Assembly (NCBI GenBank): GCA_004519485.1
Contig: CP038124.1
Location: forward strand, 124,001-188,000
Direction: 5' to 3'
DNA from: Nannochloropsis oceanica
Lineage: Eukaryota > Sar > Eustigmatophyceae > Eustigmatales > Monodopsidaceae
DNA: 64,000 nucleotides
Part shown: positions 1 to 64,000 of the stretch, piece after piece
Layout: each line of letters begins with the position of its first letter
Position numbering within the stretch: the first letter of the stretch is position 1
Translations under genes and position numbers: made by a program
The notes under the pieces: model-generated
The model's database searches: none
What the model was told of the DNA's origin: nothing
The model's input: the letters and a program-made list of their open reading frames with translations, nothing else

Positions 1-120
1 GCCTAGGTGGGGAGGGAGGGAGGGAGGGAGGGAGGGAGGGGGAAAAGGAAAGTGGACATCCTCGAAAATAGCAAGAGGGAGACTAATCCTTCCCTCCCTC
101 TCTCCCTCTCTTTTCCTTAG

Positions 121-453
121 GCGCAGACATAATTTTGACGCTGGATGAGTGTACTCCCTTCCATGTAGAAAAGAAATACACGGAGGAGAGCATGGAGAGG
201 AGCCACAGATGGGAAATGAGGAGTCTGATGGAATTCATCCGTGGCGACGACGGAAAGCAGGTAATTTATAGAAATTTACAAATGATATTATGTGCATATT
301 TTTATTTATATCTATTTTATATTACCTATGTGTGTCTTCATTATTATTATGATTATTATGATTATTATTATTATGATTATTATGATTATTATTATTATTA
401 TTATTATGATTATTATTATGATTATTATTATGATTATTATTATGATGATGATG

Positions 454-506
<53 letters not shown>

Positions 507-2267
507 GATTATTTAATGCATGCATTTAGTTATATGTTATTTTTTAATATATGCATGCAGTTATATACTTATACTCTAGTCATTGGTGCACCTATTTTAT
601 TCATTGATTTATGCACAAATGCGTATATCACTTGTATATTCATTTATAGGGACATGTATTTATCCATTAATCTGTTTATCGATTTATTAATTCAAAAAAT
701 CCAAATTAATTCATTGATTTAATTCATTAATTAATATATGAATTGATATTTCTTCACTCCCTGCACCCAGTCCCTGTACGGCATCATCCAAGGGGGAGTA
801 TATCCCGACCTCCGGGCCCTCTCCACTGCCTTCGTCAACGGCCACGCCTTCTTCGGCGCGGCCATCGGGGGCAGCCTCGGACAGAACAAGACGCAGATGT
901 ACGACATCGTGGCCCTGACGGCCAAGCAGCTGAGGAAAGACCGGCCCATCCACCTGCTGGGAATAGGGGGAGTCCGCGACATCTTCCACGGGGTCCGACA
1001 AGGTGCGTTCTTCGCGCCTTTCCCTCGCCTTTCCGCCATCTCCTCCCTCCTCCACCCGTCAGTCCTCGTTTTCGTATCTATTAGTTAATGAATTCAGTAT
1101 CTAACCCTCAACATGTCCCACGCCATTGCCTCCACCTCCGCAGGGATCGACAGCTTCGACTGCGTCCACCCTACCCGTATCGGCCGGCATGGATGCGCCC
1201 TTGTTAGAGCCCACTATTGGTACGTCCTCCCTCCCCCCCGCCCTCCCTTCCTCCATTTCTCCCTCCCTCCCTCTAAGCGCTTGATGTTTCCCATTGAGCC
1301 CTTTCTCACTTCCTTCCTTCCTCCCTTCATTCCTTTCTTTCTTCCTTCCTTCTTCCCTCCCTCAGGCACGGATAAGAAGCCCTTGCCTCCTCTTCCTTCC
1401 CTCCTGGAGATCACCTCAACTTCAACTCCTCCAAAATACAACGACTTACTCTTTTTTCCTTCCTCTTTCCTCCCTCGTTCCCCCTTCCCTCCACTTTCCT
1501 TCCTCAGGGACGAAGTTGACAGCTCTTCCTCCTCCTCCTCCTCTCCCCGGGAGCACGTCGATCTGTCCAAGGCGCGCTTCAAGCACGATCCGCGGCCCAT
1601 CGACACCTCCTGCGGGTGTGAGACCTGCCAGAATTATTCCCGCGCCTACATTCACCACTTGATCAAGGTAGGTAGGGAGGGAGGAGGAGAGGGATGGAGG
1701 GAAGGAAGAGGAGAATAGCAACCTCACGGTTTTTGATTTTTTAAAATAACTCATTTCCCCCCCCTTATCGTCCTTCCGCTTGCGAATGTATCGACGTCTC
1801 TCGCCATAATGTGTGCCTCATCAACAGGCTGTTAGCCACGATGAGAGAATGACCACGACTCACCAGTCACTTCCTCACTTCATCACCTCCTTCCCTTCCC
1901 CCCTCTCGCCCTCCACAGGCCAACGAGCTCCTCGGCGGCTCGCTCGTCTCCCTCCACAACGTATTTTTTATGAATAGGCTCATGGCCGCCATTAGAAGAG
2001 CCATCCCTGCCGGGACCTTGGATGAGGAGGAGAAGAAGTGGGTCAGGTGATCCCTCCCTCCCTCCCTCCCTCCCTCCCTTCCTTCCTCCCTCCCTCCCTC
2101 CCTCCCTCCCTTCCTTCCTCCCTCCCTCCCTCCCTCCCTCCCACCCACCCCTTTTCCTTTCATCGCTCAGGAGGAAAAGAGCGAAAAGCATGATGAGACT
2201 AGGAGGAGAAGGACAAGGAGAAGAAGAAGAAGAAGGGATAGGAGTCAGAAGCAGAAAGAACGAATGA
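121..2267 (+). CDS. QTRT1: Queuine tRNA-ribosyltransferase, catalytic subunit (5' partial)
   Basis: Exchanges guanine at tRNA position 34 for queuine (or its precursor). Five exons are visible: 121-260, 771-1002, 1144-1219, 1508-1667 and 1919 onward; the N-terminal exons lie left of the window. All junctions are GT-AG and in phase. Conserved blocks: [28 protein letters not shown], the segment FDCVHPTR whose Asp is the catalytic nucleophile in this family, and the zinc ligands CGCETC followed by a His about 28 residues later. The end is uncertain. Translation can stop at 2050, or a GT at 2047 can splice to 2171 and add a short basic-acidic tail ending at 2267; both are in frame. The first intron holds a long ATT-rich microsatellite. 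Family assignment is firm, the exact C-terminus is not. Confidence 0.9.
335..515. repeat. ATT/ATG trinucleotide microsatellite in a TGT intron
   Basis: About 180 bases of ATT triplets interrupted by ATG, inside the intron 261-770. All long open frames here (poly-Tyr/Asp, poly-Ile, poly-Asn) are products of the repeat and are not genes. Confidence 0.95.
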
Positions 2268-3388
2268 AAGCAAGCAACAATGACGTATCCTTAAGCTCAC
2301 ACTTTCCAGAGGGGCAGGGATTGAAACACACGCTCGTTCCGATCTTTTCCTCCTAACTGCCGCCATCCACGTAAATTGATTTCCTCCCTCCCTTCCTCCT
2401 TTCCTCACCTACACCACCACCACGACCATCTCCTCCTCCTCTTGATCCTTCTTCTTCTTCTTCTTCTTCTTCCACCCGCCCTCCTTCTTTCTCCCTCCTT
2501 CCCTTCCTCACCGGTCGATTTGCTTCAGCAATTCGACGGGGCACACGCAGCATGTTGCTTTTATTTAGCTCACATCGTGATATAGCATTGAGGCTATAAG
2601 GAGGGAGGGAGGGAGGTTTGGAGCTAGGGAGGGAGAGAAGAAGGGAGGGATAGGGAGGGATGAAGGGGAGGCTTTTTAGGTGGTGTGCGCAGTTGCGGGC
2701 TGGCTGCTCGAAGGAGGGAGGGGGGAAAGGGAGGGAGGGAGGGAGGGCGGGAGGTGACAATCCTCCTGTGCACAGGTTCCTTCTCGCCGTTGGGATTCAT
2801 CGGGGGCTGGTTATCGCCACGAGGGAGCTTGCAGAAGGGAAAGGGGGAGAGAGAGGAGGAGGGGGAGGGGGAGGGAGAGGGGGAGGGAGAGGAGGAAGGA
2901 GAGGGGGAGGGAGTGGAGCTGCAGTGGCAGGGTCAATCAGTGGAACAAGCGTAGCAGTCAGAGGTCAACGAGTGGCAATAAGGGGAATGTCAGCCGTGTT
3001 GTTCTTGTTCTTATTTGCTGCTGGTTTCGCTTCTTGCTCCTTCTTTTCTTTCCTTAACGGAAATGAATGGAGGGCGCCTCCCTCTATCCCTCGCTTCCCA
3101 CACCTTGTAAATCAATCCCTTTCTTCTGCACGCATCCACTCCCTCGTCCTCTCCCTCCTCTACTCCCTCTTTATCTATATTGCTTCCAGCGAGCGGCATT
3201 AAGTGCTGCCAGACAAGCAGAACGCCATCTTCTTCCTCCCTTCCCTCCTTCCCGTTCTCCTTCTCTTCTCCCTCCACCCTCTATCTTTGAACATCCATGT
3301 TGTCCTCTCGCTCGCCACCACCTTCCTCTTTATCGAGTGAGTACCCTCCGTTCTCTCTCTCGCGATGTTTCTCGCTCTCTCCCTCTCT
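2268..3388. other. Intergenic, purine/pyrimidine-rich
   Basis: Convergent intergenic stretch between the TGT gene (+) and SEC61B (-). It is dominated by GGGA, GGAG and CTT repeats. No conserved protein frame or RNA gene was seen; it should hold both 3' untranslated regions. Confidence 0.6.
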
Positions 3389-4390
3389 CTACTTGGAGGT
3401 GAACTTGGCCCAGATGTGGAGGAGCACCACGACGCCGATGAAGGCCAGCGAGGACACTAGCACCACTTGGGGGCCGCTGTCGGGGGGGGGAGGGAGGGAG
3501 GGAGAGCATGATGTGCGGAGAAGATTAGATGCGTGGTTGCAATGAGGAGGACAAAAGGAGGAAAGAGGGAGAGGAAGGGAGAATGATGGGAACACAAGAG
3601 AGTAGGAAGAGGGAATCCAAGACAGGAAAGAAGGAGGGATAGAGGGGGAGGGAAGGAGTGGGGGAGGGAGGGAGTGGTACGTACACTCTGAGCCCTGGCG
3701 CCTCGTCCGTGTAGAATCGCAGGATGCCGGCCGAGGATGCGCCGCCCCTGGTTTGGTGGAGAGAGGGAGGGTGGAGGAGGGAGGGAGGGAGGGAGGGAGG
3801 GAGGGAGAAGATGAGAAGAAAACGTCCTTGAAAGTAGTCGCCCTTCAAGGTATAATATCTCCAGCTCTTCCGTCCCTCCCTCCCTCCCTTCCTCTGCTCT
3901 CCCCCCTCCTTCCCTCCATTTCTCATTCTCCTTCCACGCACCGGCTGCTCTGCGCCCCCCCCGTCGTTGCTCGCTGCGCGCGCGCCCCCCTGTCACACAT
4001 CCAGGGATAAATAGACAAACCGAAAACCAAATGAATAAGTGAACGAGTGAATGCATCATCCCCAAAATGAGGGGGAGAAGCCGAAAGATGAAAATCTCTA
4101 TCGACTGATGCAGGTTTCTTCCCCTCTCATCTCCTCATCCTCCTTCCCAACCTCCTCCGTGTTTCTGTCTCGTCCTTATCTCCTCCCCGGTGGTGCCTCC
4201 CTCCCCTCCCCTCCCCGGTAGTGCCTCCCTCTTCTCCCCGCCCCTCCCTCTTCTTCACTCCCCTCCCTTCCCTTTCCTCCCTCTCCCTCCCTCCGTACCG
4301 TGCGCGCGCCGTCACTTGCCCCCCGGGTCCCCTTGCTGGGGCAGGGCGAGACAAGGGGCCTGTCGTCGCTCCTCCTCCCATACTGGCCAT
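3389..4390 (-). CDS. SEC61B: Sec61 beta, subunit of the ER protein translocon
   Basis: Small tail-anchored subunit of the Sec61 translocation channel in the ER membrane. Three exons on the minus strand: 4299-4390, 3685-3747 and 3389-3476, total 243 nt, 80 residues. The N-terminus is a Gly/Ala/Arg-rich flexible segment. It is followed by the family hallmark ILRFYTDEAPGLRVGP. One C-terminal membrane helix follows (VVLVSSLAFIGVVVLLHIW) with the short tail AKFTSK. Both introns are GT-AG and keep the frame. The first intron (3748-4298) begins with a GGGA-rich run and ends with a pyrimidine tract. The start ATG at 4390 gives a normal length for the family; a second ATG lies three codons downstream. 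Confidence 0.93.
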
Positions 4391-5790
4391 TCCACTGGCA
4401 CCGGCGACTGCGCGTGCAGACTGATGGTGACGCGATTGGAAGGGAAAGGAACAGGGTGAGGGATGAGGGCTTGAGAGGGGGGCTTTGAGGAGCACGGCAG
4501 GGAAGGGGACGAGGGGACGTACCATCTCTTTCTAGTCTTGGGGGTTGAGAGAGGAAGGGCGAAGCGGCGAGGTGCGCGTTCGACCTGTTGATAATATGCA
4601 TACGGTGTGGGAGGTTGAGAAGGCGTGCGAGTATTGTCGTGGATAGGGTCTCTACGCCTCTAAGCCGTCATAAGCCTCATCAGCAGCAGCAGCAGCCCAA
4701 GCAACCGACAACATGGCTGCTGCTGGCTAAGGCATGCCAATGTCACCTTCCCTAGTGCTAACAAGACACAAAGTGAACCACAGCTCGCTGCGGTATGGTG
4801 CTGGCAGTCTGCCACGACAAAGCAAGCTGTTGCTTGGCCTGTGGCGTGTGGTGTGGTTGGTGCGGGGCTCTCCGCGTGCCTCTGGTCTCCACTCAACAGT
4901 GCCGTCCTCGATCATTTCTACCTGCGCTTAGGAAATACAAATGACACTGGCATCCTGCTGCTGCTGCTACTGCTGCTGCGTACAGCGGAAGGCGTGCTGA
5001 ACCCTATCCCTGAGAGAAGATGTAATGTGTAGGTCAAGGAAGGAGGGAACCTGTGGTTTTGAAAAAGCTTTCATCGGGCGCGGTCCAGGCAACCGATCCG
5101 CTCATTTGTCTCGGCAGCGTAATACGCAGGTAAATTTTATACCAGTTATCCACCGGCACCAAAGTAAAATACAAGGTTTATGATTGTCTCATCATTATAG
5201 GCGTGATTTTGTCGGTGCAGGTCATCTGTGTCTCCTGTGTCATAGTCCTTTTATCCGCCTCCCTCCCCACTGCCTCCCTCTTCCCCTCCACATATTTTTT
5301 CGCGTTCTCCTCCTCACTTTTACGACCTACAAACTAGTGCGGCTCGGTCCAGGTACATAAAAGCCCCAGGAAGTATAATTAAGAAAAGCTCGTGACATCG
5401 CCGCATCTCTCAATATTTTGGCACTCTCAATTCCCGAGAAGCCCTTATCCGTTCGACCATCTAATCGCTACGCAAGAAAATGCTTGAAACCCGGTGCGAC
5501 GAAAATGCTTGAAACCCGGTGCGACGATCTCTTCTCATAGAGTTTAAACGAATGTATATAAATATTTGGAGAGGTTTTCTTTATTGTTATTCCCACCTCA
5601 CCTAATCATCCAGTACTCAGAAAGCCAAGGAAAGAGCCAAGGGGGGACAATGGGGGGGAGGTTTGTGGTGAGGTTCCTCAGGATATTAAACCTATAACAG
5701 AGACAATATGCTTCGGTTTATGACCATCAATGCATAGTTCAGATGTATGCACGTAGGGGATGGGCATGAGTCTTTACTGTCAACGCGCTG
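4391..5790. other. Intergenic region without recognised gene
   Basis: About 1.4 kb upstream of SEC61B. It contains short CAG/CTG runs near 4680 and 4950 and a two-copy tandem duplication near 5480. Open frames are short and show no conserved motif. The part near 4400-4600 should hold the SEC61B promoter. Confidence 0.5.
5477..5526. repeat. Two-copy 25-bp tandem duplication
   Basis: The 25-base unit starting AAAATGCTTGAAACCC and ending GTGCGACG is present twice, back to back and without mismatch. No function is evident. Confidence 0.85.
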
Positions 5791-5801
5791 CTGAAGCTGA
5801 G

Positions 5802-6044
5802 GGCCCGCCAGGTTGAGGGAGGAGTGGCCCATTCTCCTCGCCCACCTAGGTATGCCATAACCGTTCGCCCTCGTACTTCACATTTCAATTCTCAATTTTG
5901 CATCATACATGGCTTGATACGTTATAAAATTTCCCTTTGTGTTTGTCTGCTCTACCTGCAGAATATGAGAAGGAACACTTGTTGCGTCGCGATTGGATGG
6001 AGGCGGGCGAGTGTCCGGAATGCGCGACGAAACTTTTGGGTTGA
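5802..6044 (+). CDS. Possible 3'-terminal exons of an unknown gene with a CxxC motif
   Basis: A good acceptor (tctacctgcag) at 5961 opens a short frame, 5962-6044, that reads YEKEHLLRRDWMEAGE, then CPECATKLLG and a stop. A donor (ctag/gtatgc) at 5849 can join it in phase to an upstream segment reading LREEWPILLAHLE. The joined peptide is charged, helical-looking and ends with one CxxC pair, unlike the repeat-derived frames around it. No start or further exon was found, and the family is not recognised. It could also be chance. Confidence 0.3.
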
Positions 6045-6295
6045 ACGAGCGGTGGGAGGGCGGCAACAGCAACAAGCGCACGCGGCATGGCCTGGACTTA
6101 TGATACCTTCGCGCATTGTCATTTTCAGAGTGTGTGTGCATTTTGTTGTGTAATGAACAAGGAGGAGATCGGAGGAGACAAGAAGGAGACGAGAGGGGAC
6201 TCGGAGGTCGAGACCACGCAGCAAAAGTAGCCAAGATTGCGATGAACCTGAACCTCTGTCTTGTCTCCTGTCTCCCTGCTAAAATAAAATAACTG

Positions 6296-6601
6296 TCACT
6301 CACACGTCTCATCGAATCGATACACAGGCGACGCGGGCATCGATATAGGTTTGTCGCGAAGGTCGTGGAGTCCTGCCTTATCGAGCTGTGGCAGCAGCTG
6401 CAAGCAGCACTTGGAGCGGCGCACCTTCCTGCATAGCGCGAACACCAACCCCGGGGACACGTCCAGGCGGCGTTGGTAGTGGTGGTGATCGTCGACTTTG
6501 TGAGCCATCTTCACGCTTCCTGCAGCTGTAGTCATGGTCCTGATGATGGATGGGTTGTGCGGTATCCTGTGCAATGGTCTCGTGTACATGACGCTCTTCA
6601 T
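6296..6601 (-). CDS. Hypothetical small protein (weak)
   Basis: Open frame of 101 codons in non-repetitive DNA between the CxxC exon pair and the serine acetyltransferase gene. The frame stays open some codons upstream of the ATG at 6601. The product is rich in basic residues with one HHHY stretch (DDHHHYQRRLDVSPG) and resembles no family known to me. It is the only long frame here not made of repeats, but it may be a chance frame in the acetyltransferase promoter region. Confidence 0.22.
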   Translation of the reverse strand: MKSVMYTRPLHRIPHNPSIIRTMTTAAGSVKMAHKVDDHHHYQRRLDVSPGLVFALCRKVRRSKCCLQLLPQLDKAGLHDLRDKPISMPASPVYRFDETCE

Positions 6602-6848
6602 TTGGCTACCCTTGCTGAGCTCCTTCCCGTCGGTGCGCAGCCGTGAGGGAGGGAGGGAGGGAGGGAGGGAGGAGAGGATGTTTAAAAGGGACGGGCGCGG
6701 GAAATAAGCGGGCTTGTCCGTGTTTTATTGGCATATTTATTAAGTCTTCATGGAGCTCATGCTTGGGCGTCTCCTGTCTGATTTCCTGTCCTCCCTCTTG
6801 GCTTTCCCTATCTTCCCTCCCTACCTCTCTTCCCAGGCATGGCGGGGA

Positions 6849-8883
6849 ATGCGGAACGATTTCTTGATGCTCTATACAGACCCGGCATTTGAATCTCCCG
6901 TCGAGGGGCTTTTTGCCTACCCTGGTGAGGAGGAAGGAGGGAAGGGAGGGGCGGAGGGACGGAGGGGGAGAGAGGGAGGGTGGGTGGAGGACTTACGGGT
7001 TCTAAACGCATCCCACCGATCACCCTTCATCACTAAGCCCTCCATTTGTCTCCTCCCTGCCTTTTCTCTTTCTCCCTCTCCCCTTCCCTCGCTAGGCCTG
7101 TGGGCACTCTGGACCTACCGCCTCTCGCACGCCCTATGGGAGCGCCGCCTGCCCTTCCTCTCTCGCTTCGTCCCCCGCCTCGCCATGAGTATCGTGCGGT
7201 ACTTGACCTCCATCGACATCCATCCTGCCGCCAAGCTAAGCGACGGAGGGCTAATGGTACGTAGGCCCTCCCTCCCTCCCTCCCTCCCTCCCTTCCTCCC
7301 TCCCTTCTTTCCCTCCTTCCTTCCTTGCCGCGCCAGGCCATTGCGCCAATAAATTTTGTTACAGTCCCCTCCCTATTACAGTCTGTCGCCTAAGTTATGC
7401 TTCGTTTCCATCGGGTCTCACCCGTCCCTCCCTCCCTCCCTCCCTCCCTCTTTCCCTCCCTCCCTCCCTCCCTCCCTCCCTCTAGATGGACCACGCCTGC
7501 GGTATCGTCATCGGAGCCACAGCAGTCGTGGGAGGCAAGACAATCTTCTACCACCAAGGTGAAGAGGGAGGGGGGGAGGGAGGGACGGTAAGATGAGAGC
7601 GTCCTATGCCTAGGTGCTGACCTCATCCCCCTCTATTCCTTTCTCCATTCCTAGTCACTCTGGGCTCGGCCGGCAAGGAGGTGTCTGCAGGCACTAAGCG
7701 TCATCCTACCGTCGGCGCGGGCTGTGTGCTCGGTGCAGGCAGCAAAATCTTGGGCGGAATCACTCTGGGTGATGGCGTCATGGTGGGGGCCAACAGCGTG
7801 GTGAGCCTCTCCCTCCCTCCCTCCGAACTTCCTCCCCTCCTCCCTGCCTCCTCCATCCTTCTCTTTCCTTAATTCGCTCTTTGCCATGCCTTCTGCTTTC
7901 TTCTGGTCACCTTGTGTTGACCCTCCCTCCCTCCCTTCCCCCTCCTCCAGGTGACCAAGGACGTCCCCGGGCACACCACTGTGGTGGGTATCCCTGCGCG
8001 GGCCGTGGGCTTGAATCGGGCGGTCTACGTGGACTCCAACGCCGAGGCCATTGCCATCCTGCACCACCGCCTGGCCTTGCTCGAGGTCCTCCTCCAGCAC
8101 GGGGGGAGGGAGGGGGCGAGCAGTCCTCTCGGAACGTCCATCTCGCAAGCCTCTTTGTCGTCTCCGCCGTCGCGGTCAGAGACCCCGACTCCTGCCTTTG
8201 CCATGCTGGAGATCCCCATCCCAAAGAGGGAGGGAGGGAGGGAGGAAGGGACGGAGGGGGGAAGGACCCTCGAGCCCGGGTCGTCGCCAACCACGCAGAG
8301 GCATGTGGATGCGCGCGAGTTCTGCAGCCCTTCTCACGATGCGGTGCTCGGAGAGAGGGAGTGGGGGGAACGAGAGGGAGGGCGGGAGGGCGGGATGTCG
8401 TTTGACGGTCAGACGAAGACGAACAGCATGTTGTCGGCATCCCCCCCCGTGCGATCCCAACCCATTTCCCCCCCCCCACCTTCCTTGGTGCAGCGATCGT
8501 TCTCTGTGGGTGGCACAGGAGTGCGAAGGGAGGGAGGGAGGGAAGGAGGGGGGGGTAGGGCGGCCTTTTCTGACCTAACCCCCTCATGGGAAGGACGGTC
8601 ATTCCCTAGTGGATGGGATGGAGGGAGGGAGGGAGAGAGGGAGGGAGGACAGCAGGAGCAGCAGCAAAACAATGCGTTGGAACAGCTGCATGCGAGGCAG
8701 CTGGCGAAGGACGTGGGGGTGATGGTGGACGAGGAGGGGGACCGGAGGAGAACAAGGAGTCTGCAGAGGTACTGGTCCAAGATCAGCCGAAAGCAGGGGG
8801 GCTTCCAGGGCCTGCACGTCATTTTGAACTCTCTCAAGGAGAACGAGGCGGTGGATGAGAGCTATGTGTGCTCGGGCTTGTAG
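6849..8883 (+). CDS. cysE: Serine O-acetyltransferase with long C-terminal extension
   Basis: Transfers acetyl from acetyl-CoA to serine, giving O-acetylserine, the first step of cysteine synthesis. Exons 6849-6924, 7096-7256, 7486-7558, 7655-7800 and 7951-8883 give 462 residues. The core (residues 1-203) has the short helical N-domain (DPAFESPVEGLFAYPGLWAL) and the left-handed beta-helix of hexapeptide repeats. Conserved sites: DIHPAA, the catalytic His in MDHACGIVIG (about residue 82), KRHP (His about 120), and GAGSKILGGITLGD. Residues 204-462 are a tail not seen in the family, rich in Ser/Pro/Gly and with REGG repeats encoded by GGGAGGGA runs, ending in a more complex segment. The start is not certain: the acceptor-like tract before 6839 suggests a further 5' exon, which could carry a targeting peptide. 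Confidence 0.9.
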
Positions 8884-9665
8884 AGAAATTGGCGCCTCGT
8901 GGGGAGAGCGATGCACCGAAAATGGGAATGAGAGTTGGCAGGATGCGTGGCTGGGGAATTCGCGGGTATAATGGGTGTGCTGGTCCCGAGGATGGATCAC
9001 GTCGCTGTTGCAAGCAAGGAATGGGAGGAGGAGGGGGGGGGGACAGGAGGAGGGTCCGCGTGAGGAATGACAACTGTACATAGACAGCCCACTCTATAAT
9101 ATAACGAATGTTTGGGTGTTAAACTCGAGTTATTCCAAAACTTGGAGGAACATAATGAAAGGAAGATTAGAATGGATGAAATTCTCTCTTTCAGAGAGGA
9201 ACAGGTGCGCACACAGACGAATATTCCCTGCAATCAGAAGTTCATTGTGCGGGAGGTACACCAGGAGGCCAAAATGAGGATGGCAGTGATCGCCTTGCTC
9301 GCAATTAGGCACAGCGATGAGCGAGAACACAAATGGTCATTTAAAGTGAACAGGAGAAAGAGAGACCACCTGAAGTGACACTCCCTGCTTGCTTATCATG
9401 GTGTCTCTCTCTTTCTGGCCTGCCTTTGTGATATAAGTAGCCTATGATCATGCAGGCGAGGGGTTTTCGCAACCAAACTACCCTGAGTGATGGCGTCTAC
9501 GCGATTGGCCGAGTAGACCACGAAGAAGAAGAGATGGCCATGACTCACGTACCGATACACAACATTGAAATAGGGTAACAGGCGAGTGTTTGCAAAAGAA
9601 GATTATGATGTAAATATGCCCATCTAGTTTCTTTCTGCGTCTACAGATATTTCCCTTCTTCTATA
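8884..9665. other. Convergent intergenic region
   Basis: Separates the stop of the serine acetyltransferase gene (+) from the stop of the decarboxylase gene (-). An 88-codon frame at 9112-9378 shows no family features and is more likely untranslated 3' sequence. Confidence 0.5.
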
Positions 9666-12600
9666 TTATCTCTTGCGCCGCTTGGGCTGCCCGCGCCCCG
9701 AGTTTAAAGAAGACGTGGAGGCAGAGGAGGTCACCGAGGCACTTGCAGGGGATGGCGTCCCCGCCATTATATCCTGGGCCTCCCTAGTCTCCTTTCCTCC
9801 ATCTTCATCTTCCTCCACCAACACTGTGATTTTGTAGCCTTCGTCCAGCAGGTCTTCGGTATTGACGCCCTGAATTTCATTTTCGAAACCGGGAAAAGTC
9901 CGATCAAAAGCTTCCATAGCACGCAGGTAGGCGACATGCTCCCTACTGACAACTTCCCCGGACATCAATAGGGGAATGCCTGGCGGGTAAGGAATGACGC
10001 ACATGCCACTCGTCCTCCCTTCCAATGCGTCCAGGCCCAAGGTCTCGACCCGCGTGCCCATCAACTGCTGAAACGCCGCACGGGGGGTCATCCGCGGAGT
10101 AGGCAATCGCTCAAAGGCCGCGTGAAGAACTTCTTGTTGATCTTGTCGCACATTGAATAAGAACATGTCGTCACACAGGTCCCTCAGCCCCTTGCCCCGG
10201 TATGTGTCCCGGTGTCCTTCGTACAGGGTAGGGAGCACACGAGAGACCGGCTCGTTCCGCTCATAGTCGGCGCGAAAGGCCAATAGCGCCGAAAGCAACG
10301 TCCCCCATTTCCCCTTAGTGATGCCGATGGAGAATAGGAAGAGAATCATGTGGCTCATCGTCCGCGCCACAATGATTCCGCGTTCGTTCAGATACGCCGT
10401 CACGATCGGCGCGGGGATGCCACGCTTCTCGTAGATGCCCTCCGGCGACATGCCCGGCGTGACTATAGCGACTTTGATGGGATCCAGAAGGCACCAACCA
10501 TCCTCCAAACTTCCCGCTGGAAAACCATGCCAACTTGCCTGCGGATCCAGCACCCAACAACGAGCTTCCGTCGCCAGCAAGTCGGGCTTAGCGTGGTCAA
10601 AGGCAACTTTATTACCCGTGGCTGGGTCGGTCACCTCCCAAGCATTGAATGGGTGAAAAAACCAAGAGCCAGGAGTCAACCCGTTTTTGTTGCTCCCTTT
10701 TTTGTCACTCTGGCTGCTGCCCGTCTTCTTGCCTACTGCTGCTGGCAACGCGCTGTTACTGGTGGCGGTACTGTCACTCATGATGGAATTAGCGTTTGTC
10801 GCGCTCGCGTCAGCACCGGCCCCCGCCGCCGCAGTCGCATTGGTCCTGCCACTGCCACTGCCGGCGATGTCGGCCGAGCGCGTGGTCACCGAGCCAATCC
10901 CGCCTCCGATTTCCTCCCCTCCCCCTTCACCAGCGCGAGGTATTGTCGTCAACGGCGTCGACCCGCAGGTCTGGGTGATCTCACGATACGCCCGCATTAA
11001 TGACTGCCTAAAAGCCACCGCCTCACGAATACACTCCTCCGTCAGCGACTTTCCCCCACCGCCGTCCATCATGGCGGCAGAAATGTCGTTGGACGCACTG
11101 ATGGCGTACAAAGGCGAGGTCGTGGTGTGCAGGCAGTAGGCCTCGTTGAATACGCGATGAGGAATGGCGGTGCGTCCTTCGCGGACATGGATGAAGGTGG
11201 CTTGGCTCAAAGCAGCGAGGAGTTTGTGCGTCGACTGGGTCGCAAAGACCGTAGGGCCGTCTTTGGGATGATCCTTGGCATCGCCTCGCATGGCAAATCG
11301 ATTCTTGTACATCTGGTTGAACCTCGCGTAAGCCCACCATGCCTGTGTAAGGATGGATTTGTGGAAATCCGAGGTTAGAAGGTTGCGGATGCATTGGAGG
11401 ATACTTTCATTTAAAAATTGGAGGTAAGCGTGATGTAGAAACAGACACCATCAAGAGACGCTACACCTCACTCAAACAGATTGAAGACGTCAGTAGTAGA
11501 TACTTGCACACATATAGAGAGATCATCAAGAGAGAAGGATATATGAGAAGAGTTGCCATCGTCACACATCCCCCCTCACCCACGCACTTCATCAAAATGC
11601 AGCCGATCGACGACATCTCCCAACAGCCTCTCCGCCTTGTGGCAGTCAATAGACAGGCCATCATACGTGCAATTCGTCACAACCGCATACACGGGGACTG
11701 GTGGCGACGAGGCCCCGCTCTTGGCCTGACAAGGGAAAAAGGAGAAAAAGACGGGGACGGAGGAAAAAGGATGGGAAATGAAGAAATGTGGGGGGTGAAT
11801 AAGTTGTGAAGTACGTATATATCTGTACGTCGTGGATCGAACCCTTCGTTTCATCCACAGGTCTCTCCGCTTTCTTTCATCAAAACCTATTTTACCAGCA
11901 ATTAGCCTTGCTGCCACCCTCCCAACCTTCCGCCCATTCCTCCATTCTTCCCGCCTTACCATCACCGCACACACGAGGGGGTTGGTTGCCACGCCAGCCA
12001 GGATGCTTTCGGCCTGGAGGGAGGACGGGGGTATGGGCCCAATGACTCCGTATCGGTTCCGGGTCGGGACGATGTAGTGCGGGATCCCACCAGAGCAGAC
12101 AAGGCCTTGCTCGATGGACTTGTGGCAGTTCCGATCACAAAGCGCGACTTGTCCTTCTTGGACACAAGCCGAGAAGACGACGCGGTTGGAGCCCGATGAG
12201 CCATTTACGCCTGAGTATTAAGGGAGGGGGGCAGGGAGGGAGGGAGGGAGGGAGGGAGGGAGGGAGGGAGGGAGGGAGGGAAGGAGGCCCCGATTGGGGG
12301 ACGAAGTGGATTTGCAGTAGAAAGTGCGTAAATATGTGTGTATATATATATATATATAATGGTGTCAGTGGGGTGCATCCACGTCTACAAACGTGCAAGG
12401 AAGAGGGAAAAGAAGAGTTCGAGCACTATCCGACGTCCTCCCTACCCGAGTAGGTCCTGGTGCTTCCGAACACGTACGACTGATACTTCTCGCCGGCGCC
12501 AAAGGCCCCTGTGTGGTCAAGCACAGAGCCAAGGTTTGTGCGTTCGATACCCATGTCCGAGCGGAACTGAGAGGCGATAGGTATGGAGGAGGTGTGGAGG

Positions 12601-14066
12601 AAACAAAGCAGCAGGGAAGTGAGTTAAAGCAGCGCAAGGTTTGGCAGGCACTGGGCAAAAGCGAGCAGTGGACGCCTTCGAATCACAAGCAAGTTCTCAC
12701 ATCCACCCTAGATTCCCCCCCTCTCTTGTCCCCTCTGTCCGTACCAAGTTCTCTCCGAACCAGTCTAAGAAGAGCTTGCCCGCCGGGTTCTTCCCGAAGG
12801 CCACCCCCCCTTGGTGCCCTAGGACAAATAAGATGAGGGGAGAAGTGCGAGGAGAAAGAAGGAAGAAGAATTGAAGGTCAGTCGCAAGGAACCAAGAGTA
12901 GAAAATAATGGAAGACTTCGGGCACGTAAGACGAGAGGGAGGAAGGGAGGGCGCAAATTCAAACGAAAGAAAGGAAGAGGCAGGAGAGAAAAAGGGGCCG
13001 GAAAAAGAGAGCACATACCTGGTGCTGCCCAGCTGTACTCGTTTACGCCGGCATACTTGACCTAGGTGGAGTAAAAGCCAAACATGTAGAGATGCCGAGA
13101 AGGGTGGGTGGGTGGGTACAGACAGCATCAAGAGGGAGAGGGTCGGCGGGTAGAAGGGGGGAGGGTGGGAGGGTACATGGGCAAGACCTTTCCTCCCTTC
13201 CTTTCGGATTCGGTCAGTCCATGCTCTTCCACGTTCTTGTCGTCTCGTCGTACCATCGCATTCGCCAAGGGCGGCAAAAGCTCCTCCAGGTAGCGCCGAG
13301 TTGCAGCATTGATTCTTCCCGCAATAAATTTCGGACTGTCCTCAAGCAGCCACACGAACTCGTTCGACAACTCCATGACCTATGAGAAGGAGAGAGGTTA
13401 CCGATGAAGTGAGCGAGGGTAGGGAGGGAGTAAGCACGTGGACCGACCGTGGTGGAGAGTGGCGCGGCACACATACCTTACCTTCAAGGGGATGGTGTGA
13501 GACACTTTACGGTCGAGCATCAGAAAGATGGGAAGCTTGGCATTGCGGGCCCGGGCTTTGCTCAAGAGGTCGATGGCCTATTGAATAAGCGCGGGGGGAT
13601 GAGTGAGGGATGGAAGGGTTGAGGGAGGCCATGAAATGAAAGGGACAGGGGTAGAGCGATCCCGCTTTACCTGTTGGTGTGAGCCCGTGGTGTTCTTTCC
13701 CAGCGTCCAATCCACGAGGAGGAAGGCGATACTGGCATCGCTCAGGACGTTGGCCAGTCCATCTGCAAACGACACAGCCTCCAAAATGCGGTGACCGTAC
13801 TCCTTCAGCTCTGTCAACCTAGGTCGCGAGAAGGGGAACAAAGAAGATAGCGATGGGAATGGGGGAGGCTTCCGCGAAAAAGACATCTGGGGAACGAGGC
13901 AAATGCCAGCAAGCATGTGATAGAGACAAATCAACCAAGAAGGATACTTGGACCCGACAACTTACAGATCACGGAGACGGCGTCCACCGACTTGTTCGAC
14001 GCGGCCCTGAGAGAGGTCGTCGTCGACTATCAGAATACGGGGGTGATGCTCAATCTCTCCGGCCAT
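9666..14066 (-). CDS. Bacterial-type Orn/Lys/Arg decarboxylase (PLP, fold type I)
   Basis: PLP-dependent decarboxylase of the large wing-domain family (CadA/AdiA/SpeC), which makes cadaverine, agmatine or putrescine; the substrate cannot be told here. Ten exons on the minus strand: 13966-14066, 13671-13818, 13482-13577, 13254-13379, 13019-13061, 12745-12818, 12446-12566, 11975-12210, 11588-11725, 9666-11342. All are GT-AG and sum to 919 residues in frame. Features: response-regulator-like wing domain (ILIVDDDLSQ, then FLLVDWTLG), the segment NEYSWAAPGHQGGVAF, the block LGSVLDHTGAFGAGE, LCDRNCHKS, HFDEAWWAYARF, and the PLP-binding lysine in FATQSTHK (about residue 401). Residues about 497-583 are a Gly/Ala/Ser/Asn-rich insertion, and the tail is Ser-rich and basic. 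The family is mainly bacterial, so an old transfer followed by intron gain is inferred. Confidence 0.93.
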
Positions 14067-15233
14067 TGCAACAGTGGATAATGCTTTTGATGATCAGTCG
14101 TGTACCCGTGCTGCTGGGGTTGTCGCGCTGCTGCTCCTATGCTTGTGTGTTGAGTGGAGTCGTATGGTTGACTTACTTTTGAAGAAGCGCCGACACACAT
14201 CAAAGTAATTACGACGCATTACTCCGCGTATAAAAAAAGTGGGATGGAACCCCTCACAACACAGAACACGTTCACACTTCTGCTGTGAAAATGCCTCTGT
14301 TGCCTCAAGCTGTTTATAATGGTGAGATAGCCAAGGCCATCTTTCAGATTTCCTGCGGGCTTGGGCATAAGCGAGATGCGCTCTCGGTCCCGAAATTTGT
14401 TCTTTTTATCCTATAGGATTGGACAGAGTGCTTCGTAGGACAATTGCAGTGTCTGAGGGCTGCTTACTGCCGAGCGTAGACTATAGAAGGTACCCTATGC
14501 GTACGTATGTATGTATGTATGTATTTTGTGGGTAGGTTATTGACCTTGTGTCGATCTGTTGTCTGCTTGCTTCTTGTGGGCCGAAGAAGCAAGTCGCCGA
14601 GAAAAGGACGATGACTTCTGACCGTCTTTCTGAACGCCCTTTACACTTAGTGCTTGAGTTTTCTCATGTACAAATCACAAGACAAGCAAGGTGATCATCA
14701 TTTCTCCCCGACGTTGTAAGTCGAAAGCAGGTAGCGGAAAGCTGTAGCCAGGGTACGATGTATTAAACTCGCTTCTTCATTCAACCTCCCCACCCTCCAC
14801 CACTCCTTCCAGTTTACTTCTATTGCAGCCCTACGACGGCAAAGGGGGCTGCAAGCATCGCTTCTACAAAGAGCGGATGAGAGAAGATGGAGTAGAAATG
14901 TCGTTAAAAAAACTATGCGCCTCGGCCTGCAGGCCCTGCGGATTCGAGAACATGACCACCGGGCGAACAGAATAGGACGAGTTTCCAACCTGCCATGCGT
15001 GGCATTTTTTCTTTCTTTCTCTTCGAGTCTTCCCAGCAACAATTTTTCCTTCCGTGTGCTCCTCATCACTCTTAAACACACTACCATACACATGCACATG
15101 CAGGCTTTTATCTTCATCGATGAGCTCATTTCAATTGTCAAATCTCGGTCCTCTACCTTTTAAATGGAAATATTTGAAATAAATATCCAATGAAGTATAC
15201 ATACATATGCAAACAAACCCCAGACTGGGTGTT
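14067..15233. other. Intergenic region with presumed decarboxylase promoter
   Basis: About 1.2 kb between the decarboxylase start and the stop of the CD36-family gene, both on the minus strand. It contains a short ATGT tetranucleotide run near 14503-14524. A 147-codon minus frame (14698-15141) has no recognisable motif. No RNA gene was seen. Confidence 0.5.
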
Positions 15234-18200
15234 CTAAACTGCAGGGGGCGCGTGGCGCGCATCGGACGTTCTCTTCGTCTTTTTCATCTCCGCCTGTCCG
15301 GAAGCCTCTTCGAAGGCCGCGCGTCTCTCTTTTCGCGACATCTCAATCGCAGACTCAATGTCTGCCTCTCTCCGTCCATCTTCTTTCTCCGTTATCATTT
15401 TCTCCTTGTGCCACTGGTTCCTCCTAGCCAAGAAGCAGCTCAGCAGCAATAAAACGATGCCCAAGGCCAAGGCGGCAGTGCCCCCCAAGAAAGAATAGCG
15501 CTGAATTAGGGCCAGGATGGAGGCAGAGCGATAAACGAGATCATGGAAAAGACGCGCATCCTTGGGGCCAATCTCGGCAGACTGAGCCATCCAAATGGTG
15601 GGGATGAGCTCGGCTTTGTAAACCCTATGGTGCCTGGAAGGAAGAAGTAACGATGGGAGAGACGGGCAATTTAGGTCAGAAAGGGGCTGGTAGAAAGTCG
15701 GCTTCACAGAGAAGAAGCTGAAGGGAGTCAAAACGAAAGCATGCGGCCCTTTATTCCCCCATCCTCTTACCACACGTCGTAGCTAGGTCCGTTGCGGGAG
15801 GCCGTGGTAGTGGCCCCTGAGACTTGCATAGCGATATGAGCACCCATGGTCTTGCCTGTGGGAAACCAAGTGTGTGTGAGAGAGGGAGCCATTGGATATG
15901 CATCTGATTCATATACAAATACCGCAATCAAAGATCAAAACCGCGGCAATAAATAAATGTAACCTTCCTTGTCATTTGCAACCCTCTTTCAACCCGTCTC
16001 ATCAAACCTGTATAGGGCTCCACGGCCAAGTAATTTCCCCGGGCTGCCTGTTTCGCGCCAGTCTTACTAAATGTCAGGCCTTCCAAACACGGCATCTTTC
16101 GCAATGTGGGGTAGCCTGAAGGAGAAGGAGGGGTAGAGGTTTACGTACAAGTGCAAATAAATACATCCGACATCATGAGTCAAGATACCTAAAAGCTTAT
16201 CGCCTCTGACTACCATTCTCCCCTCCTCTCTCGACTCATACCTACCAAAGAAATGCGGCGGGCTTAGAAACGACGGCATTGTCTGAAGATCTGTCAGATT
16301 AAATATGCCTTCCTTCCCTCCATACTTCGCTGGGAGCATGGAAAAACTGGCAGCATCCTCGCGTTGCGGGGAATATGTCAATGGCGATAGTACAAACTTC
16401 AAGAGACGGATCCCGCGGAGCGTCACAGGCTCATCGTAGCGAAAGCGCAAGGGCAGGACGAATTTGCTAAGGAAGACAGACAGCTGGTCTTGATCAGCCG
16501 AGGCCGGGTCTGCATGCACCTCGGTTTCCACAAGCAGCGATGAATCTTGTTCACCATCCCCTACGTCCATGAAAGCAAGTGGCTCAAGGGCTTTAAGCTG
16601 CACCGTTCCATTGCTTGCTTCTCCTTCGCCAATGCTCTTTACCTGAATTTCTGGCCTCATTGCCCGTTCCACCCTGTTCATGGGCGGGAACTGCATCCCC
16701 TCCGAGTGTCCATACTGGACTTCGCTTCCTTCCGCCAGCGCCGCACCCTTGATGTTGATCGTCGTCTTGGGCCACACACCCCAGACCTTCTCGTCGCCGT
16801 GGTGGCTCGCCAGCTGCCCCAGTCGCCCAGGATAGCGTTTTCCTGTGTGGTAAGTGTTGGCCGTTTTCTCGTACCCCTGGATCTCCCCCGTTGTCGTATC
16901 CCGCACTTGCCGACACGCTGTAACCGTATTCTCCACATCGTTTGACATCCGGCAGAATCCCTTCCCCCCCGTAGTCCCTCCCTCTGGTGCCAGCGTCAGA
17001 TCCGTGCCCATGAAGGAAAAGAGGATGCGAGGGTCGTCGGGCTCCAACGAGAGCTTGAGGATGGGCTCCTCTCGACCCGTAAGCCAAGACTCCACGGAGC
17101 GCGTAACCACCAGCCCCCCGTTCTTGTTGATGACTTCCTCCTCGACAACTGCGAGTGTGTGAGATACGGGGAAGATAAATGAAGCAAATTAGGGCAAGTG
17201 AAAGCTTAGTTCCGGGAATAAAGGGAGGGATCGAATAGGCGCATTTTATCATGCACCTCCAGCCCTCCCTTTTCTCAGCACTCACTGGGCTTGACGAAGT
17301 TGAAGGCCAAATGGTCAATGTAGCCTTGCATCACCTTCAGCGCGTCCTTCGACTGGGACATGCACTCAGCAATGGGCTTCAGCATGGGCGTTGTCAACAG
17401 TTCCGGCCGATTAAACTGAGGTCGTGGGCTCTTGTTGTGCGGGGGAGGGATACCTAGGATCGTTTCTTGAAAGTAAGTGGAGGAGGAGAGGGAGGCATTG
17501 AAGAAGCAGCGGGCTTGCGCAAGTGGCCAGCGGTTGGCGCTGATGGATAGCAAGGGCCATAGGGAGGACGGGTTTAGGTTAGGGCGAGTGAGAACCATCT
17601 TATCAGGAGCTTTTAAGCGACACGAGAGACTGCCGATGGCAGCTCGCAGAGCATGTAATGGGCGACACTCGAGGAAAGAGAGCCAGACCGTACCTCCCTG
17701 TGTCGTAGTTCCAGACAGGCAGCCCGACCTTTTCCATGTAGAAGGCCAGCTCTGGCGGCTGCTCAGGCATGACAGACATGGGGACCTCGTGGCTGTCGAG
17801 GACTTGGACGACATCTCCCACGGTCCACTGGCGCCAGACAAGGGCTTCCCAGTTCGAGACTTCGCCTCTGCATTGAAGGGAGGGAGGAAAGGACAGGGGG
17901 AGGAAGTAGGGAAGGCTTGAGGACGGAGAGACTTATTCCAGCTTACACCTTAACCTACTGCAAGTTGCATCCCTGCTTTCCCCTTCCCATCCTGCCCTCC
18001 TCCCTCTTTTCTTTCGTCGCTCCCTACCTGCTGAGCTCGGCGTCCGCGGGTGGCAGTGCCTTGAGGAAGGTCTTAAGGACGTATTCCTCCAGGACGGGAC
18101 TGTTGTAGAGGGCCGCTGGTGAGGAAGGGAGGAAAGGAGGGATCGTGCACGGATAGATGAGCCGCCGACAGGAGGGTTTCGTTATGCGAAAGAAGATGAG

Positions 18201-20852
18201 GGGTCTAAGGGAAAGAGGGAAATAGGTGGGAGGGAGAGAAGGCACGTACAAATATACTTCTGTAAAGCATTGTACTGAATCAAGTTAATCTTGAAATGCA
18301 TCATGATCTCCTCACGCTTGTCCGGGTCGTTTTTCAGCCAGAGGGCTATTCCGTATCGCGTGCTCGTGAGGGGGTCCCTCTCGGTGTTGAAGATGGAAAG
18401 GCGATCCTCCCTGTTCCACAGAGCCTGCACGGTCGCTAAAGGAATAGCACGGCCAGGGGTGGCGTCCAGATTGACTTCGAGGCAGAGCTGGATGAGCTCG
18501 ATGTCCTGCTGTTGTTCCGAGTTGAGGACTAGGCGGAGAGGAATAGGAGGAAGTCAGTACCGTGGCGCACACAGCTATTGGATGTAGCCTCCACTCCCTC
18601 CTGCCCCCTCCTACCATCCATCCCTACCTGCTTTCAGATAGCCAATGGAGGAAAAGCCACAATGGTTAATCTGCAGTCCGACAGGCACGCAGCCCCCGCC
18701 CCAACGAACTGCGACACCATCTTCGGGATAACGGAATTTGGCCAGATTTTCCTGAAAAGAGGGAAGAAGAGAGGTAGGGCCAAAGAGAGAGGAGGGGGGG
18801 GGATTGAGTGGGGGAGGCAGCGGTTTGCCTCCCCGTGATACTCTCATTTTTATCTTCTCCCCTTTATACCTTCCCTCCCATGGGTTCTCACCTGCATCAT
18901 CTTGATGGCTGTCGTAGCGGCAAAGACGGCGCTTGCCTCCTTTATGGTTGGGAGGAAGTCCTGTGAATGAATAGAGCAAATAAATGAATATGTAAATAAT
19001 AAATGAAATAAATAAACCACCAATTAAAATAAACAATCAATTTAAATATAGAAATAGATGGACAAATAAATAGAGACGTGGACAAATAAATACGAATAAA
19101 TTAAAATGAATGAATCAATACACAAAGAGTAAGATCCAGAGAGTGATACAACACAAAAACATACCTCAAAGAGAGCCACCCTCATTTTTCCCAACGCCCC
19201 CCTCACACCCGCCCGCAGTAAGCCCGTCTCGCTCCCCAGCGTGGAAATTGCGGTGGCGTAAGGAAAGTTGAAGAGCGTGACCTGGTCCGTCAGGCTGCCG
19301 CCACTGAGGGGGAAAGGGAAAGAAAGAGAATACAAAAGGAGGTATCATGTCAGAAGCACTGTGGGTTTCATCGCCCACACACTTGTGACTGATCTGACGT
19401 CTAAGTTGACAGATATCCGTGATGCTCCAGGCGCTCATCAGTCAGGGTCTTCCCGTTTCCCCTCTCTCCCCCCTCCTTTGTCACCTCTTCTCCGGCACAA
19501 AATCATTTTGTACGAGAGTGACGTAGCTGACCAAGGTGCCGTCCTCCGAGAAGGACACGGATGTCTTGCTGGAGCGCTGCTTGAAAACGTAAGGTCCCTT
19601 CTCCAGATAGCGGGGGAGGGCCCGCTCGGTCAGAAAGGGGGTTGGGTTGAGGATGGAGAAGAAGTAGTAGGAGGTCAAGAGGGGGGAGTCGGAGACTTCG
19701 GCGGCGGAGGAAGCCCAGGCTGCGTAGGAGGGGGAGGAGGGAGAGGAGACGATCATGGCGTTGAGCACCGTTCGGTCCCGGAGGGAGGGAAGGGTGGTGT
19801 GGGAGAGGAGAAAGAGGACGAGGGCCAGGGAGCCAATAAGAGAGAAGATAACGCCAAAGACACGAGTGGTGCAGGCCCATCCAGACGGGAGGCAGCAGGA
19901 GGCACGATGGTGATGGAGAGGGGAGGGCCGAATAGTGCGGGAGAAGAGGATGGAGGGAGGGGGGGAGGGATGGTGGGGGGGATCCACGTAAGACTCTCGC
20001 CCCCCGTCTTTGTGGTGGGTATGGTTGTTGCAAGGCGAAATAGAAGTGGAGGAGAAAGAGGAGGATAAAGAAGAAGAGGATGAAAACGAAGAGAGGTGGT
20101 TGTTAGCCCGTCGGCTAGTGTGGTTGTGGTTGCTGGTATCTTCGAAAGCGGCAGAATCAGAAGCTGCACGGCAGGAGGAGGAGTGGCAGCGAGGATGCTC
20201 TCGGTGTTTCATCTAAATGGTTGTCGGGGGAGGGAAAGAAGAATTCGAACAAGGAGAGAGGTGAGGAAGAGAGACCAAAGAGGGGAAGAGGTGAGATATT
20301 GAATGGAGGAGGCAAGGGTGACTTGGGAGGGGATGGGAGGGCGAAATGAAAAACCAGGATGTCTCAGAGCCTGAGAGAAATAATGAGATTGCTGAAAGAT
20401 AGGAACCAACCGCGCGTATGACAATCAATTCACAAACACCAATGTAAGAACCCCCCGAGACCTCTCTCTTACGCAAGTCAGACAGCATAGATACTTACCA
20501 CGGAAGTAGATTCCAACCCCATTTCTTCCTCTAGGACGGCCCCCGGGCACACATCCGCCTGCTCCTTTCGTTTAATGGCTACATCTTCCTCCACCTCTAC
20601 GACGCTAGCCGAAAGCTGCCGCTCATTCCTGCTCGGTCCTCCGCCTCCGCCTCCCCCTCCTCCTCCTTCTCCTCCTCCTTCCCCTCTTCCTGTTCCTCCT
20701 AATCTCCCTCCTTCTTCAACTCCTCCTCCAGCACCTTGTTCCACTTCATTTACATCCCCTTGTGTAGTTCCTGATTCCGTTCGGCTGCCTCGCCGGGCGG
20801 TGTCCGGCGGGTTGTTTGACGCAGACGACGACGAAGACGACGGGAGGCTCAT
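15234..20852 (-). CDS. Very large CD36/LIMP-2 (scavenger receptor class B) family protein
   Basis: CD36-family proteins are double-anchored membrane receptors or lipid carriers. Thirteen exons, minus strand: 20499-20852, 19485-20212, 19165-19303, 18892-18960, 18628-18751, 18250-18528, 18028-18115, 17694-17867, 17286-17539, 16246-17148, 16008-16115, 15771-15855, 15234-15633. The sum is 3705 nt, 1234 residues, all in phase. Features: a Ser/Gly/His-rich cytosolic N-terminus, a first membrane helix at about 235-256 (VIFSLIGSLALVLFLL), the signature FFSILNPTPFLTERALPR and GPYVFKQ, FVPEK, then SPPHFFG, NYLAVEPYTGK, and a second helix at about 1150-1172 with a basic cytosolic tail. Animal members are near 480 residues, so several hundred residues of the lumenal domain are extra. 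The first exon is joined through a strong GTAAGTAT donor; the start could instead be the ATG at 20212. Confidence 0.87.
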
Positions 20853-21351
20853 TATGTCTCCTGCGTGAAGACAGAGTGGATTCTAAGTGTCAAAGGATGC
20901 GCAACGATGAAGGAAATAATGACATGCCTGTACACTCGTTGGGGCGGAGAGGCAAAGAGAGGTGCTTGGAGGGTGCTTGCTCGATCGAGTAGCGGTTTGA
21001 AAATCCGAAAATTATCCAACGGAAATTTCAACCCCCCACATTTTTTCTCAGGGTTGATGCGGTATGTAAGGCGAGATACGAGGCCGTCTTTACATAATTT
21101 ACCATTGAGATCTTTCTCTGTCTTTAACGATTTAAGAAATTGAGCACAACCAAGCTTCCAATTCTTCACTTCTCAAGCTGCAGGGCTATGAGTGAATCTA
21201 GAGTAGAAAAACGCATAATAAAATCGAGAACCACATCATGTGTCCACCATTTCCTTTTATCGCTACTTTTTCATGTATTTACTTCTTCCTTTTCTTACCA
21301 ATACCAACAGAATCACAATGATAGTCAATAAAACAAGCTCTTCCGGCCCCC
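20853..21351. other. Short intergenic region
   Basis: About 500 bp between the CD36-family start and the GNAT stop. A 105-codon minus frame ending at 20852 is out of frame with the CD36-family gene. It may be 5' leader or promoter; no motif was recognised. Confidence 0.4.
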
Positions 21352-23620
21352 TTACTTCCCCTCCCCCTGTCTCCTTTCTTCCCTCCCTCCTCCCGATCTT
21401 CGCAAAAGCGGCTTGATGTATTTGCACATAAAGACGACCCCCTTCAAGTCGTCTTCGTGAATAGCTCCCGCTTCCAACAAAGGACGAAATCGTTTCCGTT
21501 TCAGATCGCCTTGGACGGGCAGGTAGCCTGCTTTCTCGTACAAGCGTAGTCCGGCGGGGTTATCCTTGGTGACGAACAGGCAGGCGAGGACTGAGAGGGA
21601 GTGTGTGAGGGAGGGAGTGTGTGAGGGAGGGGGACAGAAAAGGTGACTTTCATGCGTGTAGTTTGGGTGAGATACGAGAGACGGTGCTTCATTCAGGAGA
21701 GACGAGTAAAAAGCGTGCAGGAGGGAAGAGGGAATAGGAGGGAGGGAGAGGGGGAGGGCACGCACCGCCCTCGTGGCCCACGTCCAGGGCTTGCTCTGTG
21801 GCTTGGAAGTGTAGCAGCATCGAGGTGGCCACGCCCCTGCGCTTGTAGCTATCGATCACCTGGACGAGGCCGTGAGAAGACGAGGGGGAAACCGCAAAAA
21901 GTACGGATGGGAGATAAGTCAGTCTTAATTAAAGCCACAACACGGACTAGCCTCCCTCTCTCCCTTCCTTCTCTCCACCACTTTCGCCCTCCCTTACACG
22001 CAACCTCCTTGGTTAGAAAATTTGGTATGTGACTCAGCTTCATTTCAATCTTCATCCCTTTCCCTTCCCCTCCCCCTCCTTCCCTTCCTCCTTCCCTACC
22101 TTGACATCGCTCAGGAACCGCCTGGGGCAGGTCTGGCTCACAGAAGGGAAGAAATGCCCTCCCTCCCTCCCGCCCTCGTCCTCGCCTTGCTCCTCCTCCT
22201 CCTCATTTTCTTCTGACCTGCGGGAGGAGGGCGGGGGGGAAGGAGGGGCCGACGGGTCGAGGGGGAGGCGGGGGATGGTCATGTGGTCGATGGCCGTAGA
22301 GGCGTAGATCCCTGATAGAGGGGGGGAGGGAGGGAGGAGGGCAAGCAGCGTCAAGAGGCGTGCTGGGTCTAAAAACATTACATGGCTAGGGAGAAAGGGA
22401 GGGAGGGAGGAAGGAAGGGGGTGAAAGGAGGGAGGGGAGGGGGAAGGGAGGGATGGGATGGAGGCCTTACCAACAAGCATCTCAGGCGAGGCCGCATCGA
22501 AGGCCATGTACACGAGGACGCCGTTGGAGAGGTGGAATTGGAGACGGGCGTTTAGTCCCTCTCTGGAGGGACGGGGAGGAAGGGAGGGAGGGAGAGAGGA
22601 AAGGAGTCAGGACGAGACCAAGGCGGCTTGACTGACCGAACGAGGGAGGAGGAAGGGAGGAACGGAGAAAGGGAGGAAGGGAGGGGAGGGGAGGGGGGGG
22701 GAATGAGACTCGTACTTTTTGACGTGCCCGGCGCCGAGCCACTCCCCTTCGCACTTGAGCACAAACTCCACGAGGGCCCGCGTGTCTGCCATGGTCGCCT
22801 GGGGAGGGAGGGAAGGAGGGAGGGAGGAAGGGTGAGTGGAAGAGAAGGGGTGAGTTTTAGATTACGAGAGACAGAAATAATGAGGGGGCGTAAGGGACAG
22901 AAGCACAAGGGAAGGAGGCGCGGTTGTGTCGTGAGAGAGGGAGTGGTAGACGTCTGTGTCGTGAGAGAGGGGGATATAATCCACATACCTCCCGAATCTC
23001 CAGAACGACTGGACTGCCCTTCGCAGCAACGGCCTGTCTTCCCTTTCCTCCTCCAACCTTCCCGTGATCCTTCTCCCTCTCTCCCTCCTCCTCAGTGGGT
23101 CGCACCAGAGTGGCTGTGCCAGCGGCCGTGGGGGATGCTGCATGTCTGTAGACGTCGGAATGAAGAGAGGGAAGGATAGGGGAAGGGAGGGACCAATGGA
23201 GGAATTGGCAAGTCCTCTTAATGGCGTTATTATTTGTCTACATGCATCGAAACACACACATAAAAGTACCAAGCATACACACCACTACACGCGCATAACC
23301 CACACCCACATGGCCCATCCCCTCACTAGCAGCCACACCAACCGTTGGGATAGCCCTCGGGGCTGCCGCGCCCACTGTACATCGTCGCTGCCTCTCCTCC
23401 CTCCATCTACTCCTAATCTTTTATGTCCTAAAGTAGCAGCATGGCTCAAGTGTGATGCGGAGGTGGAGGAAGGAGAAGGGTTAGGCGTAGGGGCGAGGAG
23501 GAAGGAAACGGCCCCTGGGGTGAGGATGAGGGCGAGGAGGAGGGAGATGGGAAGGTCGAGGAGCGGGGAGGACGCCGACCCTGAGATTCTTCTTCTTCTC
23601 CTCCTTCTTGGAAGCAGCAT
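21352..23620 (-). CDS. GNAT-family N-acetyltransferase, probably plastid-targeted
   Basis: Acetyl-CoA-dependent N-acetyltransferase of the GCN5-related superfamily; the substrate is unknown. Seven exons, minus strand: 23343-23620, 22989-23145, 22716-22798, 22471-22562, 22100-22311, 21766-21859, 21352-21590, total 384 residues in phase. The N-terminus has basic residues, then a hydrophobic signal core and the cleavage-like site AVSFLLAP, resembling the Phe-containing motif of secondary-plastid presequences. The acetyl-CoA loop is KRRGVATSMLL (about residues 280-290). The last exon carries the family ending FVTKDNPAGLRLYEKAGY. An acidic, low-complexity loop lies in the fifth exon. The first intron uses a weak GTTGGT donor and is the least certain junction. 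Confidence 0.82.
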
Positions 23621-24451
23621 GTGTCAGGTGTGGTCTGCTAATGTGCGTGGGGCGGATTGGAGGGATTAAGGGAAGAGAAGCAAGATCAGCCAGTGCGGCG
23701 TAGCTTGTGGGGAACGGACTTGATTGACAAACGGGGATGAAGCTCGGCAGGACAAGGACCCCAAGGAGCAGCAGGAATATGAAATCCTGCTCTGACTGTG
23801 TATAAGTGTCATGAAGGGGAAGGGGAGAAGGCTGCAGGTGATGCACAAGCGTTATGAAGCGCTCCGTGTCCGGGCTTGGACGTGGCAACGGTCCAACAAG
23901 CAGAGATGCCGAGCGTAGTTTATTTTGCTTTTCGTTATATTTAAATTTGTTTAAAGCAAGCAAGCAAAGAAATGATGCGGAAGAACAAAAGCAGTGTGAG
24001 CTTGCTAGCGTGTGGCCTTTTCTTCCCCAGCCCGCCCACTCCTCCTTGTGGCGTGGCTGCCTAAGGGACTCGAAGCCCTTAAGCCTCCCTTTCCATATTC
24101 ACTTCATGGCTCCTTGCTTGCTACGATTTGACTGTCCTTCTCGTCCTCCACCGGGGAGTTGCCGCTTTACTGTAGCGCTTCTGCCTCCGGTGCTTCTTCC
24201 TCCCTACACAGATGCGTCGTCGCCGCCCTCCTGCTTGGCCCCCGCTGTCTCCTGCTCGGATGGGGCGCTGGGTCCGAGAACGAAAGGAGGAATGAAGGGG
24301 CGGAAAAAAAATTGATGTGGAAACAACACAGTGATAGGTGGAGAAATGCTTGCACGTGAAGGGATAGAGGAAATGACAAAGGCATGAAGAAGACAGGTTT
24401 ACCCTCTACACAACCTCGTCCGCTTCCTCCCTCTCTCCTTCCCTTTACTCC
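23621..24451. other. Intergenic region
   Basis: About 830 bp between the GNAT start and the SR-protein stop, both minus strand. It should hold the GNAT promoter and the SR 3' untranslated region. No supported gene was found. Confidence 0.45.
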
Positions 24452-26696
24452 TTACCTCGGCGATCGCGAAGCCTTCCCACCTCCAACTCTTCCCTCCCCC
24501 TCCTTCTCCGAAGCCCCTGTCGGTGCCGCCGCCTTCCTATCGGAAGGAGGGGAGTGCGAGGATGACCGGGAGCGCTTCCCCGCCTTCTTGGGTGAGCGGG
24601 AGGGAGAGGTGGACGGGCTCCTGCAGGACGAGGAAGGGGGGGAGGGAGGGATGGAGGGGGGGGGCAAGAGTTAGGACAGATGTTCCTCTTTCTGGACCCC
24701 GGAAAAAGAACAAGGTCAAGTCGTGGAGAGCTCGGCACGTCGCAGACCAGGGAGGGAGGGAAGGAGGGAGGGAAGGGCGAGCCTCTACCTCTCGTCGCTG
24801 CGGCGGCCACCACGGCCACGACCTCGGGGGGACCGGGAGCGGGAGCGAGAACGAGAACGACGGCCGCGAGGGGAGCGGGAGCTAGGAGGGCGGGAGGGGG
24901 GGAAGAAAAGAGAATGGGCGTTAAAGGAAAGGAGTGAGTGGGAAAGGGAGGAAGAGAGGGAGGGAGGGGACGAACCGTGCCGAGCGAGCCCGCATGTCAT
25001 CGGGGCGTTTGCGTTGTTGCTGTCAATGATCATTGAATGATGATTGTGGATAAGCGAGTGTGGATAATCACAATCACGTAATGACGAGTGTGGGGACTGT
25101 GTCGGCCATGCTGGGGAAGCAACAAGTATCCACGACAAGAACAACACCGAGAGGAAGCGCGAACATCACCGAGTCCCTACCCCCCCTCCCTCCCTACCTT
25201 TGCGAAGATGACAGCGATTTCTCGCCCGTTCAGCAGCTCTCGATCCAGCTTCCGCTTGGCATACTCGGCGTCCTGGGAGCAGTAATGAGGGAGGGAGGGA
25301 GGGAGGGCGGGAGCGCGGGGGGGATAGGGTCAAAAGGTGGAAGGAGGAATGGGGGGAGAAAAGAAGGGAGGGAGGGAGGGCAGGAGGACGTACCCTCTCA
25401 TCAAAGAATTCGACGAAGGCGAACCCTTGTGGCTCTCTGTGAGGCATCCGGCCAAGAGGAGAGGAAGAGGGGGGCAAGGAGGGAGGAAGGAGAGGGTGAG
25501 AAAACTAAGAGCTGGCAGTAGCCCTACGTGAACCTCCTTGCCGTCACAATCCTGCTTCTTCTCCTTCCCGCTGCTGCCCGGTCCTTGTCATCTTCCTCCC
25601 TCTCCTCCTCCTCCTTCTCCTCCTTCAACTCCTCTTCCTACTCCTTTTTCTTCCTTTTCTTCTCCTCCACCATCACCTCCTCCTCTTCGTCCGTGTCAAA
25701 GCCAGTGCTCATCCACTCGAGTCAGCGCCCAACTCACCACCTCCGTGCCTATTCAAATTACCCCGCCTGGCTCTAGGCACCTCTCTTTCTTTACCTTAAT
25801 CCACTCCTTTACACTCCTCTTTAATTTGCCTTGCTTGGGCTCTCTCTTCCTCTTCGTCTTCTTGATCATGATCTTCTTCATCTTCGTCTTCATGATCATG
25901 ATCATGATCATGATCTTCTTCCTCTTCGTCTTCTTGATCATGATCTTCTTCATCTTCGTCTTCATGATCATGATCTTCTTCTTCCTCTTCGTCTTCCTCT
26001 TTGTCTTCTTATTCTACGTCATCTTCTTCGTCTTCCTTATCGTCTTCTTCTGCTTTCCCTCTGCCCTGACAGGGCTACAAAGAGAGTTCCAAAAGTTAAG
26101 GCTGTCCTCTGCTCTTCTTCACCATCTTTTTTGGGGTGTCCTGCCACTTCGCCAGTCTTCATCTGTTCTCTCCTTCATTTCTTGTTTTACAACAGTAATC
26201 CTCGTCTATATACTGCATTATACTGCAAGCTTCCTTCCTTCTTCTCAATAGGTACAATCACAAAAAGAAAAAAAAATCAGATCATCACGCTCATCCTCCC
26301 TCCCTCCCTCCCTCTCTCCCGCCCTTCTACTTACTTGGTATGGAAGTTCATGGGAATATACACATCCTTGACGTCCCCGTACTTGTCAAATAGGCGACGG
26401 ATATCCTCCACCCTGTGAAGAAGGGAGGAGGGAATGAGCAAAGGATGGAGGAATGGGAGGCGTGTAGAGAAGCCAGGTCGGGTGACTGACAGCTCCTCGA
26501 TTAGCCGGAGCAACCACACCGTCCCAACCACAAGTTCTGTCCTTCTCAACCCCCTACTTTCTATTCCCTCTCGACCCACCGCGTGTCAAAGGCCAGATTA
26601 CGGACAAGCAAGGAGACACGCTTTTCGCGTCGGTCTCCACCGCGGTCGCGGCTGCGGCTTCGACGGTCACGCCCACGGTCGCGGTCCCGGTGAGAC

Positions 26697-26698
<2 letters not shown>
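24452..26698 (-). CDS. SR-family splicing factor (one RRM, RS-rich ends)
   Basis: Nuclear pre-mRNA splicing regulator. Seven exons, minus strand: 26580-26698, 26335-26412, 25394-25436, 25198-25272, 24976-25019, 24789-24881, 24452-24620, total 206 residues, all in phase. A short basic head rich in RD/RS (residues 1-28) precedes a canonical RRM. RNP2 is VSLLVRNLAF and RNP1 is PQGFAFVEFF. The RRM ends LNGREIAVIFAKQQRKRPDDMR, as in SRSF10/SCL-type proteins. The C-terminus holds two RS blocks (RSRSRSRSRSPRG and SPSTSPSRSPKKAG). The third exon is only 43 nt. The 898-nt intron before it holds GAAGATCATGATC-type repeats. It shares a 423-bp divergent promoter with the cyclase gene. Confidence 0.93.
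25861..26045. repeat. GATC/GAAGA satellite-like repeat inside an SR-gene intron
   Basis: About 185 bases of repeated TCTTCNTC and GATCATGATC units in the + strand. In the transcribed (minus) direction they read as purine-rich GAAGAAGATCATGATC units within intron 25437-26334 of the SR-protein gene. Confidence 0.85.
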
Positions 26699-26741
<43 letters not shown>

Positions 26742-27121
26742 TGTGGTGGTGTACATGGAGGGGGGATGGCCAGGGCATGAGAGCGTGACACCCAAAAAAC
26801 CAACAAGCATACGAGATCATGCGATGATCCAGTTTTCCGTTTCTTCCCACTCAAATTCGGACACATTTTCAGGCTTGACTCATCCTACCCACCTGGACAC
26901 AGATTTTTGTGTTTTTAAAGTAAAGTGCAATGGCAGAATTTTGTTTAAGGTGCATTGTCATTTTCGGTCTCCTTTGTCGAGGCAGCGCTTATTTGGGGGG
27001 TTTTCTTGCAGCACTGCGACAAACGAAAATTGTTAATGTGTATGTGCCTGCCTATTCCACACCACACACCACCATAACTTTCAATCGCTCACATACATAA
27101 TCCTTTCCCAGGTCTAGTTTG
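26699..27121. promoter_or_regulatory. Divergent promoter region of SR factor and cyclase
   Basis: The 423 bp between two divergent start codons. A poly-CTG run (26700-26740) lies directly upstream of the SR start. An acceptor-like tract (tcctttcccag) at 27100-27110 suggests the cyclase may have an additional 5' exon in here. Confidence 0.45.
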
Positions 27122-30100
27122 ATGCCCTCATCCTCGTCTTCCAGCAGCGGCAGCAGCAGTAGCAGCCGTAGCAATAACAGCAGTAGCATCCGCACCAACA
27201 ATGCCCAGGTTTTGCCCCTCACCGCGGCCGCCACAGGAAACCCTCTACTAACAAACAAAAGCCTTTTTAAGCGTCTGGAACTCGAAACAGATGGATCGTC
27301 TTTCAGAACCACTGCTTATCCTGGTTTAAGCCCTCTTCGCCCCCTTGCACAAGGCAACGATGAAGTCGGGCACACATGCTGCAGCAGTTTGATGGGCCGC
27401 GGCCTCCCGTATATTGGCGGTGCCTTTGTGGCTCTTGTCAGAGCCTTGTCTGGAGCAGCCCAGTACATTCTGGCGTGCCGGATGTCAATAACGGTGCGTT
27501 TTGACACATTGGTGAGCTTGGTAATGTTTTATGTGCTGCTGATGGACATCATCCGGTTAGCGGTGCCAAAGAAATACGACCCTTTCTTGTTCGGCGCCAC
27601 TCTTGCGGCATTGTTGGTGCTCTCCCTCGACTTCATTCTTATGTTAATGGCGCACACACAGTGTAGTGGTGCTCGAAGTGGAGGAAGTGAGGGTTTTCGG
27701 TGCCTGACGATAACGGGGTACGCGCTGAGCTTCCGTTTTTGGTTGGATGTCTGTGTCCTTCTCTCTGTGATTCTAAGTGCGTGTGGTGTGGACGGCAAGG
27801 TCAGGGCGTACGCAAATTCCAGCATGAATTCTATGCATGTCAGCAATATTGCTCAATCCGTGCGCTTGATCGGGCCGTCGGTAGTCCTGAATACACTGCA
27901 CAAATTTCGGCTCTTTCGCGTCATTGACCGCCATGTAATTCCGAACGACTGCTGGAAAGCTGTGTCTTCTGATCCCTCCTCTCTGGCTTCATCCCCGGGC
28001 CCTTCTTCCTCTTCCATCCCAAGATCCAGTACGACACCTACTGTTCGCTCTTTTCAGCATCAAAACATTCATCAGCAGCAGCTGCAGCAGCCCACTTCCA
28101 TTCTCTCCGCGGGACTGGCCTGGGTTCGTCGGGAAGGGACGCATAGAGGGATCGATAATAGTAGTAGTGAAAAAAGGAGCTCCCGCACTTCTCTACTGCC
28201 GCAACCATCAATTTCCTTTGTGGGGAGAGACCCTCGTGCTTATGATGGAGGAGGCAGGATCAGCGACATCAGGAACAGCAGCCGAGGTGGAAGTAATGGC
28301 ACGGGCGGAGGAGGGAGAAGAGGTGGCGGAGGAGGGGGAGGGAATGGCAAGCCCTTGGAGGCAGAGCTGTACAACCTCATAATGCATCGCCTCATTCTCA
28401 CTTTGTCTGGCGCCTTGCTGATGTTGGCCTTCCTGAACAGTAATCACGCGAGATTCGACCAAGCGTTGCCTGCAGCTACCGCTATGCTGCACGCTGTACA
28501 AGCAAAAGACGACGATGGGAAGATGGCAAAGGTGGTGCTCACGTCGTACTTGAATTACTTCGGGGGGGAAATGAGGGGAAGAGGAGGAGGCATGCTGCTA
28601 TCGCTTCAGTTGGGCGTGAACCAAGAGACTGCTCCATTCCTTATCCATGACGCCTCTCGCTTGGCCATCTTACGGGATACCGAAATCTACCGCCTGCAGC
28701 TGGTTTCCTTTCCCCCATCCCCGTCATCCCCAGTGCCCTCCCTCGAGCCTTTACCTACCTTGCCGGTGGCAGGCGGTGGAGAAGTAGGAGTAGAAGGCCC
28801 TGAACTGGATGATGTCCCGTCTTGGGGACGGAGCTGGGTGGAGGAAGGCGAGAATAGACAATGGCATGAGCAGCGGCAACTGAACCAACAACGGAACTTG
28901 GCCTCTAACAATGCCACCCAGCCCATCGCTTTCACTGCCGCCGTTTTTGACGTCAGTTTAGCGTACCGGCAGCGCATTCTCCTTGAGGAATTTTACCTCC
29001 CTGTTTTTCTTGCTGCCCTCCTAGTTCTCGGTGCCCATGCATTTAGCAAGGACACGCGACGTCTAATTGTGTCGCCCATCGATTGGATCATCCAACTGGT
29101 TCAAAAATTAGCAGAAGATCCCTTGGGAGAATTTGAGGTAAGCTTTCCCTTGTCTCTGTCTCCTTGGTTTTATAATTCTGATTTAGGAGCGTTGAGATCT
29201 GTCGGAGGTTTCAGATCGCTTTACAATCCAATTCCAATCCTCTTTCCCCGTCCAGCTGGAAGCCCCGAACAGCAGCCAAGCTAATACCATCAGACACGCT
29301 CAATACGAGACTGCTCTCATCGCTGCATCTCTCAAAAAGATAACCCGGCTCCTTCGAGTGGGCTTTGGTATCGCTGGCGCTGATATCATCTCTCACAATT
29401 TAGATATGAACAAGCCGCAAGCGATTTTGAACCCTTTGCTGCCAGGAAAACGGTCAGAGCTCGGGAGATGGAATTGATTGATCTTTTACGAAACTAAGCT
29501 TGTCCTGACAAAATCTTAGTCGGAGCCATCTTTTTCTGTTTTTAGAGAGAATCCCTACTTTCCTCTCTTTTCTGCACTCATCCTTTCCTCTCCATTTTCT
29601 CAGTGTAATGGCAATCATGGGCTTCTGCGACATTCACCATTTTGACTTCATCGTTAAGCACCTCGAGGCCGAAGCCATGACTTTTGTGAATCAAGTTGCT
29701 GCTATCGTGCATGAAAACGTGTCGCTGTGGAAAGGAGTTTGCAATAAGAATTTAGGTGCGCACGCTCTTTTTGTGCGTGTGAATTATACAATATGAGATC
29801 TACCTTTCTCATTCATGTGAACCGTCATTCTAATCTTTTCCAGGTAACTCATTCCTCCTTATGTGGCGCATTGGTGACGAAGAGAAACTTCTGAGCGTGT
29901 CCCGCTCTTTTCTCTCTTCTGCTGGCAGCGGTTCTTCCTCCAAACTTGGCCCTGCCACTGCCGGTGGCGGCAGCAACCTCACCCATCTCGACGTCCGGCG
30001 AATCCCGGGCGTGGAAGCCCTTGCAGACCAAGGTAAGCATTTCCCTCCCTTCTTCTTTATTCTTCCGTTTCCATACAATGCCAAACATTTCTTTCTCTCT

Positions 30101-30938
30101 CGCTTCTTTTGCTCGTCCATAGCACTCCTTGGCTTCCTCAAAATTCTCGTCGCCTTGAAGAGGGATAAGAAACTCCAGTCCCTTTGCAATGACCCCCGCC
30201 TTCATGGCAAAGACGGCGAACCATTTGAATTGCACATGCGATTCGGTTTACACGCTGGCTGGGCCATCGAAGGCGCCGTTGGGAGCAGACACAAGGTTGA
30301 TGCCACCTATCTTTCCCCACACGTCAATATGGCCGCACGTATGGAGACAGCTGCGACACAATATGGAGTACCTGTCTTGATGACTGATAGCTTTTATCAG
30401 ATCCTCTCCACACATCCACGAAAGCGGTGCCGGAAGTTAGATGTGATAACAGTTAAGGGTTCGGCAACCCCCCGCTCCATCTATACATTCGACGCTCACC
30501 CTGGACCCCTATCGGATTTCCCCTCTCGAAGTGCCTTCAAGACTTACTCGGCGGATATTTGGAAGAAAGACAAGGTACTAAGAAAGGGAGGAGTGCATGA
30601 CACGGGCCGGGGAATACTTTTTAAGAATACTCGCTCTATACTTAGCCCCCCAACAATCTTGCTGCCCCCCACCCTTGATCCCTTCCTCCCAGGACATTCT
30701 TTACTTACAAGAGAGCGCTGCCGGAGCGGATCAATTCCGCTCTACTTTCGAGGTAGGCCTCACAAACTACATAAATGGCCTTTGGGTCCAAGCCGCAGAG
30801 TGCTTTCGGGCGTGTGATGCGATGATGGAACAAGTGGGAGGAGACGGGCCATCGCGTACCCTCTTGCGGTACATGCAGGAGAGGGACTTCAAGTGTCCCG
30901 AAAACTGGCAGGGCTTTCGGCCGCTGACAAGCAAATGA
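27122..30938 (+). CDS. Multipass class III adenylate/guanylate cyclase
   Basis: Receptor-type nucleotidyl cyclase. Exons 27122-29137, 29256-29452, 29604-29755, 29844-30032, 30123-30574 and 30693-30938 give 1083 residues in phase. N-terminal half: hydrophobic helices at about 129-147, 158-178 and 205-222, an arginine-bearing amphipathic stretch at about 246-267, a further helix near 420, a Gly/Ser-rich linker, and a last helix at about 625-643 before VSPIDWIIQLVQKLAEDP. The C-terminal cyclase domain starts near 738 with VMAIMGFCDIHHF, whose Asp is the first metal ligand. It contains VNMAARMET, with the transition-state Asn and Arg. The second metal Asp, normally in a G-D pair after NKNxG, is replaced by Asn (NKNLGNSFLLMW). 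Frame upstream of the chosen ATG is open, so the N-terminus may be longer. Confidence 0.9.
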
Positions 30939-31207
30939 AGTGGAAAAGGGAAAGAAATGTATGCGACTTGTTAAAAAACACGAATAGGGGGGAAATTAAA
31001 TTGTTTCTTTTGGAAATATTTTTTGATATTATTTTGGACATTACAAATAAACGCAGAAGATAAGAAGAGAATCGGATGCAATCCAAGGCAGTGGCCGTGC
31101 TCTCTGTCCCCCTTTCTTGATCAATTCAGCCTTTCGTTACCATCTGACTCTTTCATCTACAAACTTACAGGTGCAGCTCTTGTCGTGTCATTGTCATTGT
31201 ATTTACT

Positions 31208-33980
31208 TTACCTGGTGGTTGTTGTACTTTCTTTCCTCCCTCCTTCCGTTCCTCCTTTATCCCCCTCCTCCCATCCCTCAAACAATATCTCAACCGCTGC
31301 GAAGATCTCGGCAATAATCTCGTTTGAAAGCAAAAATCCCATCGGATCCGTCAACACTACCCTTGTCCTTCTGCTTCCTCCCCCTCCCCCTCCTTTCTCC
31401 AGTACAACAGCGCCCATGGAGATAAATCGTTCCACGGCCTGTTCGCATGCCAAAACGACTTGTGCGGCTCTCCCCCTCTCCCAACCTCCCTCCATCCCTG
31501 TCTGCTGTGCGAGGGTATAAAGCTCCACTCCTTCCTTGAGACGGAGGCCCACCATAAGCAGGTCCTCCAGTCTGCAAAAGAAGGGAGGGAGGGAGGGAGG
31601 GAAAGGAGAAAGAAGTTGACAACCACTCACGAGTCCTATCCGTGTACCACCGACCGCGATGAGGATAAGATGGCTTGGAAGAAGGGAGGGATGGGAGCAA
31701 GCCTACCTGTCCAACTGCCATTGCAATTTCGACATCTCCTTCTGCGCCTCCTCCAGGCCGCTGGCTTTCCTCCACCCTTCTTGCTCTAGCTCGTGCACCC
31801 ACATGGTGTAATTGAATAGAGACCGAGGGCGGCTGAAGCGGTGCCAGTCTTGGAGGGAGAAAGGCAGAGCGTTGAGAAGGCTTCGATCGATGAGCTGTGC
31901 TGTCTCTTCCTTCTCCATTCCCTCCCTCCCTCCCTTCCCCCCTTTTTACCTAGGTAGCTCGCCGCTCCCATGCCCAGGGCCAGGAAAGGCACGCCTTCCC
32001 AATATACCCTATTGTGACGACATTGAAAGCCGGGCTTGGCGTAGTTGGAGACCTTGGGAAGGGAGAGAGGGAGGGACGGGGGGGGGGTTCATTGATTGCT
32101 CGATCTGAAAATGGTTAAAGAGAAGTACAATCGCCTCCACCCTCCCCCCTCTCTCCCCACCTCATAATGGTCATAGCCCGCCTCTTGAAGCAAGGCCGAG
32201 GCTCGGACATACATGGACGCGGTAGACTCCTCGGGAGGCAGAGGAGAGGGAGAGGAAAGAGAAGGAGGGAGGGAGGAAGAGGAGGAGGAAGAAGTGGAAG
32301 TGGAAGAAAAAGAGGAGGAAGCTTCGTGCGTACTGTTGCCCTCGCCTTCTCCCTTCCCGTACCAGCGACCAAAGGCCTGCAAGAGAAAGGAGGGGGGGGG
32401 AAGGAGGAAGGAGGGAGAGGAGGGAGGAGACTTGTTAAACACCACCTGAGTCGGCCAGCAGGATCCCCTGACCTCCCTCCCTCACTCTCTCCCTCCCTCC
32501 CCACCGTTCCTGGCTCGACTTGGAGGTCGTAGAGAGAGATGTGAGGAGGACAGACAGCGATGGCCTCGCGGAGAGATTCTTCCCACTGCTCCAGGGACTG
32601 AGAGAGGGAGGGAGGGAGGGAGGGAGGGAGTGTCCTCGTCAGAAAAACGCGTTTTTGTCGTGTTCAAATGTACCCTCCTTCCATTTCTCCCTCCTCCTCT
32701 CCCTCCCCACCCCCCTACCTGAAAAGGGAGACCGCTGATCAGATCGAGGCTGAAGTTGAGGCGGGCCCTCTTCCTCGGCTTTCTCAGGAGATCGAGGGCA
32801 GCGCGGACCTCGTCACGGCTGGGGAGAGGGGGGGGTGGATAGTGGAGGGAGGGGGTGAGGATGACGGTGAGGTTAAGGGTGAGGGTAAGGAAGGGTAGGC
32901 GGAGAGGAAAATAAGGTAGGGAGGGAAGAGGGCTAGGGGGGAGGAAGCGTAGCGTACTTGTGCGCGCGCCCAGCGGCGGAGAGGAGAGTTTGGTTGAAGG
33001 ATTGTACACCCACGCTCACCCGGTTGATCCCTGTCGTCGTCGTAAATCAGCAAGCGCATAGAGGCAGTCAGTCAGAGGAGCATTTTTCTTCCATTCCTTC
33101 CTCGCTCGCTCTCTCCCTTCATTCCTCCTCCTTTCTTCTTTCCCTCCCTGCAACAATGCTTGTTGTAGTACTTCCCCCTCCCTCCCGCTACCCCTCCTCA
33201 CCCACCACAGGCCAGGAAGGCCTCCAGCCTCTCCTCGTCGAAAGTGCCCGGGTCCATCTCCATGGACACTTCCGCCCCATCGCTCACCCCGAACAAGTCC
33301 TCGATCTCTTTCAGGAGAAGGCGAAGGAGGTGGGGCGGGGTGAGGGAGGGAGTGCCGCCACCGAAGAAGATACTGGTCAGGCCCCCACTGGCTTTGATGA
33401 CGCCCGCAGTGGTGGTGCTTGGGGAGGAGGAGGAGGAGGAGGAGGAGGGAGATGATGATGATGATGATGATGATGATGAGGAGGAGGAGGAGGAGGAGGA
33501 GGAGGAGGAGGACGTGGAAGAGGAGGTGGAAGAGGAGGCAGAAGAGGTCAACCCGCCAAGCTCCGACAACGACCATGGCACGCCTTCTACCCAATGTCCC
33601 CCCCTCTCCTCTCTCCCTCCCTCCCTCACCGTCCTTCCAAAAGCGGCCTTCATTTCTCGTAGCACCAGCTGGACGTACTCACGGCTGTATTTATCAGCAG
33701 CCGTCGCGCCGTCCCCTACGACTTTGATAGGAAAGTCGCAATAAAAGCAACGACGACGACAAAAGGGCAGGTGCACGTACAAGGCTCGAGGGAGCAAGGG
33801 CGTGGAAGGAGTTGGAGCCGAAGGCGTAGCGTAGAGGTTGAGGGATACGACGCGGTGGTGCTGGACGGGGGGTGGGGAAGGAAGGAAGGCGAGGGGAAGG
33901 AGGGGACGGAGGAGCAGGAGAAAGACAGGAAGGAAAAGGAGCAGGAATGATCTTCTTCTGGGTTTTGTCCTACTTGTCAT
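31208..33980 (-). CDS. hemW: HemW-like radical SAM protein, probably plastid-targeted
   Basis: HemW proteins are radical SAM heme chaperones related to coproporphyrinogen dehydrogenase HemN. Eight exons, minus strand: 33206-33980, 32958-33030, 32719-32818, 32505-32597, 32161-32376, 31950-32052, 31707-31848, 31208-31571, total 621 residues in phase. The iron-sulfur motif is CRRRCFYC (Cys 74, 78, 81) followed by DF. HemN has a further Cys there, which favours HemW. Later blocks are IFFGGGTPS, NRVSVGVQSFNQ, LDLISGLPFQ, NYAKPGFQCRHNRVYW and MVGLRLKEGVELY. The N-terminus is a hydrophobic signal core with LAFLPSP. A poly-serine run (about residues 146-189) interrupts the core just before the GGGTPS motif, and a second Ser-rich loop lies in the fifth exon. 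It overlaps nothing and faces MRT4 across a 443-bp promoter. Confidence 0.9.
33421..33540. repeat. GAG/GAT trinucleotide repeat inside the HemW coding exon
   Basis: Runs of GGA/GAG and GAT on the + strand, read on the minus strand as in-frame serine codons (TCC, TCA). The repeat keeps the HemW frame open, and its antisense frames are not genes. Confidence 0.9.
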
Positions 33981-34423
33981 CCTGCTATTGGTAATTACGA
34001 TGTCTTATTTCGTGTGTCGTAGGAGAAGATATGTGAAACGAGGACACCGATGGGGAGAAGGCAAAGAAGCAACACAACGGCGGCCCAAGCCGAGGCGCGC
34101 CCGTGGGCCATGCCGGGTGGCTACCCGCATTTCCCTCTCTTGTTCCCCATTCTCATGGGTGCCTTGGGCGTAAACAGGAATAAAAGTGCCTGTAGTCAGG
34201 TAGATGACAAGACTTAACAATCAGGGGCGACTCTGGAAACGCCTTGGTGTCGGCCCCACGAAAACCTCACGCTATCTGAAGGCGACCTCCCCCTAACCCC
34301 ATCTCTTTACTACCTCTCTACCAACTCTTGTACCAGCGCCCCTATTCAGCTTCAGGAAGACAAACCACTACACGAAAAGCGATCCATCGTCATCGTCGCC
34401 ACAATAGCAGCCAGTCAGCAGCC
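33981..34423. promoter_or_regulatory. Divergent promoter of HemW-like gene and MRT4
   Basis: The 443 bp between two divergent start codons, less repeat-rich than most intergenic DNA here. No specific element could be named. Confidence 0.45.
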
Positions 34424-36069
34424 ATGCCCAAGTCAAGACGCGACAAGAAAGGTATAAAGGAAATGGGGTCCATCGACTGGAGGCTACTACCTCCCCATCC
34501 TCCGGCCCTCCCTTCTTCCCCTGGTCTCTCCCTCATTCCTTCACAGTCTCCGGGAGCACAATCCAGAGACTGTTTGTATTCTATCATGATTTGGAAGCCG
34601 CGAACCCTCGGAGTACCTCCTCTGACGGCCCTTTCCCCCTCCTCTCTCCTCGTCCTCACTCCTTACAGTCTCCCTCACCAAGACCACCAGCAAAGGCCGC
34701 GAGCAAAAAGCCGGCACCATCGCCAAGCTCCGCGAGGCCCTTGATTCGTTCTCCTCCCTATATGTGTTTTCGTTCGAGCACATGCGCAGTGCTAAGTTCA
34801 AGGATGTGCGGATTGAGTGGCGGGATAGCCGGTACGCCCCCCTCTCTCTCTTCCATTCTACTTTCCACTTCCTCTTCCCTGTATCCCTTTCTATTCCAGC
34901 TTCTCTACGAGAAAGGAAAGGGTTGGACGAAAGGCGCTCCGAGTCGTTCCACTTACCCTTACCTCTCTTCTCTCCCGCCCTTCCCTTCCTCAGCTTCTTC
35001 ATGGGCAAGAACAAGGTGATGCAGAAGGCCCTGGGGATGCACCCCGAGGACGAGTTCAGAGACAACCTTCGCTTCCTGAGCAAGGTGAGCGAGGGAGAGA
35101 GGGAGGGAAGGAAGGAGGAAGGAAAAGGAAGAGTCGAGGCTCCCTGCATGCGCATTACTTGCCATTCATCCAACTCACCTACCCCTCCCTCCGTCCATCC
35201 CTCCCTCTCTCCTCCTTCCCACAGCGTCTCTCCGGCCAAGTCGGCCTCCTGGCCACCAACCGCTCCCGGAAAGACGTTCTGGCCTACTTCCGTGACTTCA
35301 AAGTATGCCTGTGCCCTCCCTCGCTCCCTCCCTCCCTCCCTCCCTCCCTCCCTCCCTCTTCTTGCGAGAGGACCACCATCAAAGACCAAAGATGCCCTCA
35401 TGCTTAGCCTCCCTCCCTCCCTCCTTCCCTCTACCCCCCTGATGCACTCAGGTGCAAGACTTCGCCAAATCGGGCGCAGTGGCCGACAAGGACCTGACGC
35501 TGCAGGTGGCCGACGACCCTCTCCACTACTTCCCAGCCTCCATGTTTCAACTTTTCCGCAAGTACGCATGCCCCTTCCTCCCTCCCTCCCTCCCTCCCCT
35601 TCCTTTCTTGTGGACCCTGTCTCTTTCGAGATACCTCCAAGCCAATCAGAGCGACAGGCATATCCCTCACACTCAAAATTTCCTCCCTCACGTCCTTCCT
35701 CCTTCCCTCTCTCTTCCCCCAGGCTCGGACTCAATCTGGAGATCAAGGACGGGAAGCTCGTCCTACTCGAGGCCTTCGTCGTCTGCACTAAGGGGAAGCC
35801 CATCACGCCGGAGCAGGCCAAGCTGATGGTAGGGAGGGAGGGAGGGGAGAAAGGAGAAAGGGAGGAAGGACGGAGGGAGGAGGGAGGAGAAAGTGAGGAA
35901 GGGAGGGCGGCGAGAAAGGAAATTAAAAGTCCGAGCCAGTGCATCGACATTCTGCTTCCCTTCCTTCCTCTCTCCCTCCCTGCAGACACACCTAGATCTG
36001 CCTCTCGTCGACTTCCAGCTGGGCTTGGTCTGCTGTTGGAGTGACGGCGAATTCGAGGAGCTAAAGTAG
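34424..36069 (+). CDS. MRT4: Ribosome assembly factor MRT4 (MRTO4)
   Basis: Nucleolar P0-like protein that holds the P0 site on pre-60S ribosomes. Seven exons: 34424-34451, 34669-34831, 34994-35084, 35225-35302, 35452-35561, 35723-35828 and 35986-36069, total 219 residues, all GT-AG and in phase. It starts with the family signature MPKSRRDKKVSLTKT and continues with FEHMRSAKFKDVR, FFMGKNKVMQKALG, DEFRDNLRFLSKRL, GQVGLLATNR, and ITPEQAKLM. The length matches the family. Introns are 130-220 nt; several begin with GGGA runs and end with CCCT tracts, so their two ends are complementary. Confidence 0.95.
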
Positions 36070-36672
36070 GGAGGGGAGGGAGGGAGGGAGGGAGGGAGCG
36101 AGATGAAGTAGAGATGGATGGAGGGAGGGAGGGGTGGAGAGGGGGACACGTATACACATGCACACACACATTATTTGGCCAGCCAGCAAGACAGGAAGGA
36201 AAGACGTTAACGGCGACCATGGAGGGAGGGAAGGAGGGGAGATGCACAGTGATAGTATGAGAGAGAAATGGATGAAGAAAAATCAATTGGATTGAGGGAA
36301 AAGGAGGGATGGAAGAGTAGATAGACTTAAGAATAGTGGTAAGAATAAGAAGAATGAGATGAATGAAATATCCTGCTTTCTCTCTAATCTGAGAACACGA
36401 GTTTTTCCTTCTTTTTTATCTCTTTTTCCGATTGTTCTGCGGTCGCTGCGACTGATGCTACCGTTACACTAAGCTACTGCGTAGTGTGCTACTGACATTA
36501 GTGGTGGTTGTCGGCTTACTTTCCCGCTTGTCTTGGCCTTGCTTCCTTCTTGTCATTCATCACACATGGTGTTTCTCGTGCCGCATCTGTTACATTCTCG
36601 ATCAAACTGGGTATGCACATTCATCTCTCCATCTCCCCCTCCCTCCGTTCCTCCCCCTCCTTCTCCATTCTT
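36070..36672. other. Convergent intergenic region
   Basis: About 600 bp between the MRT4 stop and the stop of the next minus-strand gene. It holds GGGA repeats near 36070-36135 and otherwise unremarkable sequence. Confidence 0.5.
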
Positions 36673-38369
36673 TCAAAGTGCTTTCTTGCCGTCTACGTCC
36701 CCTCCTTCTCCCCTGTCTGCGTCCCCCCGCCCTCCTCCTCCTCCTCCTCCTCCTCCTTCTCCTCCACCTCCTCCTCCTCCTCCTCCTCCTCCTCCTCCTC
36801 CTCCCACCACAGCGGGCACGGAACTCAAAAGCAGCCCACTCTTGATCCTCCCCCCCGCCCCTTCACTCTCTCCCTTCCCCCCTCCCTTGGTCCTTGCCGC
36901 ATGCTGCAGGTGCATGGGAGGGGACGCCAGGTCAGGCAGCGATGCCGAGGCCGAGAAAGACGGAGTCATGGGAGGGAGGGAAGGAGGGAGGGAAGGAGGG
37001 AGGGAGGGCGAGACATTGCCGCTGAGGGCTTCTTTATTTTTGGAGGGCGTTTGGAAGGTGGAGGACGGGTGAGAGGGAGGGGGGTTAGTGAGTTGCTGCC
37101 GGTGCTGGTGCTGGTGCTGGTGGTGCTGGTGCTGGTGGTGCTGCTGGTGCTGGTACTCATGCTGGTGCTGGTGGTGCTGGTGGTGCTGGTGGTGCTGGTG
37201 CTGGTGCTGACCCTTTTCTTCACCCGTGCCCTCGTCCTCCTCCTCGACGCATGCCGCACCTATTGCCTTCTCCCTACTGCCGCCGCCTGCCTCCGTGCCC
37301 CAGCCACGTGGACCTCGAGATGGAGTCTCCCCCTCCCCAAGCCCTCCCTCCCTCACTTTCTCCAGCGCACATACCCCATTTATCCCTCCCCCCTCGCCCC
37401 TTCCCCTCCTCATCCCCTCCTCTTTCTCGCCCTCCCTCTCCTTTTGACAAAGTACACACCACTCACACTCCCCCTCTTTCTCTTCCCCCCCGTCCCCCTC
37501 CCCACCCATCGACCCCTTCCTTCTCCTCCTCTTCTGCCTGCTTGCCTCCCTCCCTCCCATCCTCCCCGGAAGATCGAGGCTGTCCAAAATGTCCTTCTCG
37601 AAACGCAGCCAGACAAGGGCGACGAGGAGGGAGAGGGAGAAGAGGAGGCACGCGAGCACGTGAATGGCAACTGGCTGAGGGGAGGAGGGATGGAGGGAAG
37701 GAGGTAGCAGAGGAGGGATAGGTAGGTGAGTGATTGGAAAGAAAGCAGCCTCTTCACGTCCCTCCCTCCCTCCTTCCCTCATTTGCTCTCAACCCCCTTG
37801 CTTTTGCTCACCAGTGGCTCCACTCGTGGGGCCTCTGGAGGAAGATTGCCTCCTCCACGCATGACTGCCTCCAATACATCATGCAGCCCAATTCCCCTCC
37901 CTCCCTCCCTCCCTCCCTCCCTCCCCCCCCCTCCCGTGCTCGGCGAAAAAGTCAGGGGAGGGAGGGAGGGAGGGAGGGCAAGCTTGGGCCCTTGATGGTT
38001 GGGAATTTTGGAGGCGGCTAGACGGGAAGGAGAGTCCCCCAAGTCTTTGTGCGGAAGCGCGGGATCGAGGCGCGGATAGGCCTGCAAGTGCGGCCCGCCT
38101 ACTTTTCCCTCCCTTCCGCCTTCTGGCCTTCCCTCGACGGTGCTCGCTTGCTCCATGAGCGAGGGGAAGGAGTTGATAGTGGCTGGGAGGAGGAGGCTCG
38201 CTGTGCCGCTGCTGCTGGGTGTGCTGCTGCAGCTGCTGCTGCCGGCGATCGGCATGAAGAGGGAACCTTCTTCAGCAGTGACAGGAGAGGGAGGGAGGGA
38301 GGGAGGGAAGGCGTCTTTGTCGTGTGGAAGCAGCGGGGTGGCGGCGACGGTGGCGACGGGGGGAGCCAT
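36673..38369 (-). CDS. Unknown single-pass membrane protein with His/Gln repeats
   Basis: Two exons on the minus strand, 37812-38369 and 36673-37674, joined GT-AG in phase to 519 residues. Not recognised. Residues 1-186 are Pro/Ser-rich with a conserved-looking end (GLHDVLEAVMRGGGNLPPEA). The second exon opens with one strong membrane helix (VLACLLFSLSLLVALVW) and the charged segment LRFEKDILDSL. Then comes a long basic/acidic tail with an HQHQHHQHHQ repeat (from about 37080-37210) and poly-Gly runs. The repeat-rich tail may be partly wrong. A GGGA-rich stretch near 37880-37985 could hide another intron. The single helix and the absence of a signal peptide suggest an internal-membrane anchor. 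Confidence 0.5.
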
Positions 38370-40070
38370 GGTGTCCTGTTGACGAATGGAAAGAAGAAAG
38401 AGAAAGGGTATACTATGGTAAGTGTCTGTAATTCATTGGCAAACGATGCCACTCGGCACGAAGGCGGTTTCCGTCAAATGTTATAAGGACTGTAGGTGGA
38501 GCGGCGAGGACAGGAGGAGCGAGGGGGATGAGGGAAAGAGGGGGAGGAAGCGCAAAGCACTTTCGATCGACGCCTTCCAACTAAAACCTTGGATGCTGGA
38601 ACCACTATTTTGTGGCGGCAATTGACATATGTAAAAGGATCACCACTGTACGTACCGCTATTAAGATGGAGGTAGGATTGGGGAGATTCAAGAAAGCGCG
38701 CTGAAGCGCTGTAGCCAGTTTAGAGACTTCCCATCCGCATTTGAGGTGCTGGCAACAGGCTTGTGGGTGACAGTAGGCTGCTTGCCTTCACCTAATTGTG
38801 CGACTGTGGGGGTGGGTCACAAATAGGGTAGAAGTGAGAAGACGGCTTGACAGCTAGGAGTCTGTCTCCTCACGTAGCACTGCAGGAGAGCCGAGACACC
38901 AGCCAGGATGATGGATGATCAAGTTTGGCAGCCCCAGACTGCGATGACTTAGCCCTGACACGGCAAGCAGGCCCAAAAAAGACAGTAGGTCATAGCATTG
39001 CAATATACATATCACCGGTGGGGTCCATGTGTCCTGAGGGGTCGAAATCCTGTGTCCCGCCGTACAGCGCGATTTCTCACGACGACTGCCGAGGGACCAT
39101 ATTTTATTTTTATTTTTATTTTACACACGATTTAAAAGATGGTCTTGTAGGAAAATTACGTAGGCTCGTCGAAGCCCTTATTATTTTTCCAAGTCTTTCT
39201 TTGGAGTACCTACGACGTCCCCTTTCCTTTGGTCTGACAGGCTCCATAGCGACTCTCCGCATGACCGTGTGCACTGTGCTCTATAGGTAACTGGTATCGA
39301 GGCAAAAAGACGATGATGCAGCAAAATATCACTAACGACGCTTTCTCGCATGCTTTTCAACATATACAAATTTACCAACTGTCCCCGGCATGCACCCTCA
39401 TCGTCGAGAGTAAGTCAGCCGGCACCATTAGCCAAAGCCACAAGCATCAATACCACCGTCTCAATCGAGACAGCGGATACACACACGACAAATAAAAAAA
39501 TATGCTAGAGATACTAGGTTGGAGACAGCCACTACTCCTTATCCCCCCCATCTTCCTTTCCCTCCACTCCCTTCCTCCCCCCCTCCTCCTCCTGAAACTC
39601 TCTCGGAGGGATAGTGGACAGAGAGTGCGAAGAAGGCGAGTGCACACCAGAGGGAGTCATGATAACTGTCGTCCCTTATTCTCGTTATCCCTCTCTCCGT
39701 CCCCTTCCGGGCTGTCCTAGCGAGGACGTTGAGGCCCAAAATTCAAAGTCAAGGCCACCACAGGGCAGGAAGGAGGACTAGCGCGAGAGGCCTTTACGGT
39801 ATAAATGTCTAGTATTGATCCTCGTCGTCGAAACAGCAGCTATGGTAACAGCATGATACGGTATTGAGCACCCACTTTCTGTACCTCCTTCGGCTTCTTG
39901 CCCTGGTGGTGTGTGACTCAGCCGTCTAGGATCGAGTCGTAGGAAGATGTAAGAGGGAGGAGCAGGAACAGCGACCAGCCGCGCGCCCTGCGCCCCATGA
40001 GTCTTCAAAAGAGAGTTCTACCCTTGCCTTCCTCCCAACATTCCTGCGTCTTGGTTCACCTTGTTTGGTA
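38370..40070. other. Intergenic region without recognised gene
   Basis: About 1.7 kb of mixed sequence between the His/Gln membrane-protein gene and the first inverted duplication. Frames are short and carry no family motif. It marks the change from the gene-dense left part to the rearranged middle part. Confidence 0.5.
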
Positions 40071-40084
40071 TTAATGGGAAAGGG

Positions 40085-41090
40085 AGGGAATGGGAAGAGA
40101 GGGGGGAGAGGAAGGGGAGGGAGAGATGGAGTGTTTACCGATGGCACACACCGGTGCTGTCTCTCCTGCACCTATTTGGGGTCCTCCTCCATATGCTCTC
40201 CCGCTAGCTTGTCGGAGGAAGCCATACTAATGCTATTTGGCTCTGATGAGGAGGAGGAGGGAGAAGGAGGAGATGGAGGAGATGGAGGAGATGGAGAAGA
40301 AGAAGGAGAAGGAGAAGGATTGGAGCCCCCTCCCCTTTCTTTTAGGTCTGATGATGACTTCAGCAACTTCGACCAGGCCATGATGGATGAAATTGATGAG
40401 GAAATCCGAAATGGTAGGTTGATATGGTAGGTTGAAACTGGAGTCGGAGGAATAGAGGAAGGGGAGGGAGGCGAGTCAGAGCATGAGGTGCACTTGGTGC
40501 AGCGGGACGGTGGGATGGTGCCCACTCCCTGCTTGCCCGCGTCTCTTTCCGCTCCCATATTTGGTGGGGTTGGGGAAAGAGGGAAGGGGGGAGGCCTGGG
40601 GCCGCAGGAATCACTATCGTCTCAGCAGTCTTGGAGTGCCGGTAGCGCACATCCTGCTCCCCCAGGCCTCTCCCTTGCCCTTCTCCCTCAATGCCTCCAT
40701 AGACCGGACCGGAAAGATGCACGGGAAAGCAGGGAGCGGACACCCTTTCGCCATCTCGCTGCACCACATGCGCAGCATGCACTCCCTCCCCCCCTTCTTT
40801 CTTCTCCTCCTCCGGCTCCAGTCATCATACCGACCAACCTACCATTCCGGACTACCTCATCGACTGTGTCCATCATGGCCTGGTTGACGTTGCTAACGTC
40901 ATCACCAACCCCTCTCCTTCACCCTCCTCCTCATCAGAGCCAAACAGCATCAGTATGGCTTCCTCCGACAAGCTAGCGAGGGAGCACATGGAAGAGTACC
41001 CCAAGTAGTTGGCAGGAGAGGCAGCACGGTGTGTGCCATCGGTAAAAATTCCATCTCTCCCTCCCCTTCCTCTTCTCCTCCTCTCCCCCT
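40085..41090. repeat. Inverted duplication P3, derived from the middle of the giant gene
   Basis: Two arms of about 0.4-0.5 kb, roughly 40085-40600 and 40666-41090, face each other across a short spacer. Each arm matches the segment of the giant minus-strand gene at about 49190-49770. Shared blocks include the peptide SDEEEEGEGGDGG, the stretch QAMMDEIDEEIRNGRL, and the flank reading GGAAGCCATACTAATG. The arms have diverged visibly from each other and from the gene by substitutions and small gaps, so this is the oldest of the three inverted copies. Confidence 0.8.
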
Positions 41091-42086
41091 TGTCGTTGTC
41101 GCAGCGCGGTGGTAGCAGCAGTGGAATGGTATTGAATCCCCTCGTCTCTCTCCCAAAACAAAACACAGGAGCAGTAGTACATACATGTGTCCAAGCCAAA
41201 GGCAAAGAGAGAGCCACAAGCAATGAACGATAAACAAAAATGCTGGTTGCTTCGCTGCCGCCGAGCACTCGTGGCGAAGTGGTGTGGTTGCAGCCTCTTC
41301 ATCTCGAGTATAGCTTTTTCTCTCCGCTCCTTCACGCCAGCCACCACGCCATCACTTTCCTAAAACAAGTACAATATCTAGAGAGGAAAATGTTGCCACT
41401 TGTAGGCCTGGAGAGTTTATATGAAAGTGTGGAAAGGAATGCCGAGAAATTCGATTATTCGACCAAGATGGGGTACGTAAACGATGGAGACCTTAACTCG
41501 GGCACATACGGTGTGAGGCACGCTCGTCGAGGCAGGCACGCAGGAGCGCCACATCTGTTCCCACCCACGACTTATACTGCTGCTGCTGTCCTCTACCACA
41601 ATCTTGCTGTTGCTGTTGCACATGCTGTTGTTGCTGCTGCTGTCGTTGATGCTGGTTCTTTTTGTTGCTTCGGAGGCTGTCGGTCGCCTGTGTGTCAAAG
41701 GGTATAGGGGGATGGTTTAAGAAAGGACGGCGACGGGTTTTCATGAGATGCAGTTGGCGCAGACGAATCAACATAACAGAAAAAGGGAGGGATGTTAGAG
41801 GGAAATGCTTATGGCCTTTTCTTGCATTTAAAAGATCAATTGAAGGCAAGGGCGGGAAGCGGAGAATGACCTCCTCCGTACCTTTTTTATGTGCCCCATC
41901 ATTTTGATCCCCACAACAGGGACAAGTGGGAGCACCCTGACAACGAGCAGCCCATTGTACATGCTATTGTCACACAAGATTATGCGATGATGCACAGAAG
42001 GAGAAGCAATGCACTGACATGCACACGAAAGAACGGAAAATTTTTGTGGTGTGGAGTAATGGGCGAACTAGTTCTTTTTGCCGTTC

Positions 42087-43304
42087 CTACATCCCTATCG
42101 CATGCAACCTGCGTCCTCTAGGACTTGCATACGAGGGGAAGCCTTTCAACAAGAAATTGTTGCATATCCATCCCTTCTTTTTGGTCCGAGTTTTACTAGC
42201 GACTTTGACAGGTCCGTGCTCGACCTGCATCTCAGGGTTGTCCCCCATCCCTTCTTGTACCGCCAGTACCGCCAGATGCTTTTGGTGATACTGGTACAAA
42301 ATGTGGTACAGATACGAGAGGAGGAGCCCTTCCACTGGGGTCTTCTCATTCATGTCCAAACGGGCGGAACCCTCCAGCCTAAGAAGCCGCCGTTCATCGT
42401 CGATGAAATCCTGGACCTCATCCGGGATCTGCCCCACAGGGCCTCCACCACCTGCCCCCCCCTTCCCACTCTTCCCTCCTGCCGATACTCGTGCTCGTGC
42501 CTCTTCTCTTGCTCTAGCTGCTGCCACTCTTGCTGCTGCTCGTGCTGCTGCAGCTGTTGCTGCTATGCTTGCTGTCGTGGCTGCTGCTCCCGCTCTTGCT
42601 GTTGCTGTCGCTTTTAGAGGTCCTCCTCCTCCTTCCCCTCCTCCTCCTCCTCCTCCTCCTCCTCCTCCTCTTCCAGCACCCGCCTGGTTGTCGGTGCGCG
42701 GTCTAATCCAGCCATTGATGAGGCATTGGACACGCTTTGCTGAAACGTCCGGGGACTCCAATCCATGCTCTCGTAGCCAGAATCGCATGTAATCGAGTTG
42801 TCTCCCCACAAACGAGGTCCATGTCTACGCTGCTATATTTGTGATGTATAGCTGTGCCGCCATGGTGATGCATTGGTAGTCGCCCGGGCTACGGTGGATG
42901 AACGGATAATTGGTAAATTTATCCTGAAACACCTCCTCGATGACCCTGCGGTATCCCTCGTTCCACGCTCGGCCGGGTCGAACCTCCAGCCCACGAGCGA
43001 AGCAGGCGGTGACGAAGCTCTGATCCAGCTTCGGAAGAGCCACCTGTTCCTCGACTGGACGACTGAGGTACCAATGCAAAACCTCATTCACCAGGAGTGA
43101 TCCTCGTACGACAATCTCGGACGTGCTCCGAATCTGTCGCTCCAGGGTTTCTAGCAGGACAGTTTTCACTGTCGGATGCCAACCTGGCGCCAGTCGCTTG
43201 GACAGACAACACTTTACACATTGCATCTCCTTTTCTGCTGCTCCTTCCGCTCGGCCATATCCGGTCGTGTGGCTTTAGCAGTCTCGGTTGACGAGGACAT
43301 TTCT
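42087..43304 (-). pseudogene. Broken coding remnant, tentatively Fanzor/TnpB-like N-terminal part
   Basis: Minus-strand frame 43226-42825, continued in the same frame from 42809 to 42087 after a stop; a short N-terminal piece (43304-43221, basic) is in another frame. The product has the pattern of eukaryotic Fanzor N-terminal regions: helical segments around SEIVVRGSLLVNEVLHWYL, KLDQSFVTACF, a Tyr-rich helix, then SFVGRQLDYMRFWLREHG. A Gly/Ala-rich insertion lies at 42530-42690. No RuvC or zinc-ribbon part follows; the frame ends where the segmental duplication resumes. It sits in the 2.9-kb block that splits copy 1, as expected for an inserted mobile element. The family call is from pattern only and is uncertain. 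Confidence 0.3.
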
Positions 43305-43407
43305 GTGATTTGAGGAGGGGGGGGAATAGAGAGGAAGTTTGACGGCTCTAATGGAGGGTGTGGTGTTGTCCTTGGCACAATGGCAAAATGTAAGTTGCAG
43401 TCGCGGT

Positions 43408-43680
43408 GAATGGGTGGGTAGGAAGGAGGGAAAGGAGGGGGGGGGTAAGGTGGGTGCGGCGGCAGTAAACAAAACAGCCGCGTGCCACGCACGCTTGCCT
43501 CGGCGCCCCCCTGTCCCTTTGGTGTGGCCACGATACTGTCGTTCACCTCCAGGCTGACGCGCGGGTGGATCAGCTGTGGGCGTGTGGGTGTGCGGCGCGG
43601 TGAGTGGGTGGGTAGGAAGGAGGGAAAGGAGGGGGGGGGATAGGTGGGTGCGGCGGCAGCCGCGCACGCTTGCCTCGGTT
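43408..43680. repeat. Imperfect tandem repeat of about 190 bp
   Basis: Two copies of a block starting GAATGGGTGGGTAGGAAGGA / GAGTGGGTGGGTAGGAAGGA and running through GGTGGGTGCGGCGGCAG to CGCACGCTTGCCTCGG. It lies just upstream of the broken frame within the inserted block. Confidence 0.75.
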
Positions 43681-43966
43681 CTTGGGAGGAGGGGAAAGCA
43701 TTCTACTGCACCTGGTAATCTACCCTCATGGTAGTGTAGCAGCTGTTGTCCAACATGTAACAACTGGCCTAGACTAGCCTGAAGCCAATGCCGAAGTACG
43801 CATTCCTCGTCCCAGAATGTCACAAAAAGCTTGTCAAACTATTTTTTTGTGGAAGAAGAGAGAGAGAGTCAACGAATGCACTTTCCTTGGGGGGAGCTCG
43901 GCGACTCGTTCGGATTTGGGGCGGGATGTGCTTACATTATCTGACGCACAGGCCAGATTTCATACC

Positions 43967-44050
43967 ATGCTTTGTTTCTGCTTGGCTTTCATCCACGGCC
44001 GTATATATATGCTTTGTTTCTGCTTGGCTTTCATCCAAGACCGTATACGT
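43967..44050. repeat. Two-copy 42-bp tandem repeat
   Basis: Unit starting ATGCTTTGTTTCTGCTTGGC and ending near CCGTATA, present twice in a row with few mismatches. Confidence 0.85.
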
Positions 44051-44350
44051 GGGTTGTTGACTTAAAAGACGACGGGACATTCCTTTCTAGGACTTTCGGG
44101 TAGCGCCTGCTTTGCCGAGGGCGCACATACCACCCAACGGAAAAGCAGATGCACGCACGCGCTGGAATGACCGAAAGATTCGACAACTTCGAGCCTGGCC
44201 TTTCCGTTCTCCCCAAGGGATCATGAGAATGTGCGGACTGAAAAGCAAGATACCTTCTTTTGCGTTCAATTTTATCGTTGCTATCATGCAAAAATGATCA
44301 CCTGGCAATTAATCATTGCCTGGTGTACCTTTTGGTATATTTCCAACACA

Positions 44351-44386
44351 TGGTATGTGCCCGTTCCCTCCAACGGGCACATACCA
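44351..44386. repeat. Perfect 15-bp hairpin
   Basis: Left stem TGGTATGTGCCCGTT (44351-44365), six-base loop CCCTCC, right stem AACGGGCACATACCA (44372-44386). It lies inside the 2.9-kb inserted block and could be a structural end or a transcript hairpin. Confidence 0.85.
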
Positions 44387-45330
44387 AAATATTCACGGTT
44401 TTCACCTTTGTGTTTTTTCCCAAGCACCACCTCGCCACTTGACCTGTCGCACAAAAAATAAAGAAGAATTAGGTCTACATATTTCACTACGTGACTTGGT
44501 GTGTCTTTTTCCTCCGTGTTCATTTGGCGTTCCCAAGTAATTTCTTCCCAGGTGGTCGTCGCCTCATATTTTTTCTATCTTAAATTTTAAATTGAAAATA
44601 AAACCATGAACGTCGAGAACCAGGACGCCAAGACAAGAGGAGCACCATTTGGGGGTTAGGAGGTTTTTGTGGACAAACCTTCGCCACAAACAAATAAACC
44701 ATATATATGGGCGACTAGACAGGAACAGGCAAAGACAGTGGCTGGTGCGGGATGACCGGCAGCCAAAGGAGCGGCTTGTTTAGAGCGGGATGGCAAATCA
44801 CCAAGATCAATCTTTACCATTGAAATGGCATGGAAAAGTCTCCTCCTCCCCCTCCGCCTATTTCCTTTTCCTTCTGCCTCCTCCTCCCCCTCCGCCTCCC
44901 TCCACCTCCTTCTTCCGCATCTCTGTGCCCCGAGTCCTCTCCCTCCTCCCCCTCCGCCTTAATGTCTAGTCTTGTCAGCACAATTCGCGCCTACTCGCAA
45001 AGACACAACCCGTGATTACTCTACCCACAACAGTACGCCCACCTCGCTGATGCAAATATTATCAGGAGCCCCGGCCCGCTACTACAGCTTAGCCTCAGGC
45101 AAACCTCGGGATGATAACGATACGTCAGGTTTCAGGTTGTTATGCAAGTATTTAGTACAGGCTGTTTGTGAAGGAAGGGATCATTACTCTGGTGGCGAGA
45201 TGGAGGTGGCTATAGACATGAGGGCGATGTGTGATAAAGCATAAGCAGACAAGAAAGGGTACTAGACGATGAAGGCCTGTAACAGAGATGGAGGAGGGCA
45301 ACGAGGCGAAAATCAAAGGGAATAGTGCCA

Positions 45331-46700
45331 ATTAAGATTTTTACGTCGCCCATATTTTCTGTCGGGTTTACATCTCTCTGTTGCCCGAGTTGATTGTCCA
45401 CTCTGCGAAATGGCATGTGCGGCCGGGTTTCTGTCCAGCGTATGGTGCCACAGCTTTCGCTTGTCATCAATAGAGTAGAATCTAGGACAAGAATACGGCA
45501 AATTGGCACGCGAATCCTCATTAAAAAAAATTAAAAGTATGAATATCCGCAAGAGTGGTTGCAGTGCTACCCTTGATTAAAAGAAAACGACTTCGTGCTT
45601 ATGCTTTGTAGGTGTCATTGGATTGCTTTGCTGTTGTGTGTCGTCATGTTGTATGAAAGGAGCTGCCAAATATTTCCCGTTAAGGGACCTAAAAAATTGT
45701 GCATACAGGCAAAGCGAAGAAGACTCATGAAGCTTATCACTCCGCAGGTCAAGACTTTGGATACTGGAGAATGCTATCCTTGCAGGCAGAAAAGACTCAA
45801 TATTAACATAACAGGAAAACCAGGTCTCACCGAGCCTTTCTGATTTCGAGGAAGATTTTGCCTCCCGTTCTCACTGTACGTCATGTGCTTGTCGCTCCGG
45901 GTTAGTGAGGATATTTTTTTATTCGATGGCGGCGTGTGTGCGTGGATGCTTACACTACTATCTACCCCCCTCCCCTCCCTCCCCCGACATAGACACATTC
46001 CCCGGAGACCCTCCCAGTGAGACAAAAACACCCTACCGAAACACCTCTTTCGTCCCCCCCAACATACCTGTTGCATATGCCCTTTCGTGCTCCAGCATCA
46101 CCGACACGGTAGATTGCTTGACCCCTCCCTCCCCTCCCTCCCGTCATTCACACATATCCTATCTACATCTCTTACGCATCCTCACACGATTTTTACCGAC
46201 TCCATCGATGAAGATAAATTCCTCCCCAAGTCGACTTAACACATATAAACGCACTTTGTGAGAATCTTGAGGCCTCTTCCACTTACCAGATAAGGCCCTT
46301 TCGGACCCGATTTCCTATCATACCACCATCAGTCTCTCCTACTTTCCAGAATATGCATGCATACAGTCCTCGTCTCTTCCCACACTCTGACAAGACCTCA
46401 ATACCTTCACTCACTTTCTTCTATCGTGCCGCTCTCTCCAAGTAGTAACTTTTCAGGCAGGCAGACACCCATCCAAAGCAACCATCGCGCTTACAATTCT
46501 TGGCTTTGCCATGCGTGCCCTTTCATCTTTCGTCTGCTCCTGACGATACACATCGCCCTAGCAACCTGATCTTGATTTCTTCATTTGTGCCCTTTGTTTT
46601 GCATGACACTTATAAACATACATACATACACCCATGGAATTATGTATCTCTTATTTCTGGTTAATTAGACTAGTACAGACATACTACAAAATTATATACA
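45331..46700. other. Region without recognised gene
   Basis: About 1.4 kb of mixed sequence with short frames only, followed at 46705-46800 by a further partial, diverged copy of the C-terminal region of the giant gene. Confidence 0.45.
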
Positions 46701-46857
46701 CAATATGAGGAGAGGGAGGGTGCGGTGGAGGAAGAGGAGGAAGAGCTAGAGGAGGGGGAGCTCAGGAACGACTTCGAGAAGAGGGGGGACAAGAGCAAGG
46801 AGCGCGGACGACGTCGTTCAATAACACCCGCTCTGTATCTCTCATAGTGCCAGGCTA

Positions 46858-48330
46858 CAAAGGTTCTGGAAGATGGAGAGGACGACGAGGAGAACTAGGG
46901 CAACGAGGGGAGGAAGACGTGGAGTACGAGGAGGTGGGAAAAATGTGTGAGGCAAGGCTGGAAGCCGCTGATGGAATCGCAGTGGGAGGAGACGGAGGTG
47001 AACCGAGCGACGAGGGAGAGGAGAGGGAGGGTGCAGTGGAGGAAGAGGAGGAAGAGCTGGAGGAGGGAGAGATCAGGGAGGACGTCCCGTACGTGTTTAA
47101 AGAACGACGCGGGACAAAGAGGAGGAGGAAAGAGAGGAAAACGAGGCGACAAAAGAAGAGGGTCAAATCACACCACCCGCCGGAAGACGGAGCTTCGGAG
47201 CACGGCGGCAAACGTGGGAGGGATGATGAGGTGGACGATGAGGCGGCTGTCCTTCTCGCTGCGATGCGGGGATATAACACCGAGGAAGGGGGGGGGCTTA
47301 GGGAGGAAGGAGAGGGAGAAGGAAGAGAGAACCAAGGGAGGCGAGGAGGCGGCAGTAGGAGTAGTTGCTTCTGTGCTCGTTGGATTGAGGGGCAACACAG
47401 AAGGAGAGAGGGCTGGAGGGGAAAAGTGAGATGAGGAGGCAAGGAGCACGTAGATTGGGACTTCGCCCCGCTCCATCTCGTCATACGCCACCACCATCTA
47501 TCCACATAAATAAATAGACCATTTCCTCCCAATCTACGTGCTCCTTGCCTCCTCATCTCACTTTTCCCCTCCAGCCCTCTCTCCTTCTGTGTTGCCCCTC
47601 AATCCAACGAGCACAGAAGCAACTACTCCTACTGCCGCCTCCTCGCCTCCCTTAGTTCTCTCTTCCTTCTCCCTCTCCTTCCTCCCTAAGCCCCCCCCTT
47701 CCTCGGTGTTATATCCCCGCATCGCAGCGAGAAGGACAGCCGCCTCATCGTCCACCTCATCATCCCTCCCACGTTTGCCGCCGTGCTCCGAAGCTCCGTC
47801 TTCCGGCGGGTGGTGTGATTTGACCCTCTTCTTTTGTCGCCTCGTTTTCCTCTCTTTCCTCCTCCTCTTTGTCCCGCGTCGTTCTTTAAACACGTACGGG
47901 ACGTCCTCCCTGATCTCTCCCTCCTCCAGCTCTTCCTCCTCTTCCTCCACTGCACCCTCCCTCTCCTCTCCCTCGTCGCTCGGTTCACCTCCGTCTCCTC
48001 CCACTGCGCTTCCATCAGCGGCTTCCAGCCTTGCCTCACACATTTTTCCCACCTCCTCGTACTCCACGTCTTCCTCCCCCTCGTCCCAATCACTAAGAGC
48101 GAGATGTCCATCACCCCCCCCCGCCTCGTCACCAGACACGTAAGCGGAAGGAGGGACCGAGGAAGGAGGAAATGAGGAAGGGATATTGAGGATTCTAGCA
48201 CCACCACCGGCGCTGCGTCTCGAACCACCACGAGCCCCGCGACTCCGAGTGCGAGAGTCTCCCCCTCTTTGCCTTACTGCTCCTCCTCGTCCTCCCCGTC
48301 TAGTTCCAGAACCGTTATGGCCTGCCACGA
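46858..48330. repeat. Inverted duplication P1 of the giant gene's C-terminal part
   Basis: The right arm (47528-about 48330) is the 3' end of the giant gene itself. The left arm (about 46858-47458) is its reverse complement. The spacer is about 69 bp (47459-47527). The inner arm ends are identical over at least 75 bases (for example GAGCACGTAGATTGGGA against TCCCAATCTACGTGCTC). Further out only rare mismatches are seen by eye. The left arm lacks about 160 bp present in the right arm (near 48080-48250). Flanking homology (GGTTCTGGAA) resumes beyond that gap. Confidence 0.92.
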
Positions 48331-51300
48331 AAAGAGATATAGAGGGGGGTTGATTGGATGACGCCGTTCGCGCTTCTTGCTCATGCCCCCCCTCTTCTCG
48401 TTGTCTTTCCTTTTCTCCCTTTCCGCCAACCCCAACACTACCATCGCTAAATACTATGGGAGAGGGAGGAGCGGAGGTAAGGGGAGAAATGAACGGCGCC
48501 GTGGTCGCCAAGCCAAAAGCATGCCCTTGCCCCCCTCCTCTTTCTCCTACTCTTCCCGCCCCCCGTTCAGATACTGGCGTGAGGTAAAAGAACGAGGAGG
48601 AGTCGGAGGGAGGGTAGAAGGGGAGAATAGCGGGCGTCAACCGCGGAGCATATTGCTGTGGCAGACCCCACCCTCCTCCTCCTCCTCCTCCTCCTCCTCC
48701 ACCACCACCGTCACGCCCAACAATGACGGGTCCCATCCCGCACACACTACTGCCTCTACAATTGCTGCTGGGACGGTGAGGAGCCACCCCACGCACAATC
48801 CTCCTACCCGAAGAAATACCTTGTCCTCCTCCTCCTCCACCTCCACCACGCCCAAGCACAGATTGCCCCATCCCACACACACCAACTCTACTGCCACTGC
48901 TGCCGGGACGGCGAGGAGCCACCCCACGCACTATTCTCCTACCCAAAGAAATGCGTCCTTCTCCTTCTCCTCCTCCTCTTCCTCCACTACTCCCGTCACT
49001 TTCAAGCACGGATGGCCCCATCCCACACATACCACTGATGCTGCTGCTGAGACGGCGAGGAGCCACCCCACGCACTATTCTCCTACCCGAAGAACTACAT
49101 CCTTGTCCTTCCCTTCCTCCTCCTCCACCACCACCGTCATCCCCAAGCACGGGATTGAAGGGAGCAGGATGTGCGCTACCGGCACTCCAAGACTGCTGAG
49201 ACGATAGTGATTCCTGCGGCCCCAGCCCTCCCCCCTTCCCTCTTCCCTCAACCCCACCAAATATGGGAGCGGAAAGAGACGCGGGCAAGCAGGGAGTGGG
49301 CACCATCCCACCGTCCCGCTGCACCAAGTGCACCTCATGCTCTGACTCGCCTCCCTCCCCTTCCTCTATTCCTCCGATTCCAGTTTCAATCAACCTACCA
49401 TTTCGGATTTCCTCATCAATTTCATCCATCATGGCCTGGTCGATGTTGCTGAGGTCATCATCAGACCTAAAAGAAAGGGGAGGGGGCTCCAATCCTTCTC
49501 CTTCTCCTTCTTCTTCTCCATCTCCTCCATCTCCTCCATCTCCTCCTTCTCCCTCCTCCTCCTCATCAGAGCCAAATAGCATCAGTATGGCTTCCTCCAA
49601 CAAGCTAGCGAGAGAGCATATGGAGGAGGACCCCAAGGAGTTAGCAGGAGAGACAGCACCGGTGTGTGCCATCGGTGAAAATTCCATCTCTCCCTCCCCT
49701 TCCTCTCCCCCCTCTCTTCCCATTCCCTCCCTCCCTCCCTCCCTCTCCTGTGATGCCACCTCACAAACATGTCGAGACGCGGGAAAAACTGACGAGGGCG
49801 GATTTGAGGAAGTGCGGAGAGAAAGAGATGGGATCAAGCCTGTCACACTCTCTAGATTCTCCACCTCCGTGGTTGGAGTTTGCTCGCCGTCTTCCGGCTC
49901 CTCAACCACTCTTTCTGCCTCAACCGCTCTTTCTGCCTCTGCACGTGAGAGAGAGAGGAATGGAAAGGAGGCACCCTCGTGAAATATCTCTCCATCCTCC
50001 CATTCCTCTCCTCCCCATCGCGTCTCGGCATGTTCATTCTCTACCCCTTCCCCTTCACCTCCACCGTTACCATCTTCATCATCACTTTCATAATCATTAT
50101 CATCACCATCACCACGTTTATCACAACTATCATCACCGTCATCACCACCCTCAACACCATCACCATCATCGTCATTATCATCATCATCATCATCATCATC
50201 ACCATCATCACCATCATTTTCATCGTCGTCACTGTCACAATTATCACAGTTATTATCATCACTGTCATCCCCTGCAGATTCCTCCCCTTCATCCTCTTCT
50301 CCCTTATCACCACTATTAAACAAATTTCCCCCTCCCAGACGTAAAGCCAGGGAGCCATCAGAGAGGGGGTGCGGAAGGTATGCGAGAGGGGAAATGCTGT
50401 CAGGCATACGACTGCCGAATTCACGGTGCCTACATTCCAACTCCCAGTCTTCCACCTCATCGAGCAGCTGCTGATCTTGATGCCCTTGTAGCTGCTGCTC
50501 TTGCTGAAATTGTGATGATTCCCACTCTTCCATCTCATCAATATCTTGCCGTCCCAAAGCATCGGACGAGGAAGTGGACGAGGGGGAGGAGGAGGAGAAG
50601 GAGTAAACCAAGCTGTCGTCTTCCTCAACAGCAATAGGCGTTGGAAGAGGCGAGTTCGAGACGGCGGGAAGAGCTTCAATCAGGTCCAGGGGAGTAGGAG
50701 GGGAGGGAAAGGAGGGTGGGTAGGCGGCTGAAGACGTGGAAGCGGAGTGATCATTAGCCGTCCGCGAGATGATAAAATAGGACCAAGAGACATCGGAGTA
50801 GGAAGAGCGGGAAGAAGAGGAGGAACTAAGCCCGAAGGAGAAGATGGCCTTAGTCTCAGCACTCTCTTCTGGCTCTTTATCATCTGCATTTTCCTCACTC
50901 TCACCCCCAGGCATGTCAACTAGAGGCGCGTCAATGTCAACGGCAACATACACGCATCTACGCCCCTCCCCCGTGCCATCTTTCTCTTCCTGCTCCCCTT
51001 CCTCCCGTTGCTCCTTCTCTGCCTGCTTGCTCCAAATCTCTGACCCGACCGTAGAGAATGGGCATATAGCCGCCTCACGAGCAAAAGAGGCTTGCAATTC
51101 CTGCAAGTCACCATCCTCTGCCCCAAACCCGAACTCGTCCTCAGTCTCCGCCACAGCCGTTGCCGCCACCGCCGGGGCCACCACGGTCGTCGTCAGCGTC
51201 GAGGACGCGTCTAGCACTGATGACGCTTCTTGAGACAGGGAGAAAGGGGAAGACGGCGTAAAGGTGACCTCTGCATCCTGTTGGAGGGAAGGAGGCAGAA

Positions 51301-51845
51301 AAGGAGGGACTGACGAAGCGAGAACACCAGTAAAAGAAGCTGAAGCTGCTGCTGCGACCGGTAATGCTGCTGGGATGGGCCCCGATACTTTGACAGCAAC
51401 TAGCTGCCGGTGCTGTTCCACGTCGATGAAAAACGACGAGAAAATGGGCGGTAAAAAAGAGGAACAGATGAGCGTCAAAGGCTCGTTCGCATTCCCTTTC
51501 GTTTCTTCCTCCCCCTCTCCTTCTATTTTCTCTCTCCTCTCCTTTTCAGACAAGGCCGCCAACATGGAGAAGGACGACGACAAAGGCATTGAGGGAGAGA
51601 ATCCATGCCATATGAGCTGTGCTCGCAAAGACGAGAGAAGAGAGGGAAGTGACACCACCTCACGCGAAGAGGCTACCTGCGGATGTGAAACTTGCCCCTG
51701 CTGCTGCTGCTCCGGCCGCTGGCGTGAGCCCACCGATGGGCCAGTCGACCATGGACTCGGTGTAGAGGAGACGGCTGCGGTCAGCATGGACGGCTCGGAT
51801 TGAGAAAGGGGGCCGTTCAGCAATCGCCGCTGCCGACGCCGCCGC

Positions 51846-51877
<32 letters not shown>

Positions 51878-52917
51878 ATAGGGGTAATGGTTCTGTTGCT
51901 GGTGCTGTTGCTGGTGCTGTTGCTCGTGCTGTTGCTGCTGCTGCTGCTGCTGGTGATGGTGGTAATGGTGCTGATGGTGGTTATAACGGTAGTAGTGGTG
52001 GAAGTGGTAGTGATAGTGGTGGTGGTAGTGGTGGTGGTGGCTGTGGCTGTGGTGGTAATGGTTGTGATGACGCTGCAGTCGCTGCGTAGCTTCTTGGGCA
52101 CAACTGGTACTACCCTCCAGGGGGACCTGAGAGGAGAAAGCAAAGAGGGGGAGGAAGGTGATTAAAAGGGCTTAAAGTTAAGGAGAGGGAAAGACTGAGA
52201 AAAGGATAATAAGTGCGATTCTCTTCTCCTTACATTAGTGGCAATCCCCAAAAGCTGCTGCTGCTGCTGCTGCTGCTGCAGGTTACCCGCTACAGCGTCC
52301 CCCGTGCCCTCTTTCTCCCCCATGTCCCCCGACGGCTCCAGAGCATCACAAAAGCAGCATTCACAGTCCTTTGAGTCCTCCCGCTCTCCTCCCCTGGTGT
52401 CCTCCATTCTTCTTCTCCACTCATCAGCCTCATCAAGCCACCGGATCATGTGCTCGGAGAGGTTCTTCCTCTCTCTCCTCGCCTCCTTCAACTCGATGAG
52501 TACCAATTTGCATTGGTACCAGGTGGAGCACACAATCAGTACCCCGATCATAGCCCACAAGGCACTACCCGTGACTTGCAGGGCTTTGAGGCTAGCCCAC
52601 AGTACAGCCCAAACCTCCTCCAACAACCACACGAAGCGCCACGCATACTTCGCGCGCCAGGTCGGGCCCTCTGCCTCGAGAATCCTTTTGATCAGATCCT
52701 CGGTCATCTCCCATGAACCTCCGTTCTGGTACGAGCGTATCGGGGGCACCACATTATATATCCAGTGATTGAATTTCGGAGGCGGCTTTTTCCCCTTCTT
52801 CCCCTTCTGCTGCTGCTGCTCCTGAGGTGGCTCCTGCTGCCACCACTGCTGAGGCTGCACACGCTCAGACTCCGGCCTGATGATGATAGAGGGTCCCGCG
52901 TTGGGGGCCACATCAGC
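47558..52917 (-). CDS. Giant low-complexity membrane protein (5' partial)
   Basis: Two minus-strand exons, 52234-52917 and 47558-52126, joined GT-AG in phase; at least 1750 residues. The exon at 52917 starts after an acceptor (ccttcaag), so an upstream exon is missing from the model. No family recognised. The first exon has a Gln-rich head, the segment MTEDLIKRILEAEGPTWRAK, hydrophobic segments at about 93-135 (likely one or two membrane helices), a basic helix (ELKEARRERKNLSEHMIRWL) and a Cys cluster. The second exon opens with long His/Tyr/Gln runs, then mixed Ser/acidic segments, an Asp-rich run (50040-50290), four related RRIVRGVAP repeats, and a charged C-terminus. A 4.57-kb exon without interruption, despite repeat runs, argues that it is expressed. 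Three of its segments also occur nearby as inverted copies. Confidence 0.6.
48640..49160 (-). repeat. In-frame tandem repeats with GRRIVRGVAP core
   Basis: Repeats of about 134-144 bp inside the giant gene, with period marks at 48779, 48913 and 49057 (GAGGAGCCACCCCACGCAC on the + strand) plus a diverged unit at 48640. On the minus strand each unit encodes GRRIVRGVAPRRP, then a Ser-rich part, CGMGPSVL and a Gly-rich spacer. Confidence 0.8.
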
Positions 52918-53299
52918 CTTGAAGGGAGGGAGGGAAGGAGAGGGACGAGAGAGACGGAATCAGAGGGTTGGATGATGATTTTTCATTCTTTTAACCACTA
53001 CTTTGGGCCCGGGGCACATGGATCCCTTCGAGCTGTCTCGTGGAGAGAGGAGGGAAGTAGAGGAAGGGAGGAGTGTATGATTTAAACAAAAGAACATAGG
53101 AAGCACTCCATTATTCGCAAACCAACTAAAGACACAAAATGCATGCTCAGTCCAAATATTCAGGCTCAGAAGCACCAATTGGGTTGACACCTCGCCCTTC
53201 ATTCAGCCTGCGTCCGTCCCTTGCTCCCCCCTCCCCTCTCATACCCCTCTCTACCGTCAAAGGGAGCCGCGAGTGTCCAAGGAGATGGTATGAGATATC

Positions 53300-54022
53300 T
53301 AGAACGGAGGTTCATGGGAGATGACCGAGGATCTGATCAAAAGGATTCTCGAGGCAGAGGGCCCGACCTGGCGCGCGAAGTATGCGTGGCGCTTCGTGTG
53401 GTTGATGGAGGAGGTTTGGGCTGTACTGTGGGCTAGCCTCAAAGCCCTGCAAGTCACGGGTAGTGCCTTATGGGCTATGATCGGGGTACTGATTGTGTGC
53501 TCTTACCGGTACCAATGCAAATTGGTACTCATCGAGTTGAAGGAGGCGAGGAGAGAGGGGAAGAACCTCTCCGAGCACATGATCCGGTGGCTTGATGAGG
53601 CTGATGAGTGGAGGAGGAGAATGGAGGACACCAGGGGAGGAGAGCGGGAGGACTCAAGGGACTCAAGGGATTCCTCCCGCTCTCCTCCCCTGGTGTCCTC
53701 CATTCTCCTCCTCCACTCATCAGCCTCATCAAGCCACCGGATCATGTGCTCGGAGAGGTTCTTCCTCTCTCTCCTCGCCTCCTCCAACTCGATGAGTACC
53801 AATTTGCATTGGTACCGGTAAGAGCACACAACAGTACTCCGATCATAGCCCACAAGGCACTACCCGTGACTTGCAGGGCTTTGAGGCTAGCCCACAGTAC
53901 AGCCCAAACCTCCTCCAACAACCACACGAAGCGCCACGCATACTTCGCGCGCCAGGTCGGGCCCTCTGCCTCGAGAATCCTTCTGATCAGATCCTCGGTC
54001 ATCTCCCATGAACATCCGTTCT
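53300..54022. repeat. Inverted duplication P2 of the giant gene's membrane exon
   Basis: Left arm 53300-53652 and right arm 53672-54022 are reverse complements across a 19-bp spacer (CTCAAGGGACTCAAGGGAT). Both match the exon segment 52390-52740 of the giant gene at high identity. The frame containing MTEDLIKRILEAEGPTWRAK is open in both arms, on opposite strands. Small differences, such as TACCGGTAAGAG in the right arm against ACCAGGTGGAGC in the exon, separate the palindrome from the source exon. Both arms share some of these, so the palindrome arose after or from a variant copy. Confidence 0.92.
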
Positions 54023-54081
54023 GGAAAAAGAGGAGAAGACATACACACTCTCTCTTTTTCTCCCTCTCTTTCTCCCTCTCC

Positions 54082-54088
54082 CTCTTCG

Positions 54089-54127
<39 letters not shown>
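54082..54127. repeat. CT dinucleotide microsatellite
   Basis: Run of CT repeats directly beside the right arm of P2, followed by CACT repeats. Confidence 0.9.
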
Positions 54128-54130
<3 letters not shown>

Positions 54131-55308
54131 TCACTCACTCACTTTCTCTCTCTCACACACAGGCACAAATTAATTTCTAGCCACTTTAGCATGCATGATG
54201 TCTGCGTCCTTTATTCTGCTACACGCTGTCTTTCTAATCCCCCTCCCTCCCTTCCGCCCTCCTTTACTTACACTGGCATAGAGACATACACGAGCGAGAG
54301 TGAAGACGCACAGGTAATATTGGAGCACCATCGCGCCCACGACGGCTCGGAGAGCAATCGCCATATTTTCCGATACTCGTTAAATCACGAATTTGGCTAG
54401 ATAGCCTGGGGGAAGAAAAGGAGGGAGGGCGGGAGGGAGGGAGGGAGGACAGTGAGGCAGGGGGATGAAATGGGTGCGCGAGTCTGCAAGTGCAGATAGT
54501 GAGGTGCGGTGATTTAAGGGAGGGAAAGGATGGAGGGGTAAGAGGTGCAGAGAAGGTCCAAAGGTCGAAATCGTGAGTGCCAGCCCGGGAGTGCAGGCCT
54601 GGGAGGGAGGAGGAGAGGGGAGGGAAGTAGGAAGGGAGGGATGGGTGTGACTTGTCAGCAAGGTTGGGGAGCGACCGCGGAGAGGACGCACAGGGCGTGA
54701 CCGTAATAATGCAGCATGTTTTCTCCCATAAGCAGCCTGTGTGCTACACACAGTGTCCCTGTGCTCGTGCATGCAGGAAGGGCAGGCAGGGGGGACTGTG
54801 GTGGGTTGAGGCACAGGCCTTTCATGAGCACCAGTCAAATCAAACGCTCCAAGGGATGCCCACAGAAAATTGTGCCCACACACGGAGACTCGGAGCTGCA
54901 GGCGATGCGCAATGCTTGACAGTAAGAAGGAAAGAGCTCAAAGCAGGTGACTTTGATGGTGTGAGCAGGCTCTGCACTAGCAGGCTGTCAAGCAAACCTT
55001 ATGAACTTAGGCTCGTCTGAAGAAGATTCGTGGCCTGCGCTCGCTAGATGAATTTTCAGAGTGAAGCTAGGATCTTTGTGGCGCAGAACGCAGAATGTGA
55101 TATTGATGGAGGGAGAAGGTGCTGGAAAACTTCGACACAAGAGCTGCCCCAAACAAAGCTGAGGGGCAAAAATGCCAGCAGAGGGAATAGAGGATGTCAT
55201 GCGACAGAACAGAGCGAGCAAAAACTTACCATGGGTGAACAACAGCATTAAGTGTGGGATTTAACGAGGCTGATCGAAGGAGGTAATCGAAAAAAGGCGT
55301 CCTGCTAG
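54128..55308. other. Region without recognised gene
   Basis: About 1.2 kb with GGGA runs near 54420-54620 and otherwise short frames. Nothing could be assigned. Confidence 0.45.
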
Positions 55309-55782
55309 CTACTGTAGATCAACGGCTTTACTGGCATGTTCGTCGAATATGACAAGGCGGATTTTTCGCTGGTATTCTCCTTCCATACGGATCATTGTTC
55401 GATCTGGAAGCTGTAGAAGTAGGGATGCGAAGCACGTGCCCTGTTGCCGTGAACTGCTTTCCCAAGACTTGGCCACAACCCGTGCATGTGCTTTGGCGTT
55501 ATTGCCGGACGCGGGAAGAAGCACATTCTTGTACGCAGTTCGAAGCGGCATCGCATGTGCCTTGACGAAAGCAGCGAGTCGTGCACGTCGCATGGCCTCG
55601 CAAGCGGTGCCGTACTGCTTTGGCTGCCGGGACAGGTAGTTTCGTCGTGCGGTGGGCATGACCTGTGAGAGAGTGGGGTGGACATTGATTAGATGGGCCT
55701 GCGATGACGAGCGGAAAAGGGGGGGAAACAGGCGCCTATGCGAGACCTTATTCCGCCAAACCAAGCGTGACATGGCTGACAT
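55309..55782 (-). CDS. Hypothetical basic protein, possible mitochondrial presequence
   Basis: Frame of 157 codons in non-repetitive DNA. The first 55 residues contain many Arg and Ser and no acidic residues (MSAMSRLVWRNKVSHRRLF), as in mitochondrial presequences. The rest (RRARLAAFVKAHAMPLRTAY and VIFDEHASKAVDLQ) is balanced in composition but not recognised. A strong acceptor-like tract (ctctctcacag) lies inside the frame at about 55664. The first part could therefore instead be intron, with another 5' exon upstream. Confidence 0.38.
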   Translation of the reverse strand: MSAMSRLVWRNKVSHRRLFPPLFRSSSQAHLINVHPTLSQVMPTARRNYLSRQPKQYGTACEAMRRARLAAFVKAHAMPLRTAYKNVLLPASGNNAKAHARVVAKSWESSSRQQGTCFASLLLQLPDRTMIRMEGEYQRKIRLVIFDEHASKAVDLQ

Positions 55783-56069
55783 TAATGTTTATGCCTCTTG
55801 GTGGGACGGACAGGGAGTGGATGGTGTATCACACAGGTCAAACAACGAGGAAAGTAAATTACATTAAGCAAAACAGTAATATAGTAAACGGATGCGTTGA
55901 ATCTCTTGTGTCGGAGAGACGAGACATTGTTCAACAGATCTAACTTGCCTCTTGTAATTCCTCTTTCCTTGTCATCTTCACGCGCAGCGCGACACCACGG
56001 GAAGAATGCGGCAGCATATATGTAGGGCATGGCGGCTTAGCTGATCACTGGACCAAGGCGCTTCTTTGC

Positions 56070-56668
56070 TTACACGCCCGCCTCTAGCTCTTCTTTCTCC
56101 GACGCTACCACCAGGGCAATTCGCTGGTGTTTGTCGCGCCGGCCCATCTTGAAAAGTACTTGTAATGTGTATGGTGGGACCGCCGTGGGAGCTGGGTCGT
56201 CATCATGCTTAGTGAACGCAGAGATGTTGCCGAACTCGAAGAGAGAAGGAGGGGCCAGGTGACCAGGGGACATACGTGGGGAGGTCGAAAGCTGCTTGGT
56301 TAGAAAGTGGCAGTTGTATGCGTGTGTAATTTACATGTACATTCCGATATCAGGAAGGCATAGAACGTAGAAATCATTCTTACCAAACTAAGCTGCATCC
56401 TCCATTTGCGTTCTACTAAAAACCGCCCTCGATCCACGCTTGCTCGAATGTGACTAGCGGTGCCGTCGAAGTGAAGGGGCTTCATTGCAGCTGTGAAGGC
56501 TGTAGAACGGCAACGTAGTCCTGGGTATACTCTTGGGTCCATATGATATCTCAAAAATTTTCGAAGTGGCGGGAAGAAGAGTTTTGGCTCAGGATAAATA
56601 TGAGAATCGGAAAGAGGAGGACCTACAGACGAGGAGCATGGCGTAAGGAAGAGGCAGGAGGCGAACAT
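56070..56668 (-). CDS. Hypothetical two-exon protein
   Basis: Exons 56384-56668 and 56070-56291 on the minus strand give 168 residues. The intron has a good donor (GTAAGAATG), a CTAAC branch-like site and a CAG acceptor, and leaves the frame intact. Product: a neutral N-terminus, HFDGTASHIRASVDRGRFLV, then LFEFGNISAFTKHDDD and a basic-to-acidic end (KMGRRDKHQRIALVV). No family recognised. Three in-frame ATGs could serve as start. It adjoins copy 2 of the segmental duplication. Confidence 0.42.
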
Positions 56669-56689
56669 AAAGGCTTAGAGAGAGCCATT

Positions 56690-57990
56690 GACATTGAACG
56701 ATGAACAAAGTCGCTGGTGGCTTCGCTGCCGCCGATCATACGTGGCGAATGGTCAGGTTGATGCTTCTGCTACTCGAGTTCTTTTTTCTCTCCGCTCCTC
56801 AACGCCAGCTACCATGCCATCATCTTCCTAGAGCATCTACAATGCCAAGAAAGGAAAATGTTGCCACTTGTGGGCCTAAGTTTATGAAAGTGCGGACAAG
56901 GAATGCTGAGGGGTTTGTTTGTTCGACCAAGATGGGATACGTAAACGATGGAGACCTTAACTCGGGCACGTACGGTATGAGGCACGCTCGTTGTTGCAGA
57001 CACGCCGGAGCCCCACATCTGTTCCCTTCCACGACCACTGCTGCTGCTGCTGCGGTCCTCTACCAGGGATCTTGCTGTTGCTGTTGCACATGCTGTTGTT
57101 GCTGCTGCTGTCGTTGATGCTGGTGTTCCTTGCCTTGTTGCTTCGGTGGTTGTGAGCCGCCTGTGAGTGGAAGGGTGTAGGGGGATGTTGGAAGAAAGAA
57201 CGGCAAAGTGAAATGCAGGTAGCCCAGAAGACTCGACAAAATAGAATAAAGGAGACGTATTTGAGGAAAATGTTCACTCCATGGGCCTTGATTGACACAG
57301 GATGCATTGTATAATGAATCAGACAAGGGATAACCTCCTCACCCTGGCGCCCTTTTATGTGCCCGACCATTTCGCTTCTCTTAAAGCGACAAGTGGGAGA
57401 AACCTGGCCACGAGTCTACCTATCGTCCATGTATTGATCGATCATAAAAGTATCTGATATACAGAAGGAGAGGCAAGGCACCGATATGCACACGAAAGAA
57501 CGGAAAATGCGACTAGTCTTTTCCGAGCACAACTCGTGCATACTCGCACACACAGATACCACCCGTTTTCATATCACTAACCGCACAATGCATGGACCCC
57601 GTATGGATCCTCAGTCAAGCTCGAGGGGACATGGATCCCCCTGATCCCCTGTGGACCCTCAGTCAAAGGGATATAGCCCGTAACACAGGTACAAGGATTA
57701 CTAAAAGCCCCGGCCTGCATTCCGCCACTACAAGAGTGATGTAAGTCCTTGTGGCAGGCAGTACGCGGGATTGGATGACGATACACCAGTTGTTGCGCAA
57801 GCATAAAGTACCGGTTGCTTGTGAAGCAAGAAAGATTTTTCCTCGCGGCAAGATATAGGTAGTTGTAGATATGTGGGCGATGTGCGATAGAGCACGAAAG
57901 GATAAGAAAGGGCATATGACAATGAAAGTAAGAGAGAGGAATACAATAGCCCGCAAGGAAAAAAAAGGAATACTGTGTGGAAGTAAGGAA
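56690..57990. repeat. Segmental duplication, copy 2 (uninterrupted)
   Basis: Uninterrupted counterpart of 41220-42040 plus 44965-45330. Both copies keep an almost identical CAG/Gln-type repeat block near 41578-41650 and 57036-57120 and the segment AACTCGGGCAC. Away from these blocks the copies differ by many substitutions. Neither carries a recognisable gene; a minus-strand Gln-rich frame is present in both. Confidence 0.8.
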
Positions 57991-58976
57991 AAGAGATCAA
58001 GGGCAGTTAAGGTGGAAAAAGAGAGGCCTGGTGTTAGATGTACACCCGCCATGCTGAGCCTCTAGGGTAGGTTATATTACATCTTCGGTGAAGCTGTTGT
58101 CATTCACTTTGTCACGGTTGTTGCAGCAGCTGCTACTGCCTTTGCTATGCTCTCTGCAACTATACGACGGATCAACGGCAGGGGTAAGGTCAACACGTCT
58201 AGAAGAAGACGAAATGGGGTCAGAGTCTTCCTCTTAGCCTCACAAACCCCTCATTTCTCTCTTTCTCCCTTTCCACACTGTTATGCTGCTTGTTCAACAT
58301 TTGCTTCCAATTATTTCTCGACATCGTCTGCCGGGGAAAAGAGGTGGAGGAGGAGAAGGAGGAGGGTATGGATGTGGCGGAGGAGGACGAGATGGAGATC
58401 CCGCTCTCCTTCGTTCTCTTTCTCGCGCTTACTCTCCCATCTTGCTGCCTCACTTTCTTTTATCAAACACTTGGATGTCGTCTTTTCGCCTCCTCCTGTT
58501 CATCATTTCCCTCGTTTCTTGGTCTTCCTCTCTTACTCTCCTTCCTTTCTTTCGGATCTTTACCTCACTCATGTAACGACGCACTAGTACTCGTCTTCGG
58601 CAAACGCTAGGATAATAGAAAAAGAGAAAGGGTTGCATGAAGGCGTGTCACAACAAGGTTTTTTGCTATCGCCTCCCCCCTATTTCATGTCAGTTAGTCC
58701 ACCTCGCATCCCTTCCCTCGCCCTCACGCTCCTTCTTCCTGTCACTCCTTCTCCTTTGAGCTGCCTGCCAAAACGGCACCCATACACTGGCATGTACACA
58801 CACTTTCTCTCCCTGTCAAGCCCTACTTCAGTCCTTACTTATCCTACCGCACGCATTTTCCGCATTTGCCGACCAACCACAGATACATGTATATACACTC
58901 CCTCCCTTTCTTTCTCTCTTCACGCCCTCCCCTACAACCTTTTCTCCATTCCGTCCTCCCACCTTTCCTCTCTCTC
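57991..58976. other. Region downstream of the coiled-coil gene
   Basis: About 1 kb of mixed, pyrimidine-rich sequence. It should hold the 3' untranslated region of the coiled-coil gene (-). No further gene is supported. Confidence 0.45.
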
Positions 58977-60178
58977 CTAAAAATTGTATGCGTCGTCGGC
59001 AAACCATTCGTCTCCTCTCCCTCCTCCACATCCTGCCTCCCGCGCTCCCTCTGTGAAGTGCTCCTCAATCACAATCTTCTTGGACATGCGGTAGCTCCCT
59101 CGCGCGGGGACTGCCCCCCCTTCCCCTCCTTCGCCTCTTCCTCTCCCCAGCCCCCCCGCTCCCCATTTTCTCTTTTTTGTCTGCTGCGTGGACGATTTCA
59201 GTGCCCGACGCTTCGCCAGATCGCTGCTGCTGCCGCTGCTACTGGCGGTGCTGGTGCTGCTCGCCTGCTGCCTCTTCTTGAGCTTGGGGGGGATGAGTAC
59301 CTGCTTCCGCGCCTGCTTTTGCTGCTTCTGCTGCTGGATGCGCTTGGCAGCGCGGGCCTGCTCCATGGCCCGGGCAATTTTCTGGGATGCATGCAAGCAC
59401 TCCTCCTTCTCTACCTCGTCCTCCTCTTCCTCGTCCACGTCCTCCTCCACTTTGTCGCTGAACACGCCCGCCGCCTCGACCTCTAGACCCTCTTCCCGGT
59501 CCAGCTTCTCCTCTTCTTGCTTCTCCTCCTCCTCCTCTTCCTCTTCCTCTCTCTCCTGATGGTAATGGTAGGGGTAGTGGTAACGGCGCTGGTGCTGATG
59601 GTGCAGGTGATGGTGGCCACGAGAGGAAGACAAGGAGGAGGAGGAGGAGGAAGGAGGGGGAAAGGAAGGACGCGCGGCACCACCACCCCTTGCCGCATTA
59701 CGATGAGGGAGAGATCCGATGGGCTGGCACTGCTGGTGCTTTCGCAGCCGCCCCTCCCGCTGATGGTGCTGAGAGTGGCGAGATCGGGACGGAAGATGGG
59801 GCGTGGCGGAGGAGGAAGAAAAGGCGTGGGCAGGAGGGACGGAGCATGTGCGATCTGGGTCCTTCGGCGAGGAGGAAGAGGAAGAGAAGGAAGGCCGCAT
59901 CCTTGTTGCACTCTCACTGTCTCGGCGGCACTGCTGCTGTTGTTGCTGCTGCTGCGACGACTTGCCATGGGAGTAATTGTGGGATGAGGACAAAGCGCGG
60001 GGAGGAGGCAGACGGACGGACTCTCCACCCTCCTCATCCTCCTCCTCGTCGTGGCAGTGGTGAGCGCCAGACGAGGAAGGAATGCGACGCACCGTCTTCC
60101 TACGGTATTGTTGCTGAGGGCTTGGAGTGGGATGAGGGCGGGAGTGTGGCATATATGAGGCCAGGTGCTGCCGGTGAA

Positions 60179-60213
<35 letters not shown>

Positions 60214-63200
60214 TCCTCCTCCTCCTCCTCCCCCTCTTCCTTCTCCTTTTCCTGGCGGCCCTCCTCATCATCCCTATCCTTGTCCTCATGCATCATGGCA
60301 TCCACCACCAGCTCCTCCGCATCTAATTCAATCGCCATGGCAGGCGTTTTCCCCTCCTCGTCATCTAACTCGTAAGTCATCGTGTCATCCTCCTCTCCTT
60401 CCCCCCCCCTAACCACCATGCCCCTTCCCCTCCCTGCTTTTGCAATCACGTCCTCATTCTCGCCCTCGTCCTCGCCCTCGCCCTCGCCCTCGTCCTCTTC
60501 GTCCTCTTCGCACCCCTCTTCTGCCTCCAGGGCCTTGCCCGCTGCAGTAGCCGCCGTCTTGCCTGCTGTTGACTCTTTTGCGGTCCGCAATTTCTTGTTG
60601 TATTCCTCCTGCTTCTTCTGCTTCTCCGCACCATCGTTCCCCTCCTCCTTATCATTCTTTTCCTTCTTATTCTTTTCCCCCTCATCGACCACCATGCCGT
60701 TCTCCATTTTGCCCTCCCATAGCGCACACTCCATTCCTCCCTGCTCCAGCTCCTCCCTCAATTGCTCTACTCTTTCAGCTGCTCGAGCCAGGTTCTCCTT
60801 CCAGCGCGCCTCGCACTCTTCCCTCGAGCCCGCCTGCCTGATCGCCTCCTCAAGCGCCGCCTCCCTCTCCCGAATCTCCTCCCGGTACGCCTCCTCTACC
60901 TCCCCCCTTACTTTCGCTCTTCCCTTCTCTTCCTCTGTTGCCAGCCAAGCCAATTCGGCCTCCGTCGGCTCTCTCTCACCTTCTTCCCCCCCTTTATCCC
61001 CTACTTCCTCCCCTGGCTGTTGCTGCTGCTGCTGCCGCAGCGACGCGCGCGTAGCCGGTCCCCCAGCACTCGCCGCCGAGGAAGGACGAGAGAGAGGCCG
61101 GGCCTGGAATAAGCTCAAGGGCACCAGCAGTGCGCCCAGCTGTGCGTCAGCTGCTGCCAGGCGTGCACTGTACTCCTCCTCCTCGCGGGCGTACCGTACC
61201 TCCTCTTTTTCCTTCGCCTTCATGGTCTCCTCCAGTCGCATCTTCTTCTCTTCCCCTGCAACCTTCTCGCTCCTAATCCTCATCAACCTCTCCACCTCTT
61301 CCCTACTTGCCCTACACCGCTCCCTCATCCCCCGCTCTTTTTCCCTCTTTCCAATTTCCTTTTCCCTCTGCCTCGCCTCCTCCTCCAAGCCCGACACTTT
61401 CTCGTCCAATTGGCCCTCTAGCTTCTTCTCTGCCTCTCGCACCTGCTCTTCCATGTCCCTCGCTAACCTTCCCTGCCTCGTTCCCTCCCATTCCTCCAGC
61501 TCCTTCTTGACCTTGCTCAGCTGCCGGTCGACAAGAAACAGCCGGCGCAGTGCCCGTGTGTGCTCCTCCCTCAGGCCCCTCCCCTCATCCTCCACCTTGC
61601 ATAGTTCCCCCCTCATCCTGCCCAACTCCGCCTGCAGCTGCAATCCCGCCTCCTCAGCCCCCGCCCCCTCCATCTCCACCTCCTCAATCCGCTTCTCTAG
61701 CACCGCCAAGTCCTTGCCCAGCACACTCACGTCCTCTTTCATCTCCTCCTCGTCCCGCTCGGCCTTCTTCCTTTCCTCTGCCAGCCGGGCCAGCTCAGCC
61801 TCCTTCTCCTCCTGGGCCTGCTTTAGACGCTCCAGCTCCTCCTCCATCCTCGACAGCGTCACCTTCTCCTCCAGTGCTGCAGCTGCTGCGTGTACCTTCC
61901 CGTCCTCTCGCACGTTGATCTCTTTTGTGGCCTCTTCCTCCATCTGTTGGGCCTCCGCCACCATCTTCGGGATCTCATTCTCCTCTCCCTCCGCTTCCTC
62001 CACCTTCGCCTCCAGCGCCTGCCCCAAGCGCACCATCTCCTTCTCCAGTTTTTCCAGCTCGACTGTGGCTGCCGCCGTCTTTTCCCGTACTGCTGCAGTC
62101 TCCGCCAGCTCGGCCTGTATTCCTTCTTCCTCCTGCTCCTTCCTTCTCAAACCCTCGTCTCTCCTCGCCTTCAGCCGCTCCAACTCCCGTTCAAGCGCCC
62201 TGACCATCCCCAGCACCTCCCTCCCTTCCCTTTCTCTGTCCCTCAAAACCTCCTTTGCCTCCTCCATCGCCTCCTCCACCTCCTCCCCAAGCCGCTGGTG
62301 CCGGGCCACGCCCACCTCCACCTGGCCCCTCCTCTGCGCAAGTTCCCATAATGCCCTCTCCCTCGCCTGCTGCATGGCCATCAGCTCGCCGTTCTCTCGC
62401 ATGACCATAACGACGTTCTGTTGTACCGCCTCCACCTGTGCCTGCCTCGCCAAAAGCTCCTCCTGGGCCTGGGCCAGCCGTGCGTTGACCGCTGCGAAGT
62501 TATGCTTGAACGAGTGGAGGAGGGTTAAGGGACTCTCCCCTCCTCCTCCTCCTTCTCTCCCTCCTCCTCCTCCTCCTCCTCCTCCTCCTCCCCCTCCTCT
62601 CAAAGGCGATGCCATCTTAACTATGATAGAAGCAGCCATGGTGTCCTCCGCCCGGCGGGTATGTTGATTGGTGCGAGGATGTTGCCGCTGTCGCTGCTGG
62701 TCGTTGTGCTGCTGCTGGTAGTGGTGAGGGTGATGAGGAGGGAGGACAAGCAGCGTGTCAGGCTCTAGGTCCAAATCACTAGGGGAGGGCGACAGCGAGG
62801 AGGAGGAGGATGTTGTGGGCGAGCTTTGGGAGAGCGAGCCAGAGGAGGAGGAGGAGAGAGGAGAGGAAGGGGTGGCGGCCTTGACAGGCATACGGAAACC
62901 GGCCCCACCAGCAGCACTAGCGCCAGCGGCACCGCCAAGGGGAAGAGGGGGACCGTGATAACTTCCACTGCCCCCATGATCCCCTTCTCCGTCTTTTCCC
63001 CCTCCTCGTCGTTCCCCCTTTTCGATCTCCTCCTCGTCGTCGTCTAGCTCCCCATCAGGTTCGCTTCCCATGAAGAGGAGGGCCCGCTTATTCTCTGTCC
63101 GCCCTCCTCCTCCTCGCCCTCCTTCTGTTTGTCCTCTTGTCATATCACCTTCACGACCACGCGTTGGGCTAACGAGGCGTACGGAGTAGGTGTCTGCACC

Positions 63201-63308
63201 CGGCGCTGCCTGCATGGTAGTCGTCGTTGTGCAGCTGCTTCCAAGCGTGCGTCCTCGACCAGCCTTTTGAAAAACAAAGCCGCCCCCACCACCGCGTCGT
63301 GTTGCCAT
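58977..63308 (-). CDS. Large intronless coiled-coil protein
   Basis: One uninterrupted minus-strand frame of 1443 codons, ATG at 63308. The N-terminus (to about 265) is Gly/Ser/His-rich with a poly-Gly run. Residues about 265-800 are a long coiled coil with heptad-like Glu/Lys/Leu patterns (EELLARQAQVEAVQQN, RALERELERLKARRDEG, LERLKQAQEEKEAELARL). Then come acidic, poly-Gln and His/Ser-rich stretches and a basic segment rich in lysine and glutamine (RAAKRIQQQKQQKQARKQ). The end is IVIEEHFTEGAREAG...DDAYNF. No globular domain is recognised; the architecture suggests a cytoskeletal, centrosomal or nuclear scaffold protein. An internal in-frame ATG could give a shorter form. The 761-codon frame opposite it (60382-62667) is its shadow. 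Confidence 0.75.
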
Positions 63309-64000
63309 GTGCTTATTGAAAATGCTGTCTTTTTGTTGGCTCGCTCGGGTCTGTGCCGTGTGTGTGTGACCGAGTGGGGGGTTGAGGCGGCGTGTCGTGA
63401 TCAGGGAAATATTTTTTCGGGGGGTAAGCGGTCGTGCCGCAACAAGAAGTAATAAAGTGGGAGAGGGCAGTGGTATATTCGCCTCTTTGCGCTTGTATGA
63501 TAAGAAAAATTATAAGAAGGAAGGGAGGAGGAGGAGGAGAAGGAGAAGGAGGTGAAGACGAAGGAGAAGGAGAAGAAGGAGGGGTAGGAGGAGGAGGAGG
63601 AGGAGATGAAGAAGATGAAGGAGGGCGGGAACAATAACCCCCTACCCCCCAAAATTCCTTGCATAAAGCTCAGCAAAGTCAATATACACCCTATTACGAC
63701 AGAGGCGGATGGACACGTACAATTATCTCATTAAATTTAAGCATCCATTTCCTAGTGTTTCCAATAATCGTTATTCCTCCCATCGCTCGCTATCCCCCAG
63801 CTCTTTTCCTCTCTTCCCCTTAGGAGAAGTGGAACTGGCTGCCATGGGTTGGTTTCCCAGAAATTGAGGACATGCTCATAATTCCGACGTTCATTTTTTG
63901 TCAACTTCTAAGTACCTTTGTCTAGTATGGATAATCTTCCGGATCTGCGACTCTGTACACGGTGGGACCATACCCTCCATTTTTACCTCCTCTTCCTTGT
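63309..64000. other. Upstream region of the coiled-coil gene and window end
   Basis: Presumed promoter of the coiled-coil gene (63309-63470), then GGA/GAAG repeats (63515-63630), then AT-richer sequence. An acceptor-like CCCAG at 63876-63880 is the only hint of an exon; no gene can be assigned. Confidence 0.4.

What the first reader, a model, noticed from the sequence alone, without database searches (positions are those of the whole stretch)
40085..54022. Three inverted duplications, each made from a different part of one nearby giant gene
The C-terminal part (P1), the middle part (P3) and the membrane exon (P2) of the gene at 47558-52917 all recur close by as head-to-head palindromes with short spacers. 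Ordinary tandem or dispersed duplication does not give this pattern. Transcripts through P1-P3 would fold into hairpins matching the coding gene, as hairpin-RNA loci that silence a parent gene do. Alternatively, foldback or template-switch repair acts repeatedly on this locus. The hairpin-RNA role is inference; the structure is read directly.
Basis: partly seen in the sequence, partly recalled or inferred. Interest (0 to 1): 0.8.

Follow-up and report, generated by a model that had tools for sequence, protein, structure and literature searches.

The report
Fold-back copies of one algal gene
In an oil-producing marine alga, pieces of one long gene have been copied next to it as mirror-image DNA palindromes, probably by recurring DNA-repair slips; whether the hairpin RNAs they could give rise to silence the gene is untested.

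Summary
The palindromes are real. P1 (46907-48079), P2 (53298-54025) and P3 (40081-41091) are built from parts of one low-complexity gene (about 47558-52959, minus strand). Two corrections: in P1 the gene's own 3' end is one arm, so it is a fold-back of the gene; in P3 only the left arm is young (about 96% identical to the gene), the right arm being an old, frame-broken relative (74-88%). The genome is Nannochloropsis oceanica by exact length of its longest contig. Arms differing by 0.5% (P1) to 28% (P3) argue against read chimeras. The structures differ in age and architecture; P3 turns at a 6-10 nt microhomology, and P1 steps from 99.5% to 78% identity. I read this as recurrent fold-back/template-switch DNA synthesis with later conversion by the parent. 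A similar palindrome (arms about 343 bp) turned up in 1 of 14 random 10-kb pieces, so the process is not unique to this locus, though three at one gene suggests a hotspot. Piwi, RdRP and tandem RNase III genes are present, and most 21-mers of four of the five arms match the gene, so hairpin-RNA silencing is possible; no RNA data were available to test it.

The parts
47558..52126 (-). Main exon (stop-to-stop ORF of 1537 codons, 52171-47558) of the parent gene; low-complexity protein, no Pfam match
52234..52959 (-). Upstream exon of the parent gene with a hydrophobic stretch (judged by eye); start codon not established
47527..48079 (-). P1 right arm: the gene's own C-terminal coding end and about 30 nt past its stop codon
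47461..47526 (.). P1 spacer, 66 nt
46907..47460 (+). P1 left arm: inverted copy, 2 mismatches and 1 gap column in 554; 448 of 534 21-mers match the gene span
46756..46903 (+). Older outer part of the P1 left arm, 78% identical (inverted) to 48262-48419
46707..46775 (+). Outermost inverted fragment, 90% identical to 47900-47968
52365..52729 (-). Part of the gene from which P2 derives
53298..53663 (+). P2 arm A: inverted copy, no stop in the 120 codons compared
53669..54025 (-). P2 arm B: direct copy, frame broken by a small indel
49160..49732 (-). Part of the gene from which P3 derives
40081..40661 (+). P3 arm L: young inverted copy (15 mismatches and 10 gap columns in 582)
40652..41091 (-). 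P3 arm R: old direct relative (74-88%), matches the gene protein in broken pieces
40640..40665 (.). P3 turn: R meets L at GGGAGCAGGA, which also stands at the gene end of the copied stretch (about 49160); read by eye
41198..42041 (+). Flanking element next to P3, 76% identical to 56669-57508; third copy on C13. Possibly part of an old direct duplication together with arm R

Best explanation
The three palindromes are scars of repeated fold-back or microhomology-primed template switching during DNA synthesis at one gene, followed in places by conversion with the parent gene. A 3' end at a break or stalled fork turns round, or pairs by a few bases with the opposite strand of the nearby gene, copies a few hundred bases, and is sealed back. 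P1: the gene's 3' end was copied back from just past its stop codon. P3: an end in an old gene relative (R) jumped to the gene at GGGAGCAGGA and copied about 570 bp in the opposite direction. P2: a fragment of the upstream exon was inserted as a ready-made palindrome or folded back after insertion. Shown here: the structures, relative divergences, locality and the P3 microhomology. Inferred: the order of events and the enzymes.
For: Short spacers: 66 nt (P1), 5-13 nt (P2), overlapping turn (P3). The P3 turn shares 6-10 nt with the start of the copied stretch. Three-way counts: P2 gene/A/B private differences 6/3/5 with 339 shared columns (star-like); P3 gene/L/R 5/8/77 with 336 shared (L young, R old). 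P1 steps from 99.5% to 78% identity with a jump of about 178 bp. Sources are local: no comparable copies outside the window in the stretches searched. A similar object lies at C7:918955-919646 (arms about 343 bp), the flank of one arm continuing in two related C13 stretches. P1 outer and L show little protein constraint (pN/pS 0.99 and 0.84). Precedent, abstract only: fold-back inversions and inverted pairs of inserts from one locus at yeast breaks (PMC11724301).
Against: Microhomology was resolved at only one of three turns. The yeast fold-backs of that abstract are mostly 5-34 bp, much shorter. A scan for short hairpins (perfect arms of 16 or more) gave 3 in the 140-kb sample against 3,0,0,0,0 in five simulated controls, so no clear genome-wide excess of small fold-backs. 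pN/pS of 0.29-0.46 in P1 inner, P2 A and P2 B rests on 2-11 changes and cannot exclude constraint. No other strain or species could be compared.
Confidence: 0.68

Rival explanations
1. A cluster of hairpin-RNA loci: transcripts through P1-P3 fold into long duplexes, a Dicer-like enzyme cuts them and the siRNAs silence the parent gene. P1 could act in cis, since read-through of the gene's own mRNA past the stop codon would make the hairpin.
For: Piwi, RdRP and tandem RNase III domains in the genome. P2 RNA folds at -773.7 kcal/mol against a mean of -271.3 for 20 shuffles, P3 at -699.5 against -392.6. 21-mers matching the gene span (unspliced): 448 of 534 (P1 left), 225 of 346 (A), 214 of 337 (B), 347 of 561 (L), 12 of 420 (R). 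A hairpin construct is reported to silence a gene in N. salina (PMC12133928, passages). In Phytophthora infestans, inverted and tandem repeats gave the most small RNA per Mbp (PMC3804510, passages).
Against: No evidence of transcription or small RNAs. P3 R has lost almost all perfect matches to the gene. Any young inverted copy would pass these tests whether or not it works. The palindrome on C7 shows that such objects arise elsewhere too.
Confidence: 0.15
2. The arms are remnants of old paralogous copies of the gene (inverted and direct), kept similar to it by gene conversion, rather than fresh fold-backs.
For: R (74-88%) with the neighbouring element at 76% suggests an old direct duplication; P1 has an old outer piece at 78%. 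The step in P1 identity is what a conversion tract would leave.
Against: Does not by itself explain head-to-head placement with tiny spacers, nor P2, where both copies are about equally close to the gene.
Confidence: 0.25
3. A mobile fold-back element that carries gene pieces.
For: Palindromic shape; a similar palindrome on C7, whose arms do have relatives on C7 and C13.
Against: P1, P2 and P3 arms have no comparable copies elsewhere in the genome, and differ from one another in sequence. Shared end sequences were not searched systematically and target-site duplications were not tested.
Confidence: 0.03
4. Assembly or read-chimera artefact.
For: The published assembly used PacBio reads of 4.3 kb mean length, and the P1 arms are 99.5% alike.
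Against: Arms differ by base changes and indels (P2 and P3 by 2-28%), and the P1 arms have different flanks. Depth about 113-fold with Illumina polishing. Reads of that length can span each palindrome; I saw no reads.
Confidence: 0.03

Closest known systems
Fold-back inverted duplications and microhomology-mediated template switching (yeast break repair, PMC11724301, abstract; human inverted duplications, PMC3907307, search listing only)
   Same: Inverted copy next to its source, tiny spacer, microhomology at the turn (P3)
   Different: Copies here are about 360-570 bp, three at one gene, of different ages; formation not observed
Drosophila hairpin-RNA (hpRNA) loci (PMC10317233, passages)
   Same: Long inverted repeats homologous to a protein gene; RNAi genes present; [quoted passage not shown]
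   Different: No transcript, siRNA or target response known here; the arms lie beside the target, one of them in it
Natural inverted-repeat silencers in plants: soybean I locus (PMC3804491) and maize Mu killer (PMC3440606), starts of abstracts in a search listing only
   Same: Inverted duplication of a gene or part of it, related to the target
   Different: Those have siRNA or silencing evidence
Phytophthora inverted-repeat siRNA loci such as pin-IR2758, 714 nt (PMC3804510, passages)
   Same: A stramenopile; similar palindrome length
   Different: Small-RNA reads exist there; none were available here

Membership tests
Fold-back / template-switch inverted duplication | Inverted copy of nearby sequence with short spacer | tested here: met
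Fold-back / template-switch inverted duplication | Microhomology at the turn | tested here: inconclusive
   P3: 6-10 nt; P1 and P2 turns not resolvable without the ancestral sequence
Fold-back / template-switch inverted duplication | Absence of the copy in a relative that keeps the source | not testable with these tools
   no relative genome held
Endogenous hairpin-RNA (hpRNA) silencing locus | Long inverted repeat able to fold into a long duplex | tested here: met
   P2 and P3 folded; P1 not folded, judged from arm identity
Endogenous hairpin-RNA (hpRNA) silencing locus | siRNA-length identity to a target gene | tested here: met
   weak for arm R (12 of 420)
Endogenous hairpin-RNA (hpRNA) silencing locus | RNAi machinery in the organism | tested here: met
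   Piwi, RdRP, tandem RNase III domains; other Dicer and Ago domains not checked
Endogenous hairpin-RNA (hpRNA) silencing locus | Transcript through both arms, Dicer-dependent small RNAs, target derepressed without Dicer | not testable with these tools
   no RNA data held
Fold-back transposon or MITE | Many copies in the genome | tested here: not met
   P1, P2, P3 arms have no comparable copies outside this locus; the search warns that repeats may be undercounted
Fold-back transposon or MITE | Common ends and target-site duplication | not tested
   -

The most novel reading that the evidence does not exclude
A self-targeting hairpin-RNA cluster: one algal gene has, within 14 kb, three hairpins covering its upstream, middle and 3' parts, one of them formed by its own 3' end, so that the gene is held down in cis by RNAi; nascent hpRNA loci would then arise continually in this genome by fold-back repair, as the second palindrome on C7 hints.
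Probability: 0.12. Interest if true: 0.75.

Novelty: new member of a known kind. Interest (0 to 1): 0.42.

Why it matters
Gene-fragment palindromes are the raw material from which hairpin-RNA and miRNA genes are thought to be born. A small-genome alga with RNAi genes and fold-backs of different ages at one gene would let the birth step be watched: compare strains for presence or absence, and sequence small RNAs to see at what age, if ever, a scar becomes a regulator.

Tried and rejected
Rfam at its gathering thresholds gave no match and ARAGORN no tRNA in the window. Pfam gave no match for the two gene ORFs. A weak protein match on C14 looks like low-complexity sequence: a translated comparison of the locus with window 38001-58000 gave nothing at 1e-5. 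A general excess of small hairpins was looked for and not clearly found. Of these 14, two passed the screen (alignment at least 100 bases, at least 75% identity, arms under 2 kb apart): L051, counted, and L046, a low-complexity pair about 1.8 kb apart, dropped from the count. Loci brought in by similarity searches were scanned too but left out of the rate because they are not random; among them L021:319-452 (78%, low complexity) and L022:2589-2700 (76%) are short imperfect palindromes, as is window 3757-3918 (72%, below the screen). I first took the C7 palindrome to turn just after a gene's stop codon, like P1; one search shows that the stop lies in the loop while the related frame in L054 reads on, so the likeness was dropped. 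I considered that P3 R diverged through a directed mutation process; its 77 changes are 39 C/T, 15 A/G and 23 others, in both directions, so this was dropped. Paper searches for Nannochloropsis with Dicer/Argonaute (8 papers, 8 listed), inverted repeat/hairpin RNA (663, 20 listed), RNAi/siRNA/small RNA (9,314, 10 listed), palindrome (8, 8 listed) and small RNA sequencing/microRNA (4, 4 listed) listed nothing on palindromic gene fragments in the nuclear genome; I judged from titles and starts of abstracts, and the library is open-licence PMC only.

Full report
Organism. The window is C26:124001-188000 of a 29,264,788-base, 32-contig genome. Contig C1 has 1,670,642 bases, exactly the longest pseudochromosome in Table 1 of the 2019 Nannochloropsis oceanica assembly, which has 29.3 Mb in 32 pseudochromosomes, 30 nuclear plus two organellar (PMC6610115, passages). 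Plastid PsaB on C32 is identical over the 722 residues compared to PDB chain 8zo9_b (the listing does not name that organism). That assembly used PacBio reads of 4.3 kb mean length at about 113-fold depth, with PacBio and Illumina polishing.

Observation. The three palindromes are present. P1: arms 46907-47460 and 47527-48079, spacer 66, 2 mismatches and 1 gap column in 554. P2: 53298-53663 and 53669-54025, loop 5-13, both copies of 52365-52729; 10 mismatches (gene-A, of 363), 11 mismatches and 2 gap columns (gene-B, of 358), 8 mismatches and 3 gap columns (A-B, of 357). P3: 40081-40661, an inverted copy of 49160-49732 (15 mismatches and 10 gap columns in 582), head-to-head with 40652-41091, a direct relative. 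In one search the inverted pairs in the window with alignments of at least 100 bases, 75% identity and under 2 kb apart fill seven rows (five distinct pairs), all inside 40089-54025.

The parent gene. Two ORFs on the minus strand (52959-52162 and 52171-47558, the latter 1537 codons) are probably joined by an intron at 52233-52127; the donor and acceptor strings are and the phase fits by arithmetic. The protein is low in complexity with one hydrophobic stretch (by eye) and no Pfam match. In the parts searched it is single-copy: DNA searches with 46700-49000, 53298-54025 and 40081-42041 and protein searches with 47561-50032 and 52165-52923 find no other good match of the gene; 50033-52164 was not searched. 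Matches elsewhere are 29-70 bases on C23 and C27, GGA-type repeat, the flanking element, and a weak match on C14 that looks low-complexity.

Ages. P2: of 353 compared columns, 339 are shared and the gene, A and B have 6, 3 and 5 private differences, so all three are about equally distant. P3: the gene, L and R have 5, 8 and 77 private differences, 336 shared, 2 differing in all three, 94 gap columns set aside, so L is young and R old. P1: about 553 bp at 99.5%, then, after about 178 bp present only in the gene, an older stretch at 78%, then a third piece at 90% from another part of the gene. The same locus has thus been hit several times, at different dates, or partly converted. R lies beside an element 76% identical to 56669-57508, upstream of the gene, which may mean that R is the remnant of an old direct duplication; this is a suggestion, as the element has a third copy on C13.

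Junctions. At the P3 turn the minus strand reads from R into L through GGGAGCAGGA, which stands also at about 49160 in the gene where the copied stretch begins; the R side's homologue in the gene keeps only GCAGGA, so the usable microhomology was 6-10 nt (sequences, read by eye). P1 turns about 30-100 nt past the gene's stop codon. In P2 both arms end within a few bases of the same gene position (52727-52729), as a self-primed, filled-in single strand would; this is inference. The P2 loop contains a 9-nt unit twice.

Background. Fourteen random 10-kb pieces were examined, of 120 drawn (scans 38, 52, 56). One holds a similar palindrome: L051:8955-9646 = C7:918955-919646, self-alignment 95.7%, arms about 343 bp. 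A second piece, L046, passed the screen only with a low-complexity repeat and was dropped. The L051 arms are a gene-like fragment; a related stretch 76 kb away on C7 (76%) shares its reading frame, and two stretches on C13 match the outer 118 bases (97%) and the flank of one arm. A stop codon lies in its loop, but the related frame in L054 reads on past that place, so the turn falls inside a gene rather than at its natural end. So such palindromes arise elsewhere: 7 per Mb, 95% interval 0.2-40. Three of the four palindromes counted lie in 14 of 204 kb, P = 0.0012 by a binomial reckoning, but this locus was picked because of them, so the number overstates the case. Short hairpins are not in clear excess.

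RNAi prerequisites. Piwi domain pieces lie on C14; RdRP matches lie at two places on C16, one with four TAG stops inside the match; two RNase III domains stand in one 1883-codon ORF on C7. Hairpin strength and 21-mer counts are as given under the first rival. In N. salina the authors report Argonaute, Dicer and RDR and silencing by a hairpin construct (PMC12133928, passages). In P. infestans, another stramenopile, inverted and tandem repeats gave the most small RNA per Mbp, and a 714-nt inverted repeat gave heterogeneous 21-nt siRNAs (PMC3804510, passages). These make silencing possible, not shown.

Coding constraint. pN/pS against the gene: P1 inner 0.29 (2 changes), P1 outer 0.99 (32), L 0.84 (15), R 0.57 and 0.34 (59 and 17), A 0.39 (10), B 0.46 (11). 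The R values suggest that the gene has been under protein-level constraint for part of its history; the inner P1, A and B values rest on too few changes to use.

Verdict. The most economical account is repeated fold-back or template-switch copying at one gene, with conversion. Hairpin-RNA silencing remains an open and testable possibility.

Noticed in passing
L051:8955-9646 (C7:918955-919646): A 692-bp palindrome of a gene-like fragment, of the same general kind as P1-P3, in a randomly drawn piece of the genome.
   Followed up: partly
L054 (C7:994200-995400): The relative of that fragment carries a short insert that reads, by eye, as an inverted copy of its own neighbouring sequence, a possible small fold-back event; the fetched stretch ends in telomere-like AGGGTTAGGG though it lies inside the contig.
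   Followed up: no
L055 and L056 (C13:719000-719700 and 725900-726500): Two near-identical stretches 6.8 kb apart on C13, a recent local duplication.
   Followed up: no
41198-42041 and 56669-57508: Direct repeat, 76% identical, flanking the palindrome region; a third copy on C13:187909-188251 (80%).
   Followed up: partly
48689-49131: Tandem array with a period of about 135-144 bp inside the parent gene's coding sequence.
   Followed up: no
G000 C16:595627-596797: Second RdRP-like stretch with four TAG stops inside one match, possibly a broken copy beside the intact one, or introns read through.
   Followed up: no
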